From positions 124,001 through 188,000 of the forward strand of contig NZ_OY776488.1 of the NCBI RefSeq assembly GCF_963675635.1: a DNA stretch of 64,000 nt, read 5' to 3'. The translations under genes were made by a program, and so were the position numbers. Of the stretch, positions 1 through 64,000 are shown piece after piece; position 1 is the first letter of the stretch, and each line of letters starts with the position of its first letter. The notes beneath the pieces were generated by a model that did not search any database, was not told where the DNA came from, and saw only the letters and a program-made list of their open reading frames with translations. Origin of the DNA: an uncultured Pseudodesulfovibrio sp. (lineage in GTDB: Bacteria > Desulfobacterota > Desulfovibrionia > Desulfovibrionales > Desulfovibrionaceae).

Positions 1-170
1 ACGGTGATGCCGCTGTCTTCGTGTTCGGCATGATCGTGGGTGCGGCCTTTGCCCATAACTTTGGATTGGCGAGTTCTCCCAAGGGTGTCGGTCCTCATGG
101 TATCGCTGCCGTATTCATAGGTCTGGCGGTCTGTCTGTTTATCGGTTTTACCATGCGCAAGAAGGCGTAA
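1..170 (+). CDS. YedE-like selenium/sulfur transporter, C-terminal end (partial)
   Basis: The reading frame is open from the window edge to a TAA at 168-170. It encodes about 55 residues with two hydrophobic stretches around a loop (NFGLASSPKGVG) and ends in a basic tail (MRKKA). This fits the last part of a YeeE/YedE-family membrane transporter, a family linked to uptake of thiosulfate or selenium compounds. The assignment rests partly on the next genes (TusA-like, DUF3343), which travel with YedE in selenium-metabolism cassettes. The start lies outside the window. Confidence 0.7.
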   Translation, partial: GDAAVFVFGMIVGAAFAHNFGLASSPKGVGPHGIAAVFIGLAVCLFIGFTMRKKA

Positions 171-180
171 GGAGTTCATC

Positions 181-399
181 ATGAGTGAAGTAGTTGATGC
201 ACGCGGTCTGTCCTGCCCTCAGCCGGTCCTGATCATGCTGCAAAAAATAGAGGCGATGGGATCTGGCAAAGTCGACATTCTGGTGGACACCGAGACAGCC
301 ATGGAAAACGTGTCTCGCGCTGCGGGAGCCAAAGGGTGGAGTGTCTCCGTGGTTTCCGAGTCAGACGAAGAATATCGTATTGAATTATCCAAGGGGTAA
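181..399 (+). CDS. TusA/YedF-family sulfur-carrier protein
   Basis: A 72-residue protein with the TusA signature near its N-terminus (DARGLSCPQPVL); Cys13 is the expected persulfide- or selenide-carrying residue. TusA-family proteins pass sulfur between enzymes in the cytoplasm, and YedF-type members are tied to selenium metabolism. The ribosome site AAGGAG at 168-173 overlaps the stop of the upstream transporter gene, so the two are probably co-transcribed. It is followed after 3 bases by the DUF3343 gene. Family assignment is firm; whether the cargo is sulfur or selenium is inferred from context. Confidence 0.85.
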   Translation: MSEVVDARGLSCPQPVLIMLQKIEAMGSGKVDILVDTETAMENVSRAAGAKGWSVSVVSESDEEYRIELSKG

Positions 400-402
400 C
401 GC

Positions 403-954
403 TTGAGTTTCCTGGAAACTATCAGGCAAAAGCTATTTGGCAACAAGGATGGGCAGCGCGCGGATCGCGGGCTGCTCGTCTTCGAGAATACAAGCGAAGT
501 CATCCGGGCCGAGCGGGTACTCCGTGCCGAAGGCTGGGATATCAAGGTCATGGGGCCGCCTCCGGAAATTCAAACCGGATGCGATCTCGTGGTTGAGTTC
601 CCGCTTATCGAGGGACTGAATATCCTGCGCAGTCTGGAGGAAAACGGTTCGACACCCCTTGATGTAGTGCCGGTTACCGGGCCTTTGCTTGATCCTGTGG
701 ATCTCTATCAGATCAAGGACTTTGGGAAATACCTGATGGTCCGGGCTGCCAATATGAAATTGACAGTGGATAAATCAACACTGGTCATCGTCAATATATC
801 CGGTGGAGGATGCCCGGATGTGCCATTCCTTGCGGCGCAGATGATCGGCAAAACTTTGGATGAAGCGCCTGCGCCGCGTGAAATCGGTCACACTTTGTGC
901 GGCTATGCTCTTGATCTGGCGTATCAGGAAGTGAGGCGTTTATGCTCGCGATAG
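403..954 (+). CDS. DUF3343 putative Se/S-carrier protein
   Basis: A 183-residue soluble protein starting with TTG 3 bases after the TusA-like gene. Residues about 22-95 (from RGLLVFENTSEVIRAERVL) resemble DUF3343, a small domain often found beside YedE/YedF and thought to handle sulfur or selenium. The C-terminal half has a short glycine-cysteine motif (NISGGGCPDVPF) and a second cysteine (GHTLCGYALD), possibly redox or carrier residues. Its end overlaps the next start by 13 bases, indicating one operon. The function of the C-terminal half is not known to me. Confidence 0.7.
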   Translation: MSFLETIRQKLFGNKDGQRADRGLLVFENTSEVIRAERVLRAEGWDIKVMGPPPEIQTGCDLVVEFPLIEGLNILRSLEENGSTPLDVVPVTGPLLDPVDLYQIKDFGKYLMVRAANMKLTVDKSTLVIVNISGGGCPDVPFLAAQMIGKTLDEAPAPREIGHTLCGYALDLAYQEVRRLCSR

Positions 955-1811
955 TCGGAACCATTCCCGATCTGGATGTGCCGGTACTGGATGCGCCTGT
1001 GACGATCAGGGACGGTGAACTGTCGGTAAACGGCAGGATTATTTCTCCAGACCGGGGAACTCCGGCTCTGCTGGCAGCAGCCGTCGAGGCATCTCTGTAT
1101 CTGAATGAACCCTTGCCCCATGCCTTTCTGGTGGGCGATCAAGGCAGGGGAGATGGCAGCCGTGAGCTGTATGCCCACTTGGTGGATGTGTTGCCGAATC
1201 GGGATTATTCAACCATTGTTTTTCATTACCTTCAGCCGGATGTGGACTGGCACAACAAGGTACTTCTGGCTGTTCAGGAAATGGTGCAGCCACCCAGACT
1301 TATTGCGGACGCCGGGTTCATGTATGCAGCCAAGATGAGCGGGCAGGCTCCGGCCTATGATCTGTTTACGCCTGATGCCGGAGAATTGGCTTTTCTTGCC
1401 GATGAAACGGCTCCCCATCCTTTTTATACACGCGGTTTTATCCTGCATGACGAAAACCATACCCCGGATCTTGTTGCCCGTGCGTATGCTCATGAGAATG
1501 CGGCGACCACGCTGTTGGTCAAAGGGAATATCGATTATGTGGCAGACAGAGGCGGGATTATTCATACAGTGTCTAAGCCGGTTGCCGAATCCATGGAAGC
1601 CATGGGCGGCACGGGTGATACTGTAACAGGAATGGTCTCTGTCCTGATAGAGTCCGGGTTGCCGGTCACTGAAGCAGCTCTCCACAGTCTTAGGGCAAAT
1701 CGAATGGCAGGTGTGATGACCAATCCTACCCCGGCGACGCGGGTGGGAAAACTTGTTCCCTTTATTTCTGAAGCACTCAGTTTGGTTGGTGTCGTTGAAC
1801 CGAGGACGTAA
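942..1811 (+). CDS. Sugar-kinase/NAD(P)HX-dehydratase-fold protein
   Basis: A 289-residue cytoplasmic protein. The motif AMGGTGDTVTGM near residue 225 matches the nucleotide-binding GxGD loop of the ribokinase-like fold, most like the C-terminal domain of NAD(P)H-hydrate dehydratase (YjeF/Nnr). LFTPDAGELAFL around residue 143 fits the TPN/H-xGE stretch of that family. It lacks the epimerase half of Nnr. It overlaps the DUF3343 gene by 13 bases, ends the operon, and is followed by a strong terminator. The substrate is unknown; association with a selenium/sulfur cassette hints at a dedicated role. Confidence 0.6.
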   Translation: MLAIVGTIPDLDVPVLDAPVTIRDGELSVNGRIISPDRGTPALLAAAVEASLYLNEPLPHAFLVGDQGRGDGSRELYAHLVDVLPNRDYSTIVFHYLQPDVDWHNKVLLAVQEMVQPPRLIADAGFMYAAKMSGQAPAYDLFTPDAGELAFLADETAPHPFYTRGFILHDENHTPDLVARAYAHENAATTLLVKGNIDYVADRGGIIHTVSKPVAESMEAMGGTGDTVTGMVSVLIESGLPVTEAALHSLRANRMAGVMTNPTPATRVGKLVPFISEALSLVGVVEPRT

Positions 1812-1841
1812 AAGTCAACATGAGTTGAATGTATTGAATAT

Positions 1842-1875
1842 GAAAGGCCGGTATCGGGGACGATACCGGCCTTTC
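1842..1875. terminator. Rho-independent terminator between convergent genes
   Basis: Perfect 15-bp inverted repeat (GAAAGGCCGGTATCG) with a 4-base loop GGGA, between the converging 942-1811 and 1906-3993 genes. The palindrome can terminate transcription from both sides. Confidence 0.8.
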
Positions 1876-1905
1876 AATATTTGGGGGTGAGAGGTGGTAA
1901 TTGTA

Positions 1906-3993
1906 TTATTTGGAAACGGACACGAAGTGCTCTTGCATGGCAATGGCTCCGCCGCCCTTGTCCCACTTCTTGATGCCTTTGGAGAGGAGCAGGTTGTCTG
2001 CGGCTCCCATGCCTTTGGCGCGGGACTCACACGGCAGCTTGTGATCGAAGCCGTGGATCATGAACACACATTCGGGGTGGACAAAGTCGGTGACGAATGC
2101 CCGGATCTTTGATGAGTAGTCTGCGTTGGAAATCGAGACATAATCATCGTTTGCGATGCCGAGTTCTTCAGCGCGTTTGGTATTGATCCAGAGAGTGTTC
2201 TCCGGCATCTGCTCGAAAAGCAGGGCGTTGTTGACAGTGTGTCCCTGAGTGTGCAGAGCACAGCGACCAAAGGTGATGCGGAATTTTCCTTCAGGTGGAC
2301 GCTCAGGCGACTCGTAAGGTTTCAAAGAAGGTTGTCCATCAGCTTCAAGTTTGGCGTCGATCATCTGGACCTTGCCGGACGGTGTCTTGAAAGACCCTTC
2401 CTTGACTGGCTTATACAGCGGATCTGAAGCCAACGACACTATACCTGTCGCGTCGAAATCGGACAGGGATACCCCCGTGCCTTCCAGCTGGAATTTCCAG
2501 ATATCTTCGATATCTTCGTAAACCAATTTGTCAAGACCGAAACGTTTTGCCAGGCCGGAGTATATTTCCCAGATGGCTTTGGTGTCGTAGACAGGCTGGA
2601 CAGCACGCTTGCGAACCTGGAAAGCGGGCTTGGGACCGTTCTTGGTCATGATAATTTCATCACGTTCCAGATAGGGCGAGATGGGCAGTACGACATCGGC
2701 ATGCCATGCGGTGTCGGACCATGAGAAGGTCGGGACCACCAGCAGTTCGATATTGTCCCACAGGGTTTTGACGTGCGGTGCATCCGGGAATGCCATGAGC
2801 GGATCATGCCTGTGGCATATATACGCCTTGATCGGATACGGATTTTCATCGACAGCAGCATCATACGCGAGATGCACCAGGCCGGGGCCGGCATCGAAGT
2901 GCTTGCGGCCTTCCATCCAACCGACGCCGTCGGCGCGTTTGCCTTCGGGTTTGGGATAGAGTTCCATGAAGCTGTTGAGCCCCTTGGCTCCGACATCACC
3001 CGGCTTGTTCATGAACGGCAGGCCGCCCTTGGCACCGATCGCACCCATGAGGGCATTGATGATGTAAATGGTCCGGGACATGTAAAAGGAGTCGCTGTAA
3101 CGGGCTGTCATCCAGCCTGGATGCCAGAGAATGGACGGTGCGGCTTCAGCCAACTGATGACAGAAGTCACGGATGGCATCGGCCTTGATCCCGGTTTCTT
3201 CCTCGGCCCATTCCGGGGTGTATTGCTGGACGAAGTCCTTGAGCAGGTCAAAGTCCTCAACCCAGTTGGCTACAAAATCCTTGTCGTACAATTCATTATT
3301 AATAATGACGTTGATAACGGCGAGGTTGAAGGCGTAGTCAGTGCCGGGACGGATCATGAAGAAATTGTCAGACTTGGTGGCGGGGACGTTGGCCCGGATG
3401 TCAATGACAGAAAGTTTACACCCGTCGCCCATGGCGTTGAGCAGGTTGTTGACTTCAGCCACGTTGACGGCTTCGAAAATATTTCGTTGTTGCAGAATGA
3501 CGTGCTTGGCATTCTTCAGGTCGTAGGAAACGCCTTTGCGACCAAAACCGAACACGGAAAGAGCCGCGTTCTGGACATTGCGCGCGCATGCCGAGTCGTG
3601 GTTATTGTAGTTGGCAGTGCCGATGCCGCGCAGGAAGGCACGATAGAAATCGCGGAACGGGCCGCCTCGGTCGGAAAACAGGACAGCGTCCTTACCGTAG
3701 GTTTCCTGAATGCGTTTCAGCTCGTCGGCCACGTAGTCCAGGGCTTCGTCCCAGGACACCTGCTTCCATTTGCCTTCCCCACGCTTGCCCGTGCGGACCA
3801 TGGGGTATTGGGGGCGTTCTTCATCATAGGTCAGCGCCGTGCCGGCTGCTCCTCGAGGGCACAGGGCTCCCATGATGCCCGGTGCGTCCGGATTGCCCTG
3901 AATGTACTCGGCTTTTCCGTCGACCACTTCGACTTGAATGGGGCAGCGCACAGAGCACATGCCACAGATACTTTTCACATATTCTTTGTTCAT
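1906..3993 (-). CDS. Molybdopterin oxidoreductase (Psr/Phs-like), no Tat signal
   Basis: A 695-residue enzyme of the DMSO-reductase superfamily. Cys10, Cys13, Cys17 and Cys45 (CGMCSVRC and LCPRG) form the N-terminal [4Fe-4S] site. Cys136 (HDSACARN) is at the position expected for the Mo/W ligand. The C-terminal part (from about residue 575, FRITFGRC) is the molydopterin dinucleotide-binding domain. The start has a strong site (AGGAGG). No twin-arginine signal precedes the cluster, so it should be cytoplasmic, unlike classical thiosulfate or polysulfide reductases. It diverges from a ferredoxin subunit and a TauE/SafE exporter, suggesting sulfur-oxyanion or polysulfide chemistry. The substrate cannot be read from the sequence. 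Confidence 0.88.
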   Translation of the reverse strand: MNKEYVKSICGMCSVRCPIQVEVVDGKAEYIQGNPDAPGIMGALCPRGAAGTALTYDEERPQYPMVRTGKRGEGKWKQVSWDEALDYVADELKRIQETYGKDAVLFSDRGGPFRDFYRAFLRGIGTANYNNHDSACARNVQNAALSVFGFGRKGVSYDLKNAKHVILQQRNIFEAVNVAEVNNLLNAMGDGCKLSVIDIRANVPATKSDNFFMIRPGTDYAFNLAVINVIINNELYDKDFVANWVEDFDLLKDFVQQYTPEWAEEETGIKADAIRDFCHQLAEAAPSILWHPGWMTARYSDSFYMSRTIYIINALMGAIGAKGGLPFMNKPGDVGAKGLNSFMELYPKPEGKRADGVGWMEGRKHFDAGPGLVHLAYDAAVDENPYPIKAYICHRHDPLMAFPDAPHVKTLWDNIELLVVPTFSWSDTAWHADVVLPISPYLERDEIIMTKNGPKPAFQVRKRAVQPVYDTKAIWEIYSGLAKRFGLDKLVYEDIEDIWKFQLEGTGVSLSDFDATGIVSLASDPLYKPVKEGSFKTPSGKVQMIDAKLEADGQPSLKPYESPERPPEGKFRITFGRCALHTQGHTVNNALLFEQMPENTLWINTKRAEELGIANDDYVSISNADYSSKIRAFVTDFVHPECVFMIHGFDHKLPCESRAKGMGAADNLLLSKGIKKWDKGGGAIAMQEHFVSVSK

Positions 3994-4090
3994 AACTCTC
4001 CTCCTGAACAGACGGGATGGAACTTTGCGCTTTTTTAGGTATAATGGAACCTATCTTTGCAGGGAGCCACTACGCAACATATTACCACCG

Positions 4091-4106
4091 TGTGAAATGT
4101 ATCACA
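4091..4106. promoter_or_regulatory. CRP/FNR-family palindrome (HcpR-like), site 1
   Basis: TGTGAAATGTATCACA has the TGTGA-N6-TCACA form of CRP/FNR-family operators; HcpR regulators of Desulfovibrio recognise this kind of site. It lies between the divergent oxidoreductase and ferredoxin genes, about 50 bases before a possible plus-strand -10 box (TATAAT, 4140-4145). Confidence 0.6.
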
Positions 4107-4155
4107 ATATTTTTCTTCCTTTTTTAGTTCGAATTGCATTATAATGTGCCCAAAT

Positions 4156-4171
4156 TGAGAAATGTGTCACA
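4156..4171. promoter_or_regulatory. CRP/FNR-family palindrome (HcpR-like), site 2
   Basis: TGAGAAATGTGTCACA is a second TGTGA-N6-TCACA element with one mismatch in the left arm, 65 bases from site 1 centre to centre. It lies just downstream of the candidate TATAAT at 4140-4145, where binding would be expected to block transcription of the ferredoxin operon. Confidence 0.5.
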
Positions 4172-4264
4172 AGCAGGGGTGGCGTTGACCGTCAGCGCAT
4201 TTTTCTCCAAAGCATAGGGTATCCAAGGAACTGCGCGTTCAACAGAAGTCTTTTGAGGTGTAAA

Positions 4265-4711
4265 ATGGCCAGTTATCGAATTAAGTTTGACAAGACACGG
4301 TGTATTGCCTGCGACGCATGCCTTGTTCACTGCAAAGTGAAAAACAAGGTGCCGGCAGGAATTTCTCTTAACCGTCTTACCGTGGAAGGTCCCATTGCTG
4401 ATGAAGATGGGAAACCCACCGCCAAGATAAAATATCAGACTTGCATGCATTGCAAAAAGCCTGAATGTGTTCCCGCATGCCCCACAGGGGCCATGTATAA
4501 GCGAGAGGACGGGCTTGTTCTGGTTGATCTGGACAAGTGTGATGGCTGCAAGGCGTGTATCGAAGCGTGCCCTTGGTCGGTTCCTGTTTTCAACGAACAG
4601 ACTGGCAAGATCATGAAATGTGATTATTGCGTGGATCGGGTGGATGCCGGTGGCACACCTGCCTGCGTAACCGGATGTACGGCTCAGGCTCTGAGTTTCA
4701 TTCGGAAATAG
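4265..4711 (+). CDS. 4Fe-4S ferredoxin subunit (PhsB/DmsB-like)
   Basis: A 148-residue polyferredoxin with cysteine groups in order: CIACDACLVHC (N-terminal), CMHCKKPECVPACP (mid), CDGCKACIEACP, then CDYC and CVTGC. This is the pattern of electron-transfer subunits of molybdopterin oxidoreductases, which carry up to four [4Fe-4S] clusters. The ATG at 4265 follows a GAGGTG ribosome site at 4255-4260 and is preferred over an upstream TTG. No signal peptide, so it is cytoplasmic, like its likely catalytic partner on the other strand. It probably forms an operon with the following exporter. Confidence 0.88.
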   Translation: MASYRIKFDKTRCIACDACLVHCKVKNKVPAGISLNRLTVEGPIADEDGKPTAKIKYQTCMHCKKPECVPACPTGAMYKREDGLVLVDLDKCDGCKACIEACPWSVPVFNEQTGKIMKCDYCVDRVDAGGTPACVTGCTAQALSFIRK

Positions 4712-4793
4712 ATTGGTTCATTCTTTCCGACGGGGTTGTCGGGGAGTGATATTTTGGGGTTTTTTTAACATTATTCAAGAGGAGGAGGTAACA

Positions 4794-5921
4794 GTGTTAC
4801 GTTCCAAAAATGCAGTCCTGTTGCTGGCTCTGGTTGCTGTCGTGTGTCTCATGGCAGAACCTGCATGGGCCGACCGTCTGGCTGACGCGATTGCCGAAGC
4901 CAAACCCCAGGGTGAGCCCGGCTATCTGGGCATCCCCGGTGGTCCGCAGCTCAACATCATCATCGGTCTCGTATGGGCTATCTGGGTTGGTTGGATTTTC
5001 TCTACCGTCGGCGCATTCGGCGGCATCATGGCCGGTGTCGGTCATATTACCATTTATGGTCTTGGCGACTACGCCAGTTCCTTCGGCAAGGGCACTCAGA
5101 TGAACAAGGTCGTCACCGACTCCATCCGTGTGTCTAACCAGTGGTTGGTTGGTTGTTCCGCAGCGTTGTCTTCTTTCAACTACTTCAAAGCCGGTCGTCT
5201 GGTGCTGCCCCTGGGTATTGCTCTGGCTATCGGTTCTGTCGCCGGTTCCTGGCTGGTTCCCTGGCTCACCGCCGGTAAGATCAGCCTGAAGGCTTATCTT
5301 GGTTACTTTGGCCTGTTCGTACTGTTCCTGGGTTGTTATCTCACCTATGAGACCACCCCCAGAGGCCAAGCCGGTAAAAAGGCTGCCAAGGAAGCTGCAA
5401 CTGCTTTCCAGAATTCTGTCAAAAAGCAGCAGGAAGGCGCGGATGTCGATATGGCTGAAATGGGCGTCAAGGTTCAGAAGTTCACGCCTACCGCTTGTGA
5501 ATTCACCTTCTTCGGCGTCGAGTTCAGCTTTAATCCGCTGATCCCGGTTGTCGGTGGTTTCTTCATCGCAGCCATGGCTTCCTTCCTCGGTGTTGGCGGC
5601 GGCTTCCTTCTGGTGCCGTTCCTGACTTCCGTTGCCGGTCTGCCCATGTACCTGGTTGCCGGTACTTCCGCTCTGGCCGTTTTCATCGGTATGCTCAACT
5701 CCATTGCTTCCTACATGCTGCTCAAGCAGACGCCGGTTGCATGGGGCTTGATCGGCGCCGAGCTTGTCGGTATCGTCATCGGTTCTATCATTGGACCCAA
5801 GACTTCCAAGTTCATCCCGGACAGAGTCCTGAAGTATATCTTCATCGTTCTGGCCGTGTACGTTGGCGTTCGCTACACCTCCAAGGGCTTCCTGGGCTAC
5901 TCCCTGGTTCCCCCCTTCTAA
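4794..5921 (+). CDS. TauE/SafE-family anion exporter
   Basis: A 375-residue membrane protein. The GTG start at 4794 follows GGAGGAGGT at 4781-4789. The first 26 residues form a signal-like segment ending in EPAWA. The body has two homologous halves of several membrane spans, each with glycine-rich FGGIMAGVGH or FLGVGGGFLLVP motifs typical of TauE/SafE (formerly DUF81), separated by a charged cytoplasmic loop (about residues 190-245). The family exports sulfite, sulfoacetate and related anions. Next to a molybdopterin oxidoreductase and ferredoxin, it may move a sulfur oxyanion made or used by that enzyme (inference). Confidence 0.85.
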   Translation: MLRSKNAVLLLALVAVVCLMAEPAWADRLADAIAEAKPQGEPGYLGIPGGPQLNIIIGLVWAIWVGWIFSTVGAFGGIMAGVGHITIYGLGDYASSFGKGTQMNKVVTDSIRVSNQWLVGCSAALSSFNYFKAGRLVLPLGIALAIGSVAGSWLVPWLTAGKISLKAYLGYFGLFVLFLGCYLTYETTPRGQAGKKAAKEAATAFQNSVKKQQEGADVDMAEMGVKVQKFTPTACEFTFFGVEFSFNPLIPVVGGFFIAAMASFLGVGGGFLLVPFLTSVAGLPMYLVAGTSALAVFIGMLNSIASYMLLKQTPVAWGLIGAELVGIVIGSIIGPKTSKFIPDRVLKYIFIVLAVYVGVRYTSKGFLGYSLVPPF

Positions 5922-5946
5922 GTCGCGATCAGTTACAGCATTCAAT

Positions 5947-5973
5947 GGAGGCCGCCCGTCTCGGGCGGCCTCC
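5947..5973 (+). terminator. Terminator or attenuator after TauE/SafE gene
   Basis: Twelve-bp stem GGAGGCCGCCCG with a 3-base loop, 26 bases after the exporter stop. It has no long T-run, so readthrough into the next membrane gene is possible. Confidence 0.65.
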
Positions 5974-5993
5974 TCAAACCAACAGGATAGACC

Positions 5994-6602
5994 ATGACAG
6001 GCCAAATGATTTACGAATTTCTTGATCCCTGGATGATCTGGGCATTTCGCACCAGTGACAATCCGTATATGGGATTCACAATAGGTCTCATATGGGTCTG
6101 TCTTTTGACGACCGTCATCGGCGAGACCTGCATGGCCGGTGTCTATTTCCTGAACAAACGCCACTTCGCCAAGATCAACCGGGATATGGTCGATCACCAC
6201 AATCTGTCTGTCAGAGCTCTGGGTGTAAAAGACAAGACCGCCTGGAAGGCATGTAATTCCATTGCCAACGATGCTTTCGGCAAGAATTTCTTTTCTCGTA
6301 TGGCGCTGTTTGCCTCTTCTTTGTGGGTAGTGCCTTTCGCTATCGGCTGGCTGTTCTATCGTTTTGGGCAGGTTGATTTTGCCGTGCCGCTTCTCGGCTC
6401 TGTCGGTCCGGCTTTTGTTTTCATCCCGGTATATATTGTAAGTCGCATTCTTTTCAGCAGAGCAAAACCATGGCTGCCGTTTTTCCGCACCATCAAACGG
6501 AAGGTGCAGGAAAACGAAGCCACCGACGACATGATGACCTTCATGGATCTGGTGCAAAAGAAAGATCAGCAGGGCGACACGCCGATACCGGAAAAATCCT
6601 GA
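5994..6602 (+). CDS. Unrecognised three-span membrane protein
   Basis: A 202-residue protein I cannot assign to a named family. Hydrophobic spans are visible near residues 26-48, 101-123 and 128-152, with a charged cytoplasmic C-terminus (about 160-202). Between spans 1 and 2 is a polar stretch with a conserved-looking VDHHNLSVRALGVKD. It follows the TauE/SafE gene after a hairpin and ends at another terminator, so it may be an accessory of that exporter. The start ATG follows a weak AGGATAG site. Confidence 0.6.
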   Translation: MTGQMIYEFLDPWMIWAFRTSDNPYMGFTIGLIWVCLLTTVIGETCMAGVYFLNKRHFAKINRDMVDHHNLSVRALGVKDKTAWKACNSIANDAFGKNFFSRMALFASSLWVVPFAIGWLFYRFGQVDFAVPLLGSVGPAFVFIPVYIVSRILFSRAKPWLPFFRTIKRKVQENEATDDMMTFMDLVQKKDQQGDTPIPEKS

Positions 6603-6618
6603 TTATCGATATCACGCA

Positions 6619-6642
6619 AAAGCCGCCCACGAGGGCGGCTTT
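6619..6642. terminator. Terminator between convergent genes
   Basis: Ten-bp stem AAAGCCGCCC, loop ACGA, then TTTGTTCTTT. It ends the sulfur/redox operon and may also serve the converging PH-domain gene. Confidence 0.8.
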
Positions 6643-6672
6643 GTTCTTTGAAATGGGAAATGGGATGTGGCG

Positions 6673-7185
6673 TCATGGAGCCGCATTTGTCACGGCTTCC
6701 CTGAATCCTTCCAAATCGGAAGGGCCGAGAAGGTAGAAGCGCTCGGCGGTCTGGATGCAGACCACGTCCGGTCGGTTGGAAACGACGACAGCCTCCTTGT
6801 CATCCTTGATCAGGACGACGCCGGATTTGTAACCGCCGAAGCTCATGTGTTTCTTGGCCTTGGTGATCTTGAAGGCTTCGTCCGTATTGAGATTGGCGTC
6901 AAAGATCTTTTCCACGCTTGCCCAGGGGATGACGGCAGAGGCAAAAGGCGGTGCAGCCAACAGGATGCCTTCGTCAGCCACGGTGATGGATGCGCGTTTG
7001 GGTGTGATGTAAAGCATGTACCAGTAGAATATCGACAAGGGACCGGCAACGGCGATCAGGCAAATGCCTGTCCATGTCAGGCCGGAGTTGAAGCTCCAGG
7101 CCACGGCTGCTGCGACGGCTGTCACGGCAATCAGGAAAAGAGCCAGAATGAATGTATGCATCGGGACTTTGTATGTAGTGGCCAT
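6673..7185 (-). CDS. Membrane protein with bacterial PH-like domain
   Basis: A 170-residue protein with two membrane spans close together at residues about 10-30 and 38-60, followed by a soluble domain (about 62-165) rich in beta-strand patterning: ASITVADEGILL, IPWASVEKI, GVVLIKDDKEAVVVS, FYLLGPSDLEGF. This layout matches small membrane-anchored bacterial PH (YdbS/bPH type) proteins, whose roles are poorly known. It stands alone between two plus-strand units. Confidence 0.55.
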   Translation of the reverse strand: MATTYKVPMHTFILALFLIAVTAVAAAVAWSFNSGLTWTGICLIAVAGPLSIFYWYMLYITPKRASITVADEGILLAAPPFASAVIPWASVEKIFDANLNTDEAFKITKAKKHMSFGGYKSGVVLIKDDKEAVVVSNRPDVVCIQTAERFYLLGPSDLEGFREAVTNAAP

Positions 7186-7336
7186 GTATGTTCTCCTTGA
7201 TGGCGCTGTCAGTTCGCGTTGGAGTATTCATACTGGCAATGGCGGCGGTTGCCAAGGGATATGACATGTTGGACTGCATGAAGAATTTCTGTATTGTTAC
7301 AAGGGAGTTCGTTGAGGGACAACTCATGGATCGCGC

Positions 7337-8302
7337 ATGAAGACTGATATGATGATGAAAAGATTTCAAATTGCCTTTCGGGGCTTTTGGGTCGTGGGCT
7401 GTCTTGCGATGCTTGCGATCGTATCGCTGGGGTTGACGGGCTGTTCTGACGAGGAAGCCATCGAGGTGGATTTGTCCAAGCGAGAAACCCTGGTCCCGCC
7501 CCGGCAGGTCAAGGCCATTACCTACGCCTATCTCCCCCAATACTCACACACCATTTCCTACCAGCGGCATCGGCAATTGCTCGAGTATTTGCGCAATGCC
7601 ACCGGGTTGCCCCTCAGACAGATTTTTCCGGATACTTTTGATGAACACATCAAGATGGTGGAGCGGGGTGAAATCGATATTTCCTATTCCAATCCCTTTG
7701 TTTACATCCGACTGGCCGAAGTCGGTGCTACGGCTTTTGCCGGTATTGTCGAGCCGTCGGGTCATCCTGACTTTCAAGGACAGATCATTTGCCGCAAAGA
7801 CAACCCTGACCTGAATACTATCGCCGATTGCCGAGGTAAGCGGTGGATTGCCGTTGATCCTGAATCAGCCGGTGGTTTTTTGTTCCCGCTCGGGTTATTC
7901 TATGACAACAATATTACAGTAAGTGATTTTGAGACAGTTGACTTCGCTCCGGGTCCTGGTGGAAAGCAGGAGAAAGTTGTTTTGGCTGTTCACGCTGGAG
8001 CCTTCGATATCGGGACCATCCGCAAGGGAACACTTGATGTTGTCGCCGGAAAGATCAATCTCGACGATATCCGTGTCTTGGCAGAGACCCGGTTGTATCC
8101 CGGCTGGGTTTACGCGGCTCGTAAAGGGCTTGACCCGGAGGTCGTCCATGCCATTTCCCATGCCATGTTCAGTTTGAACTACGGGCGTGAGTCTGACCAG
8201 GATATTTTATCCTCGGCCGGAATGCACGGTATTATTCCCGTGCGTGATTCAGACTATGATCCGGTTAGAGAACTGGTCGGTAAACTCGGTCTAGACCAAT
8301 AG
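7337..8302 (+). CDS. PhnD-like periplasmic binding lipoprotein
   Basis: A 321-residue protein whose N-terminus has a basic, hydrophobic leader and lipobox (LTGC near residue 36), so it is probably a lipoprotein. The body resembles phosphate/phosphonate-type (PhnD) substrate-binding proteins: YLPQYSHTISYQRHRQLLEYL near the start, then DISYSNPFVYI, FAGIVEPSG and GGFLFPLGLFYD. No ABC permease or ATPase lies nearby; instead a histidine kinase follows after 12 bases. The protein therefore more likely presents a ligand to the kinase than feeds a transporter (inference). Several ATG codons near 7337 make the exact start uncertain. Confidence 0.8.
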   Translation: MKTDMMMKRFQIAFRGFWVVGCLAMLAIVSLGLTGCSDEEAIEVDLSKRETLVPPRQVKAITYAYLPQYSHTISYQRHRQLLEYLRNATGLPLRQIFPDTFDEHIKMVERGEIDISYSNPFVYIRLAEVGATAFAGIVEPSGHPDFQGQIICRKDNPDLNTIADCRGKRWIAVDPESAGGFLFPLGLFYDNNITVSDFETVDFAPGPGGKQEKVVLAVHAGAFDIGTIRKGTLDVVAGKINLDDIRVLAETRLYPGWVYAARKGLDPEVVHAISHAMFSLNYGRESDQDILSSAGMHGIIPVRDSDYDPVRELVGKLGLDQ

Positions 8303-8314
8303 GCAGGTTCAGAC

Positions 8315-10369
8315 ATGAGACTCTTCCCCAGACTTCGGTTTCGCAACAAACTCAACCTCGGCATGTCTGCCATACTCATTGTCATGGCACTGTTGCTGTT
8401 GCCCATGGTCGGGTACATGAGTGCCAATTCTCTGGTGGAAGAGAGCAAAATGCGCGGGTCCTCATTGGCTGCGAGTCTGGCTGTCCGGGCCGTTGACCCC
8501 ATTCTGGCCAGGGATTTCCTGCGCTTGAAGAACATGGTGGACGAGCAGAGCCGAGTGGAGGATGTGCTGTACGCCTTTGTTCAGGACAGGAATGGGCACG
8601 TCATGGCTCACACCTTCCAACGAAGGTTCCCCGTCGATCTTCTGACCGCCAATGGGGTGGGAGAGGATGATGTGCTTCATATTCAGCTTTTGGCTGATGG
8701 TTCACGCCGGATGTATGATTTTGCTGCCCCGGTGCAGGTGTCAGACGGTAAACTTGGGGTCGTGCGGATCGGCTTGTCCACGGCACGTATCAATCGGGCA
8801 GTGCAGCATCAGATCACACTCATGGCCGGTTTGTTTGCCGGAGCGTTGATCATTGCTACATCCATCGGAACCTATTTTGCCCGGCGTGTCACAGCGCGGC
8901 TGGGCTTGCTGCGCGCCCATGCGGAAGAGATGCTGACCGGTAACCTCTCCATTCAGTCTTCCCCGGCTGGCGGGGTGCATTGCTGGGAACGACAGAACTG
9001 TCAGCTCACAGAATGTCCCGCCCACGGTGAAACCCGGCGCAGGTGTTGGTATATTGCCGGGACAATGTGTCCGGACTGCGATAACGAGAGCAATTTTCAG
9101 TGCCGGTTGCAGTCGTGTCGCGTCTGCTCCGTATATCGACAGAACGCCGGTGACGAGATTCAGGATCTGGCTGAAACCTTTGATGTCATGGCCGTCTCTC
9201 TTAAGACGCACATCAATGAATTGCGTTCGGCAGATCGTAATCTGCGTGACCAGCAGCGGCTTATGCGGACCATTTTGGATATGACACCGGACAGGGTGTC
9301 GCTGCTGGATTCCACTATGCGGTATCAGGCGTGCAACAAGAGTTTTGCCGATTCTGTAGGAGTGTCTGTGGCCGAGGTTATCGGCAAGACGGACTTTGAC
9401 CTTTTTTATGAAAGCGAGGCCGAGGAGCGGCACATGGCTGCCCGCGACATCCTTCAGTCCGGTCGCAGAATCGATACCCAGATTCAGGTTAAGGGCGAGG
9501 GGAGCCAGAGCTGGTTTCATGTCGTGTGCGTGCCGGTACTGGATGCAGATGGGAAAATTGACGGTCTGTTGCGTACGGATCGGGATATTTCCGATATCAA
9601 GGGATATGAAAACCAGCTCATTCAGGCACAGAAGATGGAATCCCTCGGCTTGCTTGCCGGTGGTGTGGCCCATGAAATCAATACGCCTCTCGGGATCATC
9701 CTTGGCTATTCACAGCTTTTGCAGGAAGACGTTGACGAGGGCAGTCAGATTCACGACGACTTGGTGATTATTGAGAAGCAGGCCAAGGTCTGCAAGAAGA
9801 TTGTGGCCGATCTGCTCGGATTCTCTCGCCAGACTGATTCCGCCAAACGTGAAATGTGCTTTAACAATTCCGTGTTGGAGGCCGTCAGTCTGGTGCGGCA
9901 TACCTTCAAGCTGGACAAGGTGGATATCATTACCCAGATGGATGACCGATACCCTGTTATCTATGGCGATCCCGAGAAACTCAAACAGGTGTGGATCAAC
10001 CTACTGACCAATGCCCGTGATTCCATGGGCGGAAATGGTGGCACCATACTTATCAGAACCAAGCTGGATACGCCTGCGGGTATTGTTTCAGTCTGGGTCG
10101 CCGATTGCGGTGTTGGCATCCCCAAGGACAAACTGAAAAACATTTTTGATCCGTTCTACAGCACTAAGGCTGTCGGGCAGGGGACCGGACTGGGACTGTC
10201 TGTCTCATTCGGTATTATCGAAGACCATGATGGCGAAATCATGGCGACGAGTCCGCTGCCGGAAGATTTCGGTTTTCCCAATACCGTCGATGCTTGTGGC
10301 CCGGGAACTGTTTTTGAAATCAACCTTCCTCTGGATCATCAGACCGTAGATGGAAGCAGTGAGGTTTAA
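8315..10369 (+). CDS. Membrane histidine kinase with Cys-rich segment and PAS domain
   Basis: A 684-residue sensor kinase. Membrane spans lie near residues 18-38 and 170-190, enclosing a periplasmic sensor. After the second span comes a HAMP-like region interrupted by nine cysteines (CWERQNCQLTECPAHG, RRRCW, MCPDCD, CRLQSCRVC; residues about 223-275), resembling the two-CW metal or redox-type insert. A PAS domain (about 320-430) leads to the HisKA domain with phospho-His453 (GGVAHEINTPLG) and a HATPase domain with N, G1 and G2 boxes (NLLTNARDS, DCGVGIP, GTGLGLS). It is coupled to the binding lipoprotein upstream and the receiver downstream. Confidence 0.9.
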   Translation: MRLFPRLRFRNKLNLGMSAILIVMALLLLPMVGYMSANSLVEESKMRGSSLAASLAVRAVDPILARDFLRLKNMVDEQSRVEDVLYAFVQDRNGHVMAHTFQRRFPVDLLTANGVGEDDVLHIQLLADGSRRMYDFAAPVQVSDGKLGVVRIGLSTARINRAVQHQITLMAGLFAGALIIATSIGTYFARRVTARLGLLRAHAEEMLTGNLSIQSSPAGGVHCWERQNCQLTECPAHGETRRRCWYIAGTMCPDCDNESNFQCRLQSCRVCSVYRQNAGDEIQDLAETFDVMAVSLKTHINELRSADRNLRDQQRLMRTILDMTPDRVSLLDSTMRYQACNKSFADSVGVSVAEVIGKTDFDLFYESEAEERHMAARDILQSGRRIDTQIQVKGEGSQSWFHVVCVPVLDADGKIDGLLRTDRDISDIKGYENQLIQAQKMESLGLLAGGVAHEINTPLGIILGYSQLLQEDVDEGSQIHDDLVIIEKQAKVCKKIVADLLGFSRQTDSAKREMCFNNSVLEAVSLVRHTFKLDKVDIITQMDDRYPVIYGDPEKLKQVWINLLTNARDSMGGNGGTILIRTKLDTPAGIVSVWVADCGVGIPKDKLKNIFDPFYSTKAVGQGTGLGLSVSFGIIEDHDGEIMATSPLPEDFGFPNTVDACGPGTVFEINLPLDHQTVDGSSEV

Positions 10370-10379
10370 GGAGTACGAC

Positions 10380-10739
10380 ATGGCAGATATACTTGTATTG
10401 GATGACATTTCTGACGCTGGTGTGTTGGTCAAACGCATCCTGGAGCGGAAAGGGCACAGTGTTTCTAACTTTACCGAAGAAGAAGACGCTCTGAAACACG
10501 CGAAACACCATCCTGTCGAACTGGCTATTCTTGATATAAAACTCAAGAAAATGACAGGGGTGGAGGCCTTGGAGGAGTTGAAGAAGATCAATCCCGACAT
10601 GAAGGCCATCATGCTCACCGGGTATCCGACGCTGGAAACAGCCCGAGAATCACTTCGACTCGGAGCGCAGGAATACTGCGTCAAGCCTATCAACAAGGAA
10701 GAGCTCGAAACCAAGGTCTCAGAAGTGCTGGGAGAATAG
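10380..10739 (+). CDS. Stand-alone response-regulator receiver
   Basis: A 119-residue CheY-like receiver domain. Asp52 (LAILDIKL) is the phosphoacceptor; DD at residues 8-9, the switch Thr (LTGYP) and Lys104 (CVKPI) complete the active site. The ATG at 10380 follows AAGGAG at 10368-10373 that overlaps the kinase stop. It has no output domain, so it must act through protein contacts. The next gene begins 1 base after its stop. Confidence 0.9.
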   Translation: MADILVLDDISDAGVLVKRILERKGHSVSNFTEEEDALKHAKHHPVELAILDIKLKKMTGVEALEELKKINPDMKAIMLTGYPTLETARESLRLGAQEYCVKPINKEELETKVSEVLGE

Positions 10740-10740
10740 C

Positions 10741-13188
10741 GTGTATCTTAAACAACTCTTCAAGCACTGGACCTACCAGGTCTTTGCGCCCGGCACGTTG
10801 TTGCGGCGCAAATACGAGGCGTTCAAGTCCCTGCTGGTGCAGGATGCCATTGCGTTGGAATTGATCGCCGATCTTGAGGAGATGTTTTACGGGAAACGTC
10901 TGGCAGACCGCCAGCGAGCGGTTTGGATGACACAGCAACTGTCCAATGCCGTCGGTACGATGGCCGGGCAGCTCATGGAAATGAATCCGACCCGTTACAT
11001 GGATTTGCCGGAGTATTTTCGAAAAATTGATTTTTATGTCCGCATGGGTATGGAACTTGAGCAGCCGGAAGTGGGGCCGCCGTATATTCTGTCTCTGGAA
11101 GAGGCGGGATTGTTCCCGCTGTTGGCAGGTGGAAAAGCGGCCAATCTCGGGCGTGCCGTGGCAGAGGGAGGAGTGCCGGTACCTCCCGGGTTTGTTGTTA
11201 CAGCTAATGCGTTTAACTATTTTATAGATTTCAATGGGTTAAATGAAGAGATAGAAGAAAGGCTTCGGCAGATGGAAGTCGGTGACCGTGACCTTCTGGC
11301 CCGACTGACAGCAGAGATGCAGGAGCTGATACTGGCATCCGAAGTTCCTGAAGAGATCGCTCGCGGTATCCGTTTTGGCGTGTCCGAGATTATTGATGGT
11401 GATGACCTCATCGCTGTCCGTTCAAGTGCTTTGGCCGAGGACGGTGAAATTTCCTTTGCGGGACAGTATGCTTCAGAACTCAATGTGCAACCAAACGATG
11501 TGCTGGAGGCGTACAAGCGTGTGCTGGCAGGCAAATATTGTCCCCGCGCCGTGGCGTACCGTATTTCCAATGGCCTGACCGACAGTCAGACAGCGATGGC
11601 GGTGCTGGTGCTGCCTATGGTTGAGGCCGAAACCGCCGGTGTCGTCTATTCACAAGACCCAGATTGTCGGGGACGGGAAGCCATGGGCGTCTATGGCGTG
11701 AACGGTCTCGGGTACGGGCTGGTTGACGGGAGTATCTCCCCGGACAAGGCCGTGCTGACCCGAGAAGCAATTCCCCGTATCGACAATGATTGTACCCCTG
11801 ATGCCGGAGGACTGCCTCCGGAAGAGACGCTGGTGGAGCTGGGACGGTTGGCCATGCAACTGGAAAGAGCACTTGGCTGCCCTCAGGATATTGAGTGGGC
11901 AGAAGATGTGACCGGGAAGTTGTTCATTCTCCAGACCCGACCTTTGCAGATGGAGCGGGATGAGGTTGACACGGATGATGAGTCGCTGTCTTCCAAACCA
12001 ATTCTTGAAGGTATGGAGCGTGCTTCGACAGGCGTGGGGTGCGGAGAAATTTATTATGCCTCGTCAGGAGAACGTATTGCAATGATTCCACAGGGAGCAG
12101 TGGTGGTTACATCCACATTGCAACCTTCCCTGTTGACGTTCATAGGTAATATGAGCGGTGTCATCTCAGCGACAGGGAGTCGGGCCAGTCATTTTGCTTC
12201 GGTGGCTCGCGAATCCGGTGTGCCCGTGTTGGTGGGTGATCTTGGTGATTCTTTTGAGCCTGGGCAGTTGGTCACGGTGGATGGCACCCATGGCGCCGTG
12301 TATGACGGGTGTGTCGAAGCCGTCATGGTTCGGTCACGGAAATTCGAGAAGGTTTCCGAGCGGGTGGTGGCACAGTATGCCAAGGTCGCGCCTTTGGCCG
12401 TCAAGCTTAATCTGACAGATCCTCAGAGCGAGGACTTTACGCCCATGGGGTGTAAAAGTCTGCATGACGTGGTTCGTTTCTGCCATGAGAAGTCCGTGAA
12501 CGAGATGTTTTCTCTCATGGATAAGCGTGGACGTGGAATGCATGCCGCCAAACGGCTGCAAACGAATCTGCCTTTGGTTATGTATATTCTTGATCTTGGT
12601 GGTGGCATTTTTGACAATGCAGGTGATGGCAAGACCATTCTGCCGCACGATATCAAATGTCGTCCGATGTGGGCTCTCTGGTACGGTTTGTCTGACGAAC
12701 GAGTCAGATGGTCGAAGAAGTTGACCCATATGGACTGGGAAGAGTTCGATAAGGTTTCTGGCGGCATATTCAGTTTTGATTCCAAGCTGTTGGCGAGTTA
12801 CGGCCTTATATCTGAAGACTATCTCCATCTTATGGTTCGGTTTGGGTATCACTTCTCGGTGGTGGATTCCGTGTGTGGTTCTGATTCCGGGGCCAACTAT
12901 GTCAATTTCCGTTTTAAGGGTGGCGGGGCTGGATTTGACCAACGGCTGCTGCGATTGGAATTTATCCGGCAAGTGCTGAACTCTTATGGTTTTGTGACTG
13001 AAACTCGCGGTGACATGATTGATGCGCGGTGTGCCCGTCTGGATGAGAATGAAACCCAGCGTATGCTGGTTCGGTTGGGCTACCTCATGGCAGTGACCCG
13101 TCTCATGGATATGCGCATGGACACCGAAGAGCAGGTTCGCGAAGAAGTGGAAAAATTTATCAGAGATGTGGAGAACCGTAATGGCTAA
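10741..13188 (+). CDS. PEP-synthase-like protein with unfamiliar C-terminal domain
   Basis: An 815-residue protein starting with GTG 1 base after the receiver gene. After an N-terminal helical region (1-110), residues about 120-410 match the PEP/pyruvate-binding ATP-grasp domain (GGKAANLGRAV, VPPGFVVTANAF, VRSSALAEDG, QDIEWAED). Residues about 430-530 are the swivelling phosphohistidine domain; His484 (TGSRASHFASVARE) is the expected phosphocarrier. The PEP-binding barrel of PpsA is not recognisable; residues about 560-815 are something else (ILDLGGGIFDN, VDSVCGSDSGANYVN). It could transfer phosphate to a different acceptor. The last 8 bases overlap the phosphatase gene. Confidence 0.75.
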   Translation: MYLKQLFKHWTYQVFAPGTLLRRKYEAFKSLLVQDAIALELIADLEEMFYGKRLADRQRAVWMTQQLSNAVGTMAGQLMEMNPTRYMDLPEYFRKIDFYVRMGMELEQPEVGPPYILSLEEAGLFPLLAGGKAANLGRAVAEGGVPVPPGFVVTANAFNYFIDFNGLNEEIEERLRQMEVGDRDLLARLTAEMQELILASEVPEEIARGIRFGVSEIIDGDDLIAVRSSALAEDGEISFAGQYASELNVQPNDVLEAYKRVLAGKYCPRAVAYRISNGLTDSQTAMAVLVLPMVEAETAGVVYSQDPDCRGREAMGVYGVNGLGYGLVDGSISPDKAVLTREAIPRIDNDCTPDAGGLPPEETLVELGRLAMQLERALGCPQDIEWAEDVTGKLFILQTRPLQMERDEVDTDDESLSSKPILEGMERASTGVGCGEIYYASSGERIAMIPQGAVVVTSTLQPSLLTFIGNMSGVISATGSRASHFASVARESGVPVLVGDLGDSFEPGQLVTVDGTHGAVYDGCVEAVMVRSRKFEKVSERVVAQYAKVAPLAVKLNLTDPQSEDFTPMGCKSLHDVVRFCHEKSVNEMFSLMDKRGRGMHAAKRLQTNLPLVMYILDLGGGIFDNAGDGKTILPHDIKCRPMWALWYGLSDERVRWSKKLTHMDWEEFDKVSGGIFSFDSKLLASYGLISEDYLHLMVRFGYHFSVVDSVCGSDSGANYVNFRFKGGGAGFDQRLLRLEFIRQVLNSYGFVTETRGDMIDARCARLDENETQRMLVRLGYLMAVTRLMDMRMDTEEQVREEVEKFIRDVENRNG

Positions 13189-14248
13189 GCAGTGTAAGAC
13201 TGCATATCAGGTCACCTGGGTCACTGATCAGCTTGGCGTCGGGCATGCGCCCATGAGTCATCCCCAGCTTGACGCCATTCATGCACAGGGGGTGGACGCC
13301 ATTCTCAACCTTTGCGGTGAATTCTGTGATCTGCACGACATTGAAAAAGATGCCGGATTCGAGGTCCATTATCTGCCGTTGGATGACGAGGAAGCGCCCA
13401 GTCTCATCGAATTGGAAAAGACGCTGGCATGGCTGGATGAGGCTATTTATCTCGGCAAGAAGGTGCTTATTCACTGCCGGCATGGAATAGGTCGAACCGG
13501 GACTGTGCTCAATGCGTATCTGCTCAGGCGGGGACTCGGTCACAAACTGGCTGGAAAGGCGCTCAAGAAACTCAAGAGCAAGCCTGCCAATTTCGTGCAA
13601 TGGCGCACCATTCGCAAGTATGGCAAACAGTCAGGACAGTTGACCGTGCGTGAACCGTCCCTTGAGTTTAAACGTCTGGTGGATTTGTCCCCTTTTTTTA
13701 ATGATTATGAGGAATTGGTTCAGCGTTTGGATGAGAGTGGCAAAACTTCACACGGTTTGGCCTGCGGGCTGGATCATGACCAGTGCTGTACTACGCCGGT
13801 GAGTTTGACGCTCGCGGAAGCCGTCCATCTCAGCCATCGGATAAATCTGGAACTGACAGGCGAAGAACGTCTTGCCGTGATTGAACGGGCTGTGAAAACC
13901 GCGCAGGCGGAACGCAAGGCCGTCCGTGATCTGGATGACGATCAGGGCGGGGAGTATTGCCTGTCTGAAGTCGGGGCTGTCTGCCCCTTGCTTCAGGACG
14001 GAAAGTGTATGCTTTTCGACCATCGCCCGTTGCAATGCCGCGCTTTTGGTCTTGATAAGAGTGAACACGGAGAATTGTGGGAGAAATTGCTCACCCCGGC
14101 GCTCGACAAGATATCTGCTGAAATCTGGTTCGCCTACACCAGTTCCATGGCGCGTAAGGAAATGCCCCACTTCGCACTGCCGGACGTGGTCTCCGGCAAG
14201 TTTGTGGAGACCGTCTTCAAATATATGATGGAGCAGGGGCTGGAGTAG
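13181..14248 (+). CDS. Dual-specificity phosphatase fused to YkgJ-type metal-binding domain
   Basis: A 355-residue cytoplasmic protein of two domains. Residues about 10-150 form a dual-specificity/tyrosine phosphatase with the P-loop HCRHGIGRTG (Cys99 nucleophile, CX5R) and an acid-loop candidate DDEEAP. Residues about 190-330 carry the YkgJ (CxxCxxCC-type) zinc/iron-cluster pattern: CGLDHDQCC, then CPLLQDGKC and RPLQCRAFG. The ATG at 13181 overlaps the upstream gene by 8 bases. A fusion of a phosphatase with a metal-binding domain, beside a phosphotransfer-type protein and a two-component system, suggests a signalling circuit. Confidence 0.82.
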   Translation: MAKQCKTAYQVTWVTDQLGVGHAPMSHPQLDAIHAQGVDAILNLCGEFCDLHDIEKDAGFEVHYLPLDDEEAPSLIELEKTLAWLDEAIYLGKKVLIHCRHGIGRTGTVLNAYLLRRGLGHKLAGKALKKLKSKPANFVQWRTIRKYGKQSGQLTVREPSLEFKRLVDLSPFFNDYEELVQRLDESGKTSHGLACGLDHDQCCTTPVSLTLAEAVHLSHRINLELTGEERLAVIERAVKTAQAERKAVRDLDDDQGGEYCLSEVGAVCPLLQDGKCMLFDHRPLQCRAFGLDKSEHGELWEKLLTPALDKISAEIWFAYTSSMARKEMPHFALPDVVSGKFVETVFKYMMEQGLE

Positions 14249-14254
14249 CCCCTG
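14234..14254. terminator. Terminator overlapping phosphatase stop codon
   Basis: Eight-bp stem CAGGGGCT with loop GGAGT that includes part of the TAG stop; it sits between the convergent phosphatase and YgiQ genes and may serve both. Confidence 0.55.
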
Positions 14255-14257
14255 TAT

Positions 14258-16132
14258 TTACTTTCGTTTGGAATGCGCCTTTTTCCCCTTGGTGTATCCG
14301 CTCCTGGAATTGCTGCCAGTACGTGGTCGATCGTTCTCTGGCTTTCCCTTGTGAGATTTCCCTTTGGGTGGTCTGCCGGTGTTGGGCATGAGGATGGCGT
14401 GTTGGCGTAACCGTTCAGCATCGGTTTTGGCCACATAGATGGGGTTGCCTTCCATATCGGTTTCGGCATGGAACATGGCGGCTGCCGCAGTGCCAGGCAG
14501 GGGAATGAAACATTGTACCTGTTCCGGCTTCCATCCCTGGGATCTGAGCCAGTCGCCCAGAGCGCGCATGTCATCCTCGGTACAGCCGGGGAAAGCGGAC
14601 ATGAGGTAGGGTATGACGTACTGCTGTTTTCCTGCCTTGCGGGATTCGCGCCCGAAAAGATCCAGAAATTTCTCAAACTTGTCAAAGCCGGGTTTGCGCA
14701 TCAGCTTGAGGACATGGTCCACTTGATGCTCCGGTGCGACTTTGGCCTGACCTCCAACGAATTCACGGATCATGGTTGTCAGCGCCGGCATGTCGGTCAG
14801 GGCGAGATCGATGCGCCATCCCGAAGCCACCCGGACATGTTTGACCGACTGCACGTCATTGACCGACCTGAGCAGGTTGACGAAATCCTTTTGTGTTATC
14901 CGGTAATGCTTGCAGACATTCGGCGTCATGCAGCTTGGCCGTTTGCATGTGGACTGATCCGAAGCGCAAAATGCCCCCCACATGTTGGCACTGGGGCCAC
15001 CAACGTCTGAAATGGAACCTTTCCACCCTTTGACCTCGGTGATGGCCTTAACCTCGTCAAGGATGGAATCCCTGCTTCGAGATCGAATGGTTCTGCCCTG
15101 ATGCAGGGCCAGCGTGCAGAATGAACAGCCGCCGGAGCAGCCTCGATGGGTGGTCACGCTGGTCTGGATCATGTCCGCGGCTGGAATGCGCTGTGTGTAA
15201 GACGGGTGTGGCAGGCGGGAAAAGGGAAGGCCTGCCAGGTCATCCAGTCCGGCTGTGTCGAGCAGGGGGCCGGGCGGTGTGAGCATGACGAGCCGTCCTG
15301 CGACTTCCTGCACAACCATGGCCTTGTTCTGATGGACCTGCTGTTCCAGAAGAAGAGTTGCCTTGATGAGCTGTTTCGGGTCCGCAAGAATTGCTTCGTG
15401 GGACGGCAGAGTGATGACAGGGATGTCGTCCGGCACATCCTTGGCGGAACCTGCTACGGCCAGTCCGGGAATGTTCACCAATTGCGGACGGAGAGCCTTG
15501 ATGTTTACTTCGCCTGACTCCTCGACAATTGTCTCAATGGTCTCAGCCAGGGTGACGATAGAGTTTTCGGCCATGCCGTAGGTGATGGCGGTGGCCTTGG
15601 AGTCCAGCAGGATGGATTTACGAACTGCATCGGACCAAAAATCATAATGCGAAACACGGCGCAGGGACGCTTCGATGCCGCCGAGAATGACAGGCAGGCC
15701 GGGAAAGGCCCGCTGCACGACGTTCGTATAGGCCATGGAAGCCCGGTTTGGCCGTGCTCCGGCCTTGCCGCCGGGAGTATATGCGTCGTCGGACCGCTTC
15801 TTGCGAAAGGCGGTGTAATGGGCGAGCATGGAATCCAGTGAGCCGGATGTGACCCCCGCGAAGAGCCGGGGGCGGCCCATGCGTGTGACATCATCGGGGT
15901 TGTCCCAGGCTGGCTGAGCAACTATGCCGGTTCGAAATCCGTGATGCACCAACCAGCGACCCAGCAGTGGGGCGCCAAAAGAAGGGTGGTCCACATATCC
16001 GTCGCCGGTGACCAGAAGTATGTCGAGTTCGTGCCAGCCCAGTGCCTCCATTTCCCTGAGAGTCATGGGGAGGACGGGGGGTTGTTCGAGGTGTCTTTTA
16101 TGTTCAAGCATTGTTACCGCATGATGACCCAC
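14258..16132 (-). CDS. YgiQ-family radical SAM protein
   Basis: A 624-residue protein. The N-terminal region (GWHELDILLVTGDGYVDHPS) is the YgiQ N-domain. The radical SAM cluster motif is CSGGCSFC, followed by the LALHQGR stretch. A further cysteine group (CKRPSC, CKHY) and the C-terminal DUF3362-like part (VQCFIPLPGTAAAAMF) complete the family. The tail is very basic (KGKKAHSKRK). The listed start is a GTG (AAGG site nearby); an ATG at 16111 is also possible. The reaction catalysed by YgiQ is not established. It is transcribed alone. Confidence 0.9.
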   Translation of the reverse strand: MGHHAVTMLEHKRHLEQPPVLPMTLREMEALGWHELDILLVTGDGYVDHPSFGAPLLGRWLVHHGFRTGIVAQPAWDNPDDVTRMGRPRLFAGVTSGSLDSMLAHYTAFRKKRSDDAYTPGGKAGARPNRASMAYTNVVQRAFPGLPVILGGIEASLRRVSHYDFWSDAVRKSILLDSKATAITYGMAENSIVTLAETIETIVEESGEVNIKALRPQLVNIPGLAVAGSAKDVPDDIPVITLPSHEAILADPKQLIKATLLLEQQVHQNKAMVVQEVAGRLVMLTPPGPLLDTAGLDDLAGLPFSRLPHPSYTQRIPAADMIQTSVTTHRGCSGGCSFCTLALHQGRTIRSRSRDSILDEVKAITEVKGWKGSISDVGGPSANMWGAFCASDQSTCKRPSCMTPNVCKHYRITQKDFVNLLRSVNDVQSVKHVRVASGWRIDLALTDMPALTTMIREFVGGQAKVAPEHQVDHVLKLMRKPGFDKFEKFLDLFGRESRKAGKQQYVIPYLMSAFPGCTEDDMRALGDWLRSQGWKPEQVQCFIPLPGTAAAAMFHAETDMEGNPIYVAKTDAERLRQHAILMPNTGRPPKGKSHKGKPENDRPRTGSNSRSGYTKGKKAHSKRK

Positions 16133-16262
16133 GTGCCTTGTTTGGTCTACATGTTTTCATCCATTCCCGAGCCTGTTTTATGCAGTGGACCGTTGTTGTC
16201 TGGAAAAAGTCGGGAAAAAACCCCAAACATATCGGGATAGCTTGTATAATCATAATTGGTTC

Positions 16263-16293
16263 TTGACAAAAATCTATGTAAAGGAAAGATTAT
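16263..16293 (+). promoter_or_regulatory. Possible promoter of the lap-type secretion operon
   Basis: TTGACA at 16263-16268 is followed by AT-rich sequence; the best -10 candidates (AAGATT with 17-bp or GATTAT with 19-bp spacing) are only partial matches. It is the most promoter-like element in the 242 bases before the ABC transporter gene. Confidence 0.35.
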
Positions 16294-16374
16294 AAAACTA
16301 TACTGTAAGAAATGTGCGGCCCTGCCTTTGGTGTGGTCGATTCCTTTTTTCCCATTTTATTGTAAGCGAAGCAT

Positions 16375-18933
16375 ATGCCTGTTGATAAAAAGTCAGCCTC
16401 TCAAAATCCTTCCAAGTCGACTCGGACTAATGGAACGTCATCGGTCAAGGCACCCGCTGGAAATATTCCTGCGGCATCAGCCAAGCCCGGCCCTGTGCCA
16501 CCCCCTGCAGGTAAGCCTCAGGGCAAATCTGCGGTCAAGCCTTCTCAACTGGACACCAAACCTGTCGGGGCGACTTTAGAAGATGGGAGCAAACACGCCG
16601 CGACGGGACCTTCTGCGGCCGTTCCGCCTTCTGCAGGAAACTCTCAGAAACCGGGGCACCCGATACCGGGTGGTATGCCCGGTCAACCCGGTCAACCCGG
16701 TCAGCCCATGCCAGGTGGCATACCCGGTCAGCCAGGCCAGCCCATGCCGGGCGGCATGCCTGGTCAAACTGTGCCGATCAGGGTCGAAGCTGATGAGAGA
16801 CTTTCCCCCAAAGACATTGATTTTCAGCCGCCGCTTGTCATCTGCTTATCAATTATCAGTCGCCTCCTCGGTAAGCCTGTTTCCTCTGCGACGCTCAAGG
16901 CAGGGATCCCTCAACAGGAAGGCGTTATTACTGCAGCTTCGATCGTCCGGTCAGCAGAACGAATCGGTATTCGGGCCAAAACCGTGTATCGGGAAAAACT
17001 GCGTAGTATTACTCGATTGATTCTTCCATGCATCCTTCTCCTTCGCGGAGGGAATGCCTGTGTATTGGTGGAGACCACTGACAAAGTCGCTCGAGTCGTT
17101 ATTCCCGGACACGGCATGGCCGAAACAGAGATGCCGCTTGAAAAGCTTGAAGAGGAATACACCGGCTACGCCATATTCTGTCACCGCAATTCCAAACTCG
17201 ACAAACGTGTTTCGGAATTGAGACTTCTCAAGACCAAACGCTGGTTCTGGGGGGTTATCGGGCGTTTCTGGCCTATCTATAAACACGTCATTGGCGCGTC
17301 CATCATGACCAACATCATCATTGTGGCCTCGCCACTTTTCGTGATGAACGTGTATGACCGCGTTATTCCGAACAACGCAATGGAAACATTGTGGGCATTG
17401 GCAATAGGTATTGCCATCGCCTACATCTTTGATTTCCTGCTGAAAAATTTGCGCAGTTATTTCGTTGACGTAGCTGGTCGTAATGCTGATGTCATCATCG
17501 GCAGTCGGATCATGAACCACCTCATGTCCGCCCGACTTGACCACATGCCGGAATCAGCAGGAGCCGTGGCCAACAACATTCGTGAATTCGAATCATTACG
17601 TGAATTTTTCGGATCGTCATCCCTGGTTGCGCTTATTGATTTGCCGTTCCTGTTTCTGTTTATTTTTGTCATCCATTTTATCGGTGGGCCTATAGCCTAT
17701 CCGATCTTCATTGCCGTTCCCGTGGTTATTCTGGTGGGGCTTTTTTTGCAGATCCCATTTCAGCGCATCATCGAGAATAACTACAAGGAGTCGACGCAGA
17801 AACATGCGCTGCTGTTCGAAATCGTGCAGGGACTTGAAACCATCAAGACAAGTATGGCCGAAGGTCGTATGCAGGCTCGTTGGGAAAGTGTGGTTGGTAT
17901 GTCCGCCCTGTCCAACAGTCGAGCCAAGATCATGGCCAACGTTTCCATATCATTCTCGGTCTTCATTACCCAGATGGTTTCTGTGGCCGTAGTCATTATC
18001 GGCGTGTTCCTGATTTCCAAGGGTGAGCTGACAGTGGGTGGACTGATCGCCTGCAACATTCTGTCTGGTCGGGCCATGGCTCCCCTGAGTGCTGTCGCCG
18101 GCCTGCTTTCCCGTTTCCAACAGTCCAGAATGGCTTTGAATGCTTTGGATATGCTCATGGAAATGCCAAGCGAGCGGCCCGATGATAAGGAAACCTTTCA
18201 CTACGGTGCCGTGGAACCTTCCATAACCCTGACTGGCGTTTCCTTCAGCTATCCGGGCACGGACAAGGCTGTTCTGCACGAAGTCAACCTCAAGCTTTCT
18301 CCTGGTGAGAAAGTCGGTATCGTCGGGCGGACCGGGGCAGGCAAAACCACTCTCGGTAAATTGTGTGTCGGTCTGTATCAGCCGGTTGAAGGGTCGGTTC
18401 AGGTTGGCGACATTGATCTACGACAGATGGATGTGGCCGATCTCCGCAGGAAAATCGGGTATATCTCTCAGGACAGCCTGCTTTTTTACGGAACATTGAA
18501 AGATAATATTGCTTTTGGTCTGCCTGAGGCAGATGATCAATCCATCAACTATGCGGCTGAGATTTCAGGCGTTAACGACTTTGTTCGGGATCACCCGGCA
18601 GGGTTCGGTATGATGGTCGGCGAACGTGGAACGTCTTTGTCCGGTGGGCAAAGACAGGCTGTAACCATTGCTCGCGCGGTTCTGCCTGACCCGGAAATTC
18701 TTATTATGGATGAACCGTCGAGCAATATGGACAATCAATCGGAGTTTCGACTCAAGGAACGCCTCAGGACGTTTGTTGAAGACAAGACACTTATCGTTAT
18801 TACCCATCGTCATTCTATGCTTGATCTTGTCGATCGTCTGGTTATCATGGATAGGGGAAAGATCGTTGTGGACGGGCCGAAACAGGCCGTATTGGATGGA
18901 CTGAAGTCCGGCAAAATCAAGGTTTCCCTGTGA
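16375..18933 (+). CDS. lapB: LapB-like type I secretion ABC transporter with collagen-like N-terminus
   Basis: An 852-residue inner-membrane exporter. Residues about 1-140 are a Pro/Gly/Ser-rich extension including tandem GMPGQPGQPGQP-type repeats (about 100-128). A C39-like domain (about 145-265) lacks the catalytic QxxxxDC motif, as in adhesin exporters that do not cut their substrate. Then follow the membrane domain (about 295-580) and ATPase: Walker A GRTGAGKTT near 650, signature LSGGQRQA near 755, Walker B ILIMDEPSS near 775. With the adaptor, LapG and giant RTX adhesin nearby, it is very likely the adhesin exporter. First gene of a four-gene operon. Confidence 0.9.
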   Translation: MPVDKKSASQNPSKSTRTNGTSSVKAPAGNIPAASAKPGPVPPPAGKPQGKSAVKPSQLDTKPVGATLEDGSKHAATGPSAAVPPSAGNSQKPGHPIPGGMPGQPGQPGQPMPGGIPGQPGQPMPGGMPGQTVPIRVEADERLSPKDIDFQPPLVICLSIISRLLGKPVSSATLKAGIPQQEGVITAASIVRSAERIGIRAKTVYREKLRSITRLILPCILLLRGGNACVLVETTDKVARVVIPGHGMAETEMPLEKLEEEYTGYAIFCHRNSKLDKRVSELRLLKTKRWFWGVIGRFWPIYKHVIGASIMTNIIIVASPLFVMNVYDRVIPNNAMETLWALAIGIAIAYIFDFLLKNLRSYFVDVAGRNADVIIGSRIMNHLMSARLDHMPESAGAVANNIREFESLREFFGSSSLVALIDLPFLFLFIFVIHFIGGPIAYPIFIAVPVVILVGLFLQIPFQRIIENNYKESTQKHALLFEIVQGLETIKTSMAEGRMQARWESVVGMSALSNSRAKIMANVSISFSVFITQMVSVAVVIIGVFLISKGELTVGGLIACNILSGRAMAPLSAVAGLLSRFQQSRMALNALDMLMEMPSERPDDKETFHYGAVEPSITLTGVSFSYPGTDKAVLHEVNLKLSPGEKVGIVGRTGAGKTTLGKLCVGLYQPVEGSVQVGDIDLRQMDVADLRRKIGYISQDSLLFYGTLKDNIAFGLPEADDQSINYAAEISGVNDFVRDHPAGFGMMVGERGTSLSGGQRQAVTIARAVLPDPEILIMDEPSSNMDNQSEFRLKERLRTFVEDKTLIVITHRHSMLDLVDRLVIMDRGKIVVDGPKQAVLDGLKSGKIKVSL

Positions 18934-18940
18934 GGTCATC

Positions 18941-20269
18941 ATGAGCAAGCATAAAGATGAAAGAGAAGTACTGCTGTTCATGAGCGAGGTGGACCAAGCC
19001 ATGTATGGCAAGGGTCGCCGGTTCGCCTACATCATGTCTTCTTCCATATTGTTGTTGATCATTATTTTCGTAATCTGGGCCAAGCTGGCCGTACTTGATG
19101 AAGTCACTCGCGGTTTCGGTCGCGTCATTCCTTCGCAGCGTATTCAGGAAATTCAGAACCTCGAAGGCGGTATTCTCAGCGAGTTGTTCGTGCATGAAGG
19201 CCAGACCGTCGACAAGGGAGATATACTGTGTCGTCTGCATAACGAGCAGGCTGCGAGTTACTATCGGGACGCTTTCGGCAAGGCCATGGAACACCGTGCG
19301 GCCATTGCCCGACTTGTTGCAGAGGTTGAAGACAGGGAGCCCGTTTTTGATGAGGAACTGCAAAAAGAGGCACCGCAGTTAGTTCAGGATCAGCTCAGGA
19401 TTTCCAGAGCGCAGCGTGAACAGCTCAAGATCGAGTTGAGTCTTCTGCAAGACCAGTATGAGCAGAAACAACAGGAAGTGAGTGAGATGGCCGGCCGTAA
19501 ACGGCAGCTCCAGCAAAGTCTGGATGTGGCGCTCAAGCAACGCAATATTGCCAAACCTCTTGTGGAAAAACAGATTCATTCCGAGTTGGATTATCTGGCT
19601 CTGGAACAGCGCGTTGTTGAACTGCGCGGTGATGTCGAAGCTTTGGCTCTGGGGATTCCACGCGTCAAGCGGGCTGCCAAGGAAGCACTTGGCAGGATCG
19701 AGCAGCGCAAGGCCGAATTCCGCAGTCAGGCGTTGGAAGAGATCAACGAACGACGGCTTGAGTTGAACTCCATTACAGAGAACCTGAGTTCCGGTGGTGA
19801 CCGTGTTACCAGAACTGATGTGCGTTCTCCGGTCAGGGGTATTGTCAAACACATCATGTCCAACACCCTCGGCGGCGTTATCCGGCCCGGTGAATCCATT
19901 ATGGAAGTTGTCCCTTTGGACGACACGTTGTTGATTGAGGCTGAAATCAAGCCTTCGGATATTGCGTTTTTGCATCCGGGCCAGAAAGCGCAGGTCAAAA
20001 TAACAGCGTATGATTTTTCCATTTACGGAGGGCTCGAAGGGTCTGTTGAGAACATCAGTGCGGACACCATTGAAGACGAAAAGGGCGAGAATCATTATCT
20101 CGTCAAAGTCCGTACCAAACAAAATGCCATTGTTTATCGGGGACAGCGATTGCCGATTATTCCGGGCATGACAGCTGGAGTGGATGTTCTGACCGGCAAG
20201 AAGTCGGTATTGGACTATCTCCTCAAACCGATTCTCAAGGCCAAGCAGAACGCGCTCAGAGAGCGCTGA
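18941..20269 (+). CDS. lapC: HlyD/LapC-type membrane fusion protein
   Basis: A 442-residue adaptor of type I secretion. One membrane span near residues 27-48, a short biotinyl-lipoyl half (LEGGILSELFVHEGQTVDKG), a long coiled coil (about 125-280), the second lipoyl half (VRSPVRGIVKHIM) and a beta-barrel domain (IKPSDIAFLHPGQKA), ending in the classical RTX-adaptor C-terminus (PGMTAGVDVLTGKKSVLDYLL). It bridges the ABC exporter and the TolC-like channel through the periplasm. The gene starts 7 bases after lapB and 7 bases separate it from lapG. Confidence 0.92.
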   Translation: MSKHKDEREVLLFMSEVDQAMYGKGRRFAYIMSSSILLLIIIFVIWAKLAVLDEVTRGFGRVIPSQRIQEIQNLEGGILSELFVHEGQTVDKGDILCRLHNEQAASYYRDAFGKAMEHRAAIARLVAEVEDREPVFDEELQKEAPQLVQDQLRISRAQREQLKIELSLLQDQYEQKQQEVSEMAGRKRQLQQSLDVALKQRNIAKPLVEKQIHSELDYLALEQRVVELRGDVEALALGIPRVKRAAKEALGRIEQRKAEFRSQALEEINERRLELNSITENLSSGGDRVTRTDVRSPVRGIVKHIMSNTLGGVIRPGESIMEVVPLDDTLLIEAEIKPSDIAFLHPGQKAQVKITAYDFSIYGGLEGSVENISADTIEDEKGENHYLVKVRTKQNAIVYRGQRLPIIPGMTAGVDVLTGKKSVLDYLLKPILKAKQNALRER

Positions 20270-20276
20270 TACTCCA

Positions 20277-20978
20277 ATGCGGCATTTCCGATGGACACAT
20301 ACGATAATCATGACCGCACTGTGTGCGGTCTTTATCGTTGGTGTCCTTGGGATGGAAGCCACCGCCTCGGCAGCGGCCCAAAAGGATGATAAACCGAAGT
20401 TGTTGGGAACCATGGAGTTCAAGGGCAAAATTCAAAAGCTGCCCAAGTGGTCTCGCGTGGTAACAAAAATGCAGGCGTGGAAAGGGTATTTTCAGGACTC
20501 TGCAACCGCCAATCACCCCTCAAAATCAGGGTGGTATGCAGTTAAATCCCAGATCAAGGACAAGTCCAACAAGGAAAAGCTCAAGGCGGTGACCAAGTTT
20601 TTCAATAAGTGGCCTTACCGTTTGGACAAGGCGAATTGGGGAGTGAGCGAATACTGGGCGACTCCATGGGAATTTCTCAAGAAGTCAGGTGATTGTGAAG
20701 ATTACTCAATTGCCAAATTCTATGCACTCCAGGAAGTCGGGTTTTCACAGGACCAGATGCGTATCGTGGCTGTCAAAGATGCCATTCGAGGTATTGGTCA
20801 CGCTGTCCTTGCGGTCTACACCGATGGCGATATCTATATCCTTGATAATCAGACCGTCATGGTCTTGTCTCATACGAAGTATAGACATTATATTCCGCAA
20901 TATTCCGTGAACGAAAAATTCCGGTGGATGCACGTGGCTCCAAAGAAGAAGACCACATATTCGAAGGCGAAAAAATAA
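20277..20978 (+). CDS. lapG: LapG-type periplasmic cysteine protease
   Basis: A 233-residue bacterial transglutaminase-like cysteine protease. A signal peptide is visible at residues 1-33. The catalytic triad is Cys140 (SGDCEDYS), His175 (GHAVL) and Asp190 (ILDN). Asp139 and Glu141 flank the cysteine as in calcium-binding LapG proteins, so calcium dependence is expected. In Pseudomonas, LapG cuts a di-alanine site after the N-terminal retention module of LapA and so releases the adhesin. The adhesin at 26170-37686 has matching di-alanines. It is followed by the HD-GYP-like sensor instead of lapD. Confidence 0.9.
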   Translation: MRHFRWTHTIIMTALCAVFIVGVLGMEATASAAAQKDDKPKLLGTMEFKGKIQKLPKWSRVVTKMQAWKGYFQDSATANHPSKSGWYAVKSQIKDKSNKEKLKAVTKFFNKWPYRLDKANWGVSEYWATPWEFLKKSGDCEDYSIAKFYALQEVGFSQDQMRIVAVKDAIRGIGHAVLAVYTDGDIYILDNQTVMVLSHTKYRHYIPQYSVNEKFRWMHVAPKKKTTYSKAKK

Positions 20979-21030
20979 GGCACGCCTTCCTGCGGGATGG
21001 CGACACCATAAACCAGATGGAGAATTGACT

Positions 21031-23130
21031 ATGGCTGAACACAATGCACAAACGTCAGAGATCCCCAAGTCCATTGGGGGAGCCGGACAAGGCGTCAAGA
21101 TTGGCGTTGTTCTGGCTTTCGTTCTGGTCATTTCAGTAGGCATCCTGCTTCTTGCCAACAAGGCAGTGAAAGACAAGGAAGTCGATGTACTGGAGAATCT
21201 GCAAAAACGGTTTGAAATTTTGACGCACGTCAGGGGTGAGGTGGTTACAGGCTTCCTCGACAATTTGTCGCATCATGGCGACCGGCTTATCAAATCTGAT
21301 CTTTTCCGGCTCTACGCCGCTGAAATTGAAGATTTTGATGGTGATCTGTCCAGCCTTTTCGGGGCAATTCATTCGGATAAGAATGTTGAAAGCGATGGTG
21401 CGGTCCTGGCAGAGCAGTTGCCTATGATGGAGAATATGCTTAGGGAATTTTCTGCCTACGCAGGATTTGTCAATGCCCGTATATTAAGCAAGAGCGGGGA
21501 AGCGTACATCGCTACGGATGGTCATTTGCCACCGATGGAGGACAGTCAGATAGCGTCCGCCATGGCGACAATCTCTACAAACAAGCCACAGTATTCACCT
21601 CTCAGAAAAACAGTCCGTGGTATGGAAATGGACGTATACGTCCCAATTTATCCGCCTGATGCGGTCGGTGGAACTGATGAAATTCCCCAGGATGGAGCCG
21701 TGGGCGTCCTGATGATGACACGACTTGTTTCCGGAAAAATTACAGAATTATTGTCGAATTCAGATCTGTCCGCAAAGGGGCAGAAAATGCGTCTTATGCA
21801 GAAAGATGGAGATAGGTTCAAGGAAGCCACTCCATGGAGTTCTGAAGGATTCAATGAAGTTACTACCAAGATTGATTTTGGACCAGAGGACAGTATTCCT
21901 TTTGCTGTCAGAATGAGCATCGGTGACCCTGAACAGAAAGTGTATTCTTTGGGGAAACGGATTGCCGGGCCTGAGTGGTGGCTGATTCAGGAAATTGATT
22001 ACGATGATGCCGTTGCTCCTATTAAGGATTTCAATCGTACAGTCTACATGGTTGCCGGGCTTGGTATTCTGACCGCCTTCCTTATCGCAGGGTTGGCCTG
22101 GTGGATTCTGACAGGAGTGCAAAGTCAGCGTGTGGCTAAAGAGTTCAAGGCATTGGCGACACAGATTGATGACCAAAAACGGTTTATTGATTCCATTAAC
22201 GCCAATATCGATGAGTTCATTACACTCAAGGACGGTATGGGGCGCTATACCTATGTCAATGATGCTTTCGCTGCAGCTGTCGGGCGGACCAAAGAGGAAC
22301 TTATTGGTATGGACGCTGCTGCTGTGTTCGGTTTTGATACCGCCAAGCGGTTGGAGTCCATTGATCAGGTTGCCATGCGGGAAAATCGTAAGGAAACCAT
22401 CAATGAGGCAATTTTCCTGCGCTCTCAACGCCATCAGTTCCAAATATCGAAGTCTCCATATTGTGATAGTAATGGTGCGTGTGCCGGTTTGGTTGAAGTT
22501 TACCGTGACATCACTGAGTTCGTAGCCGCACAAGAACAGAACAAGCGACTCATCAAAAGTGCGATGGAAGCACTGGGCAGTACGATTGAAGCGGCTGATC
22601 CATACCTTGGCGGCCATACCAAACTCTTGGCCGGATTGTCCGTTGAGGTCGCTAAATCAATGCACATGACGGAGATGGATATCGCTGAAATTGAAACAGC
22701 GGCCAATCTGTCACAGATCGGCAAAATGTTCGTCCCCAACGAGATTCTGACCAAGCCGGGTCGGCTTACCGACGAGGAAATGGCGACCATGGAGGAACAT
22801 GTCGAACACGCCTATCGTATTCTCAAGGATATAGATATCGAAGAGGGCGTGCTTCTGGCTATTTATCAAATGAATGAACGTCTGGACGGTTCCGGGTATC
22901 CCAAGAAGCTCATGGGTGACGAAACAATCATGCTTGCCAGGATTCTGTCAGTGTTGAACGTCTTCTGTGCAATGATCAGACCCAGGTCGTATCGTGGAGC
23001 TAAGGATCCGCAGCAGGCATTGGATATCCTTTCCAGTGAATCCACGAAGTTCGATAGTTCTGTGGTTCAGGCTTTGGCTGAAGTCGTCAAGACTCCTGCA
23101 GGCGAAAAGCTGTTGGCTCCCAGGGAGTAA
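21031..23130 (+). CDS. Periplasmic-sensor/PAS protein with degenerate HD-GYP domain
   Basis: A 699-residue membrane protein. Spans near residues 20-40 and 335-358 enclose a periplasmic sensor of about 290 residues. A PAS domain follows (about 380-500). Residues about 515-690 align with HD-GYP phosphodiesterases, but the metal-binding HD pair is replaced by Ser561-Gln562 (LSQIGK), and the HHExxDGxGYP motif reads MNERLDGSGYP (614-624), with both histidines lost. It should therefore bind or signal rather than hydrolyse c-di-GMP. The ATG at 21031 follows GGAG at 21019-21022. Position right after lapG suggests it takes the LapD role of controlling the protease (inference). Confidence 0.8.
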   Translation: MAEHNAQTSEIPKSIGGAGQGVKIGVVLAFVLVISVGILLLANKAVKDKEVDVLENLQKRFEILTHVRGEVVTGFLDNLSHHGDRLIKSDLFRLYAAEIEDFDGDLSSLFGAIHSDKNVESDGAVLAEQLPMMENMLREFSAYAGFVNARILSKSGEAYIATDGHLPPMEDSQIASAMATISTNKPQYSPLRKTVRGMEMDVYVPIYPPDAVGGTDEIPQDGAVGVLMMTRLVSGKITELLSNSDLSAKGQKMRLMQKDGDRFKEATPWSSEGFNEVTTKIDFGPEDSIPFAVRMSIGDPEQKVYSLGKRIAGPEWWLIQEIDYDDAVAPIKDFNRTVYMVAGLGILTAFLIAGLAWWILTGVQSQRVAKEFKALATQIDDQKRFIDSINANIDEFITLKDGMGRYTYVNDAFAAAVGRTKEELIGMDAAAVFGFDTAKRLESIDQVAMRENRKETINEAIFLRSQRHQFQISKSPYCDSNGACAGLVEVYRDITEFVAAQEQNKRLIKSAMEALGSTIEAADPYLGGHTKLLAGLSVEVAKSMHMTEMDIAEIETAANLSQIGKMFVPNEILTKPGRLTDEEMATMEEHVEHAYRILKDIDIEEGVLLAIYQMNERLDGSGYPKKLMGDETIMLARILSVLNVFCAMIRPRSYRGAKDPQQALDILSSESTKFDSSVVQALAEVVKTPAGEKLLAPRE

Positions 23131-23152
23131 CTCTTTACACATCATCTGGTTG

Positions 23153-23184
23153 AAAGGCCCCGACGAGCAATCGTCGGGGCCTTT
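23153..23184 (+). terminator. Terminator of the lap-type operon
   Basis: Perfect 14-bp stem AAAGGCCCCGACGA with loop GCAA, then GTTTAT; 22 bases after the HD-GYP-like gene. Confidence 0.85.
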
Positions 23185-23571
23185 GTTTATGACACCGCAC
23201 AGTTTGTCCACTTTCCATGTGACAGGACTAGAGTCATTTGGAAAGCGCGTATCAGGGACAATATATTTCTTCGCGGGGCATCCCAATGTTCAAAGTCGCA
23301 GCGGCCTTATCCTGTCAACCCTGTGTATCGGGTGCAGGGCACATGAATGGCGGATTTCTGTGTTCAGCGACGATGAAATGAGAGAGTTGTTGATGGGGCT
23401 TGCGTGATGTATGTTCTCGCCGCCTTTGTGAACAGAGACTTCTGTCAAAGTAAATAACGTCAGGGTAGTAGATGCTATCTAAGAAGTACTGGCAGGTATG
23501 ACAGCATGAACAGAGGACTCTGCTGTGAAAGACTGACTGTTCGATCTGTTCAGGCTGGAGTCCCTAGGACG
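23185..23571. other. Intergenic region between convergent lap genes
   Basis: About 390 bases between the two terminators. I see no convincing gene, tRNA or repeat here; the short open frames lack ribosome sites. Confidence 0.5.
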
Positions 23572-23605
23572 AAAAAAAGAGGCACAGCCCTTTGGCTGTG
23601 CCTCT
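23572..23605 (-). terminator. Terminator of the TolC-like gene
   Basis: Twelve-bp stem AGAGGCACAGCC with loop CTTT; on the minus strand it is followed by a run of T (seven A on the plus strand at 23572-23578). Confidence 0.85.
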
Positions 23606-23629
23606 TGAGGTTCTCGCGTAGTAAGTCGC

Positions 23630-24967
23630 TTACTGTTGTTCAGCGGGGAGTTCTTCGTAGGTGTTGGAAGCCACTTCAAGAGTCTTCATGAGCTGGCCTT
23701 CGAGTGCCAGGAACTTGTAGAGGGTGAAGTTACGATTGCTCGTAGCGGTTTCAAGCTGCACCTTGTTGCTGAAGACTTCATTGGTAGCATCAAGCACGTC
23801 CAGAAGGGAACGCTGACCGACGTTGAACTGCATGAGGTACATGTCCAGGGATTCCAGGCTGTACTGGAGAGCTTCCTGATACTTTTCAATCTGACCGATG
23901 CTGGATTCGTATTCGGCCCATGCGGCTGCAACCTGACGGATCAGGTCATCAGTAGTGTCCTGCAAGTTGGACTGTGCTTCACGGACACGGGCAGTGGCGG
24001 TACGAACATCGTTGTAGTCGCTCAAGCCGTTGAAGAGGTTCCAGTTCGCACGGAGCATTGCCTTGTCGTCCTGAACCCAAGAGTCGGAACCATCAAGGTC
24101 GTCAGTATTGCGGTGTGCGTAGTAGACATCAATCTCCGGGTACATGGTGGATTCGAGAACACCAACGGTACGTTCAGCAACTTCGATCTCAGCTTTATAC
24201 ACTGCGATCTTGGGGTTGTTGTCCAGAGTGACGTCAAGAATTTGTTCTGCGGTGGCAGGAATGTACTCGGGATTGTATTCAGGATCGCCGAGTTCTTTGG
24301 GAGTTGCACCCACTGTCCGTGTGTATTCAGCTTCGGATGTACGAAGTTCACCGATGTAGGTGACCAGAGTGGTTTCGGCACGGGCGACGCGGCCTTTAGC
24401 CTGCATTTCATCGGCCTTGTTACCAGCTCCGCCTTCAACACGTTCGGTGATGGAGTCGAGCAACTGCTGGTGAGCGGTGATGTTTTCACCGGCCAGAGCA
24501 ACAAGTTTGCGGATGCGGACCACATCGACATGGGCGCGGATGGCGTCCAGAGCAACAGTTTCCACATTGTCGACCAAACGGCCTTCGGCGGAAGTCATAC
24601 GTGCACCTTCGCGCTTGTAGTCGCTCCAACGGTCAAAACCGTCAAAGATCGGCTGCGTGATGGTAGCGGTGACATCCGTAGGCGTACGGGTGTGTTTGTC
24701 AACGTTGGTGGAACGAGTGACAGCACTGCTGTATTCCTGCCAGCCGGCTTCAGCCCGCAGGTCGAGGGAAGGGAAGAAACGGCCCAGTGCAGACAGTTGC
24801 GCCTTGGATACGGCGTCTCTGTTGTGCAGCATGGCTTTGATCTTCGGGTGCTGTTTAACAGCGGCTACGACACTGTCTTTCAGTGTCATTGTTCCATCCG
24901 CTTGGGCGAAGGCCGGCACGGAAAAAACAAGGGAAAAAAGGAGAGTTGCGAGAACCAGTTTTTTCAT
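23630..24967 (-). CDS. TolC-family outer-membrane channel
   Basis: A 445-residue outer-membrane efflux protein. From the ATG at 24967 a clear signal peptide is visible (MKKLVLATLLFSLVFSVPAFA). The mature part has the two repeated helical hairpins of TolC proteins, with long alanine/glutamate-rich helices (about 140-215 and 330-420) and the AVKQHPKIKAM and LDNNPKIAVYKAEIEVAERTV motifs. Most likely it is the channel (LapE role) for the adjacent type I exporter. It converges on the exporter operon and has its own promoter (25010-25039). An in-frame ATG at 24979 is an alternative start. Confidence 0.9.
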   Translation of the reverse strand: MKKLVLATLLFSLVFSVPAFAQADGTMTLKDSVVAAVKQHPKIKAMLHNRDAVSKAQLSALGRFFPSLDLRAEAGWQEYSSAVTRSTNVDKHTRTPTDVTATITQPIFDGFDRWSDYKREGARMTSAEGRLVDNVETVALDAIRAHVDVVRIRKLVALAGENITAHQQLLDSITERVEGGAGNKADEMQAKGRVARAETTLVTYIGELRTSEAEYTRTVGATPKELGDPEYNPEYIPATAEQILDVTLDNNPKIAVYKAEIEVAERTVGVLESTMYPEIDVYYAHRNTDDLDGSDSWVQDDKAMLRANWNLFNGLSDYNDVRTATARVREAQSNLQDTTDDLIRQVAAAWAEYESSIGQIEKYQEALQYSLESLDMYLMQFNVGQRSLLDVLDATNEVFSNKVQLETATSNRNFTLYKFLALEGQLMKTLEVASNTYEELPAEQQ

Positions 24968-25009
24968 GATGAACCCCATGTAATTAAAATTCAGCGTCTT
25001 ACTGGTAGA

Positions 25010-25039
25010 CTTATAGCCATAATTATAAAATTGTGTCAA
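25010..25039 (-). promoter_or_regulatory. Sigma-70-type promoter of the TolC-like gene
   Basis: On the minus strand TTGACA (25034-25039) is separated by 18 bases from TATAAG (25010-25015), about 45 bases before the start codon. Confidence 0.6.
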
Positions 25040-25237
25040 GGCGTTTTGGGTTTGGCATGGGTTAGTCTGCACTTGTTATTAACTGACTGAATGTATTGGC
25101 TTAATTGTCTTCTTTGTGAGAGGAGTCTGGCCGGGAAAATCTCCCGTTTTGCATGGTTTTGACTGCTTGTATGTTTCTTTTGTCACAAAGCCTCTCAATA
25201 GGCCGTAATGTCTTGGTAATAATTTTTAATATAAGCA

Positions 25238-25261
25238 AAGCCGCGTCTGTTAACGCGGCTT
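25238..25261. terminator. Terminator after the small secreted-protein gene
   Basis: Nine-bp stem AAGCCGCGT with loop CTGTTA, 36 bases beyond the stop of the minus-strand gene at 25297. Plus-strand T-run GTTTTT is also present, so it may work both ways. Confidence 0.65.
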
Positions 25262-25296
25262 GTTTTTGTGAAGATAAAAACGTGTTGCAGGTGAAC

Positions 25297-26082
25297 TTAA
25301 TCTACGTTCCTGCCAGAGTGTATCAAATGATTGATAAGATCATCTGTGGAGGTATCAGTGTCGATGCTGAAATCATGCATGGGCAGATTGGGTTGGGATA
25401 CGCCGAGCAACTTGACGACGATATCGTCATGAACCGTATCATTCAGTCCGATGATGACTTCCGTAAGATCGTGCTCGGTATCCACGATGACGTCCTTAAC
25501 CGACATGCCTTCAGGCAATTCCAGTGTGTCGCTGCCAACAGTAAAATTGGTGACAATAATCTCACTCTCGCCGTTCTCCAACACTGAGGGGTCAATGAAG
25601 AAACTGTCGTGATCATGGCTGGTTGAAACAATCGCATCATCCACAAAAAGATCATCCCCTGCCAAGTCAACAAGGAGTTGCTCGCTGGGTGGAATGTCAG
25701 TCAACGCTGCAAGGTCGTCGGTCACGATTGCCCAGGTTCCATCATCTCCCTGAGTGAGAGAGAAGGTGTCTTCCGCCCCGTTCGGGTTGAACTCCGCATT
25801 GTCGAAAAGTACGGGAAGCAGGGAATTGTTGTTGGCCAACACCCAACTCCCGCCATCTTTGAGAAAATGGAGGTCGCCCGATAGGTCGACTGCATTATCC
25901 GGTGCGTCGTGGATGAGGAAGAACCGAATGTCCGGGTTGCCCTGAAAAACAGAGACAAGATGACCAAGCATCGCTGTATCCGTACAGTTGGCAAGGACAA
26001 TTTCCGGCTCTACAGGCACGTTCCCGTCAAGGGAATACGTGCCAAGCATCGTCGTATCGTTCATATTTGTATAATCAGCCAT
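25297..26082 (-). CDS. Small secreted protein sharing a domain with the giant adhesin
   Basis: A 261-residue acidic protein rich in Asp and poor in Lys. No classical signal peptide is visible. Residues about 3-108 resemble residues about 2400-2500 of the giant adhesin: both have N-M-x(3-4)-G-x-Y, PxxPEIxLxN, a hydrophobic F-L-x-x core and FDNxxxNPNxxEDTF. The C-terminus (SDTLELPEGMSVKDVIVD onward) resembles type I secretion targets. The ATG at 26082 follows AAGGAG with 7-base spacing and gives MADYTN, like the adhesin's MADPKT. Being just downstream of the adhesin, it is probably exported by the same machine. Function unknown. Confidence 0.6.
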   Translation of the reverse strand: MADYTNMNDTTMLGTYSLDGNVPVEPEIVLANCTDTAMLGHLVSVFQGNPDIRFFLIHDAPDNAVDLSGDLHFLKDGGSWVLANNNSLLPVLFDNAEFNPNGAEDTFSLTQGDDGTWAIVTDDLAALTDIPPSEQLLVDLAGDDLFVDDAIVSTSHDHDSFFIDPSVLENGESEIIVTNFTVGSDTLELPEGMSVKDVIVDTEHDLTEVIIGLNDTVHDDIVVKLLGVSQPNLPMHDFSIDTDTSTDDLINHLIHSGRNVD

Positions 26083-26126
26083 ATTCATCTCCTTTGCAAG
26101 GAGAATTGTCCGTGTGAGAGAAAATG

Positions 26127-26157
26127 CCCGGACCCGGCCATCAAGGCCGAGTCCGGG
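26127..26157 (-). terminator. Terminator after the giant adhesin gene
   Basis: Thirteen-bp stem (CCCGGACCCGGCC) with one mismatch and loop ATCAA, followed on the minus strand by CATTTTCTC. It may act as an attenuator before the small secreted-protein gene. Confidence 0.75.
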
Positions 26158-26169
26158 GTTGATGTGTCG

Positions 26170-29100
26170 TTAGAAGTTGTCAGGTGAATCGATAATCTGC
26201 TGGATTATGTCGTTCACGTTGTCGCTTGCAAGATCGACGTGTGTGCTGATGCCATCATGGCTTGAGACAACGCCGTTGAGTGTGATCACGAGATCCTCGC
26301 TGCCGGAGACATTCTGAACAGTCAGAATGAGATCGCTGCTGCCTGAATCGGAGGTGATCGACAAGTTGCCGCTGCCAAGTGCATCCAGGTCGAGTTGGTC
26401 GCCTGCATTGATGTCGAAGTCTGTGACCTCAACATTACCGCCGATGTACGCGGGGTCGATAGTTATGGTGTCCGCACCTTCGCCCAAAGTGACGGTGTCG
26501 TTACCACCACTGAGGTGGATGTCGTCATTTCCATCGAGGCCGAAGATGACATTGTCTCCAATGTCGTCGTGCAAGACATCGTTGCCGGATGTTCCCACGA
26601 TAACCGAGTTGTCGCCTGTCAATGTGATGGGGAATTCCAATGTCGCGGTGCTGGTCATGCCATCGGTATCAGCTATCTGATATTCGAAGGTTTCCACTGC
26701 TGCGTGATTCATGTGGTCGACCAAAGCCGGGTCCACATTGTATTGGAAGGTTCCATCCTCATTCAGGGTCAGGGTTCCGTATTCACCCTGGATTGTGCCG
26801 GCGGTGGCGCTGTCATGCGTCGTGTCAGCCAGGGAGACGTAGCCATCTACGCCTGTGGCTCCAAGCACAACGAGTTCGGTGCTTGCACCAGCAGTGTCAC
26901 CATGATCAATGTCTTCGGCATCGAAGTCGTTGGTCAACACATTGCCGCTCATGCCGTTGGGAGACACAAGGGCAGCTATCCAGGAGGTGCTTGTGACAGT
27001 CCGGCTGGCACTCAGGGATTCCAGGTAGAAGGAGTCATCGTAGTCTTGGTTAGCTCTGATGGTGATGCTCGTGATGTTGCCGGTGGCGGTGAATACTCCA
27101 TTGGAGTATGAACCGCTGCCGCCGCTTACTGAGAACGTGGGCGAATCCTTGTCGCTAATGTCCCCAAGCGTGATCGTCACCGAAGTCTGCGGCGCATCGA
27201 AGGAGATGGTCATGTCTTCATCATAGTAGCCGTCGATGTTGGTATCGTCTCGCCGGTAACTCTTCACGCCGAGGTCATCTTGATTGACCAAAACGACATC
27301 GGAGTTCCCATACAAGAATCGGCCGCTGATCGTGAAGCCATTTCCATGGTAGTCTCCGCCGGAGATCGTACCATTGAAGTCAGCGTCATTGATGTTCGTG
27401 GTAACAGTCGAGGTATGACTGTAGCCGCGAGTGAGTTCCATGCCAGCGAAGACATCGTTGACTGCCACAGGGGCGTCATCGGCGCCGTTGATCAGGAAGC
27501 TCACAGTTGCTTCGTCATAGCTGCCCTGCCCATCAGTCATCTGATAGGTGAAGGCTTCTGTCTCGGTCTCGCCGGTAGCCAGTGCGTCGGCCGCAGGCTG
27601 GTCCGGTACATATTCGTAAGTACCATCGGTATTGATGGTCAATGTGCCAAACGTGCCCACCATGACTGCTGTATCAGCATCATCAGCACCAGAGCCGACA
27701 TCCGAGAGAGCAGTGAAGGTTCCATGGCTGGATTCGTCGCCGAAAGCCACAGACACGACGCTCATGGTGTCGCCATCCGGTTCGATGTCGTTGGTCAACA
27801 CATTGCCGGTGGCGGTTGTGCCTTCGGTGCTGGTTACGGTCAGGATGTCCTGCAACAGGCCATTCAGATCGCTCGGGTCGTCGAGGTCGAGACCGTCGCC
27901 GTTCTCGTTGATCTGGTTGATGTACTGCATGTTGCTAGAACCCATCTCGATTCCGACACCGATGACATTGGTGTTGGAATGCAATGTCGCCAGTTCATCC
28001 TGCCAGTTGTGGGTGTTATTGGGCGCGCCGTCCGACATGAAGACAACCTGGGTCTCTATGCCGTTTGACTCGTCAGTTACCCATGTGTTGGCCGCGCGTA
28101 ATGCATCCTGATAGTCAGTGCCTCCGCCTGCAGAGAATCCATTAACAAAGTTCAGGGCATTCTGAATTTCTGTCGAGGAATCATCGGTCAGTTCATAGGT
28201 GCCTATACGCGTGTCGCTCCAGAAGTCGATGATGCCGACCTTGACCGAACCACCGCTGGAGTTGATCTGCTCCTGCAGAGTATTCAGCATCTCAGTGAGA
28301 GCGTCCTTGGCTGCTTCCATACGGCCTGTTCCTTCGCCCATGGACCCAGAAGAGTCTACAATCAACAGGTAGTTGACCGGGTTGGATTCGAAGTTCGTGC
28401 CGCCTTCGGTTACGACGTTGAAGTCGTTTTCCGTACCGGGCTGGTCGTCGAAGCGATCGTCTTTAGCTTCAGGATCGTCGTTGGTGGAGATAACGTTCAG
28501 GGTTACCTGTGCGCCGTCCGTCAACCCGCCATCGGTGACGGTGTAGTTGAAGTGCGCCGGTCCGCTGTAGCCGTCTTCGGGAGTGAACAGCAGTTGGTCG
28601 CCGACCTGTTCGACCGTACCGACGACATTGCCGGCGCCATCGGTGGCTTCGGTGTCGAAGGAGTCGATGGACAGCGGATCGCCGTCCGGGTCGGAGTCAT
28701 TGGCGAGGACATCGATGTAGGTCGGAGTGTCTTCGGCGACATTCTGAGTGTCGTCGTCAGCCACTGGACCCTGGTTTTCGATGGTCACGCTGACGTTGAT
28801 CAGGCCGTAGTCAACTGCGCCTTCGGTGTCGCTGACCTGGTAGGTGAAGGTCTCGGAGATCTCACCTGTCTGGTCGGCGTTCGGCGTGTAGGTGTACTCG
28901 CCGTTGGCACCGATTTCCAGCACACCGTGTGTGCCCCGGATGATGGCGCCCGTGGCGAAGGTTCCGGAGTCCGGGTTGAAGTCTACACCGGTGTAATCCG
29001 TGAGGTTGTCCTGGTCGCCGGTAGCGATGCCGGTGACAGTCAGTTCTGTCGAGCCTTCGAGTACCGGGGTCAGGGGGTTGTCGCCCTCGGGGTAGTCGAC

Positions 29101-32100
29101 GTCTTCGTAATCCCAGTCGTTGGCAAGGACATTGCCTTGGACGATGGGCATATCACCCGAGCTGGTGTCAGCCGGTGTCAGTTCTATGTCACCCTTGAGT
29201 GAGAATCGATTAGACTCACCATTCGGAGACAGGGTAAGACTTTCGAAGGGAGTGCCATCGTTTGTCGTTACCGTATAACTGTTGCCAGTGCCGGGTGTCA
29301 CGATGAGGTGTGTGGGCTGAGACGTGTCAGTCGTCAGCGTGGTGCTGCCACTTGTAGCCTCAAACAGGGGATTGTGATTGCCATAAGTCAGGATGTCCAA
29401 TTCGACAGATGCCTGGCTTTGAGCGAAGTTGATGGTCAGCGCTTCGTCCGGACCGTCATTGTCGACAGTCTTAGCTGCACTATTATTGCCTTCACCAGTC
29501 GTCTTGATACCCGTATGCGTGATGCCGCCAGTTGCCCATTGGAACACGTTCCCGACGTTTGCGGAGAATGTGTACAGCGGGGTTCCATCGGGAACTTCTT
29601 CGCCGGGGATGTAATGACCGGATGCGGAGCCGTTGTCATCGACCGCGACAGGCGGATCGTTGACCGGAATGACCTGAACGAAGGCATGGGCCGTGTTACT
29701 GGCCGCACCCTGGTCGTCGTAGACTGTGACCGAGATATCCCGGAGGTTTTCGATAGTCTCTTCCGTGTCGAGGTCGTCACCCAGCGGGTTCTGCGAGGTG
29801 TTCTCGAATCTCAGGGTCTGGAGCAGGGCTTCCCAGTCCGCCTTGGGGGCGTCACCGATAATGGTCATGGTTCCGGCATCGCCATCGTCCGGGCCAAAGG
29901 AGGCCCAACTCGGCAGGGTGATGCTCAAAACGTCGCCGGGCTGCTCTTCGAAGCTGATTTCGACTCTGGACATGTTGTCGGAATCGATGTCCGAGATGTC
30001 CACTGCGCCGGTAACACCAACTGCGGCTCCGCCTTCGGTGAAGGTGACCGGACCGTGGTCGGCACCGAGTGCGCCGTCGTGCTCATCGGCGAGGACATCG
30101 TTGAAGTCGTCGTCGTCAGTCTCGACAGTGAGCTGATCGTCGACGGCAACTCTGCCAGTCAGAAGCTGTGCGGGATCGAAGGTGTCTTCAATGTCATTGG
30201 GGTTAAGGGCCGGGTTATCGAAGCGGGCATCGAACAGAGTCGTTCCGCCGTCGAAGGAGATGGCCCATTCGCCGTTGGCTTCATCCCACACGAACTCGGG
30301 AGTACCGGTAGGTGTCGCGCCTTCGCCGACCGCTACCAGGAAGTAGTTCGGTGCAGCGCCGTCACCGTAGGTGGTGAGGATGTCACCGATATCCAGGTTC
30401 GGGTCGTTGGCGTTGACCAGGATGATTTCCGGGTTCACCGGGTTGCCGTCGGACATCGTGTAGATGCCGATCATGTTGTTGTAATCGGCTACTTCGCCTT
30501 CGAAGGTCACTGTGCCTGCGGACAGGTCGAGGACCGGAGCGTCGTTTGCGCCGTTTACCGTAATGGTGACGGTTGCGATGTTGGAGTCTGCATCGCCGTC
30601 GTTGGCCATGTACTGGAAGGTGATATCCATGGTTTCTTCAACACCAAGGTGGTCGTAGGCGGGGTTGTTCTGGTCGAACTGGACATCGCCGTTCGGCAGC
30701 AGAGTCACGCCAGCCGGGAGGTCGCCCACTGCGCTGAAGGAAACGATGGTGTCGGGAGTCGTGCCAGGCACGGTCTCGCCGGTGTCAGGATCATAATCAT
30801 CGCCGCCGCCGGAATCAGTACCCACGTTACCGAGGGTCACGATTCCGCCGTCATTCACTTCGTTGGCCTGGTATGCGTCATCGAGTGCGACAGGAGCGTC
30901 GTTGAGACCCCTGACTTCAATAACCAGGTTGGCGGACTGGGCAACGGGATCGTTGTCTACGGTGTCGCCGTCGGTCATGGTGTACTTGAAGGTTTCGGTC
31001 GGGTTCACGCCGTCAGGCAGAGTCTCGTCCGTGGCGGTGTAGGTGTACTCTCCGTCGGAGCCGATAACCAGCGTGCCGTGATCGCCTGTAATGGTGATCG
31101 GGTCTGCGCTGGTGAAGTCGTATGTGGTGCCGTCGAATTCGACCTTGGTCAGGGACATTTCGCCAGGCGTGTTGTCCGGGTCGAGGTCGTTGTCGAGTAC
31201 GTTTGCCGTGACCGCAGCCATACCTGCGTAGTCGCCGGTATCAGGTTCGTAGACGAATTCGTTGTCAACAACCGCAGTCGGGTCCTGATTCACAGGAGCG
31301 TCGGGCAGGATGTTGACAGTAACCGTTGAAGGACCTGCGGGATCGACCAATTCACCGTCGGTTCCGGGCAGGCCGGAGTCAACTGGAATGTAGTCGAATG
31401 TATCAGTGTTGGTGAATTCGGCATCAACGTACCGGAGTTCCCAGTTGGCGCCGCCAGCCTCTCCGTGTTCCACGGTGCTGAATTCAAGCGAGGTGAAGGT
31501 GTTGCCTTCGCCGAGCAGGCTCGCATCCAGGACCAGGGTTTCAAAGAGGTCGCCGCCGTTGTTGTTGACTTCGCCGCTGGCAACCACGTTGCCCTCGGCA
31601 TCGTAGGCAGTCCAGGTGGCAAAAGCCTGCTGGGTGCTGCCGGGGTTGAAGAAGCCGCCGAGGCCGTCGAAGCCGACTTCAGCGTAGGAGACTTCGGCAC
31701 CGTCGAAGGAGACGGTCAGGACGTCGTTGGTGGTGCCGTTGAGGCCCTGTCCGCGTTCGTCCGCAATGCCGAATCCGATGTGGTTTGCGCCTTCATTGTA
31801 CTGCGTAAGTTCGGCGTTATCGCCGTTGCGTGTCACGCTGGTGGTGACGGTTACACCGTTGATAACCAGATCATAGGAACCGTCGGGCTGTTCGACACCC
31901 CATTGACTCAGGGCTGCATCGCCGGCAACGCGGGAGCCGAGAAGGACACCTTCGATGGCTTCGCCGTCGGGAACGTAGCTGAGCTGGTTCAGGTCGAACT
32001 GAGTGCCGTTGTCCACGTCGGCCTGGGTGACCGGAGTCTGGCCGGGGCCGTAGACGAGCTGACCGTTATCAGGCAGATCGGTGATCATGACATCCAGTTC

Positions 32101-35100
32101 CTGACCTGTGTAAGACGGGTCTTCGGGGTCGGATACATGGTCTGCATCGTCGCCAGTGCCACCTTCGCTGCCGTCAGCGCCGAGGAAGGGCACCGGGCCA
32201 CCTTCCAGGCCGACAGTCATGGTGAAGTCTTCGCCTGTGGGCGGTTCATTCACGTTGCCGATGTTGACGGTGATGTCGACATCCTGGCCCACGCCGCCCT
32301 GTTCATCCACGGGGACGACGGTGACAGTGTAGGAGGAACTTGCTTCATAATCGAAGCCGGTTTCGCCGCCATGGGCTACCAATGTGTTGCCGTCGAAGGT
32401 GAAGAGGTTCAGGTTGAGGTCTACGGGATCACCGTTAGCATCAGTGATGCCGGTGATTTCGTAATGGACTGCGTGGCCTTCCACATCCGAGGAGCCGAGC
32501 TGCGCAACAGCGGTGTCTCCACCTGTATTCTCGATGACCGAGAACATGGGCAGACCGTCCGCATCGTAGGAAGCGACGGATACGTTGTCGATGCCGAAGG
32601 CTTCCTGAGCGACAAAATCCCACCATTCGGATTCAATGTTGGCGGAGAGGTCCACGGTAAGTTCGCCGCTGGCGGGTGCGGGGACCGTGATCGTTACATG
32701 ATGCAGGAAGCTGCCAGCCATACCCGGATACGAGCCGAAGCTGATGGTCGATCCATCGGCCAGGGTGTCGGAGTAGGATTCAGACTGGAAGGCAACCAGC
32801 GGGATTTCAAAGGTGTTACCACCGATATTGATGATGAATGAATCGTCATCACTGTCGGAGGCAATCCATGCATTGAATGACTCATTCCAAAGCCCTGCTT
32901 CGAGCATGTCGAATTCAACGGTCACGGTTTCGGCGTCGGCATCGACCATGAAGGTCTTCTGCGTGGATTCTCCCTCACCGAACAGGCCGAGGAATCTGTT
33001 TTCGAGGACATCGCGGATAGCACTGTGATCGACATTAAAGGTGTCATCCACGGTTTCAAGAAGGTCGTTAAGAGCGCTGATGATCGGATTGTCGACAAGG
33101 CTGCCCGTACGGCTGATATCCCAGTCGCCTGCACCGCTTTCAAATCCTTCAACCGGAGCAGCAATACTGGTGATGACCGGGGCGTCGTTGGAGCCTTCCA
33201 CCGTTACGGTGATGGTGTGGCTGTCAGTGCCGTCGTATGAGGTGACTTCAAAGGTCTCGGTGAAGGATTCACCGTCGCCCATTGTCTGAACGACAGGCAG
33301 GGTGTTGTCGATTTCGTAGGTCCACTCACCAAGTTCGTTGATGCTGAATGTACCACCCTTGCTCGTTACTTCCGTATCGGGTTGGAAGGTGTCTTCAAGA
33401 TCAACCTGGACGGAAACGCCAGCGAGGTTGGTGAATGTCGCCGGGTCATGCGGATGCTGGTCCGGGTCGTCCACGAACAACTGTCCGCCGGTGGTCAGTG
33501 TTTCGATCGCAGGGGTGACAACTATGTTGCCGAACTCGTCGAGAACGGTCTCGTCGCTGTCTGTGAAGTCGTCAGGATCGTCCGAGCCGCTGGCCCAGGT
33601 TGTGTCGTCGTTGGGATCGACGGGTGCTTCAACCCATTCGACCTCTGTGACTGTGCCTTGGTCGGCCCCTTCGTCCACGATGATGGTCGCCTGATCGTTG
33701 CTGCCGTGAATCTGGAAGGTTACGGTGGCAGTGTCGGTGGCCGGGTCGTTGTATGCGTTGGGATCGCTCGACAGAGAAGCATCTCCATCGCTGATCATGT
33801 AGGTGAATGTTTCCGTTGCGGAATGGCCTTCTGCAAGTGCATTGGCCGCTTCGGTGTCAGCCACGTAGCGGAAGTTGCCTTCGTCGTCCATGTACAGGCG
33901 TCCGTAGAGACCCTGAACAAATACGCCGTCAGCAAGGGTGTCGCCGACAGGTGAGAAGGGATCCGAGCCGGTAGGCGGTGCCGACTGGAGAGATGTTTCG
34001 CCGAGATCCGGTTCGCCATCATACTTGAGACCGATGACCCTGAGGTCCGTCAGGTCGTTGGGGTTGTCTTCTGTGTCCGGGGCTCCTGTGTCGCCGTAGG
34101 CGAATTGGTCAGGATCCCAATCGTTTGCAAGGACGTTCCCTTCAGCCACATTCTGAGGCAGTTCGGAAGTCGGGATGCCGAGGAGATCAGCCAGAAGGAC
34201 GCCAAGGGAGCCATCAAAGAGATGGCAGCCGCCATCGGTCACGTCACTCAGTTCGGTGACCTGGTAGATGCCGTCGTTCTCTGCGACAGGAGCATCGTTG
34301 GCTGCGGTCACATGCAGGGTGAAGGAAGTGGAAGCCACGCCCTCGACACTGTAGTGGCCCTGACCATCGATATCGTAAGGATCAGCCGGGTTGGAGTTGT
34401 CGTCCCTGACGGTTACGGTGAAGTCGCGGTCTGCTGTGTTCGGGGTGTCGTCTTCACTGTCGATCTCGAAGGTAATACGCTTCATGGCCTGTTCGAACTG
34501 GTTGAAACCAGGGGTCCTGCCGTCAGCGGCTTCCATGAAGATGGTTCCGGTGTTGTTGTCGATGGTGACAAGCACACCCTTGAACTGGAATTCGGTGATG
34601 CCGTCGGTATTGTCTCCGTCGATGGTTTGAATCTGCGGATGGGGATTTCCGTTTGCCCGCAGTACGTCGAAGCTCAGGATATCGCCTGCAAAGCGGACGT
34701 CCTGAGTGACGGTGACAGTCAGTTCTGCACCGATGTTGTCCACATCGGAAATCTGGATGCCGTGTCCACCGAGGATGTCCACTGCTCCAGAACCGATTTC
34801 GTGCGCGCCGTCTTCGATGAATTCACCGTCAAAGCGAGCTGGACGGGTGATGGAGACTTCGGGGTTGTCGTTGTTGCCGTAGATGGTGATGTTCAGTTCG
34901 GCTTCATTGCTTTCCACACCGTCGTCATACGAGTTGCGTGCGGTGTAGTAGAATGTTTCGACAAGGCTGTCATCCACGTTCAGCGCATCAACTTCCGGGT
35001 TCTCATTGTTCAGGGTGTAGTCGTAGCTACCGTCGGCCCTGATGGTCAGGGTTCCGAACTGGCCTTCGATGGTCACTTCCTGATCGTCGTCATTGTAGAC

Positions 35101-37686
35101 GTCGGCTTCATTGGTAACAACCAGGCCACTGGCTGCCAGCCTGGGTTGGCCTTCGTCTCCTTCGGGAGGAGTCTGTTCTTCTTCACCCTTGGTATAGATG
35201 CGGGAGACGAATATTTCGGTGTCATCCACATCCGTGTCGGCTACGCCTCCATGGGCGTCGCCGTTGATTACGTCACCGTGGATGGTGTCGGTCTGTTGCG
35301 TTGACTCCTCGCCGCCATCGAAACGAGCTGCCGCGAAGTCATTCAGATCGGTGAGGCCTGCGCCCCATTCTATAATGGAGTTGGTGTCGGAGTACGCTAC
35401 GGGCGCATCGTTTGCACCGTTCACAGTGAAGGTGAGGTTGGCGTAGTCCATGGCGCCGGAATCATCCATAACGGCGTACGTAAAGGAATCGGTGCCGGGA
35501 CGGTCGTAGTTGAGAGCTTCCAGATCGGAGTTCTCGTTATCGTCGTCCAGTGTATAGACGTAGGAGCCATCAGAATCGATGGTCAGTGTGCCGTAATGTC
35601 CCTGAACTGTGAAGGAAGCCTGTGCAGGAGAAACCTGCGGATATTCGATAGTGCCGCCCAGATCGTCTTCAACGGTGGGCATGGCGTAGTCGAGCTGATC
35701 GTCAATATTGTCAGAGGGATGTGCGGAGTAGACGCCCATGACAAAGAGGTCGGTCGGTTCGCCGGGCTCGTTCACCATGTCATTGTCGTCAACATCCGAA
35801 TCGTTTGCAAGGACGTTGCCGGAAGCGCCGACTGCCACGGTGTAGTCGTGCAGTTCGCCGCTGACTTGACCATCACGCACTTCCCATGCGTAGACGCCGC
35901 TCTGGCCGACGTTGGAGGTGTCTTCAACATTGACGAAATCGCCAGTGCCGGAACCCATGACCAGGCCGAAATGCGAACCATCACCGGCTGTCCAGCCTGC
36001 GGTAGGATCGCTGTCATCATAGCCGCTCTGCCAGGAAACATCATCATAGCGATATTCTATGCCGAAGTCGCCGTTTCCAAGATCATGCAGTCTGATCTGG
36101 ACGAAGTTGCCGGTGTCGCCCTGGCTGATGTCAGGGGTATCGTAGGAACCGACGCCTTCCCATGTGATGGTGACGATGCCGTTGTCTGCATCGACATGGT
36201 AATACATCTTGCCGCCTTCAAGGAAGCCGGTGTTCTCTGGATTGAGACTGAAGTCATCATACTGGATGGCAATAAGCGGACCATCTGTGTAGGTAGCAAT
36301 GCCATCAGCAAGGTAGGATGTGTTTTCATGGCCGAAAGAGATCAGGCCGTTGGTGGAGATGTAGATGTCTGTGGCAGCGTCGTAATTGGTGCCGTAGAAG
36401 TTGAGACCATTCGTAAAGACGGATGACAAGTCAACCTGAAGAGCTGCGTCATCTTCACCAGCCAGTATCTCGGTGCCGTAACCGTCAACGCCGGGAGTAG
36501 GATCAACCAGATCACTACCGGGTTCGAGAACCATCTGTGTGGTCGCTGTTTCCGAACCATCGTCGCCGAAGACGGGATAACCATCGGGATACTGATACGC
36601 AGTGGAATCGCCGTGCTCAATAGCCTGGACGTTTGTATCTGCGACAGCATAGGGGGCGTCATTGCTTCCGTAGACCGTGACAGTGAGCTGGGCTGTGTTG
36701 CTGACTGCACCGACCGGGTCTTCGATGGTGTAGTTGAAGACTTCGTCGAAGGTCTCGCCTTCTTCCAATCTGTCTGCCAGTTCTTCGTTTAATGTATATG
36801 TATAATCGCCGTTGGGTTCGATGAACAGAGTTCCGTAGAGCCCCTCGACCGTCTGGCCTGTGGACGGAATATCGACAGGGCCGGGGTTCAGACCTGTGGA
36901 GTCAATGCCAGCGTAGTCAATGGAATTCATGAGCAGAGAATCAACGGAATGAGCCGGGTCCGGGTCAAAATCATTTGCAATGACATTGCCCGCGACGGGG
37001 TCCTGAATCTGAGGGAGCTCATTGGGGTAGTTGATGTAGAATCCGGCCCCTTCATTTCCAAGCGCAAAGAAGTCGCCTTCAATGGGCTCGCTCGTGCCCC
37101 GAGGAGTGTCGTCAGGATAGTCGTCGCCTTCGCCGGGCACATAGGTAACGTGCTGTTCCGGGTCAAAGTCGGGATCGCCGATTTCTGTGATCTCATTGAA
37201 GTCGTCGTTGGCAATAGGTGCACTGTTACCCTCGACACCGGGGATAGCCGCTAACGCACGTGCGTCATACGCATCACCCTGACCGCCGAGTGCATCAATG
37301 CCGTCACCGAGTTGACCGGCGTCGTCAGAATAATCACCTGCGCCTGAGCCGGTGGCTGCACCATCGGCTGCAGTTTCAAGTTCTGTTTCTTCACCATCGC
37401 CCGTGTCTGCGAATGCGAACAGATACACGTCGCCGGCTACCTGTTCGCCATCCATCATTTCGAAGGTGGGCAGGGTGCCGGCGTCTGCGAGCGCCTGATA
37501 GTTTTCGAGGATGACCGTTCCACCGCCCTCAAGTGCGATTTCAAGGTTGCCATTGTTGCCGGTAAATTCGGCTTCGGCTATGTCGAAGCCGAACTTGACC
37601 GTAGTACCAGCTGTCAACTGATACGTCTGGGTTTTGCCTGCGCCAGGTAATGAAACCTGCAGCATTTGGGTCTTGGGGTCAGCCAT
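26170..37686 (-). CDS. Giant LapA-type RTX adhesin (3838 residues)
   Basis: Surface adhesin secreted by the type I system. Residues 1-95 look like a retention module; a TAAD at 105-108 and a second di-alanine at 110-111 are candidate LapG cut sites. A nidogen-like domain spans about 405-600 (ISTNGLISFG, LIAIQYDDFS). The body carries about a dozen VCBS/cadherin-like repeats, each ending in motifs such as NGANDAPV, EGSNDAPV or RGLNDAPV. A von Willebrand A domain lies at about 3104-3279 with an intact metal site (DSSGS, GGGTD, SDGAPN). Nonapeptide calcium repeats (GTSGNDVL, GLDGNDDI, LSGGNDTV) at about 3690-3744 precede the secretion signal. The protein is strongly acidic, as expected for calcium-folded adhesins. 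Ribosome site AGGAGG precedes the ATG. Confidence 0.93.
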   Translation of the reverse strand: MADPKTQMLQVSLPGAGKTQTYQLTAGTTVKFGFDIAEAEFTGNNGNLEIALEGGGTVILENYQALADAGTLPTFEMMDGEQVAGDVYLFAFADTGDGEETELETAADGAATGSGAGDYSDDAGQLGDGIDALGGQGDAYDARALAAIPGVEGNSAPIANDDFNEITEIGDPDFDPEQHVTYVPGEGDDYPDDTPRGTSEPIEGDFFALGNEGAGFYINYPNELPQIQDPVAGNVIANDFDPDPAHSVDSLLMNSIDYAGIDSTGLNPGPVDIPSTGQTVEGLYGTLFIEPNGDYTYTLNEELADRLEEGETFDEVFNYTIEDPVGAVSNTAQLTVTVYGSNDAPYAVADTNVQAIEHGDSTAYQYPDGYPVFGDDGSETATTQMVLEPGSDLVDPTPGVDGYGTEILAGEDDAALQVDLSSVFTNGLNFYGTNYDAATDIYISTNGLISFGHENTSYLADGIATYTDGPLIAIQYDDFSLNPENTGFLEGGKMYYHVDADNGIVTITWEGVGSYDTPDISQGDTGNFVQIRLHDLGNGDFGIEYRYDDVSWQSGYDDSDPTAGWTAGDGSHFGLVMGSGTGDFVNVEDTSNVGQSGVYAWEVRDGQVSGELHDYTVAVGASGNVLANDSDVDDNDMVNEPGEPTDLFVMGVYSAHPSDNIDDQLDYAMPTVEDDLGGTIEYPQVSPAQASFTVQGHYGTLTIDSDGSYVYTLDDDNENSDLEALNYDRPGTDSFTYAVMDDSGAMDYANLTFTVNGANDAPVAYSDTNSIIEWGAGLTDLNDFAAARFDGGEESTQQTDTIHGDVINGDAHGGVADTDVDDTEIFVSRIYTKGEEEQTPPEGDEGQPRLAASGLVVTNEADVYNDDDQEVTIEGQFGTLTIRADGSYDYTLNNENPEVDALNVDDSLVETFYYTARNSYDDGVESNEAELNITIYGNNDNPEVSITRPARFDGEFIEDGAHEIGSGAVDILGGHGIQISDVDNIGAELTVTVTQDVRFAGDILSFDVLRANGNPHPQIQTIDGDNTDGITEFQFKGVLVTIDNNTGTIFMEAADGRTPGFNQFEQAMKRITFEIDSEDDTPNTADRDFTVTVRDDNSNPADPYDIDGQGHYSVEGVASTSFTLHVTAANDAPVAENDGIYQVTELSDVTDGGCHLFDGSLGVLLADLLGIPTSELPQNVAEGNVLANDWDPDQFAYGDTGAPDTEDNPNDLTDLRVIGLKYDGEPDLGETSLQSAPPTGSDPFSPVGDTLADGVFVQGLYGRLYMDDEGNFRYVADTEAANALAEGHSATETFTYMISDGDASLSSDPNAYNDPATDTATVTFQIHGSNDQATIIVDEGADQGTVTEVEWVEAPVDPNDDTTWASGSDDPDDFTDSDETVLDEFGNIVVTPAIETLTTGGQLFVDDPDQHPHDPATFTNLAGVSVQVDLEDTFQPDTEVTSKGGTFSINELGEWTYEIDNTLPVVQTMGDGESFTETFEVTSYDGTDSHTITVTVEGSNDAPVITSIAAPVEGFESGAGDWDISRTGSLVDNPIISALNDLLETVDDTFNVDHSAIRDVLENRFLGLFGEGESTQKTFMVDADAETVTVEFDMLEAGLWNESFNAWIASDSDDDSFIINIGGNTFEIPLVAFQSESYSDTLADGSTISFGSYPGMAGSFLHHVTITVPAPASGELTVDLSANIESEWWDFVAQEAFGIDNVSVASYDADGLPMFSVIENTGGDTAVAQLGSSDVEGHAVHYEITGITDANGDPVDLNLNLFTFDGNTLVAHGGETGFDYEASSSYTVTVVPVDEQGGVGQDVDITVNIGNVNEPPTGEDFTMTVGLEGGPVPFLGADGSEGGTGDDADHVSDPEDPSYTGQELDVMITDLPDNGQLVYGPGQTPVTQADVDNGTQFDLNQLSYVPDGEAIEGVLLGSRVAGDAALSQWGVEQPDGSYDLVINGVTVTTSVTRNGDNAELTQYNEGANHIGFGIADERGQGLNGTTNDVLTVSFDGAEVSYAEVGFDGLGGFFNPGSTQQAFATWTAYDAEGNVVASGEVNNNGGDLFETLVLDASLLGEGNTFTSLEFSTVEHGEAGGANWELRYVDAEFTNTDTFDYIPVDSGLPGTDGELVDPAGPSTVTVNILPDAPVNQDPTAVVDNEFVYEPDTGDYAGMAAVTANVLDNDLDPDNTPGEMSLTKVEFDGTTYDFTSADPITITGDHGTLVIGSDGEYTYTATDETLPDGVNPTETFKYTMTDGDTVDNDPVAQSANLVIEVRGLNDAPVALDDAYQANEVNDGGIVTLGNVGTDSGGGDDYDPDTGETVPGTTPDTIVSFSAVGDLPAGVTLLPNGDVQFDQNNPAYDHLGVEETMDITFQYMANDGDADSNIATVTITVNGANDAPVLDLSAGTVTFEGEVADYNNMIGIYTMSDGNPVNPEIILVNANDPNLDIGDILTTYGDGAAPNYFLVAVGEGATPTGTPEFVWDEANGEWAISFDGGTTLFDARFDNPALNPNDIEDTFDPAQLLTGRVAVDDQLTVETDDDDFNDVLADEHDGALGADHGPVTFTEGGAAVGVTGAVDISDIDSDNMSRVEISFEEQPGDVLSITLPSWASFGPDDGDAGTMTIIGDAPKADWEALLQTLRFENTSQNPLGDDLDTEETIENLRDISVTVYDDQGAASNTAHAFVQVIPVNDPPVAVDDNGSASGHYIPGEEVPDGTPLYTFSANVGNVFQWATGGITHTGIKTTGEGNNSAAKTVDNDGPDEALTINFAQSQASVELDILTYGNHNPLFEATSGSTTLTTDTSQPTHLIVTPGTGNSYTVTTNDGTPFESLTLSPNGESNRFSLKGDIELTPADTSSGDMPIVQGNVLANDWDYEDVDYPEGDNPLTPVLEGSTELTVTGIATGDQDNLTDYTGVDFNPDSGTFATGAIIRGTHGVLEIGANGEYTYTPNADQTGEISETFTYQVSDTEGAVDYGLINVSVTIENQGPVADDDTQNVAEDTPTYIDVLANDSDPDGDPLSIDSFDTEATDGAGNVVGTVEQVGDQLLFTPEDGYSGPAHFNYTVTDGGLTDGAQVTLNVISTNDDPEAKDDRFDDQPGTENDFNVVTEGGTNFESNPVNYLLIVDSSGSMGEGTGRMEAAKDALTEMLNTLQEQINSSGGSVKVGIIDFWSDTRIGTYELTDDSSTEIQNALNFVNGFSAGGGTDYQDALRAANTWVTDESNGIETQVVFMSDGAPNNTHNWQDELATLHSNTNVIGVGIEMGSSNMQYINQINENGDGLDLDDPSDLNGLLQDILTVTSTEGTTATGNVLTNDIEPDGDTMSVVSVAFGDESSHGTFTALSDVGSGADDADTAVMVGTFGTLTINTDGTYEYVPDQPAADALATGETETEAFTYQMTDGQGSYDEATVSFLINGADDAPVAVNDVFAGMELTRGYSHTSTVTTNINDADFNGTISGGDYHGNGFTISGRFLYGNSDVVLVNQDDLGVKSYRRDDTNIDGYYDEDMTISFDAPQTSVTITLGDISDKDSPTFSVSGGSGSYSNGVFTATGNITSITIRANQDYDDSFYLESLSASRTVTSTSWIAALVSPNGMSGNVLTNDFDAEDIDHGDTAGASTELVVLGATGVDGYVSLADTTHDSATAGTIQGEYGTLTLNEDGTFQYNVDPALVDHMNHAAVETFEYQIADTDGMTSTATLEFPITLTGDNSVIVGTSGNDVLHDDIGDNVIFGLDGNDDIHLSGGNDTVTLGEGADTITIDPAYIGGNVEVTDFDINAGDQLDLDALGSGNLSITSDSGSSDLILTVQNVSGSEDLVITLNGVVSSHDGISTHVDLASDNVNDIIQQIIDSPDNF

Positions 37687-37746
37687 GATTTCCTCCTAAA
37701 ATAATTTGTATGAGCAGTAAAAATTGAATCCTACTAAGTACTTTAT

Positions 37747-37775
37747 TTTATACACATGAAAGCGTTTATAGTCAA
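37747..37775 (-). promoter_or_regulatory. Sigma-70-type promoter of the adhesin gene
   Basis: On the minus strand TTGACT (37770-37775) and TATAAA (37747-37752) are spaced by exactly 17 bases, placing transcription start about 50 bases before the adhesin ATG. Confidence 0.75.
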
Positions 37776-38211
37776 TGGGTGAAACTCCCGACAAACCAGT
37801 CGTTTACCATGTGGAGAAGCGGTTAACGCCTCCTTGATTCTCCCGGCTGATATGCAGATGTCGAGAGTTCGATTTATGGCGATTATAATAGGATGGGATG
37901 ATTTTTAAACAGGGTGTTGTTGAAAACATAATTGTCTAGACTCAAGTTATCCCCTGATTGTCAGTAGAAATAACAATCCGTTATCATTACTAAATTGTGG
38001 TGGAATCGAGTGGTAAATAAAATTTGAATAAAAAATGTTGCACTCTATAAAGAGGTTTCAGAATAAGGCCAAAGCGTGCATTGGGTGTTTTTCAAGAAAA
38101 GTTGTGATGTTTTAGTGAGATAGAGACTTGACGGTGTGGACGAGCTGGCTTTTCGTTTGTCAGTAAAAATTATGATTTAATCCGGATGGTTATGTCGTGA
38201 AAAACACGGAA
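37776..38211. other. AT-rich intergenic region upstream of the adhesin
   Basis: About 435 bases with no convincing gene. It is markedly AT-rich compared with the flanking genes and probably holds upstream regulatory sequence for the adhesin promoter. I could not identify a specific operator. Confidence 0.5.
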
Positions 38212-38247
38212 ATGCCATTGCTTTGCCTAGAGGCAAAGCAATGGCAT
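38212..38247 (-). terminator. Terminator of the cyclase operon
   Basis: Perfect 16-bp stem ATGCCATTGCTTTGCC with loop TAGA, 26 bases beyond the cyclase stop; followed on the minus strand by TTCCGTGTTTTT. Confidence 0.85.
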
Positions 38248-38272
38248 CGGCAAGAAAAAGGGCGTTGAAAAA

Positions 38273-40378
38273 TTATTTGTTTATCATGGTCCAAACGCCG
38301 TCCCAAACGTCGGGAGGCGTTTTTATCAGTTCGAGGCACTTGTCAAGATACCGGGCTGCAGGAGGGTCGTCTGACGCTATGATCTTGAAAAGCGCAGTCG
38401 CTTGTTCGAAGTCTCCTTTATAGAACTCTTTCAGGCCTAGTGAGAATGTATCCAGTATCTCTTGTCTGGACAAAAAGACTTCTGGGGTGAAAGGCTCAAA
38501 GACGGTTACGGCTTCATTTTTCCCGACGACTCGTATGCAGGAGAGTTCTCTGGTCGGCGTTTTTCCATCCAGTTGTTCCAGTGTGGCTTGTGAGATCATT
38601 GTATATGTGCCGAACTGCTTGTTGATGGATTCCAGCCGGGCAGCCAGATTTACTGAGTCGCCGAGCATGGTGTAATCGAATCGAGTGTGTGAACCAAGGT
38701 TGCCGACAACGGCTGGGCCTGTGTTCAGACCTATCCGCATGCGGAAGTCCTTGCCTGTGCGTTCTCGAAGTTCCGGTCGCATTTGTGCCAGTTTTTCCTG
38801 ACACATGAGGGCAGCCCGGACGCCTCGACCGGCGTGGTCCGGCTGGTCCACCGGGGCATTCCAGAAAGCGATGATGGCATCCCCTTCGTATTTGTCCACT
38901 GTACCGCCGGTTCCTTGAATAATGTCGGTCATGGCTGTCAGATAATCGTTGAGGACGCTGGTTAATTCTTCCGGAGTCAGTCCTTCGGATATTGAGGTGA
39001 ATCCTTCGAGGTCGGAGAAGAAGATGGTCAATTCCCTGCGTTCGCCACCCAGAGTGAGTCTGTCAGGGTTTTGCAGAAGCTGGTCGATCACATGCGGGCT
39101 GAGATATTGCTTGAAAGCGGATTTGATAAACTGTTTCTGGCGACCTTCTGTGGCATATTTGAACGCCCCTGCAAGGAACAGGGATGTCATGCATCCGGCA
39201 AGCGGTACGGCAAGGTTTGACCAGATGCCAATGGAATAGGATGCCATAGCAAGTCCCACAGGTGCAGTCAGGGCCACAGCTGAAGTCGCGACCGTCAGCC
39301 AGAGGCTTTGAAAGATTGTGACGCTGAGTCCTGCGAGGATGGCAAAGGCCAGCGTTATCGCAATGTCGGTTGCGATCCCTGACATGCGCATGAAGTCCCC
39401 GGAGAGGAGATTATCCAGTGCTGTTGCATTGACCATGACGCCGGGAGTGACTCCTCCCAGTGGAGTGGGCCGGAGGTCGTAGAGTCCGGTGGCGGAAAAT
39501 CCGAAAAGGACATACTTCCCTTCAAACTTTTTGGGGTCGATGATCGGCTTTTGACCTTCTGCCAGTCGCATGCCGCTCTCCATTACAGCCGCCGCGCTGT
39601 AGGTCGAGTATGCGTTATTCCCTCTGTAATTGAGAATAGTCAGTCCCTTGTCCGTGATAGGGACGGGTGTCGTTCCGAAGATGAGCGCGTTTCTGCGCAG
39701 GTTAATGGAAGTCGGTTCCGCCACAAGGGAGGCTGCCAAAGGGAGTGAGGGGACGTATCGGTTGTCGAATCGTATAAGGAGCGGGAAGCGGCGGTAGATC
39801 GTATCGGCATCAGGGGAAACGTTGACATTACCGATGCTGGTGATCCCTCCGGTCAGGTCCGGTATAGGAAATGTTGCCACCGAGGCAGAAGGAACGTTTG
39901 GAGTGCCGGACAGTGGAAATATCGGTGCCGGGATGTGTCTGGGCCATTTCTTGGCAGTGCCGTCGTGTCGGGCAAAGTCGGCGGCCAGTACCACCCGACC
40001 AAGGGCAGCGAAGCTGTCGCTTAATGTCTTGTCGTCATGGACGCCATAGACAGAAGGTTCAGTGAATACCACGTCAAAAGCGAGTGAAGCCACACCGGCC
40101 TCCCTGCAGAAGTCGACCAGTGGGGCATACGCCTGTCGCGGCCAGGGCCAGCCCAATCCAAAGGATTCCTGGGCCCAGTCCAGTGATTTCTGGTCGAGCA
40201 GGATGACGGCAATCTGATCCGTTGCTGCGCCTGATTTGGCGAGCACACGCGCCCGAAGGTCAAACGTGACGTTCTCTAGAGTGTCGAGCAGGCCGGTTGT
40301 TAATGCTCCAACGGCCAGAAGGGTGCCGATGAACCCAATAGCAATGCCTGCCAGGATTTTTTTCAGACCTCGAGACAC
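38273..40378 (-). CDS. CHASE2-domain class III adenylate/guanylate cyclase
   Basis: A 701-residue membrane sensor-cyclase. An N-terminal span (about 8-30) leads to an extracytoplasmic CHASE2 domain (about 35-330: FDVVFTEPS, GVMVNATALDNLL), then three membrane spans (about 340-415). The cyclase domain (about 445-640) has metal Asp in IFFSDLEGFTS (near 455), KYEGDAI (near 497) and GDSVNLAARLE (near 572, with the transition-state Asn and Arg), so it looks catalytically complete. A Lys in KYEGD favours ATP as substrate. A TPR-like tail follows. Last gene of a three-gene operon with the SH3 and M48 genes. Confidence 0.9.
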   Translation of the reverse strand: MSRGLKKILAGIAIGFIGTLLAVGALTTGLLDTLENVTFDLRARVLAKSGAATDQIAVILLDQKSLDWAQESFGLGWPWPRQAYAPLVDFCREAGVASLAFDVVFTEPSVYGVHDDKTLSDSFAALGRVVLAADFARHDGTAKKWPRHIPAPIFPLSGTPNVPSASVATFPIPDLTGGITSIGNVNVSPDADTIYRRFPLLIRFDNRYVPSLPLAASLVAEPTSINLRRNALIFGTTPVPITDKGLTILNYRGNNAYSTYSAAAVMESGMRLAEGQKPIIDPKKFEGKYVLFGFSATGLYDLRPTPLGGVTPGVMVNATALDNLLSGDFMRMSGIATDIAITLAFAILAGLSVTIFQSLWLTVATSAVALTAPVGLAMASYSIGIWSNLAVPLAGCMTSLFLAGAFKYATEGRQKQFIKSAFKQYLSPHVIDQLLQNPDRLTLGGERRELTIFFSDLEGFTSISEGLTPEELTSVLNDYLTAMTDIIQGTGGTVDKYEGDAIIAFWNAPVDQPDHAGRGVRAALMCQEKLAQMRPELRERTGKDFRMRIGLNTGPAVVGNLGSHTRFDYTMLGDSVNLAARLESINKQFGTYTMISQATLEQLDGKTPTRELSCIRVVGKNEAVTVFEPFTPEVFLSRQEILDTFSLGLKEFYKGDFEQATALFKIIASDDPPAARYLDKCLELIKTPPDVWDGVWTMINK

Positions 40379-40379
40379 C

Positions 40380-41279
40380 TTAGATACCCTTGGTCATGCG
40401 CGAGAATCGGGCAGCGCGTGGAGGGCATGGGCCAGGACGTTTGTAACTGCCGATTATATTCGTGATTCCCTCGATGCGTTGGGTCGGTGTTGGATGTGTG
40501 CGAGCAAAACCTTTACTGTCCGGGATCATACGTTTGCGCATCTCATTGAGCATATCTATGATGGCATTGGGGTCATAGCCCAAACGCTGCATTATGGTGA
40601 CAGCGTCTGCGTCGGCTTCGTCTTCTGCGGAACGAGAATAACCGCTGTCGATCATGGTGGTAGTTATATCCTTGATGGAGTCGTCAAATGTTGTGGTCAG
40701 TTCCTTCAAGGTGCCGCCGGATAGGGTGGACGTGCCGGTAATGGCCAGTGTGGTTACACCGTCGCTGATGCGGGATTGCTGGATTGCCTGAAGTCCGTGC
40801 TGTCGTTGCACATGTCCGATTTCATGAGCGAGTACTGCGGCCATGGCGTCTTCGGATGTACAGCATTTGAGAAGGCCCTTGCTCACGAAAATGAACCCGC
40901 CTGGTGCAGACAGTGCATTGATTTCATCTGTGTCGAGGACCATGAAATGATACCCGCCGAAGGTCTCAGGACGGTCGGATGCCTGAGCCAAAGTCTGTCC
41001 CATGACATTGATGTAAGCGAGACTGTGTGGGTGGTTCAGAGGTTTGTATCTCGACAGGATGATCGCTGCAACAGAACGGCCGAGGTAATATTCCTGCTCC
41101 GGTGTGATATCCTCAAATCCTGCGGCTATTTTCTGGCCGCTTTCAAAAATAGTGGTCACTTCGGTAGGGACGATGTCGGTCAGGTCATCAAGAAAACCTG
41201 CAGAGGCTCGAATGGCTCCAAGAGTCAGCACAGCCGGGGTTGCCATAGCCAGAGCCGTTAAGAATTGTCTTCGTTTCAT
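40380..41279 (-). CDS. Tat-exported M48-family metalloprotease
   Basis: A 299-residue zinc protease. The N-terminus has a twin-arginine signal (KRRQFLTALAM, cleavage near SAG at 27). The zinc motif HEIGH lies near residue 151 and the third ligand in EDEADADAV. The family includes BepA/YggG-type periplasmic quality-control proteases, but the usual TPR tail is absent. It overlaps the SH3 gene by 4 bases and is separated from the cyclase gene by 1 base, so the three are translationally coupled. Confidence 0.88.
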   Translation of the reverse strand: MKRRQFLTALAMATPAVLTLGAIRASAGFLDDLTDIVPTEVTTIFESGQKIAAGFEDITPEQEYYLGRSVAAIILSRYKPLNHPHSLAYINVMGQTLAQASDRPETFGGYHFMVLDTDEINALSAPGGFIFVSKGLLKCCTSEDAMAAVLAHEIGHVQRQHGLQAIQQSRISDGVTTLAITGTSTLSGGTLKELTTTFDDSIKDITTTMIDSGYSRSAEDEADADAVTIMQRLGYDPNAIIDMLNEMRKRMIPDSKGFARTHPTPTQRIEGITNIIGSYKRPGPCPPRAARFSRMTKGI

Positions 41280-41764
41280 TGCGCTTCTCCCTGGCCGAGA
41301 GCGCCCGTTGAAATGAATTTTGCTATGGTGGTTTGCGAAATGGTCAGTTTTTCCATCTCATCCACTTTGGCATAGTTCAATTTGCTTTGCTTTCGATACT
41401 GCTGTTCCACCTGTTTGTTGAACCCCTTGCCTGCCAAAGCGAGTTCATCCGACTTGGCTGCAGCGTCAACATCCTTGTTGGTCGGGTTGAGAATTATTTC
41501 CTGTTCGGAAAGGGCTGAGACATGTATCCAGCCGGACTTGCCGAGTTTTACAGATGAAATATGCCGCCAGTCGCCTTTTTCAGACGTCAGATTGACACGA
41601 TCCCCATAAGGAAGATTGGCAACGACCTTGCTCAAAAATTCTGGTTTGTCACGGAGTTGTCCTGAACGAACCTGGACACTCATCAACTGGGCGGCAAGGG
41701 CAATTCCTGCGATCAAAACGATGCATACGCATGCGCTTAAACCATTTTTCAACATACCTGTCAT
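41276..41764 (-). CDS. Exported SH3-domain protein
   Basis: A 162-residue protein with an N-terminal hydrophobic anchor or signal (about 8-25) and a bacterial SH3 domain (about 27-85: VQVRSGQLRDKPEF, LPYGDRVNL, WRHISS, GWIHVSAL). The C-terminal half is polar and helical. Such domains bind peptidoglycan or other proteins in the periplasm. The ribosome site AAGAGGA precedes the ATG by 7-8 bases. First gene of the SH3-M48-cyclase operon. Confidence 0.8.
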   Translation of the reverse strand: MTGMLKNGLSACVCIVLIAGIALAAQLMSVQVRSGQLRDKPEFLSKVVANLPYGDRVNLTSEKGDWRHISSVKLGKSGWIHVSALSEQEIILNPTNKDVDAAAKSDELALAGKGFNKQVEQQYRKQSKLNYAKVDEMEKLTISQTTIAKFISTGALGQGEAQ

Positions 41765-41856
41765 GGGTGTTTCCTCTTCGGCTCAAAATCGTTGATTTTT
41801 TGCAGTATGCTGGAGCATAGCAAGAAATGAGGAAAATGCGCAACGAAGGAAGACGA

Positions 41857-42258
41857 TCAGACTCTTAATGTTGTCATGAACATGGGGGATGTCCCGTCTG
41901 CGCAATGGTAGCCACATCTTTCATAGAACCCCACAGCGTGAGAATACGCCACCAGAACCTTGTGCATAACATCTGCATAGGTTTCATCAACCATGTCCAG
42001 CAGTCGTTTACCAACCCCGTGTCCCTGGCATTCCGGTCTGACCAACATGTAATGGATGTAGGCGGCCATATACCCATCGGACAGAACGTTCACGAGTCCG
42101 ACAAGCCGGTCGCCATCCCATGCAGTAAATACAGATGTCGACGAGTGGATTGCCATGGTCAGTTTTTCAGGATGGTTTCCCGAGTCCCAATCCAATGCTA
42201 AAAACAGATCCTGCAAATCTGTCATTTTCAGATTCTTTTCATTCTTATATGTATACAT
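41857..42258 (-). CDS. GNAT-family N-acetyltransferase
   Basis: A 133-residue acetyltransferase. The acetyl-CoA motif is visible as VRPECQGHGVGKRLLD, followed by VAYSHAVGFYERCGY, which are motif A and B of the GNAT fold. The ATG at 42258 is chosen because AAGGAG lies 10 bases upstream; an in-frame start at 42303 would place that site inside the gene. The substrate is unknown. It is the last chromosomal gene before the tRNA-Ala insertion site. Confidence 0.85.
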   Translation of the reverse strand: MYTYKNEKNLKMTDLQDLFLALDWDSGNHPEKLTMAIHSSTSVFTAWDGDRLVGLVNVLSDGYMAAYIHYMLVRPECQGHGVGKRLLDMVDETYADVMHKVLVAYSHAVGFYERCGYHCADGTSPMFMTTLRV

Positions 42259-42310
42259 ATACTCGTTTCTCCTTGTGCATAAAGTTGCTGGAGAAGCATA
42301 CATTTAGCTA

Positions 42311-42342
42311 ATTGATACGTCCAATATATGGTTAGTATCAAT
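42311..42342. promoter_or_regulatory. Inverted repeat upstream of the acetyltransferase gene
   Basis: Eight-bp arms ATTGATAC and GTATCAAT separated by 16 bases, between the acetyltransferase start and the tRNA promoter; a third related piece CGATACAA follows. It is a possible operator. Confidence 0.35.
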
Positions 42343-42389
42343 CGATACAAACTTGATCTCGTTTGTCGTCGTCAAAGCCATTTTCTCTG

Positions 42390-42418
42390 TTGACAACTAT
42401 CGACACTTTGAGCAAATT
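42390..42418 (+). promoter_or_regulatory. Promoter of tRNA-Ala
   Basis: TTGACA (42390-42395) with a 17-base spacer and CAAATT (42413-42418), ending 17 bases before the mature tRNA. Confidence 0.5.
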
Positions 42419-42435
42419 GACTTTCCCAACAGCGT

Positions 42436-42511
<76 letters not shown>

Positions 42512-42520
42512 ATGATTATA

Positions 42521-42554
42521 AAGGCTTAGAAGGTTTTCCTTCTAAGCCTTTTTT
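42521..42554 (+). terminator. Island-side terminator of tRNA-Ala
   Basis: Thirteen-bp stem AAGGCTTAGAAGG with loop TTTT, then a T-run. It was brought by the island; the original chromosomal terminator is probably at 60733-60766. Confidence 0.8.
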
Positions 42555-42732
42555 CGTGGAATATACAAAAGAATATACAAATGATATCGGGTGGATGAAA
42601 AATGATGGTAGATTGACGAAATCATATCCTGAGAAATGATGGTGTTGTGTAGTGTTTTATCACAATTAAGCTATGTGTTATGTGTCTCTTGAAGTCGTAT
42701 TTCAATAAACTCAAGTATAATGGTGAAATCTT

Positions 42733-43653
42733 ATGAAAGTGTTTTTAAGTCACAGTAGTTGCGATAAACGAAGAGTGAAAGAAATTGCTGACTTTTTGAG
42801 GCAAAACGATATAGATTCTTGGGTTGATGAGGCTGAGATTAGAATTGGGGAAAGTTTGATTACAAAAATTTCGAAGGGCATTTATGAAACAGATTTAATC
42901 TTAGCTTTTTTGTCTGCTAGCTCCGTTGTCTCCCCATGGGTACAAAAAGAGCTTTCTTTAGCAATGAACAGAGAGATTTGCGAACGGCGGATTGCTGTAC
43001 TGCCCATCTTAATTGATGCATGCCCAATCCCTCATTTTCTTCGTGACAAGCTGTATGCGGATTTAGTGACCAAGAGTTCCTATGAAAAAGAACTGCATCG
43101 AATTGTTTCAACTATATTTTTTTATAGATCGAGTGAAGAAAACGTTTCTCCTGATTCGGGCATTGGGGCAAAGCATGGTACAACTCAAAACTTTGCGGAT
43201 GGAGGTGCAATTAATCAACAACAATCAAATGCGACCATTGGTGATAGTCCTCACAATCAGGAAGTCTTCGATCGCAATCGGAAACGTAAGAATGAAGCAA
43301 TACAACGGCTATGGATTTTCGGTTTTATTTGTGGTGTGATTATTCCAATGTTTGGGTTGGTAATGCCAGTCATGGCACTAAAGGTTGCTTATGTTTTCGG
43401 TGGTGGACTTATGGCCTTATCTTGTTTTTTTGTGGGACGAGGGCTAGCTCAAACTGTTGATGCTATTGAGGATAATCCAAACCTTTTAGCTATAACCTCT
43501 GAGGCCGGTAATTCATGGGTTTTTAGCAAAGAAGGTTGGGAGAAGTTTGCCCATTTTCATGATTACAGATGGGGGGTTAGAAAAATGCTAGTTGGCTGCC
43601 TTTTATTAGCGTTAGGATTATTGGTCTGTGCTTGTGGGCTTGTTGCTATATGA
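42733..43653 (+). CDS. TIR-domain membrane protein, probable defence effector
   Basis: A 306-residue protein. Residues 1-130 are a TIR domain (MKVFLSHSSCDK, DSWVDEAEIRIGESL) with the expected catalytic glutamate at Glu73 (SPWVQKEL). A polar Asn/Gln-rich linker (about 137-185) follows, then two spans at about 192-236 and one at about 282-303. Bacterial TIR domains often cleave NAD+ in anti-phage defence; membrane-linked ones may also act by other means. It is AT-rich compared with the chromosome and is the first gene of the island. No partner sensor is obvious. Confidence 0.8.
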   Translation: MKVFLSHSSCDKRRVKEIADFLRQNDIDSWVDEAEIRIGESLITKISKGIYETDLILAFLSASSVVSPWVQKELSLAMNREICERRIAVLPILIDACPIPHFLRDKLYADLVTKSSYEKELHRIVSTIFFYRSSEENVSPDSGIGAKHGTTQNFADGGAINQQQSNATIGDSPHNQEVFDRNRKRKNEAIQRLWIFGFICGVIIPMFGLVMPVMALKVAYVFGGGLMALSCFFVGRGLAQTVDAIEDNPNLLAITSEAGNSWVFSKEGWEKFAHFHDYRWGVRKMLVGCLLLALGLLVCACGLVAI

Positions 43654-43774
43654 ATTCATAAATCAATAGAATAATAATCTGCCCTCTTCCTCTGAACTAC
43701 GGGGATTCCTTTGATAAACAAAATTATCTCATATATAATCAATATCTTTGCTAGCTTCCATCGGGTCTACTTGA

Positions 43775-43799
43775 GAATTAGGGGACATCATACCTATTT
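43775..43799 (+). repeat. RAYT-type repeat copy 1
   Basis: GAATTAGGGGACATCATACC plus TATTT closely matches the left end of the transposase element at 46710-46736, with one G fewer and a two-base change in the centre. Confidence 0.55.
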
Positions 43800-43870
43800 A
43801 TGAATAACCCATCATATCAATCTTAGAGAATCAATCAGAGTTGATCCTGAGTCCGATTGTGGCGCTTTGT

Positions 43871-43896
43871 GTAATTAGGGGGGCGCCATACCTATT
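43871..43896 (+). repeat. RAYT-type repeat copy 2
   Basis: GTAATTAGGGGGGCGCCATA plus CCTATT, a second diverged copy in the same orientation, 96 bases after copy 1. No transposase lies between them. Confidence 0.5.
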
Positions 43897-43981
43897 TTTT
43901 CTTCCGGCCCGGCTTTCGTGGCCTCCAATCGACTCCAAGTTGAGACTGGATGCGTTTGAAGAATCTTTCATTCCCAACGAG

Positions 43982-44521
43982 ATGAGATCTGCAATGCCTT
44001 ACATCGGTTGTACCCAAAAGCTCTTAAATGAGATCAAGCCAGCACAAATCCTAGAGCCCGCTGATAAACGTGGGCTACAAGGTTGGCATGGCAACATCTA
44101 CAGATTCTTTCGCAGAAAAACCGTTCTATTGGTAAATGACGAAACTCGGTTTGCCGTATTTATGCCCGGCTTGGTCAAGAAGGACTTCATGAACTTCGAC
44201 AAGGTGTTCATAAAGCATTTCGAGATAGCTCTTCAGGGCATTGGGGCAACATCGGCTCAAATAGCCCAAGCCAAGTTGCTGCTCGGTGCGTTCTCTTATG
44301 GCAAGACCCAGAGTCGAAGTGTCCTTGGAACAATGAACGACATGAAGTTTACCATGGAGTACATGCTGAAAAATCGTCTTGGGCATTTGCCGCAGACTCG
44401 TGACGAGATTCAATGGATTACGGGGTTGCTTAATGACACGCCCTATAGCGGCAAAGACATTGATGGCTGTGTGTTTGCTGAAAGGGACATGTTGCGTTTA
44501 ATAGATGGCGCCGAGAAGTAG
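43982..44521 (+). CDS. Hypothetical protein (DUF6933-like)
   Basis: About 179 residues if started at the ATG at 43982 (MRSAMPYIGCTQKLLNEI); an open frame extends upstream through a repeat but has no ribosome site. The N-terminal CTQKLLNEI followed by a Trp (GWHGNIYR), then FRRKTVLLVNDETRFAVFMPGL resembles the DUF6933 pattern. No catalytic motif is evident. It lies in the AT-rich left half of the island, downstream of the TIR gene but 330 bases away. Confidence 0.55.
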   Translation: MRSAMPYIGCTQKLLNEIKPAQILEPADKRGLQGWHGNIYRFFRRKTVLLVNDETRFAVFMPGLVKKDFMNFDKVFIKHFEIALQGIGATSAQIAQAKLLLGAFSYGKTQSRSVLGTMNDMKFTMEYMLKNRLGHLPQTRDEIQWITGLLNDTPYSGKDIDGCVFAERDMLRLIDGAEK

Positions 44522-44557
44522 TGCGATGGGCTTATACTAAAGGGTAGGCGTGTCAAT

Positions 44558-44640
44558 CAATGATTATATAGGCTTAGAATGCTTTCTTCTAAGCCATTTT
44601 TGTGGAAAAGACACAGAGTTCGGAGTGGATCCATAAATCA
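44558..44640 (+). repeat. Decayed copy of the tRNA-proximal island junction, copy 2
   Basis: CAATGATTATATAGGCTTAG, then a hairpin (GGCTTAGAA/TTCTAAGCC) and TTTTTGTGGAA, parallels the sequence directly after tRNA-Ala (CAATGATTATAAAGGCTTAG, same hairpin, TTTTTTCGTGGAA). The tRNA-derived part itself is not recognisable here. Confidence 0.65.
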
Positions 44641-44735
44641 AAAAGATGGGAGCAATTTGCTTATTTTTTGATTTATCCGGTGCTGGTTATCGTGTGTGCG
44701 ATTTGTGCGTAAGGGCTAGGAAAAAGGAGAGTTTG

Positions 44736-45602
44736 ATGAAGAAGAAATTGAAAAAGATGTTTGAAGACACGGGCGTGGATACCTCAACCCCAGGCTTCTA
44801 TAACGACAAGAATTTCATCGCTCAGGAGCAAAATGATCCTAGCTTTCTCCAGGCATATGGATTTTGGGTGTATTATAGGAACTACAGCGACAAGTACCTC
44901 AAGAAGGTTAAGTCAATTGTTCCAACCATACTCTCGGTGGTGCAGCATGAGTTGGTGGAGGATGGGAGAATGGGGGCTTGTGTTGACGTGTCCCAAGTTC
45001 TATCCAAGATTCTTGAGAGGCACGGTATCTGGTGTGTCATGGTTGAAGGAGCTTTCAACGCTGACTACCCAGATGATGCTAACATCTCGGAGAAATACCT
45101 GTGGCATTTTGATGATCCAAAATCATTACGGGAGCGCCTGCCCCCAGGCCATGTTTGGTTGCATTGCCCTCCATATCAAGTGGTCGACATTACAATTAAA
45201 CAGCAGCCGTACACGGAAGGACAATCGGACTACTTGCCTGAAATTGTGGCGCAGGAAGAAGTTGATATATTTGATGCCAAAGTTGGAGACATTTGTAGCC
45301 CGGAAGTTCGTTCAACAATTGCAGCAATGGGGCTAACCCCGAAGGTGTTTATGACTCAAAGTGGGGTTGATGGGTTCTCTGAGCTTGTTAGGCCGGTTTC
45401 CTTTGAGGCAGAGCAAACAACTCTGAGGTATATTCCGATTTCATTCACCGCATCAGATGGTGAACTCGAGAATATGGGAAACCTCATTTTGTCAGGCCGT
45501 AATCCATGCCAACTTTACACAGATAAAGTCCTTCCGGCTTTACAGGAGTTAGAGAATAAGGGGACACCGTGCTTGTTTTCATGTCCACCTGTTGTCATTT
45601 GA
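44736..45602 (+). CDS. Hypothetical island protein
   Basis: A 288-residue soluble protein with no family I recognise. The ATG at 44736 follows AAGGAG at 44725-44730. Residues 1-12 are very basic (KKKLKKMFED). A central part has VDVSQVLSKILERHGIWCVMVEG, HVWLHCPPYQVVDITIKQQPY; the arrangement of a helical Cys/His-containing core with LHCPPYQVVDIT is slightly reminiscent of transglutaminase-like folds, but no clear catalytic triad can be shown. It is flanked by two decayed copies of the tRNA junction, so it may be the cargo of an older insertion. Confidence 0.6.
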   Translation: MKKKLKKMFEDTGVDTSTPGFYNDKNFIAQEQNDPSFLQAYGFWVYYRNYSDKYLKKVKSIVPTILSVVQHELVEDGRMGACVDVSQVLSKILERHGIWCVMVEGAFNADYPDDANISEKYLWHFDDPKSLRERLPPGHVWLHCPPYQVVDITIKQQPYTEGQSDYLPEIVAQEEVDIFDAKVGDICSPEVRSTIAAMGLTPKVFMTQSGVDGFSELVRPVSFEAEQTTLRYIPISFTASDGELENMGNLILSGRNPCQLYTDKVLPALQELENKGTPCLFSCPPVVI

Positions 45603-45606
45603 GTGA

Positions 45607-45740
45607 CATTCAAGAAGTCGTGGGTTCATTTTTTTTAAACTTTACCAAGAATTATAATGAATTGGAGAGCCTTTGTTCAACCTCTTTCCCCGTGGTACAC
45701 GCAAAATATTCAAATGAAGTCGGTGAATTCGATAAGGTGC
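45607..45740 (+). repeat. Decayed att-like copy with tRNA-Ala 3' fragment, copy 3
   Basis: CATTCAAGAAGTCGTGGGTT matches the tRNA-Ala 3' half (CATTCAAGAGGTCGTGGGTT) with one change. The next about 110 bases still align with the sequence after the tRNA (AATTATAA, CCCCGTGG, AAATATTCAAATGA against the tRNA-side AATGATTATAA, TTTCGTGG, GAATATACAAATGA). Confidence 0.65.
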
Positions 45741-45761
45741 TCATGATTTATTTATATATGG

Positions 45762-46607
45762 TTAATAATATATACCAATAGCACTTTTCTTGAACTCGCG
45801 ACCATCCCACTTGGCTGTTGGTTTGAATTTGTCTCCAAGAGGACCATCCTTTCTCAAGAACACACCAATTTCATCATAGGGTATTTCAACTTTTAAATGT
45901 CCACATGCTCCCACAGTAACTTCGTATTCAGAGAAAATGAATATTACCCCAGTATTTGAAAATGCGAATCTTGGAATATAATCTTGGTTCAAATAGTATT
46001 CATCCAGGAGACAGTCTTTTAATTTATAAAACAGTATTTCTTTTATTTTAGACAATGGGTTCTTCTTGATATCAAATACATCATAGAACTCGATGTATCG
46101 GTTGCTCCTGATGTCAATGTTGATAGATCCGTATGATCCATCACCATTCATAGCAAGGTGGTAATAGGTATATCTGTCAAATAGTATGCTTAGAATTCGA
46201 TCATTGTGCATAGATATATCGAAACTGGCATTGAAAGCAATTATATCATTATTCAAATTCCCTGCTATTGAAGCAAGTAACTCTTCATTGGTTTGGTCAA
46301 AAATAGGCCTTCCTATTAGCGATCTGATTATTGGGTATGTGACCTCAATTTTTAGATCGTCGTCCGTTATATCTTTCCCCGTGAACTTGTGGAATATCTG
46401 ATTTGATAGCGATTCAGTTTCTATCCAATATTTGCTGTAAATATAATCATAAGAACGATTAAGGACATAACTGCTGCATGGTATAATGATCGCTAATAGT
46501 GATAATAATGTTCCGATTGTTGTGTACTTATTGGGCAATGACCAATTTTGCCATTGTCTCTGTTTTGGTAGTAGATGCATGTGAAAATTCCAGTAAAATA
46601 GGTTCAT
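45762..46607 (-). CDS. Membrane-anchored DUF3298-like protein
   Basis: A 281-residue protein with one N-terminal membrane span (about 31-50) and the rest outside. The C-terminal part (YIPRFAFSNTGVIFIFSEYE, GHLKVEIPYDEIGVFL) resembles DUF3298/RsiV-type C-terminal domains. The function is unknown. Strongly AT-rich with codon use unlike the chromosome, indicating foreign origin. Confidence 0.55.
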   Translation of the reverse strand: MNLFYWNFHMHLLPKQRQWQNWSLPNKYTTIGTLLSLLAIIIPCSSYVLNRSYDYIYSKYWIETESLSNQIFHKFTGKDITDDDLKIEVTYPIIRSLIGRPIFDQTNEELLASIAGNLNNDIIAFNASFDISMHNDRILSILFDRYTYYHLAMNGDGSYGSINIDIRSNRYIEFYDVFDIKKNPLSKIKEILFYKLKDCLLDEYYLNQDYIPRFAFSNTGVIFIFSEYEVTVGACGHLKVEIPYDEIGVFLRKDGPLGDKFKPTAKWDGREFKKSAIGIYY

Positions 46608-46709
46608 TGCAAAGCGGAGATGGAAAGTAACTTGGCCAAGGGAGAGGCATGGCGTCCTCCCTGATTCTAATTAGCTGAGTTTAAGCTAGATCAAGGTCTT
46701 CTGGCCTAT

Positions 46710-47451
46710 GAATTAGGGGGACAGTATACCTAATTCTTGACTTGGTAGAGCCCATGTAGGATATTGCGCCCATGCCGAGAATTGCTCGTATTGTCGTACC
46801 CGGTGAGGCCCACCATGTGGTGCAGCGAGGAAACCGTCGATTGCCCACGTTCTTTTGCGAGGCGGATTACCAGTTGTATCTGGAACTTGTCAGGGAGTGG
46901 TGCGACAGACATTGCGTGGCCATCTGGTGTTACTGCCTGATGACCAATCATGTGCATCTGATTGCCGTTCCAGAGACCGAAAGCGGTTTGCGCCTGGCTT
47001 TCGGGGAGGCTCATCGCCGCTACTCGCTCCATGTCAACAAGCGCGAGGGATGGACCGGCCACCTGTGGCAGGATCGCTTTTCCTCCTTTGTCATGGATGA
47101 GGCGCATGCGCTCGCGGCGGCCCGCTATATCGAACGCAATCCCGTGCGTGCAGGCATGGTCTCGGACCCTGCCGATTACCCCTGGAGCAGCGCCCTGGCC
47201 CATCTGCAAGGGAGGGACGATATTCTGGTAAAGGCAGGGCCTCTGCTTTCCATGGTTCCGGATTGGCGAAGCTTCATAGCCTCAGGGGACGCGCAGGATG
47301 CTATGGATGCCTTGAGTAAGCATGCACGGACAGGCCGCCCGCTCGGCAACGACGTGTTTTTCGATCGGTTGCAAGCCCGTACAGGAGTGGACTTACGACC
47401 CCGGAAACCCGGCCCGAAGAAGCGGAATTAGGTATACTGTCCCTCTAATTC
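46710..47451 (+). mobile_element. REP-associated transposase element
   Basis: A single RAYT gene bounded by 27-bp inverted ends at 46710-46736 and 47425-47451 that match at 26 of 27 positions. The left end begins GAATTAGGGGGACAGTATAC; the right end contains the gene's own stop codon. Related repeats occur at 43775 and 43871. Confidence 0.8.
46772..47431 (+). CDS. REP-associated tyrosine transposase (IS200-like)
   Basis: A 219-residue Y1 transposase of the RAYT group. The N-terminus has PRIARIVVPGEAHHVVQRGN, the HUH metal motif is in YCLMTNHVHLIAVP, and the family's GxLWQxRFSS and YIERNPVRAG stretches are present. These enzymes act on palindromic REP sequences as single-strand DNA nucleases. 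The gene is more GC-rich than its island neighbours. Its stop codon TAG lies inside the right inverted repeat. Confidence 0.92.
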   Translation: MPRIARIVVPGEAHHVVQRGNRRLPTFFCEADYQLYLELVREWCDRHCVAIWCYCLMTNHVHLIAVPETESGLRLAFGEAHRRYSLHVNKREGWTGHLWQDRFSSFVMDEAHALAAARYIERNPVRAGMVSDPADYPWSSALAHLQGRDDILVKAGPLLSMVPDWRSFIASGDAQDAMDALSKHARTGRPLGNDVFFDRLQARTGVDLRPRKPGPKKRN

Positions 47452-47553
47452 CTAATTCCTAATCCCTTTCCCTTCACCACGATTGTAGACATCCATTGCC
47501 AATATCGCTCTAAAAACATCCATATTGATCATGTGTAATTTCCTGTTTTTAGT

Positions 47554-48306
47554 TTATTTTATGAATGGTCGAGATATTCCGCCGAGACCTTTTTTTTGGA
47601 ATGCCTCGAGGTATAGAGAGCGTCCATTTCGTGTTTTCATTGCAGCACATGGTAGTTTTTCTTTAATACCCATCGCCGTATATTTGCTGTCAGTTGTTTT
47701 AATCCATACACTACGCAGGCTATATCCTTCACCAAGCTGTTTACTGATGTCATTATGATCGACAAGCTGTAGAGACATTGGATTGTTTACATTGGTATAG
47801 CTTACCAAGATTGGTATAAATTTATCACATAAATTCAATCTGTTGGGATCGTTGTGTTCTTCAAAATTTGTTTTTTGTGGGCACTCATATGCGCGATTCG
47901 GGAGTTGGCTTAAAGTTTGTGTCCCGTGGACATCATTTTTAAAGATAAGCGTTGCAATGAGGTTTTGTCCGTCTCCCAACTCACAAAAAGCGGCTTCGCC
48001 TTTCACTCTGAGTTCGCCCATGTATATTTTCCGCAGAGAACGAATTGGATTTAGGCGATTATTAACTTCGACCATGCTGTAGCAGGAGACATCTCCACTG
48101 GGAGTCTGGACATCCATGCCAAGAAGGTAAGTGGTTGATGTTGAAAAAAGGAATGAAAGGAGGGCGAGGGAACCAGTGATCAAAACCAACGCTGTTGGGA
48201 ACGCCCAGGCCGCTTCGGCAAACAGTTTCACTGACTCTTTTTTGTGATTGTAGAGTAATACGAAAAAAAGAATGAGGAGGATAGGACTTGCCATGGCTGA
48301 CATCAT
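47554..48306 (-). CDS. Hypothetical membrane protein
   Basis: A 250-residue protein with two N-terminal membrane spans (about 7-19 and 35-58) and a soluble C-terminal domain with five scattered cysteines (VSCYSM, AAFCELGDG, YECPQK, LNLCDKF, LPCAAM). I do not recognise a family. It is AT-rich like the rest of the left half of the island. Either of two ATG codons near 48306 may be the start. Confidence 0.5.
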   Translation of the reverse strand: MMSAMASPILLILFFVLLYNHKKESVKLFAEAAWAFPTALVLITGSLALLSFLFSTSTTYLLGMDVQTPSGDVSCYSMVEVNNRLNPIRSLRKIYMGELRVKGEAAFCELGDGQNLIATLIFKNDVHGTQTLSQLPNRAYECPQKTNFEEHNDPNRLNLCDKFIPILVSYTNVNNPMSLQLVDHNDISKQLGEGYSLRSVWIKTTDSKYTAMGIKEKLPCAAMKTRNGRSLYLEAFQKKGLGGISRPFIK

Positions 48307-49099
48307 TAAAACAGTCTCAAAAGCGGAAAGCCAAATGATAGTCCAGATGATTAAGAAAGAGGTGAAGAAGGGATGTGAATGTAAAAAGGCTATCGGTTTT
48401 TTGAAAAAACAAATTATCTTCTTTGTAGGGGGGTGTGATCAATGGAAGTCATGATGGATAATAATACTCCCTTCTGTCATTCTGAGTGGAGAAGCTTTGC
48501 CAATTGTCAATAGGCGGGGCTTGCCAGTTAACCTTGCAACTAATACCCATTACGCTATCTGCTCATGGGCTTTCTACCGCGTATTCCAAGAATGGTTTAA
48601 TCAATCGATTGCCAAAAGAGATGCCTGAAAATTACAAATTCAACCCAATCATTTCCTATCGCGAGCGAGCACATTTGTCACTTTCATCGAACTTGCCACC
48701 CACGTACCACATTTTATGCTCTGAAAAACCTAATGCTCAGTCGATTGTGCCAAGTGTTAAGAAACGCCTGTTGGACAAACCAAAATCTCAACAGTCTGAA
48801 TATTCTTAATATTTATTGAGTTATCAATAGTTTTTTAGCTTTGTGGCATCTTTTTGCTCATACTTTCGACGTATTTCGCACTTTTTTAAAGCATTATAAG
48901 CCAGTCTGTCAAAAAATACGACACCCTATAGCAATATGCCTGCTTTCGCCGCACTAGCCTTGTGTTGAAGTTTTCCACAGGCCCCACCTGTGTCTTCCGT
49001 TTTCATGCGGCAAAGAGGAGCTGGAGCCAATTCCATTAAGTTTTTATTGTCATCCTCGCCGGTTGCGTTCGGCGAAAAAATCTATATCGTCTGGTGCCT
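48307..49099. other. Gene-poor stretch inside the island
   Basis: About 790 bases. A 107-codon open frame at 48486-48809 lacks a ribosome site and recognisable features. I see no repeats or RNA gene. It separates the AT-rich left part of the island from the GC-rich glycosyltransferase/CRISPR part and may mark a junction between them. Confidence 0.45.
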
Positions 49100-50311
49100 A
49101 TGCGCATACTCATCACCCACTGCAACTTTCCCGCCCAATTTCGGCACATAGCTGAGTACCTTGGCCGCAATCCCGACAACGAGGTCGTGTTTGCATGCGT
49201 AACCCCACGCCGGGAGTGGAGCATCCCAGGAGTTGCGAAAGCGGTATTTCAACCGACTGAAAGTGATGTAGGGCTCTTCCACCCGCTGAGCAGCAGCATA
49301 GATGAAGCGGTGCGGCATGGTCAGGGATTGCTTGAAGCCTGTCGCAAGCTCAAAGCAAAGGGGTTCAAGCCGGACATCATCCTGGGCCATTCCGGGTGGG
49401 GGCAGACCTTGTACCTCAAGGACGCCTTTCCCGATGTGCCGATGGTGAGCTATTTTGAATGGTATTACAGGTCGGACGGGCCGGAAACTCGGCTTTCCAA
49501 CCAGAAGGATGATTTGGGGCGGGCCGTGCTCAGGATGCGCAACACCTCAATTCTACATGACTTGGTCGCCTGCGATGTCGGAGTATCGCCGACAGCCTTT
49601 CAAAAGGCCCAATTGCCGGCAGAGCTACAGAGCAAAATTCATCAAATCCACGATGGCATCGACACTCGATACTTTGCACCAGACCCCAATATTACTATTC
49701 AAGATTTGCAGCTTCCCGGCGTTGATCTCACAGGTTGCAAGGAACTGTTGACATACTGCTCGCGGGGCCTTGAACCCTATCGGGGCTTCCCGCAATTTTA
49801 TCAGGCCCTGCCTGCCATTTTAGAGGCTCGCCCCAATTGCCATGTGCTTATCGTCGGTGAGGACAGGGTATGTTACAGCCCGAAACTGCCGGATGGCCGC
49901 ACCTATAAGCAGGAGATGATGAAAAGGGTGCGTGTGGATGAACGGCGGGTGCACTTCATTGACCCATTGCCATACGGTTTGTACAAAAGGGTACTCCAGG
50001 CCTCCACAGTCCACGCCTATCTCACCTGGCCCTTTGTCCTCTCCTGGTCCCTGCTGGAAGCCATGAGCTGCGAATGCCTCATAGTCGGATCAGACACCGA
50101 GCCGGTGCAGGAAGTGTTGCAAGACGGCCAAAACGGCTTCCTGACCTCATTCACCGATCCGAGCAGAATTGCCAAGGATATGATCCAGGCTCTTGCTATT
50201 GCACCTGATACACAGCTGATTCGTCAAGCTGCGCGCCGCACGATTCAGGGAAAGTATGCGTTGAGTTGCTGTCTCCCCCAACATATCGAGTTGCTCTCCA
50301 ACTTGATTTGA
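49100..50311 (+). CDS. GT4-family glycosyltransferase
   Basis: A 403-residue cytoplasmic glycosyltransferase of the GT-B fold. The N-terminal part (MRILITHCNFPAQFRHIAEY) is the acceptor domain. The C-terminal part has YCSRGLEPYRGFPQFYQAL and the ExxxxxxxE-type nucleotide-sugar motif in EAMSCECLIVGSDTEPVQE. ATG at 49100 is used; a GTG 6 bases earlier is possible. The sugar and acceptor are unknown; in an island it may modify surface polysaccharide and so phage receptors (speculation). Confidence 0.85.
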   Translation: MRILITHCNFPAQFRHIAEYLGRNPDNEVVFACVTPRREWSIPGVAKAVFQPTESDVGLFHPLSSSIDEAVRHGQGLLEACRKLKAKGFKPDIILGHSGWGQTLYLKDAFPDVPMVSYFEWYYRSDGPETRLSNQKDDLGRAVLRMRNTSILHDLVACDVGVSPTAFQKAQLPAELQSKIHQIHDGIDTRYFAPDPNITIQDLQLPGVDLTGCKELLTYCSRGLEPYRGFPQFYQALPAILEARPNCHVLIVGEDRVCYSPKLPDGRTYKQEMMKRVRVDERRVHFIDPLPYGLYKRVLQASTVHAYLTWPFVLSWSLLEAMSCECLIVGSDTEPVQEVLQDGQNGFLTSFTDPSRIAKDMIQALAIAPDTQLIRQAARRTIQGKYALSCCLPQHIELLSNLI

Positions 50312-50573
50312 TACCGTGTCGGTCGGCCAATAACGCCGATCAGGTTTACCCTGAACGACCTCGACTTTCGAACAATTCGTCGCGCAATGGTCAATGAGGG
50401 CTCTCGCTGAATCCGGTTTCCTAGGGGGGGCGCTCTGAAGATGGTACTAGGGGGAGCCTCTGTTCTCATTGTATGACCACTTCATCATACCGACATTCAG
50501 TCGACATCGGATATTGAGTATTTCATTATTGTTTCCCTTGTGGTAGTCCGATGCTAAACACAAGGGAGCAGTG

Positions 50574-52739
50574 GTGGCTATTTACGCGCATACATTGGAA
50601 AATGCAGAGTCGGATGCGTGGCAGACGCTGGAAGAACATTTAGTAAATGTGGCCGATCTGGCCGCAGCCTTTTCAGGACCGTTCCACGCAGCGGAGTGGG
50701 GGAGGGCAGTCGGTCTCCTGCATGACATCGGAAAGCACAGACCTGAATTCCAGAAAAGACTGACGGGCGAGAGTAAAAACCCCGCAGACCACAAAGGGAC
50801 CGGAGCGCGGTTATTCGAAAATTTGGGGACAAGGTTCGGCCTGTTGGGAGCCTATTGCGTTGCCGGCCATCACTCCGGGCTTCCTGATTATTATGGGACG
50901 AAAAACGGCAAGTCCCTTGGGGAGATCGTCCGCCAGGCCGCGTCCTTGCCAGCGTGGGTGGCGAATCCCTTGGAGGGGATGGCCGAACCTGAATTCCCGT
51001 TTGCACTTCGCAATGCGTTTCAGGCTTCTTTTTTTACCCGTATGCTCTTTTCCGCACTGGTTGATGCGGACTTTTTGGATACAGAAGCGTTTATGGAGGC
51101 CGAGAAAAGTTCTGGGCGCGTTGAAGGGCCGCCCCTTGAGGAACTCCGTGACGCGTTGGACAATACCCTCGCCGCCTTCAACAAACCGGGGCGAATCAAC
51201 GAACTGCGGGCGGAAATCCTGACCCATTGTCGGGACAAGGCCGCTCTTGAGCCGGGGCTTTTCACGCTGACCGTGCCGACAGGCGGCGGCAAGACCCTCA
51301 CTTCCATGGCCTTTGCCCTGGATCACGCGCTGCTGCATGGAAAGCGCCGAATCGTCTATGTCGTTCCGTATACCTCCATCATCGAGCAGAACGCGCAGGT
51401 GTTCCGAGATATTTTCCCCCCGCATTCCGTCATCGAGCACCACAGCACCTTTGATGCCCATCGTCGTTTCCGGGAGGACGGCGGTGATGAGTCCCTTGTG
51501 GCCAAGCGGCACAGGTTGGCCTGCGAGAATTGGGATTCGCCTATCGTGGTCACCACCAATGTCCAATTCTTTGAGTCTCTTTTCGCGAGTAAAACTTCCA
51601 AGTGCCGCAAGCTGCACAATCTGGCCGATGCGGTCATTGTCCTTGACGAGGCGCAGATGCTGCCGGTGGAATTCATGGACCCGTGTCTGCGGGCTTTGGA
51701 GGAGCTGGCAGCCAACTACGGGACCAGTGTCGTGCTCTGCACCGCGACTCAACCCGCGTTGCGCAGGGAGGATTTTTCGTGCGGACTGGAGGGGTTGGGC
51801 GAGCATAGGGAGCTGGCCCCGGACCCCGGGCGTATACATGAGGCATTCAAACGCACGGAACTGCATGATCTTGGCGATATGGCTCTGGCGGACGTTGCGG
51901 ACATGGTCCGGGAACGCGAGCAGGTGCTTTGCATCGTCAACACCCGGGCCAGGGCCGCAGAGTTGTTCGGGCTGGTGGGCGACGAGCCCGGAGCGCGCCA
52001 TCTGAGCGCGGTCATGTGTCCGGCGCACCGGTCAGAAAGGCTGGTGGAGATTCGGAGGATGTTGGCTGACAGGCAACCTTGCCGGGTGGTCAGTACCCAG
52101 CTTGTGGAAGCCGGAGTGGATGTGTCCTTCCCGGAGGTGATTCGCGAAATGGCGGGTTTGGACTCCATCACCCAGGCTGCGGGACGGTGCAACCGCGAGG
52201 GTGAACGAGAGGGAGTGGCCCCGGTTTCCGTTTTCAATCCGACCGAAGGACTGCCACGGGCATTCGCCGGGCAGGCTCATCACACGCAGTCCGTGCTGCG
52301 CTCGGGCAAGGATCCATTTTCGCCCGAGGCCATCACGCAATTTTTCAAGCTGCATTATTGGCTGCAACAGGACAAGCTCGACAGCAAAAGGGTTATGGAT
52401 GAGCTGTGTGACGACAACGGCGAATGGTCTTTCCGGGAAGCGGCGAAAAAGTTTCGTCTTATCCAAAGTCCCATGGTCCCGATCATCATTCTCTTCAATG
52501 GACAGGCGGACGCATTGGTGAACTCCCTCAGGTACGCCGAACAGCACGGCGGCATACTGCGGAAACTCCAGCAATATACCGTTCAGATTTACGAGAGCCA
52601 GTTCGCGGCCCTTGATGCGGCCGGAGCTGTCGAATGGGTGGCGGATGCTTACGCCGTGCTGTGCAAGATGGACTATTATGACGACATGTTCGGGCTGACA
52701 GTGCCCGATGTGTGCAATCCAGAGGATTTTCTCGCTTAG
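50574..52739 (+). CDS. cas3: Cas3 nuclease-helicase (type I-C)
   Basis: A 721-residue protein. The HD nuclease comes first: His50-Asp51 in LLHDIGKHRPEF, with GHHSGLPDYY as another metal ligand. Helicase motifs follow: Walker A VPTGGGKTL near 236, DEAQ near 357, CTATQPAL, and VEAGVDVSFP plus QAAGRCNREGER for motifs V and VI. It degrades DNA bound by the Cascade complex. The second of two GTG codons is chosen because AAGGGAG at 50562-50568 is then spaced properly. It starts a seven-gene I-C operon. Confidence 0.95.
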   Translation: MAIYAHTLENAESDAWQTLEEHLVNVADLAAAFSGPFHAAEWGRAVGLLHDIGKHRPEFQKRLTGESKNPADHKGTGARLFENLGTRFGLLGAYCVAGHHSGLPDYYGTKNGKSLGEIVRQAASLPAWVANPLEGMAEPEFPFALRNAFQASFFTRMLFSALVDADFLDTEAFMEAEKSSGRVEGPPLEELRDALDNTLAAFNKPGRINELRAEILTHCRDKAALEPGLFTLTVPTGGGKTLTSMAFALDHALLHGKRRIVYVVPYTSIIEQNAQVFRDIFPPHSVIEHHSTFDAHRRFREDGGDESLVAKRHRLACENWDSPIVVTTNVQFFESLFASKTSKCRKLHNLADAVIVLDEAQMLPVEFMDPCLRALEELAANYGTSVVLCTATQPALRREDFSCGLEGLGEHRELAPDPGRIHEAFKRTELHDLGDMALADVADMVREREQVLCIVNTRARAAELFGLVGDEPGARHLSAVMCPAHRSERLVEIRRMLADRQPCRVVSTQLVEAGVDVSFPEVIREMAGLDSITQAAGRCNREGEREGVAPVSVFNPTEGLPRAFAGQAHHTQSVLRSGKDPFSPEAITQFFKLHYWLQQDKLDSKRVMDELCDDNGEWSFREAAKKFRLIQSPMVPIIILFNGQADALVNSLRYAEQHGGILRKLQQYTVQIYESQFAALDAAGAVEWVADAYAVLCKMDYYDDMFGLTVPDVCNPEDFLA

Positions 52740-52765
52740 GCGTTTAACATACGGAGGTGAAACCC

Positions 52766-53413
52766 GTGTCTGGAATACAACTGAGAGTCTGGGGCGATTA
52801 TGCCTGTTTTACCCGGCCGGAGATGAAGGTGGAGCGCGTCAGTTACGACGTGATGACCCCCTCGGCGGCGCGGGGAATTCTGGAGGCCGTGTATTGGAAG
52901 CCGGCCATTCGGTGGGTGGTCGACCGCATCCATGTGATGAAGCCCATCCGCTTCGACAATGTGCGCCGCAACGAAGTGTCGGCCAAGATACCCGTCACGG
53001 GCATTAAATCGGCCATGAAGGGCGGCACGGAACCACTGCGCCTGTTTGTGGAGGACAACCGCCAACAACGGGCCGCCATGGTACTGCGGAATGTGGAATA
53101 CATTATCGAGGCACATTTCGACTATACATCGGGTGAGGACCGCAACGACGGCAAGCACCTGGACATGTTCAACCGTCGGGCAAAGAAAGGGCAATGTTTT
53201 CAGCAGCCGTATCTCGGGTGCCGGGAATTCGCCGCGTTCTTTGAACCGGTGGAGGGAAATATCCCAGTGTCGCCGTTGGCAGAGGAAGTCGACCGCGATC
53301 TTGGTTGGATGCTGCACGACATCAACTATGCGGCGAACATGACCCCGGTTTTCTTCCGGCCCGTCATGAAAAAAGGTGTCATCGACTGCCGCGAAGGATT
53401 GGTGACAGCATGA
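52766..53413 (+). CDS. cas5c: Cas5c crRNA-processing endonuclease
   Basis: A 215-residue RAMP-type protein. The N-terminus IQLRVWGDYACFTRPEMKVE and VMTPSAARGILEAVYWKP are characteristic of Cas5 of type I-C, which cuts pre-crRNA in place of Cas6. No cas6 is present, as expected for I-C. The GTG at 52766 lies 8 bases after GGAGG at 52753-52757. The stop overlaps the cas8c start (ATGA). Confidence 0.95.
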   Translation: MSGIQLRVWGDYACFTRPEMKVERVSYDVMTPSAARGILEAVYWKPAIRWVVDRIHVMKPIRFDNVRRNEVSAKIPVTGIKSAMKGGTEPLRLFVEDNRQQRAAMVLRNVEYIIEAHFDYTSGEDRNDGKHLDMFNRRAKKGQCFQQPYLGCREFAAFFEPVEGNIPVSPLAEEVDRDLGWMLHDINYAANMTPVFFRPVMKKGVIDCREGLVTA

Positions 53414-55125
53414 TCATGTACGCATTGAATAAATATTATGAGCGGTTGCGGGTGGATCCCAAGGTCAAGATTTCGGATTACGGTTTCGGCAGACAGGGCG
53501 TGCATTTTTGCCTGACGCTGGACTCAGCAGGCAGTCTGGTGGGTAAGCCGTTGGATTTGCGCGATGAAAAAGGCAGGGCGCGGCGCATCGAGGTGCCGGG
53601 ACCTGTCGAGCGGTCCAGTGGCACTCTTTCCAATTTTGCCTGGGACAATACAGGCTATGTGCTCGGAGCGGATGACAAAGGCAAACCGGAACGGACAGCC
53701 CAGACCCATGCTGCCTTCAAGGAGAGGGCGGCGACCGTGCTTGACGGCGTGGATGATCTCGGTGCCGGGGCGTTTCTGGCATTCCTCGAAAAATGGCAGC
53801 CGGAACAGGCCGAGACCCTTTCGGGCTGGGAAAACATCATCGGGCAGAACATTGTCTTCCAACTCGATGGGGAAGCCGGATTCCTGCATGACCGTCCCGC
53901 CTTCCGCGAGGCGTGGAACCGATACATGGGAGCTAACGGGAGCAGTGAAACAGGCATGTGTCTCGTGACGGGCAAGACAGCCCCCATTCCGTTGACTCAT
54001 GCCAAGATCAAAGGCGTTCCGGGCGCACAGACCGCCGGGGCCTCGCTTGTTTCATTCAACATCGATGCGGCGATCTCCTACGGCAAAAAGCAGAATCTTA
54101 ATGCGCCTGTCTCGGAACAGGCCGCATTTGCCTACACCACGGCCCTGAACCATCTGCTCGCCCCGGACAGCCCGCGCAAGGTGCAGATGGGCGACACCAC
54201 CGTCGTGTTTTGGACTGATGGCTCCGGCGATGCCGACAAGCTGTTCGGGTGCGGCATGGGAGCCAGAAAGGCCGAGGATGAAACCCTGGCCCGTCGGTTG
54301 GAGAGTTACCTGTCGACCATTGCCAAGGGGACGTATCCGGAAGAATTGGGGCGTGCCGACACCCCGTTCTACGTGCTCGGCTTGTCGCCCAATGCGGCGC
54401 GATTGTCAGTGCGTTTCTGGCATGTCGGCACAGTGGGCGGCATGGCGGAGAGTCTGGGGGCGCATTATCAGGCGCTTGCATTGCCGCGTCGTTTTGACAG
54501 CGAGCCTGAACATCCAAGCCCGTGGCAATTGCTCAAGGAGCTGGCACCGCAGCGCGACTCCAAGAATATCTCGCCGTTGTTTTCAGGCCAGCTCGTCCGT
54601 TCCATCATCGGAAATCAGCCGTATCCGCAGACGCTTCTGTCCGCTGCTCTCGGACGTATCCGGGTGGATAAGGCGGTCAATTATCTTCGGGTGGCGCTGG
54701 TCAAAGCTTTTCTCGTTCGCAACTGTAAACAGGAGATGCATATGACTCTTGATACGACGAATACGGATATAGGTTACCGTCTCGGCAGGCTCTTTGCCAT
54801 TGTCGAGCGGATTCAGGAGGAGGCTGTACCCGGTGCCAATGCTACGGTACGGGATCGGTTCTTCAGTTCTGCCACAGCAACGCCGGGACGGACTTTTCCC
54901 ATTATCTTGAAAAATGCTCAACACGGTTTGGCGAAAATCCGGAAGGAAAAGCCCGGTTGGGCTGTCACCCTCGAAAAACAGATTCAAGACATCGTCGGCG
55001 GCATCGACGCAACCGCCGGATTTCCGACCTCCCTGTCTTCGGAGAAACAGGGAATGTTCATCCTGGGCTACTATCAGCAGCGGCAGGATTTCTACACTAA
55101 AAAAGAAAATAAAACGGAGGACTAG
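53410..55125 (+). CDS. cas8c: Cas8c (Csd1) large subunit of Cascade
   Basis: A 571-residue protein whose start overlaps the cas5c stop by 4 bases. MIMYALNKYYERLRVDP, then CLVTGKTAPIPLTHAKIKGV and AFAYTTALNHLLAPDS are typical of the Csd1 family, the PAM-recognising large subunit of the I-C effector. It may also encode the small subunit Cas11c from an internal start, as is known in I-C systems; codons near ATG 54739-54742 fall in the right region, preceded by an AGGAG, but this is inference. Confidence 0.93.
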   Translation: MIMYALNKYYERLRVDPKVKISDYGFGRQGVHFCLTLDSAGSLVGKPLDLRDEKGRARRIEVPGPVERSSGTLSNFAWDNTGYVLGADDKGKPERTAQTHAAFKERAATVLDGVDDLGAGAFLAFLEKWQPEQAETLSGWENIIGQNIVFQLDGEAGFLHDRPAFREAWNRYMGANGSSETGMCLVTGKTAPIPLTHAKIKGVPGAQTAGASLVSFNIDAAISYGKKQNLNAPVSEQAAFAYTTALNHLLAPDSPRKVQMGDTTVVFWTDGSGDADKLFGCGMGARKAEDETLARRLESYLSTIAKGTYPEELGRADTPFYVLGLSPNAARLSVRFWHVGTVGGMAESLGAHYQALALPRRFDSEPEHPSPWQLLKELAPQRDSKNISPLFSGQLVRSIIGNQPYPQTLLSAALGRIRVDKAVNYLRVALVKAFLVRNCKQEMHMTLDTTNTDIGYRLGRLFAIVERIQEEAVPGANATVRDRFFSSATATPGRTFPIILKNAQHGLAKIRKEKPGWAVTLEKQIQDIVGGIDATAGFPTSLSSEKQGMFILGYYQQRQDFYTKKENKTED

Positions 55126-55128
55126 ACC

Positions 55129-56007
55129 ATGACCGCCATTAATAATCGCTATGAATTCGTGTACCTTTTCGACGTGGAAAACGGTAACCCCAACGGTGAC
55201 CCGGACGCGGGCAACACGCCGCGCATCGACCCGGAAACCGGGCATGGACTGGTCACTGATGTCTGCCTGAAGCGTAAGATCCGAAATTATGTGGAGATCG
55301 CCAAGCCCGGCGAGGAGGGCTATAATATCTATGTCGCGGAAAAGGGTGTCCTTTCCCTGATTCGTGAACCTGCTTACAAGACCGAAGAAGTCAAAAAGCT
55401 CAAAAAGAAGGAAGATCAGATTGCCGCCGCCCGTCAATGGATGTGCGCCAATTACTTCGACGTCCGCACCTTCGGCGCGGTCATGTCCACAACGTTGAAC
55501 AACTGCGGTCAGGTTCGCGGTCCCGTACAGCTTACCTTTGCCAAGAGCATTGAGCCGATCATCCCCGCTGAAGTGTCCATCACCCGTATGGCCGTGGAAA
55601 CCGAGAAAGAGGCCAAGGCGCAGGACGGCGACAATCGCACCATGGGCCGCAAGCACATCGTGCCCTATGCTTTGTACCGGGCCGAGGGGTTTGTCTCCGC
55701 ACATCTGGCCGATGGCGACAAGGGAACCGGTTTTTCCGATGGCGATCTGGAACTGCTCTGGCAGGCGTTGGCGAACATGTTCGACCACGACCATTCCGCC
55801 GCGCGGGGCAAGATGAGCGCCCGCGGGCTGATCGTCTTCAAACATCAGGACAAATTGGGCAACGCGCCTGCGCACAAGCTCTTTGACGTGGTGACCGTTA
55901 CGCGTAACGGAGATGCCTCCGGTCCTGCCCGGGCATTCGGGGATTACGTCGTCTCCGTGAACGAAGGCGCCATCCCCGAAAGCGTATCCATGGAAGTCAA
56001 GTTCTAG
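55129..56007 (+). CDS. cas7: Cas7 (Csd2) backbone subunit of Cascade
   Basis: A 292-residue RAMP protein. The Csd2 signature [16 protein letters not shown] opens the protein, followed by [13 protein letters not shown] and [10 protein letters not shown]. Cas7 subunits line the crRNA in the Cascade backbone. CGGAGG lies 10 bases before the ATG, and the gene is 3 bases after cas8c, so translation is likely strong, consistent with its multiple copies per complex. Confidence 0.95.
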
Positions 56008-56009
56008 CC

Positions 56010-56621
56010 ATGGACAGGACGCTGCCCCTTTCCGCATTGCAGCACTATATGTACTGCCCGAGGCAGTGCGCGCTCATCCATGTGGAAAAAGTGTGGGCCG
56101 AGAACAGGTTCACGGCGGAAGGGCGATTGTTGCACCTCCGCGCTGATTCCGGTGCTCCGGGACGGCGCGGAGGTGTCGCCGAGGACCGTTCGGTTCCTCT
56201 TCGGAGTGACCGGCTGGGGCTTTACGGTATCGCCGATGTGGTGGAGATGCGGCCCGGCCCGGATGGGGAGGATATCCCTTACCCCGTTGAATACAAGCGG
56301 GGCAGCCCCAAGCTTGCGGACTGGGACAGGGTGCAGCTTTGTGCCCAGGGGATGTGTCTTGAGGAGATGCTTGATGTTGTCATTCGGGAAGGCGCGATTT
56401 TTTACGGCAGGCCGCGTCGTCGTGAACGGGTGACTTTCGACGACGCGTTGCGCAAAATCGTTGAACGTGTTTGCGACGCACTCCATGAAATGGTTGATAC
56501 CGGGACGGTTCCGCCAGCGGTCCCTGGCAGGCAGTGTCGGGGCTGTTCTCTTTCGGATTCCTGTATGCCGAAGGTTCGTCGTACCGTGGAATCCTATCTG
56601 CTCAAAGGACTTGAGCCATGA
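56010..56621 (+). CDS. cas4: Cas4 exonuclease
   Basis: A 203-residue RecB-like nuclease. YMYCPRQCALIHVE provides the first cluster cysteine, and CRGCSLSDSC near the C-terminus provides the other three for the [4Fe-4S] cluster. The nuclease residues are in YGIADVVEM, PVEYKRG (motif II/III: D, E, K) and CAQGMCLEEML. Cas4 trims prespacers and checks the PAM with Cas1-Cas2. It overlaps cas1 by 4 bases. Confidence 0.93.
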   Translation: MDRTLPLSALQHYMYCPRQCALIHVEKVWAENRFTAEGRLLHLRADSGAPGRRGGVAEDRSVPLRSDRLGLYGIADVVEMRPGPDGEDIPYPVEYKRGSPKLADWDRVQLCAQGMCLEEMLDVVIREGAIFYGRPRRRERVTFDDALRKIVERVCDALHEMVDTGTVPPAVPGRQCRGCSLSDSCMPKVRRTVESYLLKGLEP

Positions 56622-57649
56622 AAAAACTGCTGAATACGCTCTACGTCACTTCGCAGGGCAGTTATCTATCCAAGGATGGAGAATGCGTTGTCGTTCGGAC
56701 CGAAGATGGGGAGAAGAAACGCTTTCCCGTCCATGTGCTCGACGGCATTGTTTGTTTCGGGAACGTCTTGTGCAGTCCTTTTTTGCTGGGCCATTGTGGG
56801 GAAAAAGGGGTGTCGGTCTCCTTTCTGACCGAATGGGGAAAGTTCCTGGCTGGGGTGCGTGGGCCGCAGGGCGGCAACGTCCTGCTTCGCCGGGCGCAAT
56901 ACCGGCTGGCGGATGACCCTGAAGCGTCTTCGGGTATGGCTCGGGCCATCATCGTCGGTAAAATCGCCAATTCACGCGCTGTCTTGCGCCGCTGTCTTCG
57001 GGATCATGCCGATCGCGTGGACGCTGATGCCGTCGGGCGGGCGGTGGAGTACCTCGACGATAGTGCCCGGCGTTTGCTCAGCCCGATATCGTTGGATGAG
57101 GCCCGTGGCATGGAAGGGCAGGCCGCCAACGTCTATTTTGCGGTTTTTGCCAACCTGATCCTTGCCAATGACCCGATTTTTTCCTTTGACGGCAGGAATC
57201 GTCGACCGCCGTTGGATGTGGTGAATTGCCTGCTCTCGTTTGTTTATACACTGTTGGCTCATGATGTCCGGTCCGCTTTGGAGGCGGTGGGTCTTGATCC
57301 ACAGGTGGGTTTTCTTCATCGTGACAGGCCGGGGCGACCGGGCCTTGCCCTCGATATGATGGAGGAGTTCCGTCCCTTTGTGGCGGACAGGTTGGTTTTG
57401 TCGCTCATCAATCGTGGTGAAGTTCGTCCGCAGGGTTTTGTCCGCAAGGAGAGTGGTGCCGTGTTCATGGATGACGATACCCGGAAGGTGGTGCTGACCG
57501 CATGGCAGAAGCGTAAGCAGGATGAAGCGCTGCATCCGTTCCTCAAGGAACGGTTGCAGCTCGGTTTGGCGTTTCATGTTCAGGCGCAGCTTATGGCGCG
57601 CAGTGTCCGGGGCGACCTGGATGGATATCCACCCTATTTCTGGAAGTAA
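56618..57649 (+). CDS. cas1: Cas1 spacer-acquisition integrase
   Basis: A 343-residue integrase. The N-terminal beta domain (LLNTLYVTSQGSYLSKDGE) leads to the helical catalytic domain with DEARGMEGQAANVYF (Glu), GFLHRDRPGRPGLALDMMEEF (His and Asp/Glu). All catalytic residues expected of an active Cas1 are present. It starts 4 bases inside cas4 and is followed by cas2 after 2 bases. Confidence 0.96.
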   Translation: MKKLLNTLYVTSQGSYLSKDGECVVVRTEDGEKKRFPVHVLDGIVCFGNVLCSPFLLGHCGEKGVSVSFLTEWGKFLAGVRGPQGGNVLLRRAQYRLADDPEASSGMARAIIVGKIANSRAVLRRCLRDHADRVDADAVGRAVEYLDDSARRLLSPISLDEARGMEGQAANVYFAVFANLILANDPIFSFDGRNRRPPLDVVNCLLSFVYTLLAHDVRSALEAVGLDPQVGFLHRDRPGRPGLALDMMEEFRPFVADRLVLSLINRGEVRPQGFVRKESGAVFMDDDTRKVVLTAWQKRKQDEALHPFLKERLQLGLAFHVQAQLMARSVRGDLDGYPPYFWK

Positions 57650-57651
57650 CC

Positions 57652-57945
57652 ATGCTTGTTTTAGTGAGTTATGATGTGAGCTTTGAAGATGATGATGGCG
57701 TGCGCCGCCTTCGCAGGATCGCCAGGATTTGTGAGAACTTCGGGCAAAGGGTGCAGTATTCGGTTTTTGAATGTGTTGTGGACCCGGCGCAATGGACTCG
57801 GTTGCGCCAAGGTTTGCTTGATGCTTTTGATGAGGAGCGTGACAGTCTTCGTTTTTATTTTCTTGGCAAGAACTGGCAGCGTCGGGTGGAACAGCATGGG
57901 GCCGGAGAGACATATGATCCGGAAAGGGACACGCTGATCATATAG
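57652..57945 (+). CDS. cas2: Cas2 spacer-acquisition subunit
   Basis: A 97-residue Cas2 of normal length. MLVLVSYDVSFEDDDGVRRL has the conserved Asp at residue 8 and RVQYSVFECVV is the second signature. It bridges two Cas1 dimers during spacer insertion. It is the last cas gene, and the leader and array begin directly after it in the same orientation. Confidence 0.96.
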   Translation: MLVLVSYDVSFEDDDGVRRLRRIARICENFGQRVQYSVFECVVDPAQWTRLRQGLLDAFDEERDSLRFYFLGKNWQRRVEQHGAGETYDPERDTLII

Positions 57946-58120
57946 TGCGAACCAGAAGCTGTCTGCAAAACTCCGGGATGTTCGCACTTAGGCAAAAGTT
58001 AATAATTATATGATGTTGTATTTATACCAGTAGTTGGAGTCCGTTACTACGGTTTATTTTGAAAGGGTTCGCGGATATTCCGTCCGCACCCCTCTGGTGG
58101 GCGGCATTATCCAGCCCACA
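57946..58120 (+). promoter_or_regulatory. CRISPR leader
   Basis: 175 bases between cas2 and the first repeat, AT-rich in its middle. AGTGCGAAC (57944-57952) and GTTCGCACT (57980-57988) form a 9-bp inverted repeat at the cas2 end. Leader placement here agrees with repeat decay at the opposite end of the array. Confidence 0.75.
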
Positions 58121-60393
58121 GTCGCCCCCCACACGGGGGCGTGGATTGAAACATTCGCTTCGGCATATGTCGGCGTTGGCGGGGACAGTCGCCCCCCACA
58201 CGGGGGCGTGGATTGAAACAGGAACACGGACCGGCTTTGCTTCTTGCGCTTCGTCGCCCCCCACACGGGGGCGTGGATTGAAACTTGAGAAGAAGTCGAA
58301 CGCGGCCCTTTCAGTTGTGTCGCCCCCCACACGGGGGCGTGGATTGAAACCTGAACGGCTCGGCTTCAAGCCTCGCAGTCTCGCGTCGCCCCCCACACGG
58401 GGGCGTGGATTGAAACGCTCTACACACAAGGAGGTCATGTAAATGGCCGGGTCGCCCCCCACACGGGGGCGTGGATTGAAACCGAAAGGGTAGCGTTCCC
58501 AAGCAGGAGCATGACGGTCGCCCCCCACACGGGGGCGTGGATTGAAACCCGTCAAGCTCGGTGGCCATCCGGGTCAGAACGCGTCGCCCCCCACACGGGG
58601 GCGTGGATTGAAACTCTCTGTAATCCCGGAGAAGGCCTGCCAACTCGTGTCGCCCCCCACACGGGGGCGTGGATTGAAACTCTTAGCCCGCTGCAAGCGT
58701 ACAGGCCGCCCAGCGTCGCCCCCCACACGGGGGCGTGGATTGAAACCTTCGACCTGTATTCTCTGCGCCACTTTGTCAGCGTCGCCCCCCACACGGGGGC
58801 GTGGATTGAAACCTTATCCATCCATTCCCTATACGCTTCCAGGCGGGTCGCCCCCCACACGGGGGCGTGGATTGAAACCGAAAGGTCCAAGCTCGGTGTA
58901 GGCACCGTGGATGTCGCCCCCCACACGGGGGCGTGGATTGAAACATATGCCAAGCAGAAGGGCAGAGTTTTACTTGTGTCGCCCCCCACACGGGGGCGTG
59001 GATTGAAACCGAACTCAAGCGCCGTTTCGCCAGTGTTGACAGGTCGCCCCCCACACGGGGGCGTGGATTGAAACTCACCGAATCACTCGGCGGGACGCCA
59101 TCGACCGAGTCGCCCCCCACACGGGGGCGTGGATTGAAACCGGTAATACCACCAAGGAATCGACCACCACCGTGAGTCGCCCCCCACACGGGGGCGTGGA
59201 TTGAAACCCTCGGGTCTGCACACATTACTTGAATTTGGTAGTCGCCCCCCACACGGGGGCGTGGATTGAAACATAGGACGTATCCGGGTGCGCCATAAGA
59301 CGAACAGTCGCCCCCCACACGGGGGCGTGGATTGAAACCTTGCCTACGCGCAACAGGCCATTGCCTCTTTCGTCGCCCCCCACACGGGGGCGTGGATTGA
59401 AACCGCGTATCCGCCGCCACCGCCACCGCCACCACGGGTCGCCCCCCACACGGGGGCGTGGATTGAAACTCTGGCATAGCCGCACAGAATTACACCTTTG
59501 AGATGTCGCCCCCCACACGGGGGCGTGGATTGAAACAGGTCGTCTGATGGGGTACCACTCTCGGTGTCCAGTCGCCCCCCACACGGGGGCGTGGATTGAA
59601 ACTCGGTCAAGTTAAGCCTGTCACGCAACCCGTCAAGTCGCCCCCCACACGGGGGCGTGGATTGAAACTGTGACTTTTCCGATTCAAGGATGGAAAGGGC
59701 TTGTCGCCCCCCACACGGGGGCGTGGATTGAAACTGTCGAGCGGTTGCAAAACAACCCAGAGCGTCTGTCGCCCCCCACACGGGGGCGTGGATTGAAACA
59801 TGAGTTGGCGGCGGCCCAAGCACAATGGAGGGAGTCGCCCCCTACACGGGGGCGTGGATTGAAACAAGGGCTTCGACTTCCCTGTTGCGTCTTGCGATGG
59901 TCGCCCCCCACACGGGGGCGTGGATTGAAACAAGGACAACAACGTCAAGATGCCGAACGCCGCTGGTCGCCCCCCACACGGGGGCGTGGATTGAAACACC
60001 AGTGATGAGATCACGCGCCATAAAGGTTATGTCGCCCCCCACACGGGGGCGTGGATTGAAACAAACCAACTGTGCCATTGACAACAAAACGTCTTTGTCG
60101 CCCCCCACACGGGGGCGTGGATTGAAACCCTGAAACTCTGAAAAATGAAGATGTTCGATTGAGTCGCCCCCCACACGGGGGCGTGGATTGAAACCTGAAG
60201 CAGTGGGACGGGTTGGCAGCGGTGCAGGGGGCGCCCCCCACACGGGGGCGTGGATTGAAACTTTTGTCCCTGGTCGTGTCTTCGTTACTCCAAGTGTTGC
60301 CCCCCACACGGGGGCGTGGATTGAAACATTCGCATTGCCGTGTCTATAGCGTCTTTATAGGGTCGCCCCCCACATGAAGCATATCCTTCAGGA
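58121..60393 (+). CRISPR. Type I-C CRISPR array, 34 repeats plus a decayed terminal repeat
   Basis: The 32-bp repeat starts GTCGCCCCCCACACGGGGGC and ends GTGGATTGAAAC; its centre folds into a 7-bp GC stem (CGCCCCC/GGGGGCG). I count 34 complete repeats (58121-58152 to 60296-60327), with 33-35-bp spacers. Repeats 1-26 and 28-32 are identical; repeat 27 (59834) has C to T; repeats 33 and 34 have a change in their first bases. A 35th repeat at 60362 keeps only its first 14 bases. The ATTGAAAC end gives the usual I-C crRNA handle. No spacer appears twice by eye. Confidence 0.97.
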
Positions 60394-60672
60394 CTGAAGA
60401 GGGCGCCTTCTAGTGTTGCCCCCCCGACGCGGAGTGGTAGGGTCATCCACCACGGGGGAATTAAATACATGGGGGAGTCAAAATCGATTCTTAAGGAGTG
60501 CTTTTAGATTGGGTTTGTGTCCTCTTTGTGTCCCAATCCACAGCAGCGGCTAGCGCAACTATGCGAAATCCGGCACCTGATGCATCCCGTGCACACAATG
60601 CGCAAGTTGGAATAAACGGGCGAAAGTTAATTTTTTATAGTTAGTTAAAGGTTTATTGTTTTCACGGGCAAT
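60394..60672. other. Decayed array trailer and island end
   Basis: GTTGCCCCCCCGACGCGG at 60415 is a further repeat remnant. The rest, up to the right attachment repeat, holds no convincing gene. A short minus-strand frame ending near 60485 reads VDWDTKRTQ, loosely like the tail of some phage integrases, but this is too short to call. Confidence 0.5.
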
Positions 60673-60722
60673 CTTGAATGGCATTCAAGAGGTCGTGGGT
60701 TCGATTCCCTCCAGCTCCACCA
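60673..60722 (+). repeat. Right attachment repeat (tRNA-Ala 3' copy)
   Basis: Perfect 50-bp copy of tRNA-Ala positions 27-76. The 5' half of the tRNA is missing, so this copy is not a functional gene. It ends the island that begins at the tRNA. Confidence 0.9.
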
Positions 60723-60732
60723 TAAGAAAGTT

Positions 60733-60766
60733 AAGGACTTCGGATTATCTTCGAGGTCCTTTTTTC
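60733..60766 (+). terminator. Probable original terminator of tRNA-Ala
   Basis: Ten-bp stem AAGGACTTCG/CGAGGTCCTT (one G:U) followed by TTTTTCG, starting 11 bases after the right repeat. It would have directly followed the tRNA gene before island insertion. Confidence 0.75.
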
Positions 60767-61182
60767 GTGGTTTTGGGCCGTCGTCCAGATATTTGCTGCC
60801 TTCCGATTCTACGAAGTCGCTGACGAATTTCACCGACCTGACATTGAATGTGGAGTTGGTGCAGTGTCGGCTTCGTTTTAAGGGAGGGGAAGTTAGTTTG
60901 ACGGCAAGGTACACAAAGTGCCCCCTCTTGCATTTCGCTGTCCGGAAAAACCCGGACATACAAAACTCGCTTCGTGAGTTAACCGCGCCCCTTGTGCGTT
61001 GCGTCTTGAATTTTGCAGGCGCCTCCGTCGGGATTCGGCATCCCTGCAAATCTGACGGTATGAGCATTGAGCTGAATGATTGCTACGCCTGTGAATCAGA
61101 CTGCATTGACTTGTAATCTCGGCTTGTTCTATTGTTTATAGTATTGAATACAAATGGAGATTTATTTGAACCGGAAAAGAAC
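60767..61182. other. Intergenic region upstream of the 7TM kinase
   Basis: About 415 bases. Minus- and plus-strand open frames here show no recognisable protein features. It contains a palindrome at 60939-60958 and presumably the promoter of the kinase/regulator pair. Confidence 0.45.
60939..60958. promoter_or_regulatory. TGTCCGG-N6-CCGGACA palindrome, upstream copy
   Basis: TGTCCGGAAAAACCCGGACA: 7-bp perfect arms around six bases. It matches the palindrome at 63920-63939 at 18 of 20 positions. It could be an operator for the NarL-type regulator encoded downstream. Confidence 0.5.
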
Positions 61183-63198
61183 GTGTCTGTCTTGACGAGC
61201 CTTCCGCCGAAGCGGCTTCAGCTTTTCCTGCTCGTCTGCGTCTCGATATTCATTTGCTTTATCGTGGGGTGTCGTGGAAGCGAGAATGCAGTGCCTGTCG
61301 CAGAGCGCGGCGTGCTCGATCTTTCCGGTTGGAATCCTGCATTGGATAACCCGATCGCTCTGGATGGGCAGTGGGAGTTCTATTGGGACCGTCTGTTGAC
61401 TCCTGAGGACTTCGTAGATGGCGGCAATGTTCGATTCAAGAGCGGTTATCTGACTTTTCCCGGCTACTGGACAAATCATGATCTTGAAGGGCATCCCTTG
61501 CACGGCGCCGGACAGGCGACGTTCCGCCTGCGTGTCCTGATGCCTCTCGGCAATCACGATTTGACAGTGCGATTTGTTTCGGTCCGGGCTGCCTATCAGG
61601 TTTGGGCCAATGGAGAGCCTGTCGCTTCGAGCGGAGTGGTTGGACGCAGCGATGAGACAGAAACTCCGGACCGTTCGATTTTTCTGTCCAGGATCGCAAG
61701 CGACGGAACGCCCGTCGAGCTGGTGATGCAGATATCCAACCACTTCTTTCCCGGAGGCGGGGTGCAGAACCCCATCATGCTGGCTGGACCAGGCCCCCTG
61801 GAAAAGGTCCATGAGGCTGCGCGTGGCTGGGGGTTGTTGTTTGCGGGCTGCATGCTGATCATGGCCGTTTATCATTTTATTCTCTACATTCTGAGAAAGA
61901 AAGATGTCTCGACGCTGTACTTTGGATTCTACTGCATCGTTCTGACGGTACTGGTTGCCGCAAGCGATTCCTCTGACTGGTTGATCAGAGCGTATCTTCC
62001 AAATCTCCAATTCGTGTCGGTCAGCAAGACTGCGCTTGTCTGTTATGCTATTTCGACTTCAATACTGTATAGATTCTACAGGTCGTTATATCCGAAGGAG
62101 TTCGGTCGCCTGCTTCTCTATATTGTTGACATACGAGGGCTCCTGTTCATTGCAATTGTTCTGTCTCAACCAGGTGTCGTCTATCAATCCGCTCTCCAGT
62201 TGTTTGCGCTGACGGCCATATTTTTTACGGCGTGTTTTATCGTTTTGCTGTTTATCTGTTTTCGCCGTGGCTACAGCGGATCGCTGATTCTTCTTTGTGG
62301 AATAGTTCTGCTCGGCATGAGTTCAACACATGACGTCTATTTTTTGATTTTCAATACCCATGTGGTGAGTCTACTTCCGCTGGGGTTGTTTGCGCTCGTC
62401 ATGTCGCAGGCGGGGACTTTGGCGCTACGTTTTTCCAAGTCTTTTGCCGATGTCGAAAGCCTTTCCGAGAAGCTTGAGATCAAGAATATGAATCTCGAAA
62501 AGGAAATTGCCGAGCGCAGCCGGTTGGAACGGGAGATCGTGAACATAAGCGAAGAAGAGCGGCGGCGCATTAGCCTGGACCTCCATGACGGGCTGTGCCA
62601 GCAATTGACCGGGGCCCGTTTGCGATGTGCCGCATTGTCGTGGGTGAGTCCCGTGCCGAACGGCAAGGACGAGGAATTGCGTCAACTCTCGTTACTTTTG
62701 GACGAACTGGTAGACCAGGCATACGACCTGTCCTGCGGCATCTGGCCGCTGGAGCATGGCACCGGAAATACAGGGCCGTCCTTGGAAGACATGGTCAGGC
62801 GCTACTCCCGGTTAAGCGGCATCCCAATGAAATTCAGTGACAAGAGGGCCTGCGAAACCTGCCGGAACATGCAAGTGACGCAACTCTACCGCATTGCCCA
62901 GGAGGCTATCGCCAATGCCGTCAAGCACGCCAAGCCGGAGAGTGTCGTCATTAGGTTCGATTGCGTCTCGAACGGCCTGGCAACCCTCACGGTTCGTGAT
63001 GACGGCGTTGGCAGGTCTGCGGCAGCGCACTCCAAGGGAGGGCTCGGGATGAGCATCATGGCGCATCGGGCGATGATGATCGGCGGAGAGTTGGAAATTG
63101 TCGATGTGGATGAATCCGAAGGCGGGGGTACTAAGGTTATCTGTTCTATCGCCTGTAATTCAGGCACGCAGAAAAAGTGCAAAGAAGGTGAAGCATGA
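61183..63198 (+). CDS. 7TMR-DISM-type histidine kinase (NarX/DesK class)
   Basis: About 671 residues from a GTG at 61183; the open frame extends to a TTG at 61132 and the start is uncertain. A hydrophobic N-terminus ends in a lipobox-like IVGC. The extracytoplasmic part (about 40-215, LDLSGWNPALDNPIALDGQWEFYW) is a 7TMR-DISMED2-type carbohydrate-binding-like domain, followed by seven membrane spans (about 225-420). After a coiled coil comes the HisKA_3 domain with His468 (ISLDLHDGLCQQL) and a HATPase domain (AIANAVKHA, DDGVG, GLGMSIM). The stop overlaps the regulator's start (ATGA). Confidence 0.88.
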   Translation: MSVLTSLPPKRLQLFLLVCVSIFICFIVGCRGSENAVPVAERGVLDLSGWNPALDNPIALDGQWEFYWDRLLTPEDFVDGGNVRFKSGYLTFPGYWTNHDLEGHPLHGAGQATFRLRVLMPLGNHDLTVRFVSVRAAYQVWANGEPVASSGVVGRSDETETPDRSIFLSRIASDGTPVELVMQISNHFFPGGGVQNPIMLAGPGPLEKVHEAARGWGLLFAGCMLIMAVYHFILYILRKKDVSTLYFGFYCIVLTVLVAASDSSDWLIRAYLPNLQFVSVSKTALVCYAISTSILYRFYRSLYPKEFGRLLLYIVDIRGLLFIAIVLSQPGVVYQSALQLFALTAIFFTACFIVLLFICFRRGYSGSLILLCGIVLLGMSSTHDVYFLIFNTHVVSLLPLGLFALVMSQAGTLALRFSKSFADVESLSEKLEIKNMNLEKEIAERSRLEREIVNISEEERRRISLDLHDGLCQQLTGARLRCAALSWVSPVPNGKDEELRQLSLLLDELVDQAYDLSCGIWPLEHGTGNTGPSLEDMVRRYSRLSGIPMKFSDKRACETCRNMQVTQLYRIAQEAIANAVKHAKPESVVIRFDCVSNGLATLTVRDDGVGRSAAAHSKGGLGMSIMAHRAMMIGGELEIVDVDESEGGGTKVICSIACNSGTQKKCKEGEA

Positions 63199-63827
63199 GC
63201 CTCTCAGCCAGCATACTGATTGTGGATGATCATCCGGCCGTGCGCGAAGGGTTGGCTTTGCTGCTTGCCAAGGGGGAGCATACCGTCTGCGGTGAAGCGG
63301 CATGTCGAACTGAGCTGCTGGCCCAGCTCGATTCAGTTTGCCCGGACCTAGTCCTGGTGGACATCTCTCTTGGAGAGGAGAGCGGCTTGGATTGCATTGA
63401 GGATTTGGTTTCAATGAATCTTCCGGGGCTCATCTATTCCATGCACGGGAGCAGCCAACTCGTGAAGCGTGCCTTGAACCGCGGGGCGCGCGGATTTGTC
63501 ACCAAATGTGAAACATCGACCGTTCTTCAGGAAGCGATACAGACCGTACTTGGCGGCAGCATCTATCTGAGCCCTCGTGTCTCCACGAACCTTGAAACGG
63601 ACGATGATATTGCTGACGATTCAGCTCCCCATCCTCAGTTCAGTGAAAGGGAGAGGCAGGCTCTGACGCTTCTCGCACAGGGTGAAACCTACGCAGACAT
63701 CGCATCGGAATTCGACGTGAGCATCCGCACGGTGGAGACGTATTTCAACAGAATGCTGATCAAGCTTGAATTGGATGGCATGAAAGCGCTCAGAAAATAC
63801 GCATTTCGTGAGTACGGGCCGATTTAG
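63195..63827 (+). CDS. NarL/LuxR-family response regulator
   Basis: A 210-residue regulator. The receiver has DDHP at its start, phospho-Asp56 (LVLVDISLG) and Lys (FVTKCE). The C-terminal LuxR-type helix-turn-helix reads FSERERQALTLLAQGETYA then SIRTVETYFNRMLIKL. It overlaps the kinase by 4 bases, so the two are a cognate pair. The AAGGTG ribosome site lies within the kinase gene. Confidence 0.93.
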   Translation: MSLSASILIVDDHPAVREGLALLLAKGEHTVCGEAACRTELLAQLDSVCPDLVLVDISLGEESGLDCIEDLVSMNLPGLIYSMHGSSQLVKRALNRGARGFVTKCETSTVLQEAIQTVLGGSIYLSPRVSTNLETDDDIADDSAPHPQFSERERQALTLLAQGETYADIASEFDVSIRTVETYFNRMLIKLELDGMKALRKYAFREYGPI

Positions 63828-63912
63828 ATGACGAAGTCAAAAGTGGTTTCAGCCTGAACTCGTCGCTTACTTTTACTTCTCCTCCTCTTTCGTCAATCTT
63901 TTTTGGCGTATC

Positions 63913-63946
63913 ATATGTCTGTCCGGAAAAGTCCGGACAGACATAT
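63913..63946 (+). terminator. Palindrome after the regulator gene (terminator and/or operator)
   Basis: Fifteen-bp perfect stem (ATATGTCTGTCCGGA) with loop AAAG followed by TTCTTTTAAG, 85 bases after the regulator stop. Its core 63920-63939 repeats the TGTCCGG-N6-CCGGACA palindrome found upstream of the kinase. It may be a terminator, an operator for the next gene, or both. Confidence 0.55.
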
Positions 63947-64000
63947 TTCTTTTAAGTCCGTAAGGATATCGCAATCGTTTGATTAGTGAACCTTCATTGA

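Follow-up and report, generated by a model that had tools for sequence, protein, structure and literature searches.

A probable DvhD-type c-di-GMP receptor behind lapG in Pseudodesulfovibrio, and relatives that follow lapC without lapG

In an uncultured Pseudodesulfovibrio sp., a gene for a membrane protein with a degenerate HD-GYP domain stands directly behind a lapG homolog, which raises the question of whether this protein does the job done by LapD in Pseudomonas fluorescens, where an enzymatically dead c-di-GMP receptor restrains LapG as an inside-out switch (PMC13090378, cited here and below from the part of its text that was available). The stretch analysed, hereafter the window, comprises 64,000 nucleotides of a genome of 3.52 Mb in a single contig. 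The gene is the last of an operon with the order lapB-lapC-lapG-dvhD and gaps of 7, 7 and 52 bp (Table 1), as the preliminary description had it for lapG and its neighbor. An ATG at 21031 gives a protein of 699 aa, a start at the in-frame TTG at 21025 would make it two residues longer, and two hydrophobic, presumably membrane-spanning, stretches were read by eye. Cys, His and Asp of the protease align with those of LapG structures; the LapG equivalog model scores it at 91 bits, below its cut-off of 320. The hairpin behind the operon is a consensus match only, from a scan in which the region gave 9 terminator-like sites and shuffled sequence 7.7 +/- 3.1.

Table 1. Features of the dvhD locus (positions in the window; residue numbers refer to the dvhD ortholog product)
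Feature	Position	Strand	Remark
LapB-type T1SS ABC permease/ATPase	16375..18933	+	TIGR03375, 937 bits
LapC-type T1SS membrane fusion protein (HlyD adaptor)	18941..20269	+	TIGR01843, 396 bits
LapG/DvhG-type BTLCP protease (Peptidase_C93)	20277..20978	+	PF06035, E 9.7e-21; 4u65, E 3.2e-19; 4fgo, E 8.4e-17
dvhD ortholog ORF, dCache-PAS-HD-GYP, predicted catalytically degenerate	21031..23130	+	699 aa
Periplasmic dCache domain, about residues 45-335	21163..22035	+	9rc2 match
FRLYA motif, residues 92-96	21304..21318	+	motif tally on alignment
PAS domain, residues 393-498	22207..22524	+	Pfam PAS_4 (PF08448), E 5.3e-14
HD-GYP domain, degenerate, residues 518-678	22582..23064	+	Pfam HD_5 (PF13487), E 2.8e-39; 9rbz, E 2.2e-57
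Ser561-Gln562 at the position of the metal-binding HD pair	22711..22716	+	same in DvhD
Met614-Asn615-Glu616 at the HHE position	22870..22878	+	same in DvhD
DGSGYP, residues 619-624, GYP motif retained	22885..22902	+	Tyr corresponds to DvhD Tyr621, a phosphate contact
Terminator-like hairpin, 13 pairs, between dvhD and convergent tolC	23577..23606		consensus scan
TolC/LapE-type outer membrane protein	23630..25072	-	PF02321, E 1.7e-51
263-aa ORF between tolC and giant adhesin gene	25297..26088	-	no Pfam/NCBIfam match over cut-off
Giant BapA/LapA-like adhesin, 3838 aa, presumed substrate	26170..37686	-	VCBS repeats
CHASE2 + adenylate/guanylate cyclase protein	38273..40378	-	adjoins giant adhesin gene
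M48 peptidase	40380..41279		beside CHASE2-cyclase gene

The three best matches in a PDB sequence search are the three structures of DvhD: 9rc0 (PAS/HD-GYP, E 3.3e-91), 9rbz (HD-GYP) and 9rc2 (dCache, E 7.7e-47), which were taken as DvhD since the constructs and residue numbers of PMC13090378 fit the chain sequences. DvhD (DVU1020, BfsD) of Desulfovibrio vulgaris Hildenborough is a recently described receptor (PMC13090378, Nat Commun 2026) in which HD is replaced by SQ and the double histidine by Met-Asn; it does not hydrolyse c-di-GMP but binds it with a Kd of about 99 nM and switches conformation upon binding, and its periplasmic domain is a dCache. The window protein has the same dCache-PAS-HD-GYP architecture in one membrane protein, shares the SQ and MN(E) lesions and an FRL[FY]A motif in its periplasmic part, and is likewise encoded directly 3' of a LapG homolog in a T1SS adhesin locus; identity over PAS-HD-GYP is 48%. 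Residues 57-329 match 9rc2, the crystallised periplasmic domain of DvhD. The window gene very probably encodes a DvhD ortholog, to which the published mechanism would apply by homology.

The motifs named in the preliminary description, Ser-Gln for HD and Met-Asn-Glu for HHE beside an intact DGSGYP, all proved to be there, and as read from its sequence the HD-GYP domain lacks the ligands for the metal on which c-di-GMP cleavage depends. Phosphodiesterase PmGH (4mcw/4mdz/4me4) and 3'3'-cGAMP phosphodiesterase 3 (5z7c) share the domain and the GYP motif (E 5.5e-18 and 4e-24, respectively), but have the metal-binding HD and HH that the window protein lacks. Four named related loci were available from metagenome-assembled genomes (MAGs), three of Pseudodesulfovibrio and one of Desulfovibrionaceae; three named relatives (L009-L011, 74-90% identity) all carry SQ, MNE and DGSGYP. 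A search of the window genome for HD-GYP matched 18 stretches, and the seven other proteins compared (L002-L008) have HD (HN in one) and HHE. The lesions are thus no sequencing accident, since the three relatives share them whereas the seven other HD-GYP proteins compared retain HHE and, with one exception, HD. The LapG-linked proteins read number 142 with that of the window. His at position S559 and Asp at position Q560 (DvhD numbering) occur in none of them, and none has both histidines of HH; in G168 one His of HHE is left, and two have no sequence at this second motif (G248, contig end; G239, stretch of unknowns). The HD-GYP part has a dN/dS of about 0.02 against two relatives, a rough figure with dS near 2, at or past saturation in all five comparisons.

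The predicted loss of phosphodiesterase activity is consistent with these observations. That the protein is instead an active c-di-GMP phosphodiesterase, lowering the nucleotide locally, was rejected and is scarcely credible: its HD-GYP Pfam match exceeds the cut-off and DGSGYP is retained, but the HD pair and both HHE histidines are absent from it, the HD and HH pairs are absent throughout the LapG-linked set (apart from the two proteins lacking data at HH), and DvhD, with identical lesions, gives no hydrolysis of c-di-GMP (PMC13090378).

The dead domain would retain most of its nucleotide contacts. Of eight canonical c-di-GMP contacts (DvhD numbering), seven are identical in the window protein (Y523, L577, Y621, M646, R650, Y652 and E668); the eighth, K582, differs and is Met. 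Met also stands at 582 in 23 of the 95 group A proteins (groups are described below), and this replacement is evidently tolerated. At E668, which makes the base-specificity contact, no more than 29/95 of the same group have Glu. At the bridging c-di-GMP site the window protein departs from DvhD, with Ala for K520 and Glu for R569, and P567 alone is retained. Neither Lys at 520 nor Arg at 569 is among the residues listed for any of the four groups, and neither of these bridging contacts would therefore seem to be a general feature.

By homology with DvhD, the window protein would act as an inner-membrane receptor. At high c-di-GMP the HD-GYP dimer would bind the nucleotide and the helical stalks above it would splay, and, again as in DvhD, the change would pass through the PAS domain and the membrane to the periplasmic dCache. 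The adjacent LapG-type protease would then be restrained, so that the giant adhesin stays anchored in a TolC-like pore. A fall in c-di-GMP would set the protease free to cut the retention module of the adhesin. Direct contact of the window dCache with LapG and cleavage of the window adhesin are both inferred; for DvhD and DvhG, direct contact is a structural model in PMC13090378. The preliminary description had proposed an HD-GYP-based inside-out switch, and homology to DvhD supports this mechanism. Its further claim that such a switch would be a new solution does not hold, since the switch was already in print in 2024 and 2026: PMC13090378 cites Karbelkar 2024 for the finding that in P. fluorescens DvhD controls DvhG in response to c-di-GMP, and the part of PMC11784015 available describes that work in the same terms. 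As early as 2017, DVU1020 was noted as syntenic with lapD (PMC5646257, likewise available in part).

The window protein has no LapD_MoxY_N, GGDEF or EAL match, in which it differs from LapD, and its candidacy as a LapD relative was rejected. The LapD N-domain (PF16448) had no match in the window protein or the window genome, in a search that was silent in control genomes yet gave strong matches in nine other genomes. Across 297 genomes of the order, LapG (PF06035) occurs in 157, and the gene directly 3' of it is DvhD-like in 143 and LapD in two, the other 12 being cut by contig ends or of the kinds set out below; 142 of the 143 are HD-GYP ORFs read in the stretches and one (G249) was assigned by coordinates. 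The expected co-occurrence with lapG is thus borne out. PF16448 matches eight of the 297 genomes, strongly in two (G004 and G015, beside LapG by coordinates) and weakly in six (E 1.4e-5 to 3.7e-4, five over the cut-off). Five of the six genomes with weak matches carry a LapG-linked DvhD-like gene, so that only the strong matches speak for LapD and DvhD being mutually exclusive.

Contig ends cut the place behind LapG in five genomes (G226, G258, G271, G272 and G295). In G276 (L178), an internal stop interrupts lapG and a 262-aa ORF comes after it, and in G146 (L191) lapG is split over two frames; both genes appear broken. Four genomes have neither an HD-GYP gene beside LapG nor a PF16448 match (G263, G261, G178 and G098, at L166, L170, L175 and L182, respectively), and at L170 and L182 LapG adjoins an ORF that by eye reads like tryptophan synthase beta. 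The PF06035 matches of G001 and G068 lie in another setting and were not picked up by the window LapG.

Of 345 genomes drawn from the phylum, 22 have PF06035; eight, including the window's, belong to the order and 14 do not, the matches in G300, G461 and G565 among the latter being weak. LapD adjoins LapG in seven of the 11 outside genomes that were looked at, and a DvhD-like gene does so in two, G438 and G376, which carry SQ/MNE and Cys-Asn/KYE, respectively, the metal ligands being absent from both. Neither kind of gene lies on the 3.4 kb stretch of G437, and that of G439 is too short to show the neighbor of LapG. A dCache profile built from 16 LapG-linked proteins matches 11 of the 345 genomes, eight of the order together with G438 (E 5.4e-68), G376 (E 4e-10) and G470 (E 7.2e-9), the last without a PF06035 match. 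None of the nine genomes of the phylum with a strong LapD match, in which LapD lies beside LapG, gave a full-length DvhD match. By sequence, LapD gives way beside LapG to another type of dead c-di-GMP receptor in most LapG genomes of the order and in two genomes from outside the order.

The DvhD-like sites, 187 in number, were classified into groups A (95), B (47), C2 (30) and C1 (13), with two more (G290 and G295) lacking readable neighbors. A tree was built from 106 HD-GYP domains, comprising 42/95 of group A, 25/47 of B, 15/30 of C2, 13/13 of C1 and 11 canonical domains. The 95 DvhD-like domains, the window's among them, form one side of a branch with 100/100 support that separates them from the 11 canonical HD-GYPs. 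This tree has long outgroup rows, drew a long-branch warning from the program, and does not include D. vulgaris DvhD. Among the rows used, groups B, C1 and C2 each come out as a single clade, and C1 and C2 lie inside the DvhD clade. A single loss of catalysis would fit this tree, the place of the root inside the DvhD clade being uncertain. The window protein is classified as an ordinary group A DvhD.

Group B proteins (n = 47, of which 45 are real cases, G248 and G239 lacking data) are linked to LapG and have lost the GYP tyrosine. The motif takes such forms as DGTGQP, DGSGLP, DGSG-P and PETGAN, at loci that include L079, L096 and L176, and most members belong to genus g3, which we infer to be the Desulfovibrio-type genus. 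Y523 is Asn in 36/47 and H588 is Ala in 41/47. Loss of c-di-GMP binding was considered for this group and is not claimed, because R650 and R653 are retained in 46/47. Six pairs give a domain dN/dS of 0.04-0.15. One subset of the group seems to be without PAS, as judged from the one member scanned.

The remaining two groups follow lapC. Together they account for 43 DvhD-like genes, all lacking the HD pair, that stand directly 3' of lapC with no lapG between, at loci that include L193-L204 (for example, L200:5055-7151 and L194:4587-6857), and all 43 receptors retain the GYP tyrosine, R650 and R653. Group C2 lies behind a Dvh-type LapC, LapB being seen in 28/30; the 30 are the copies read, second copies having been fetched in part, so that there are at least 30. 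A group B copy is also present in 28 of the 30 C2 genomes and a group A copy in G187; in G226 the place behind LapG is the one cut by a contig end, and G260 has a nearby LapG-DvhD pair on the opposite strand. Group C1 lies directly 3' of a distant LapB-LapC pair in 13/13 cases and stands apart in the 297 genomes, with 13 matches above 570 bits and the next at 308. Eight of its 13 host genomes are outside the 157 with PF06035, and five (including G146) have a separate LapG-DvhD pair. A 313-aa protein without a Pfam match (L198:10519-11457) is encoded directly before lapB in three C1 operons (L198, L199 and L200). The DvhD family has no strict one-to-one link with LapG. Its members without LapG or without GYP are new relative to the main text of PMC13090378, in the part available, and none of the publication titles listed concerned LapG-less receptors of the DvhD kind.

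The periplasmic part also differs among the groups. In an aligned tally, FRL[FY]A is exact in 63/95 of A and 30/47 of B, LRLFA occurs in 28/30 of C2, and neither is found in the 13 C1 proteins. The first periplasmic helix (alpha1) has a Trp in 84/95 of A, 46/47 of B, 30/30 of C2 and 0/13 of C1, where the residue is Gln in 12/13; the window protein differs from DvhD in having Phe75 at this position (21253-21255). PMC13090378 reports no obvious LapG-binding Trp in DvhD. The motif and the Trp might mark contact with LapG, but descent explains this pattern equally well, since C1 is one clade, and five C1 genomes do have LapG. A low-confidence AlphaFold2 model computed from the window protein and three close relatives (mean pLDDT 45.5) has a first long helix at 18-88, a break, and a short helix at 90-97 that holds FRLYA, with pLDDT below 50 there.

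The lapC-following genes bring up a wider reading, in which receptors of the DvhD type act, or also act, on the T1SS itself, through LapB/LapC or the retained adhesin, control of LapG being one branch, so that the window protein could gate both secretion and protease. This is a tentative idea, to be preferred less than control of LapG by the published mechanism. It draws on the 43 genes behind LapC, on the eight C1 genomes without a PF06035 match, and on the clades that C1 and C2 each form inside the DvhD clade with their GYP tyrosine and arginines intact; but the output shown for DvhD is DvhG (PMC13090378), LapG is present elsewhere in 30/30 C2 and 5/13 C1 genomes and could be acted on in trans, and a protease unlike PF06035 may be missed in the remaining C1 genomes. 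An equally speculative extension would make dead DvhD-type receptors general c-di-GMP switches of adhesin secretion operons, with C1 acting on the T1SS without any LapG, and with the receptor divided between two copies in Desulfovibrio-type genomes: the one at the secretion operon would be c-di-GMP-competent, and the one at the protease, which lacks GYP, may listen to it, for instance by pairing. Relatives that lack LapG or GYP allow a test of whether the partner of the receptor is the protease, the secretion machine or both.

It is rather improbable that the dCache senses a periplasmic ligand and that the protein integrates two signals, c-di-GMP being only one input. Cache domains commonly sense ligands (PMC13090378), and dCache is the more variable part, with a dN of 0.087 in the closest pair against 0.033 for HD-GYP; however, the DvhD dCache crystal is without ligand density (PMC13090378).

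The presumed substrate was scanned in two end pieces, which contain VCBS repeats and score 125-128 bits with the BapA/Bap/LapF model, below its cut-off of 180. The strict cleavage motif [TAP]AAG does not occur in residues 1-220 of the adhesin, the nearest forms being TAAD and AATG. Elsewhere in the window genome, distant from this locus, a 127-aa ORF gives a second, short PF06035 match (L014, G000:C1:1327604-1327846).
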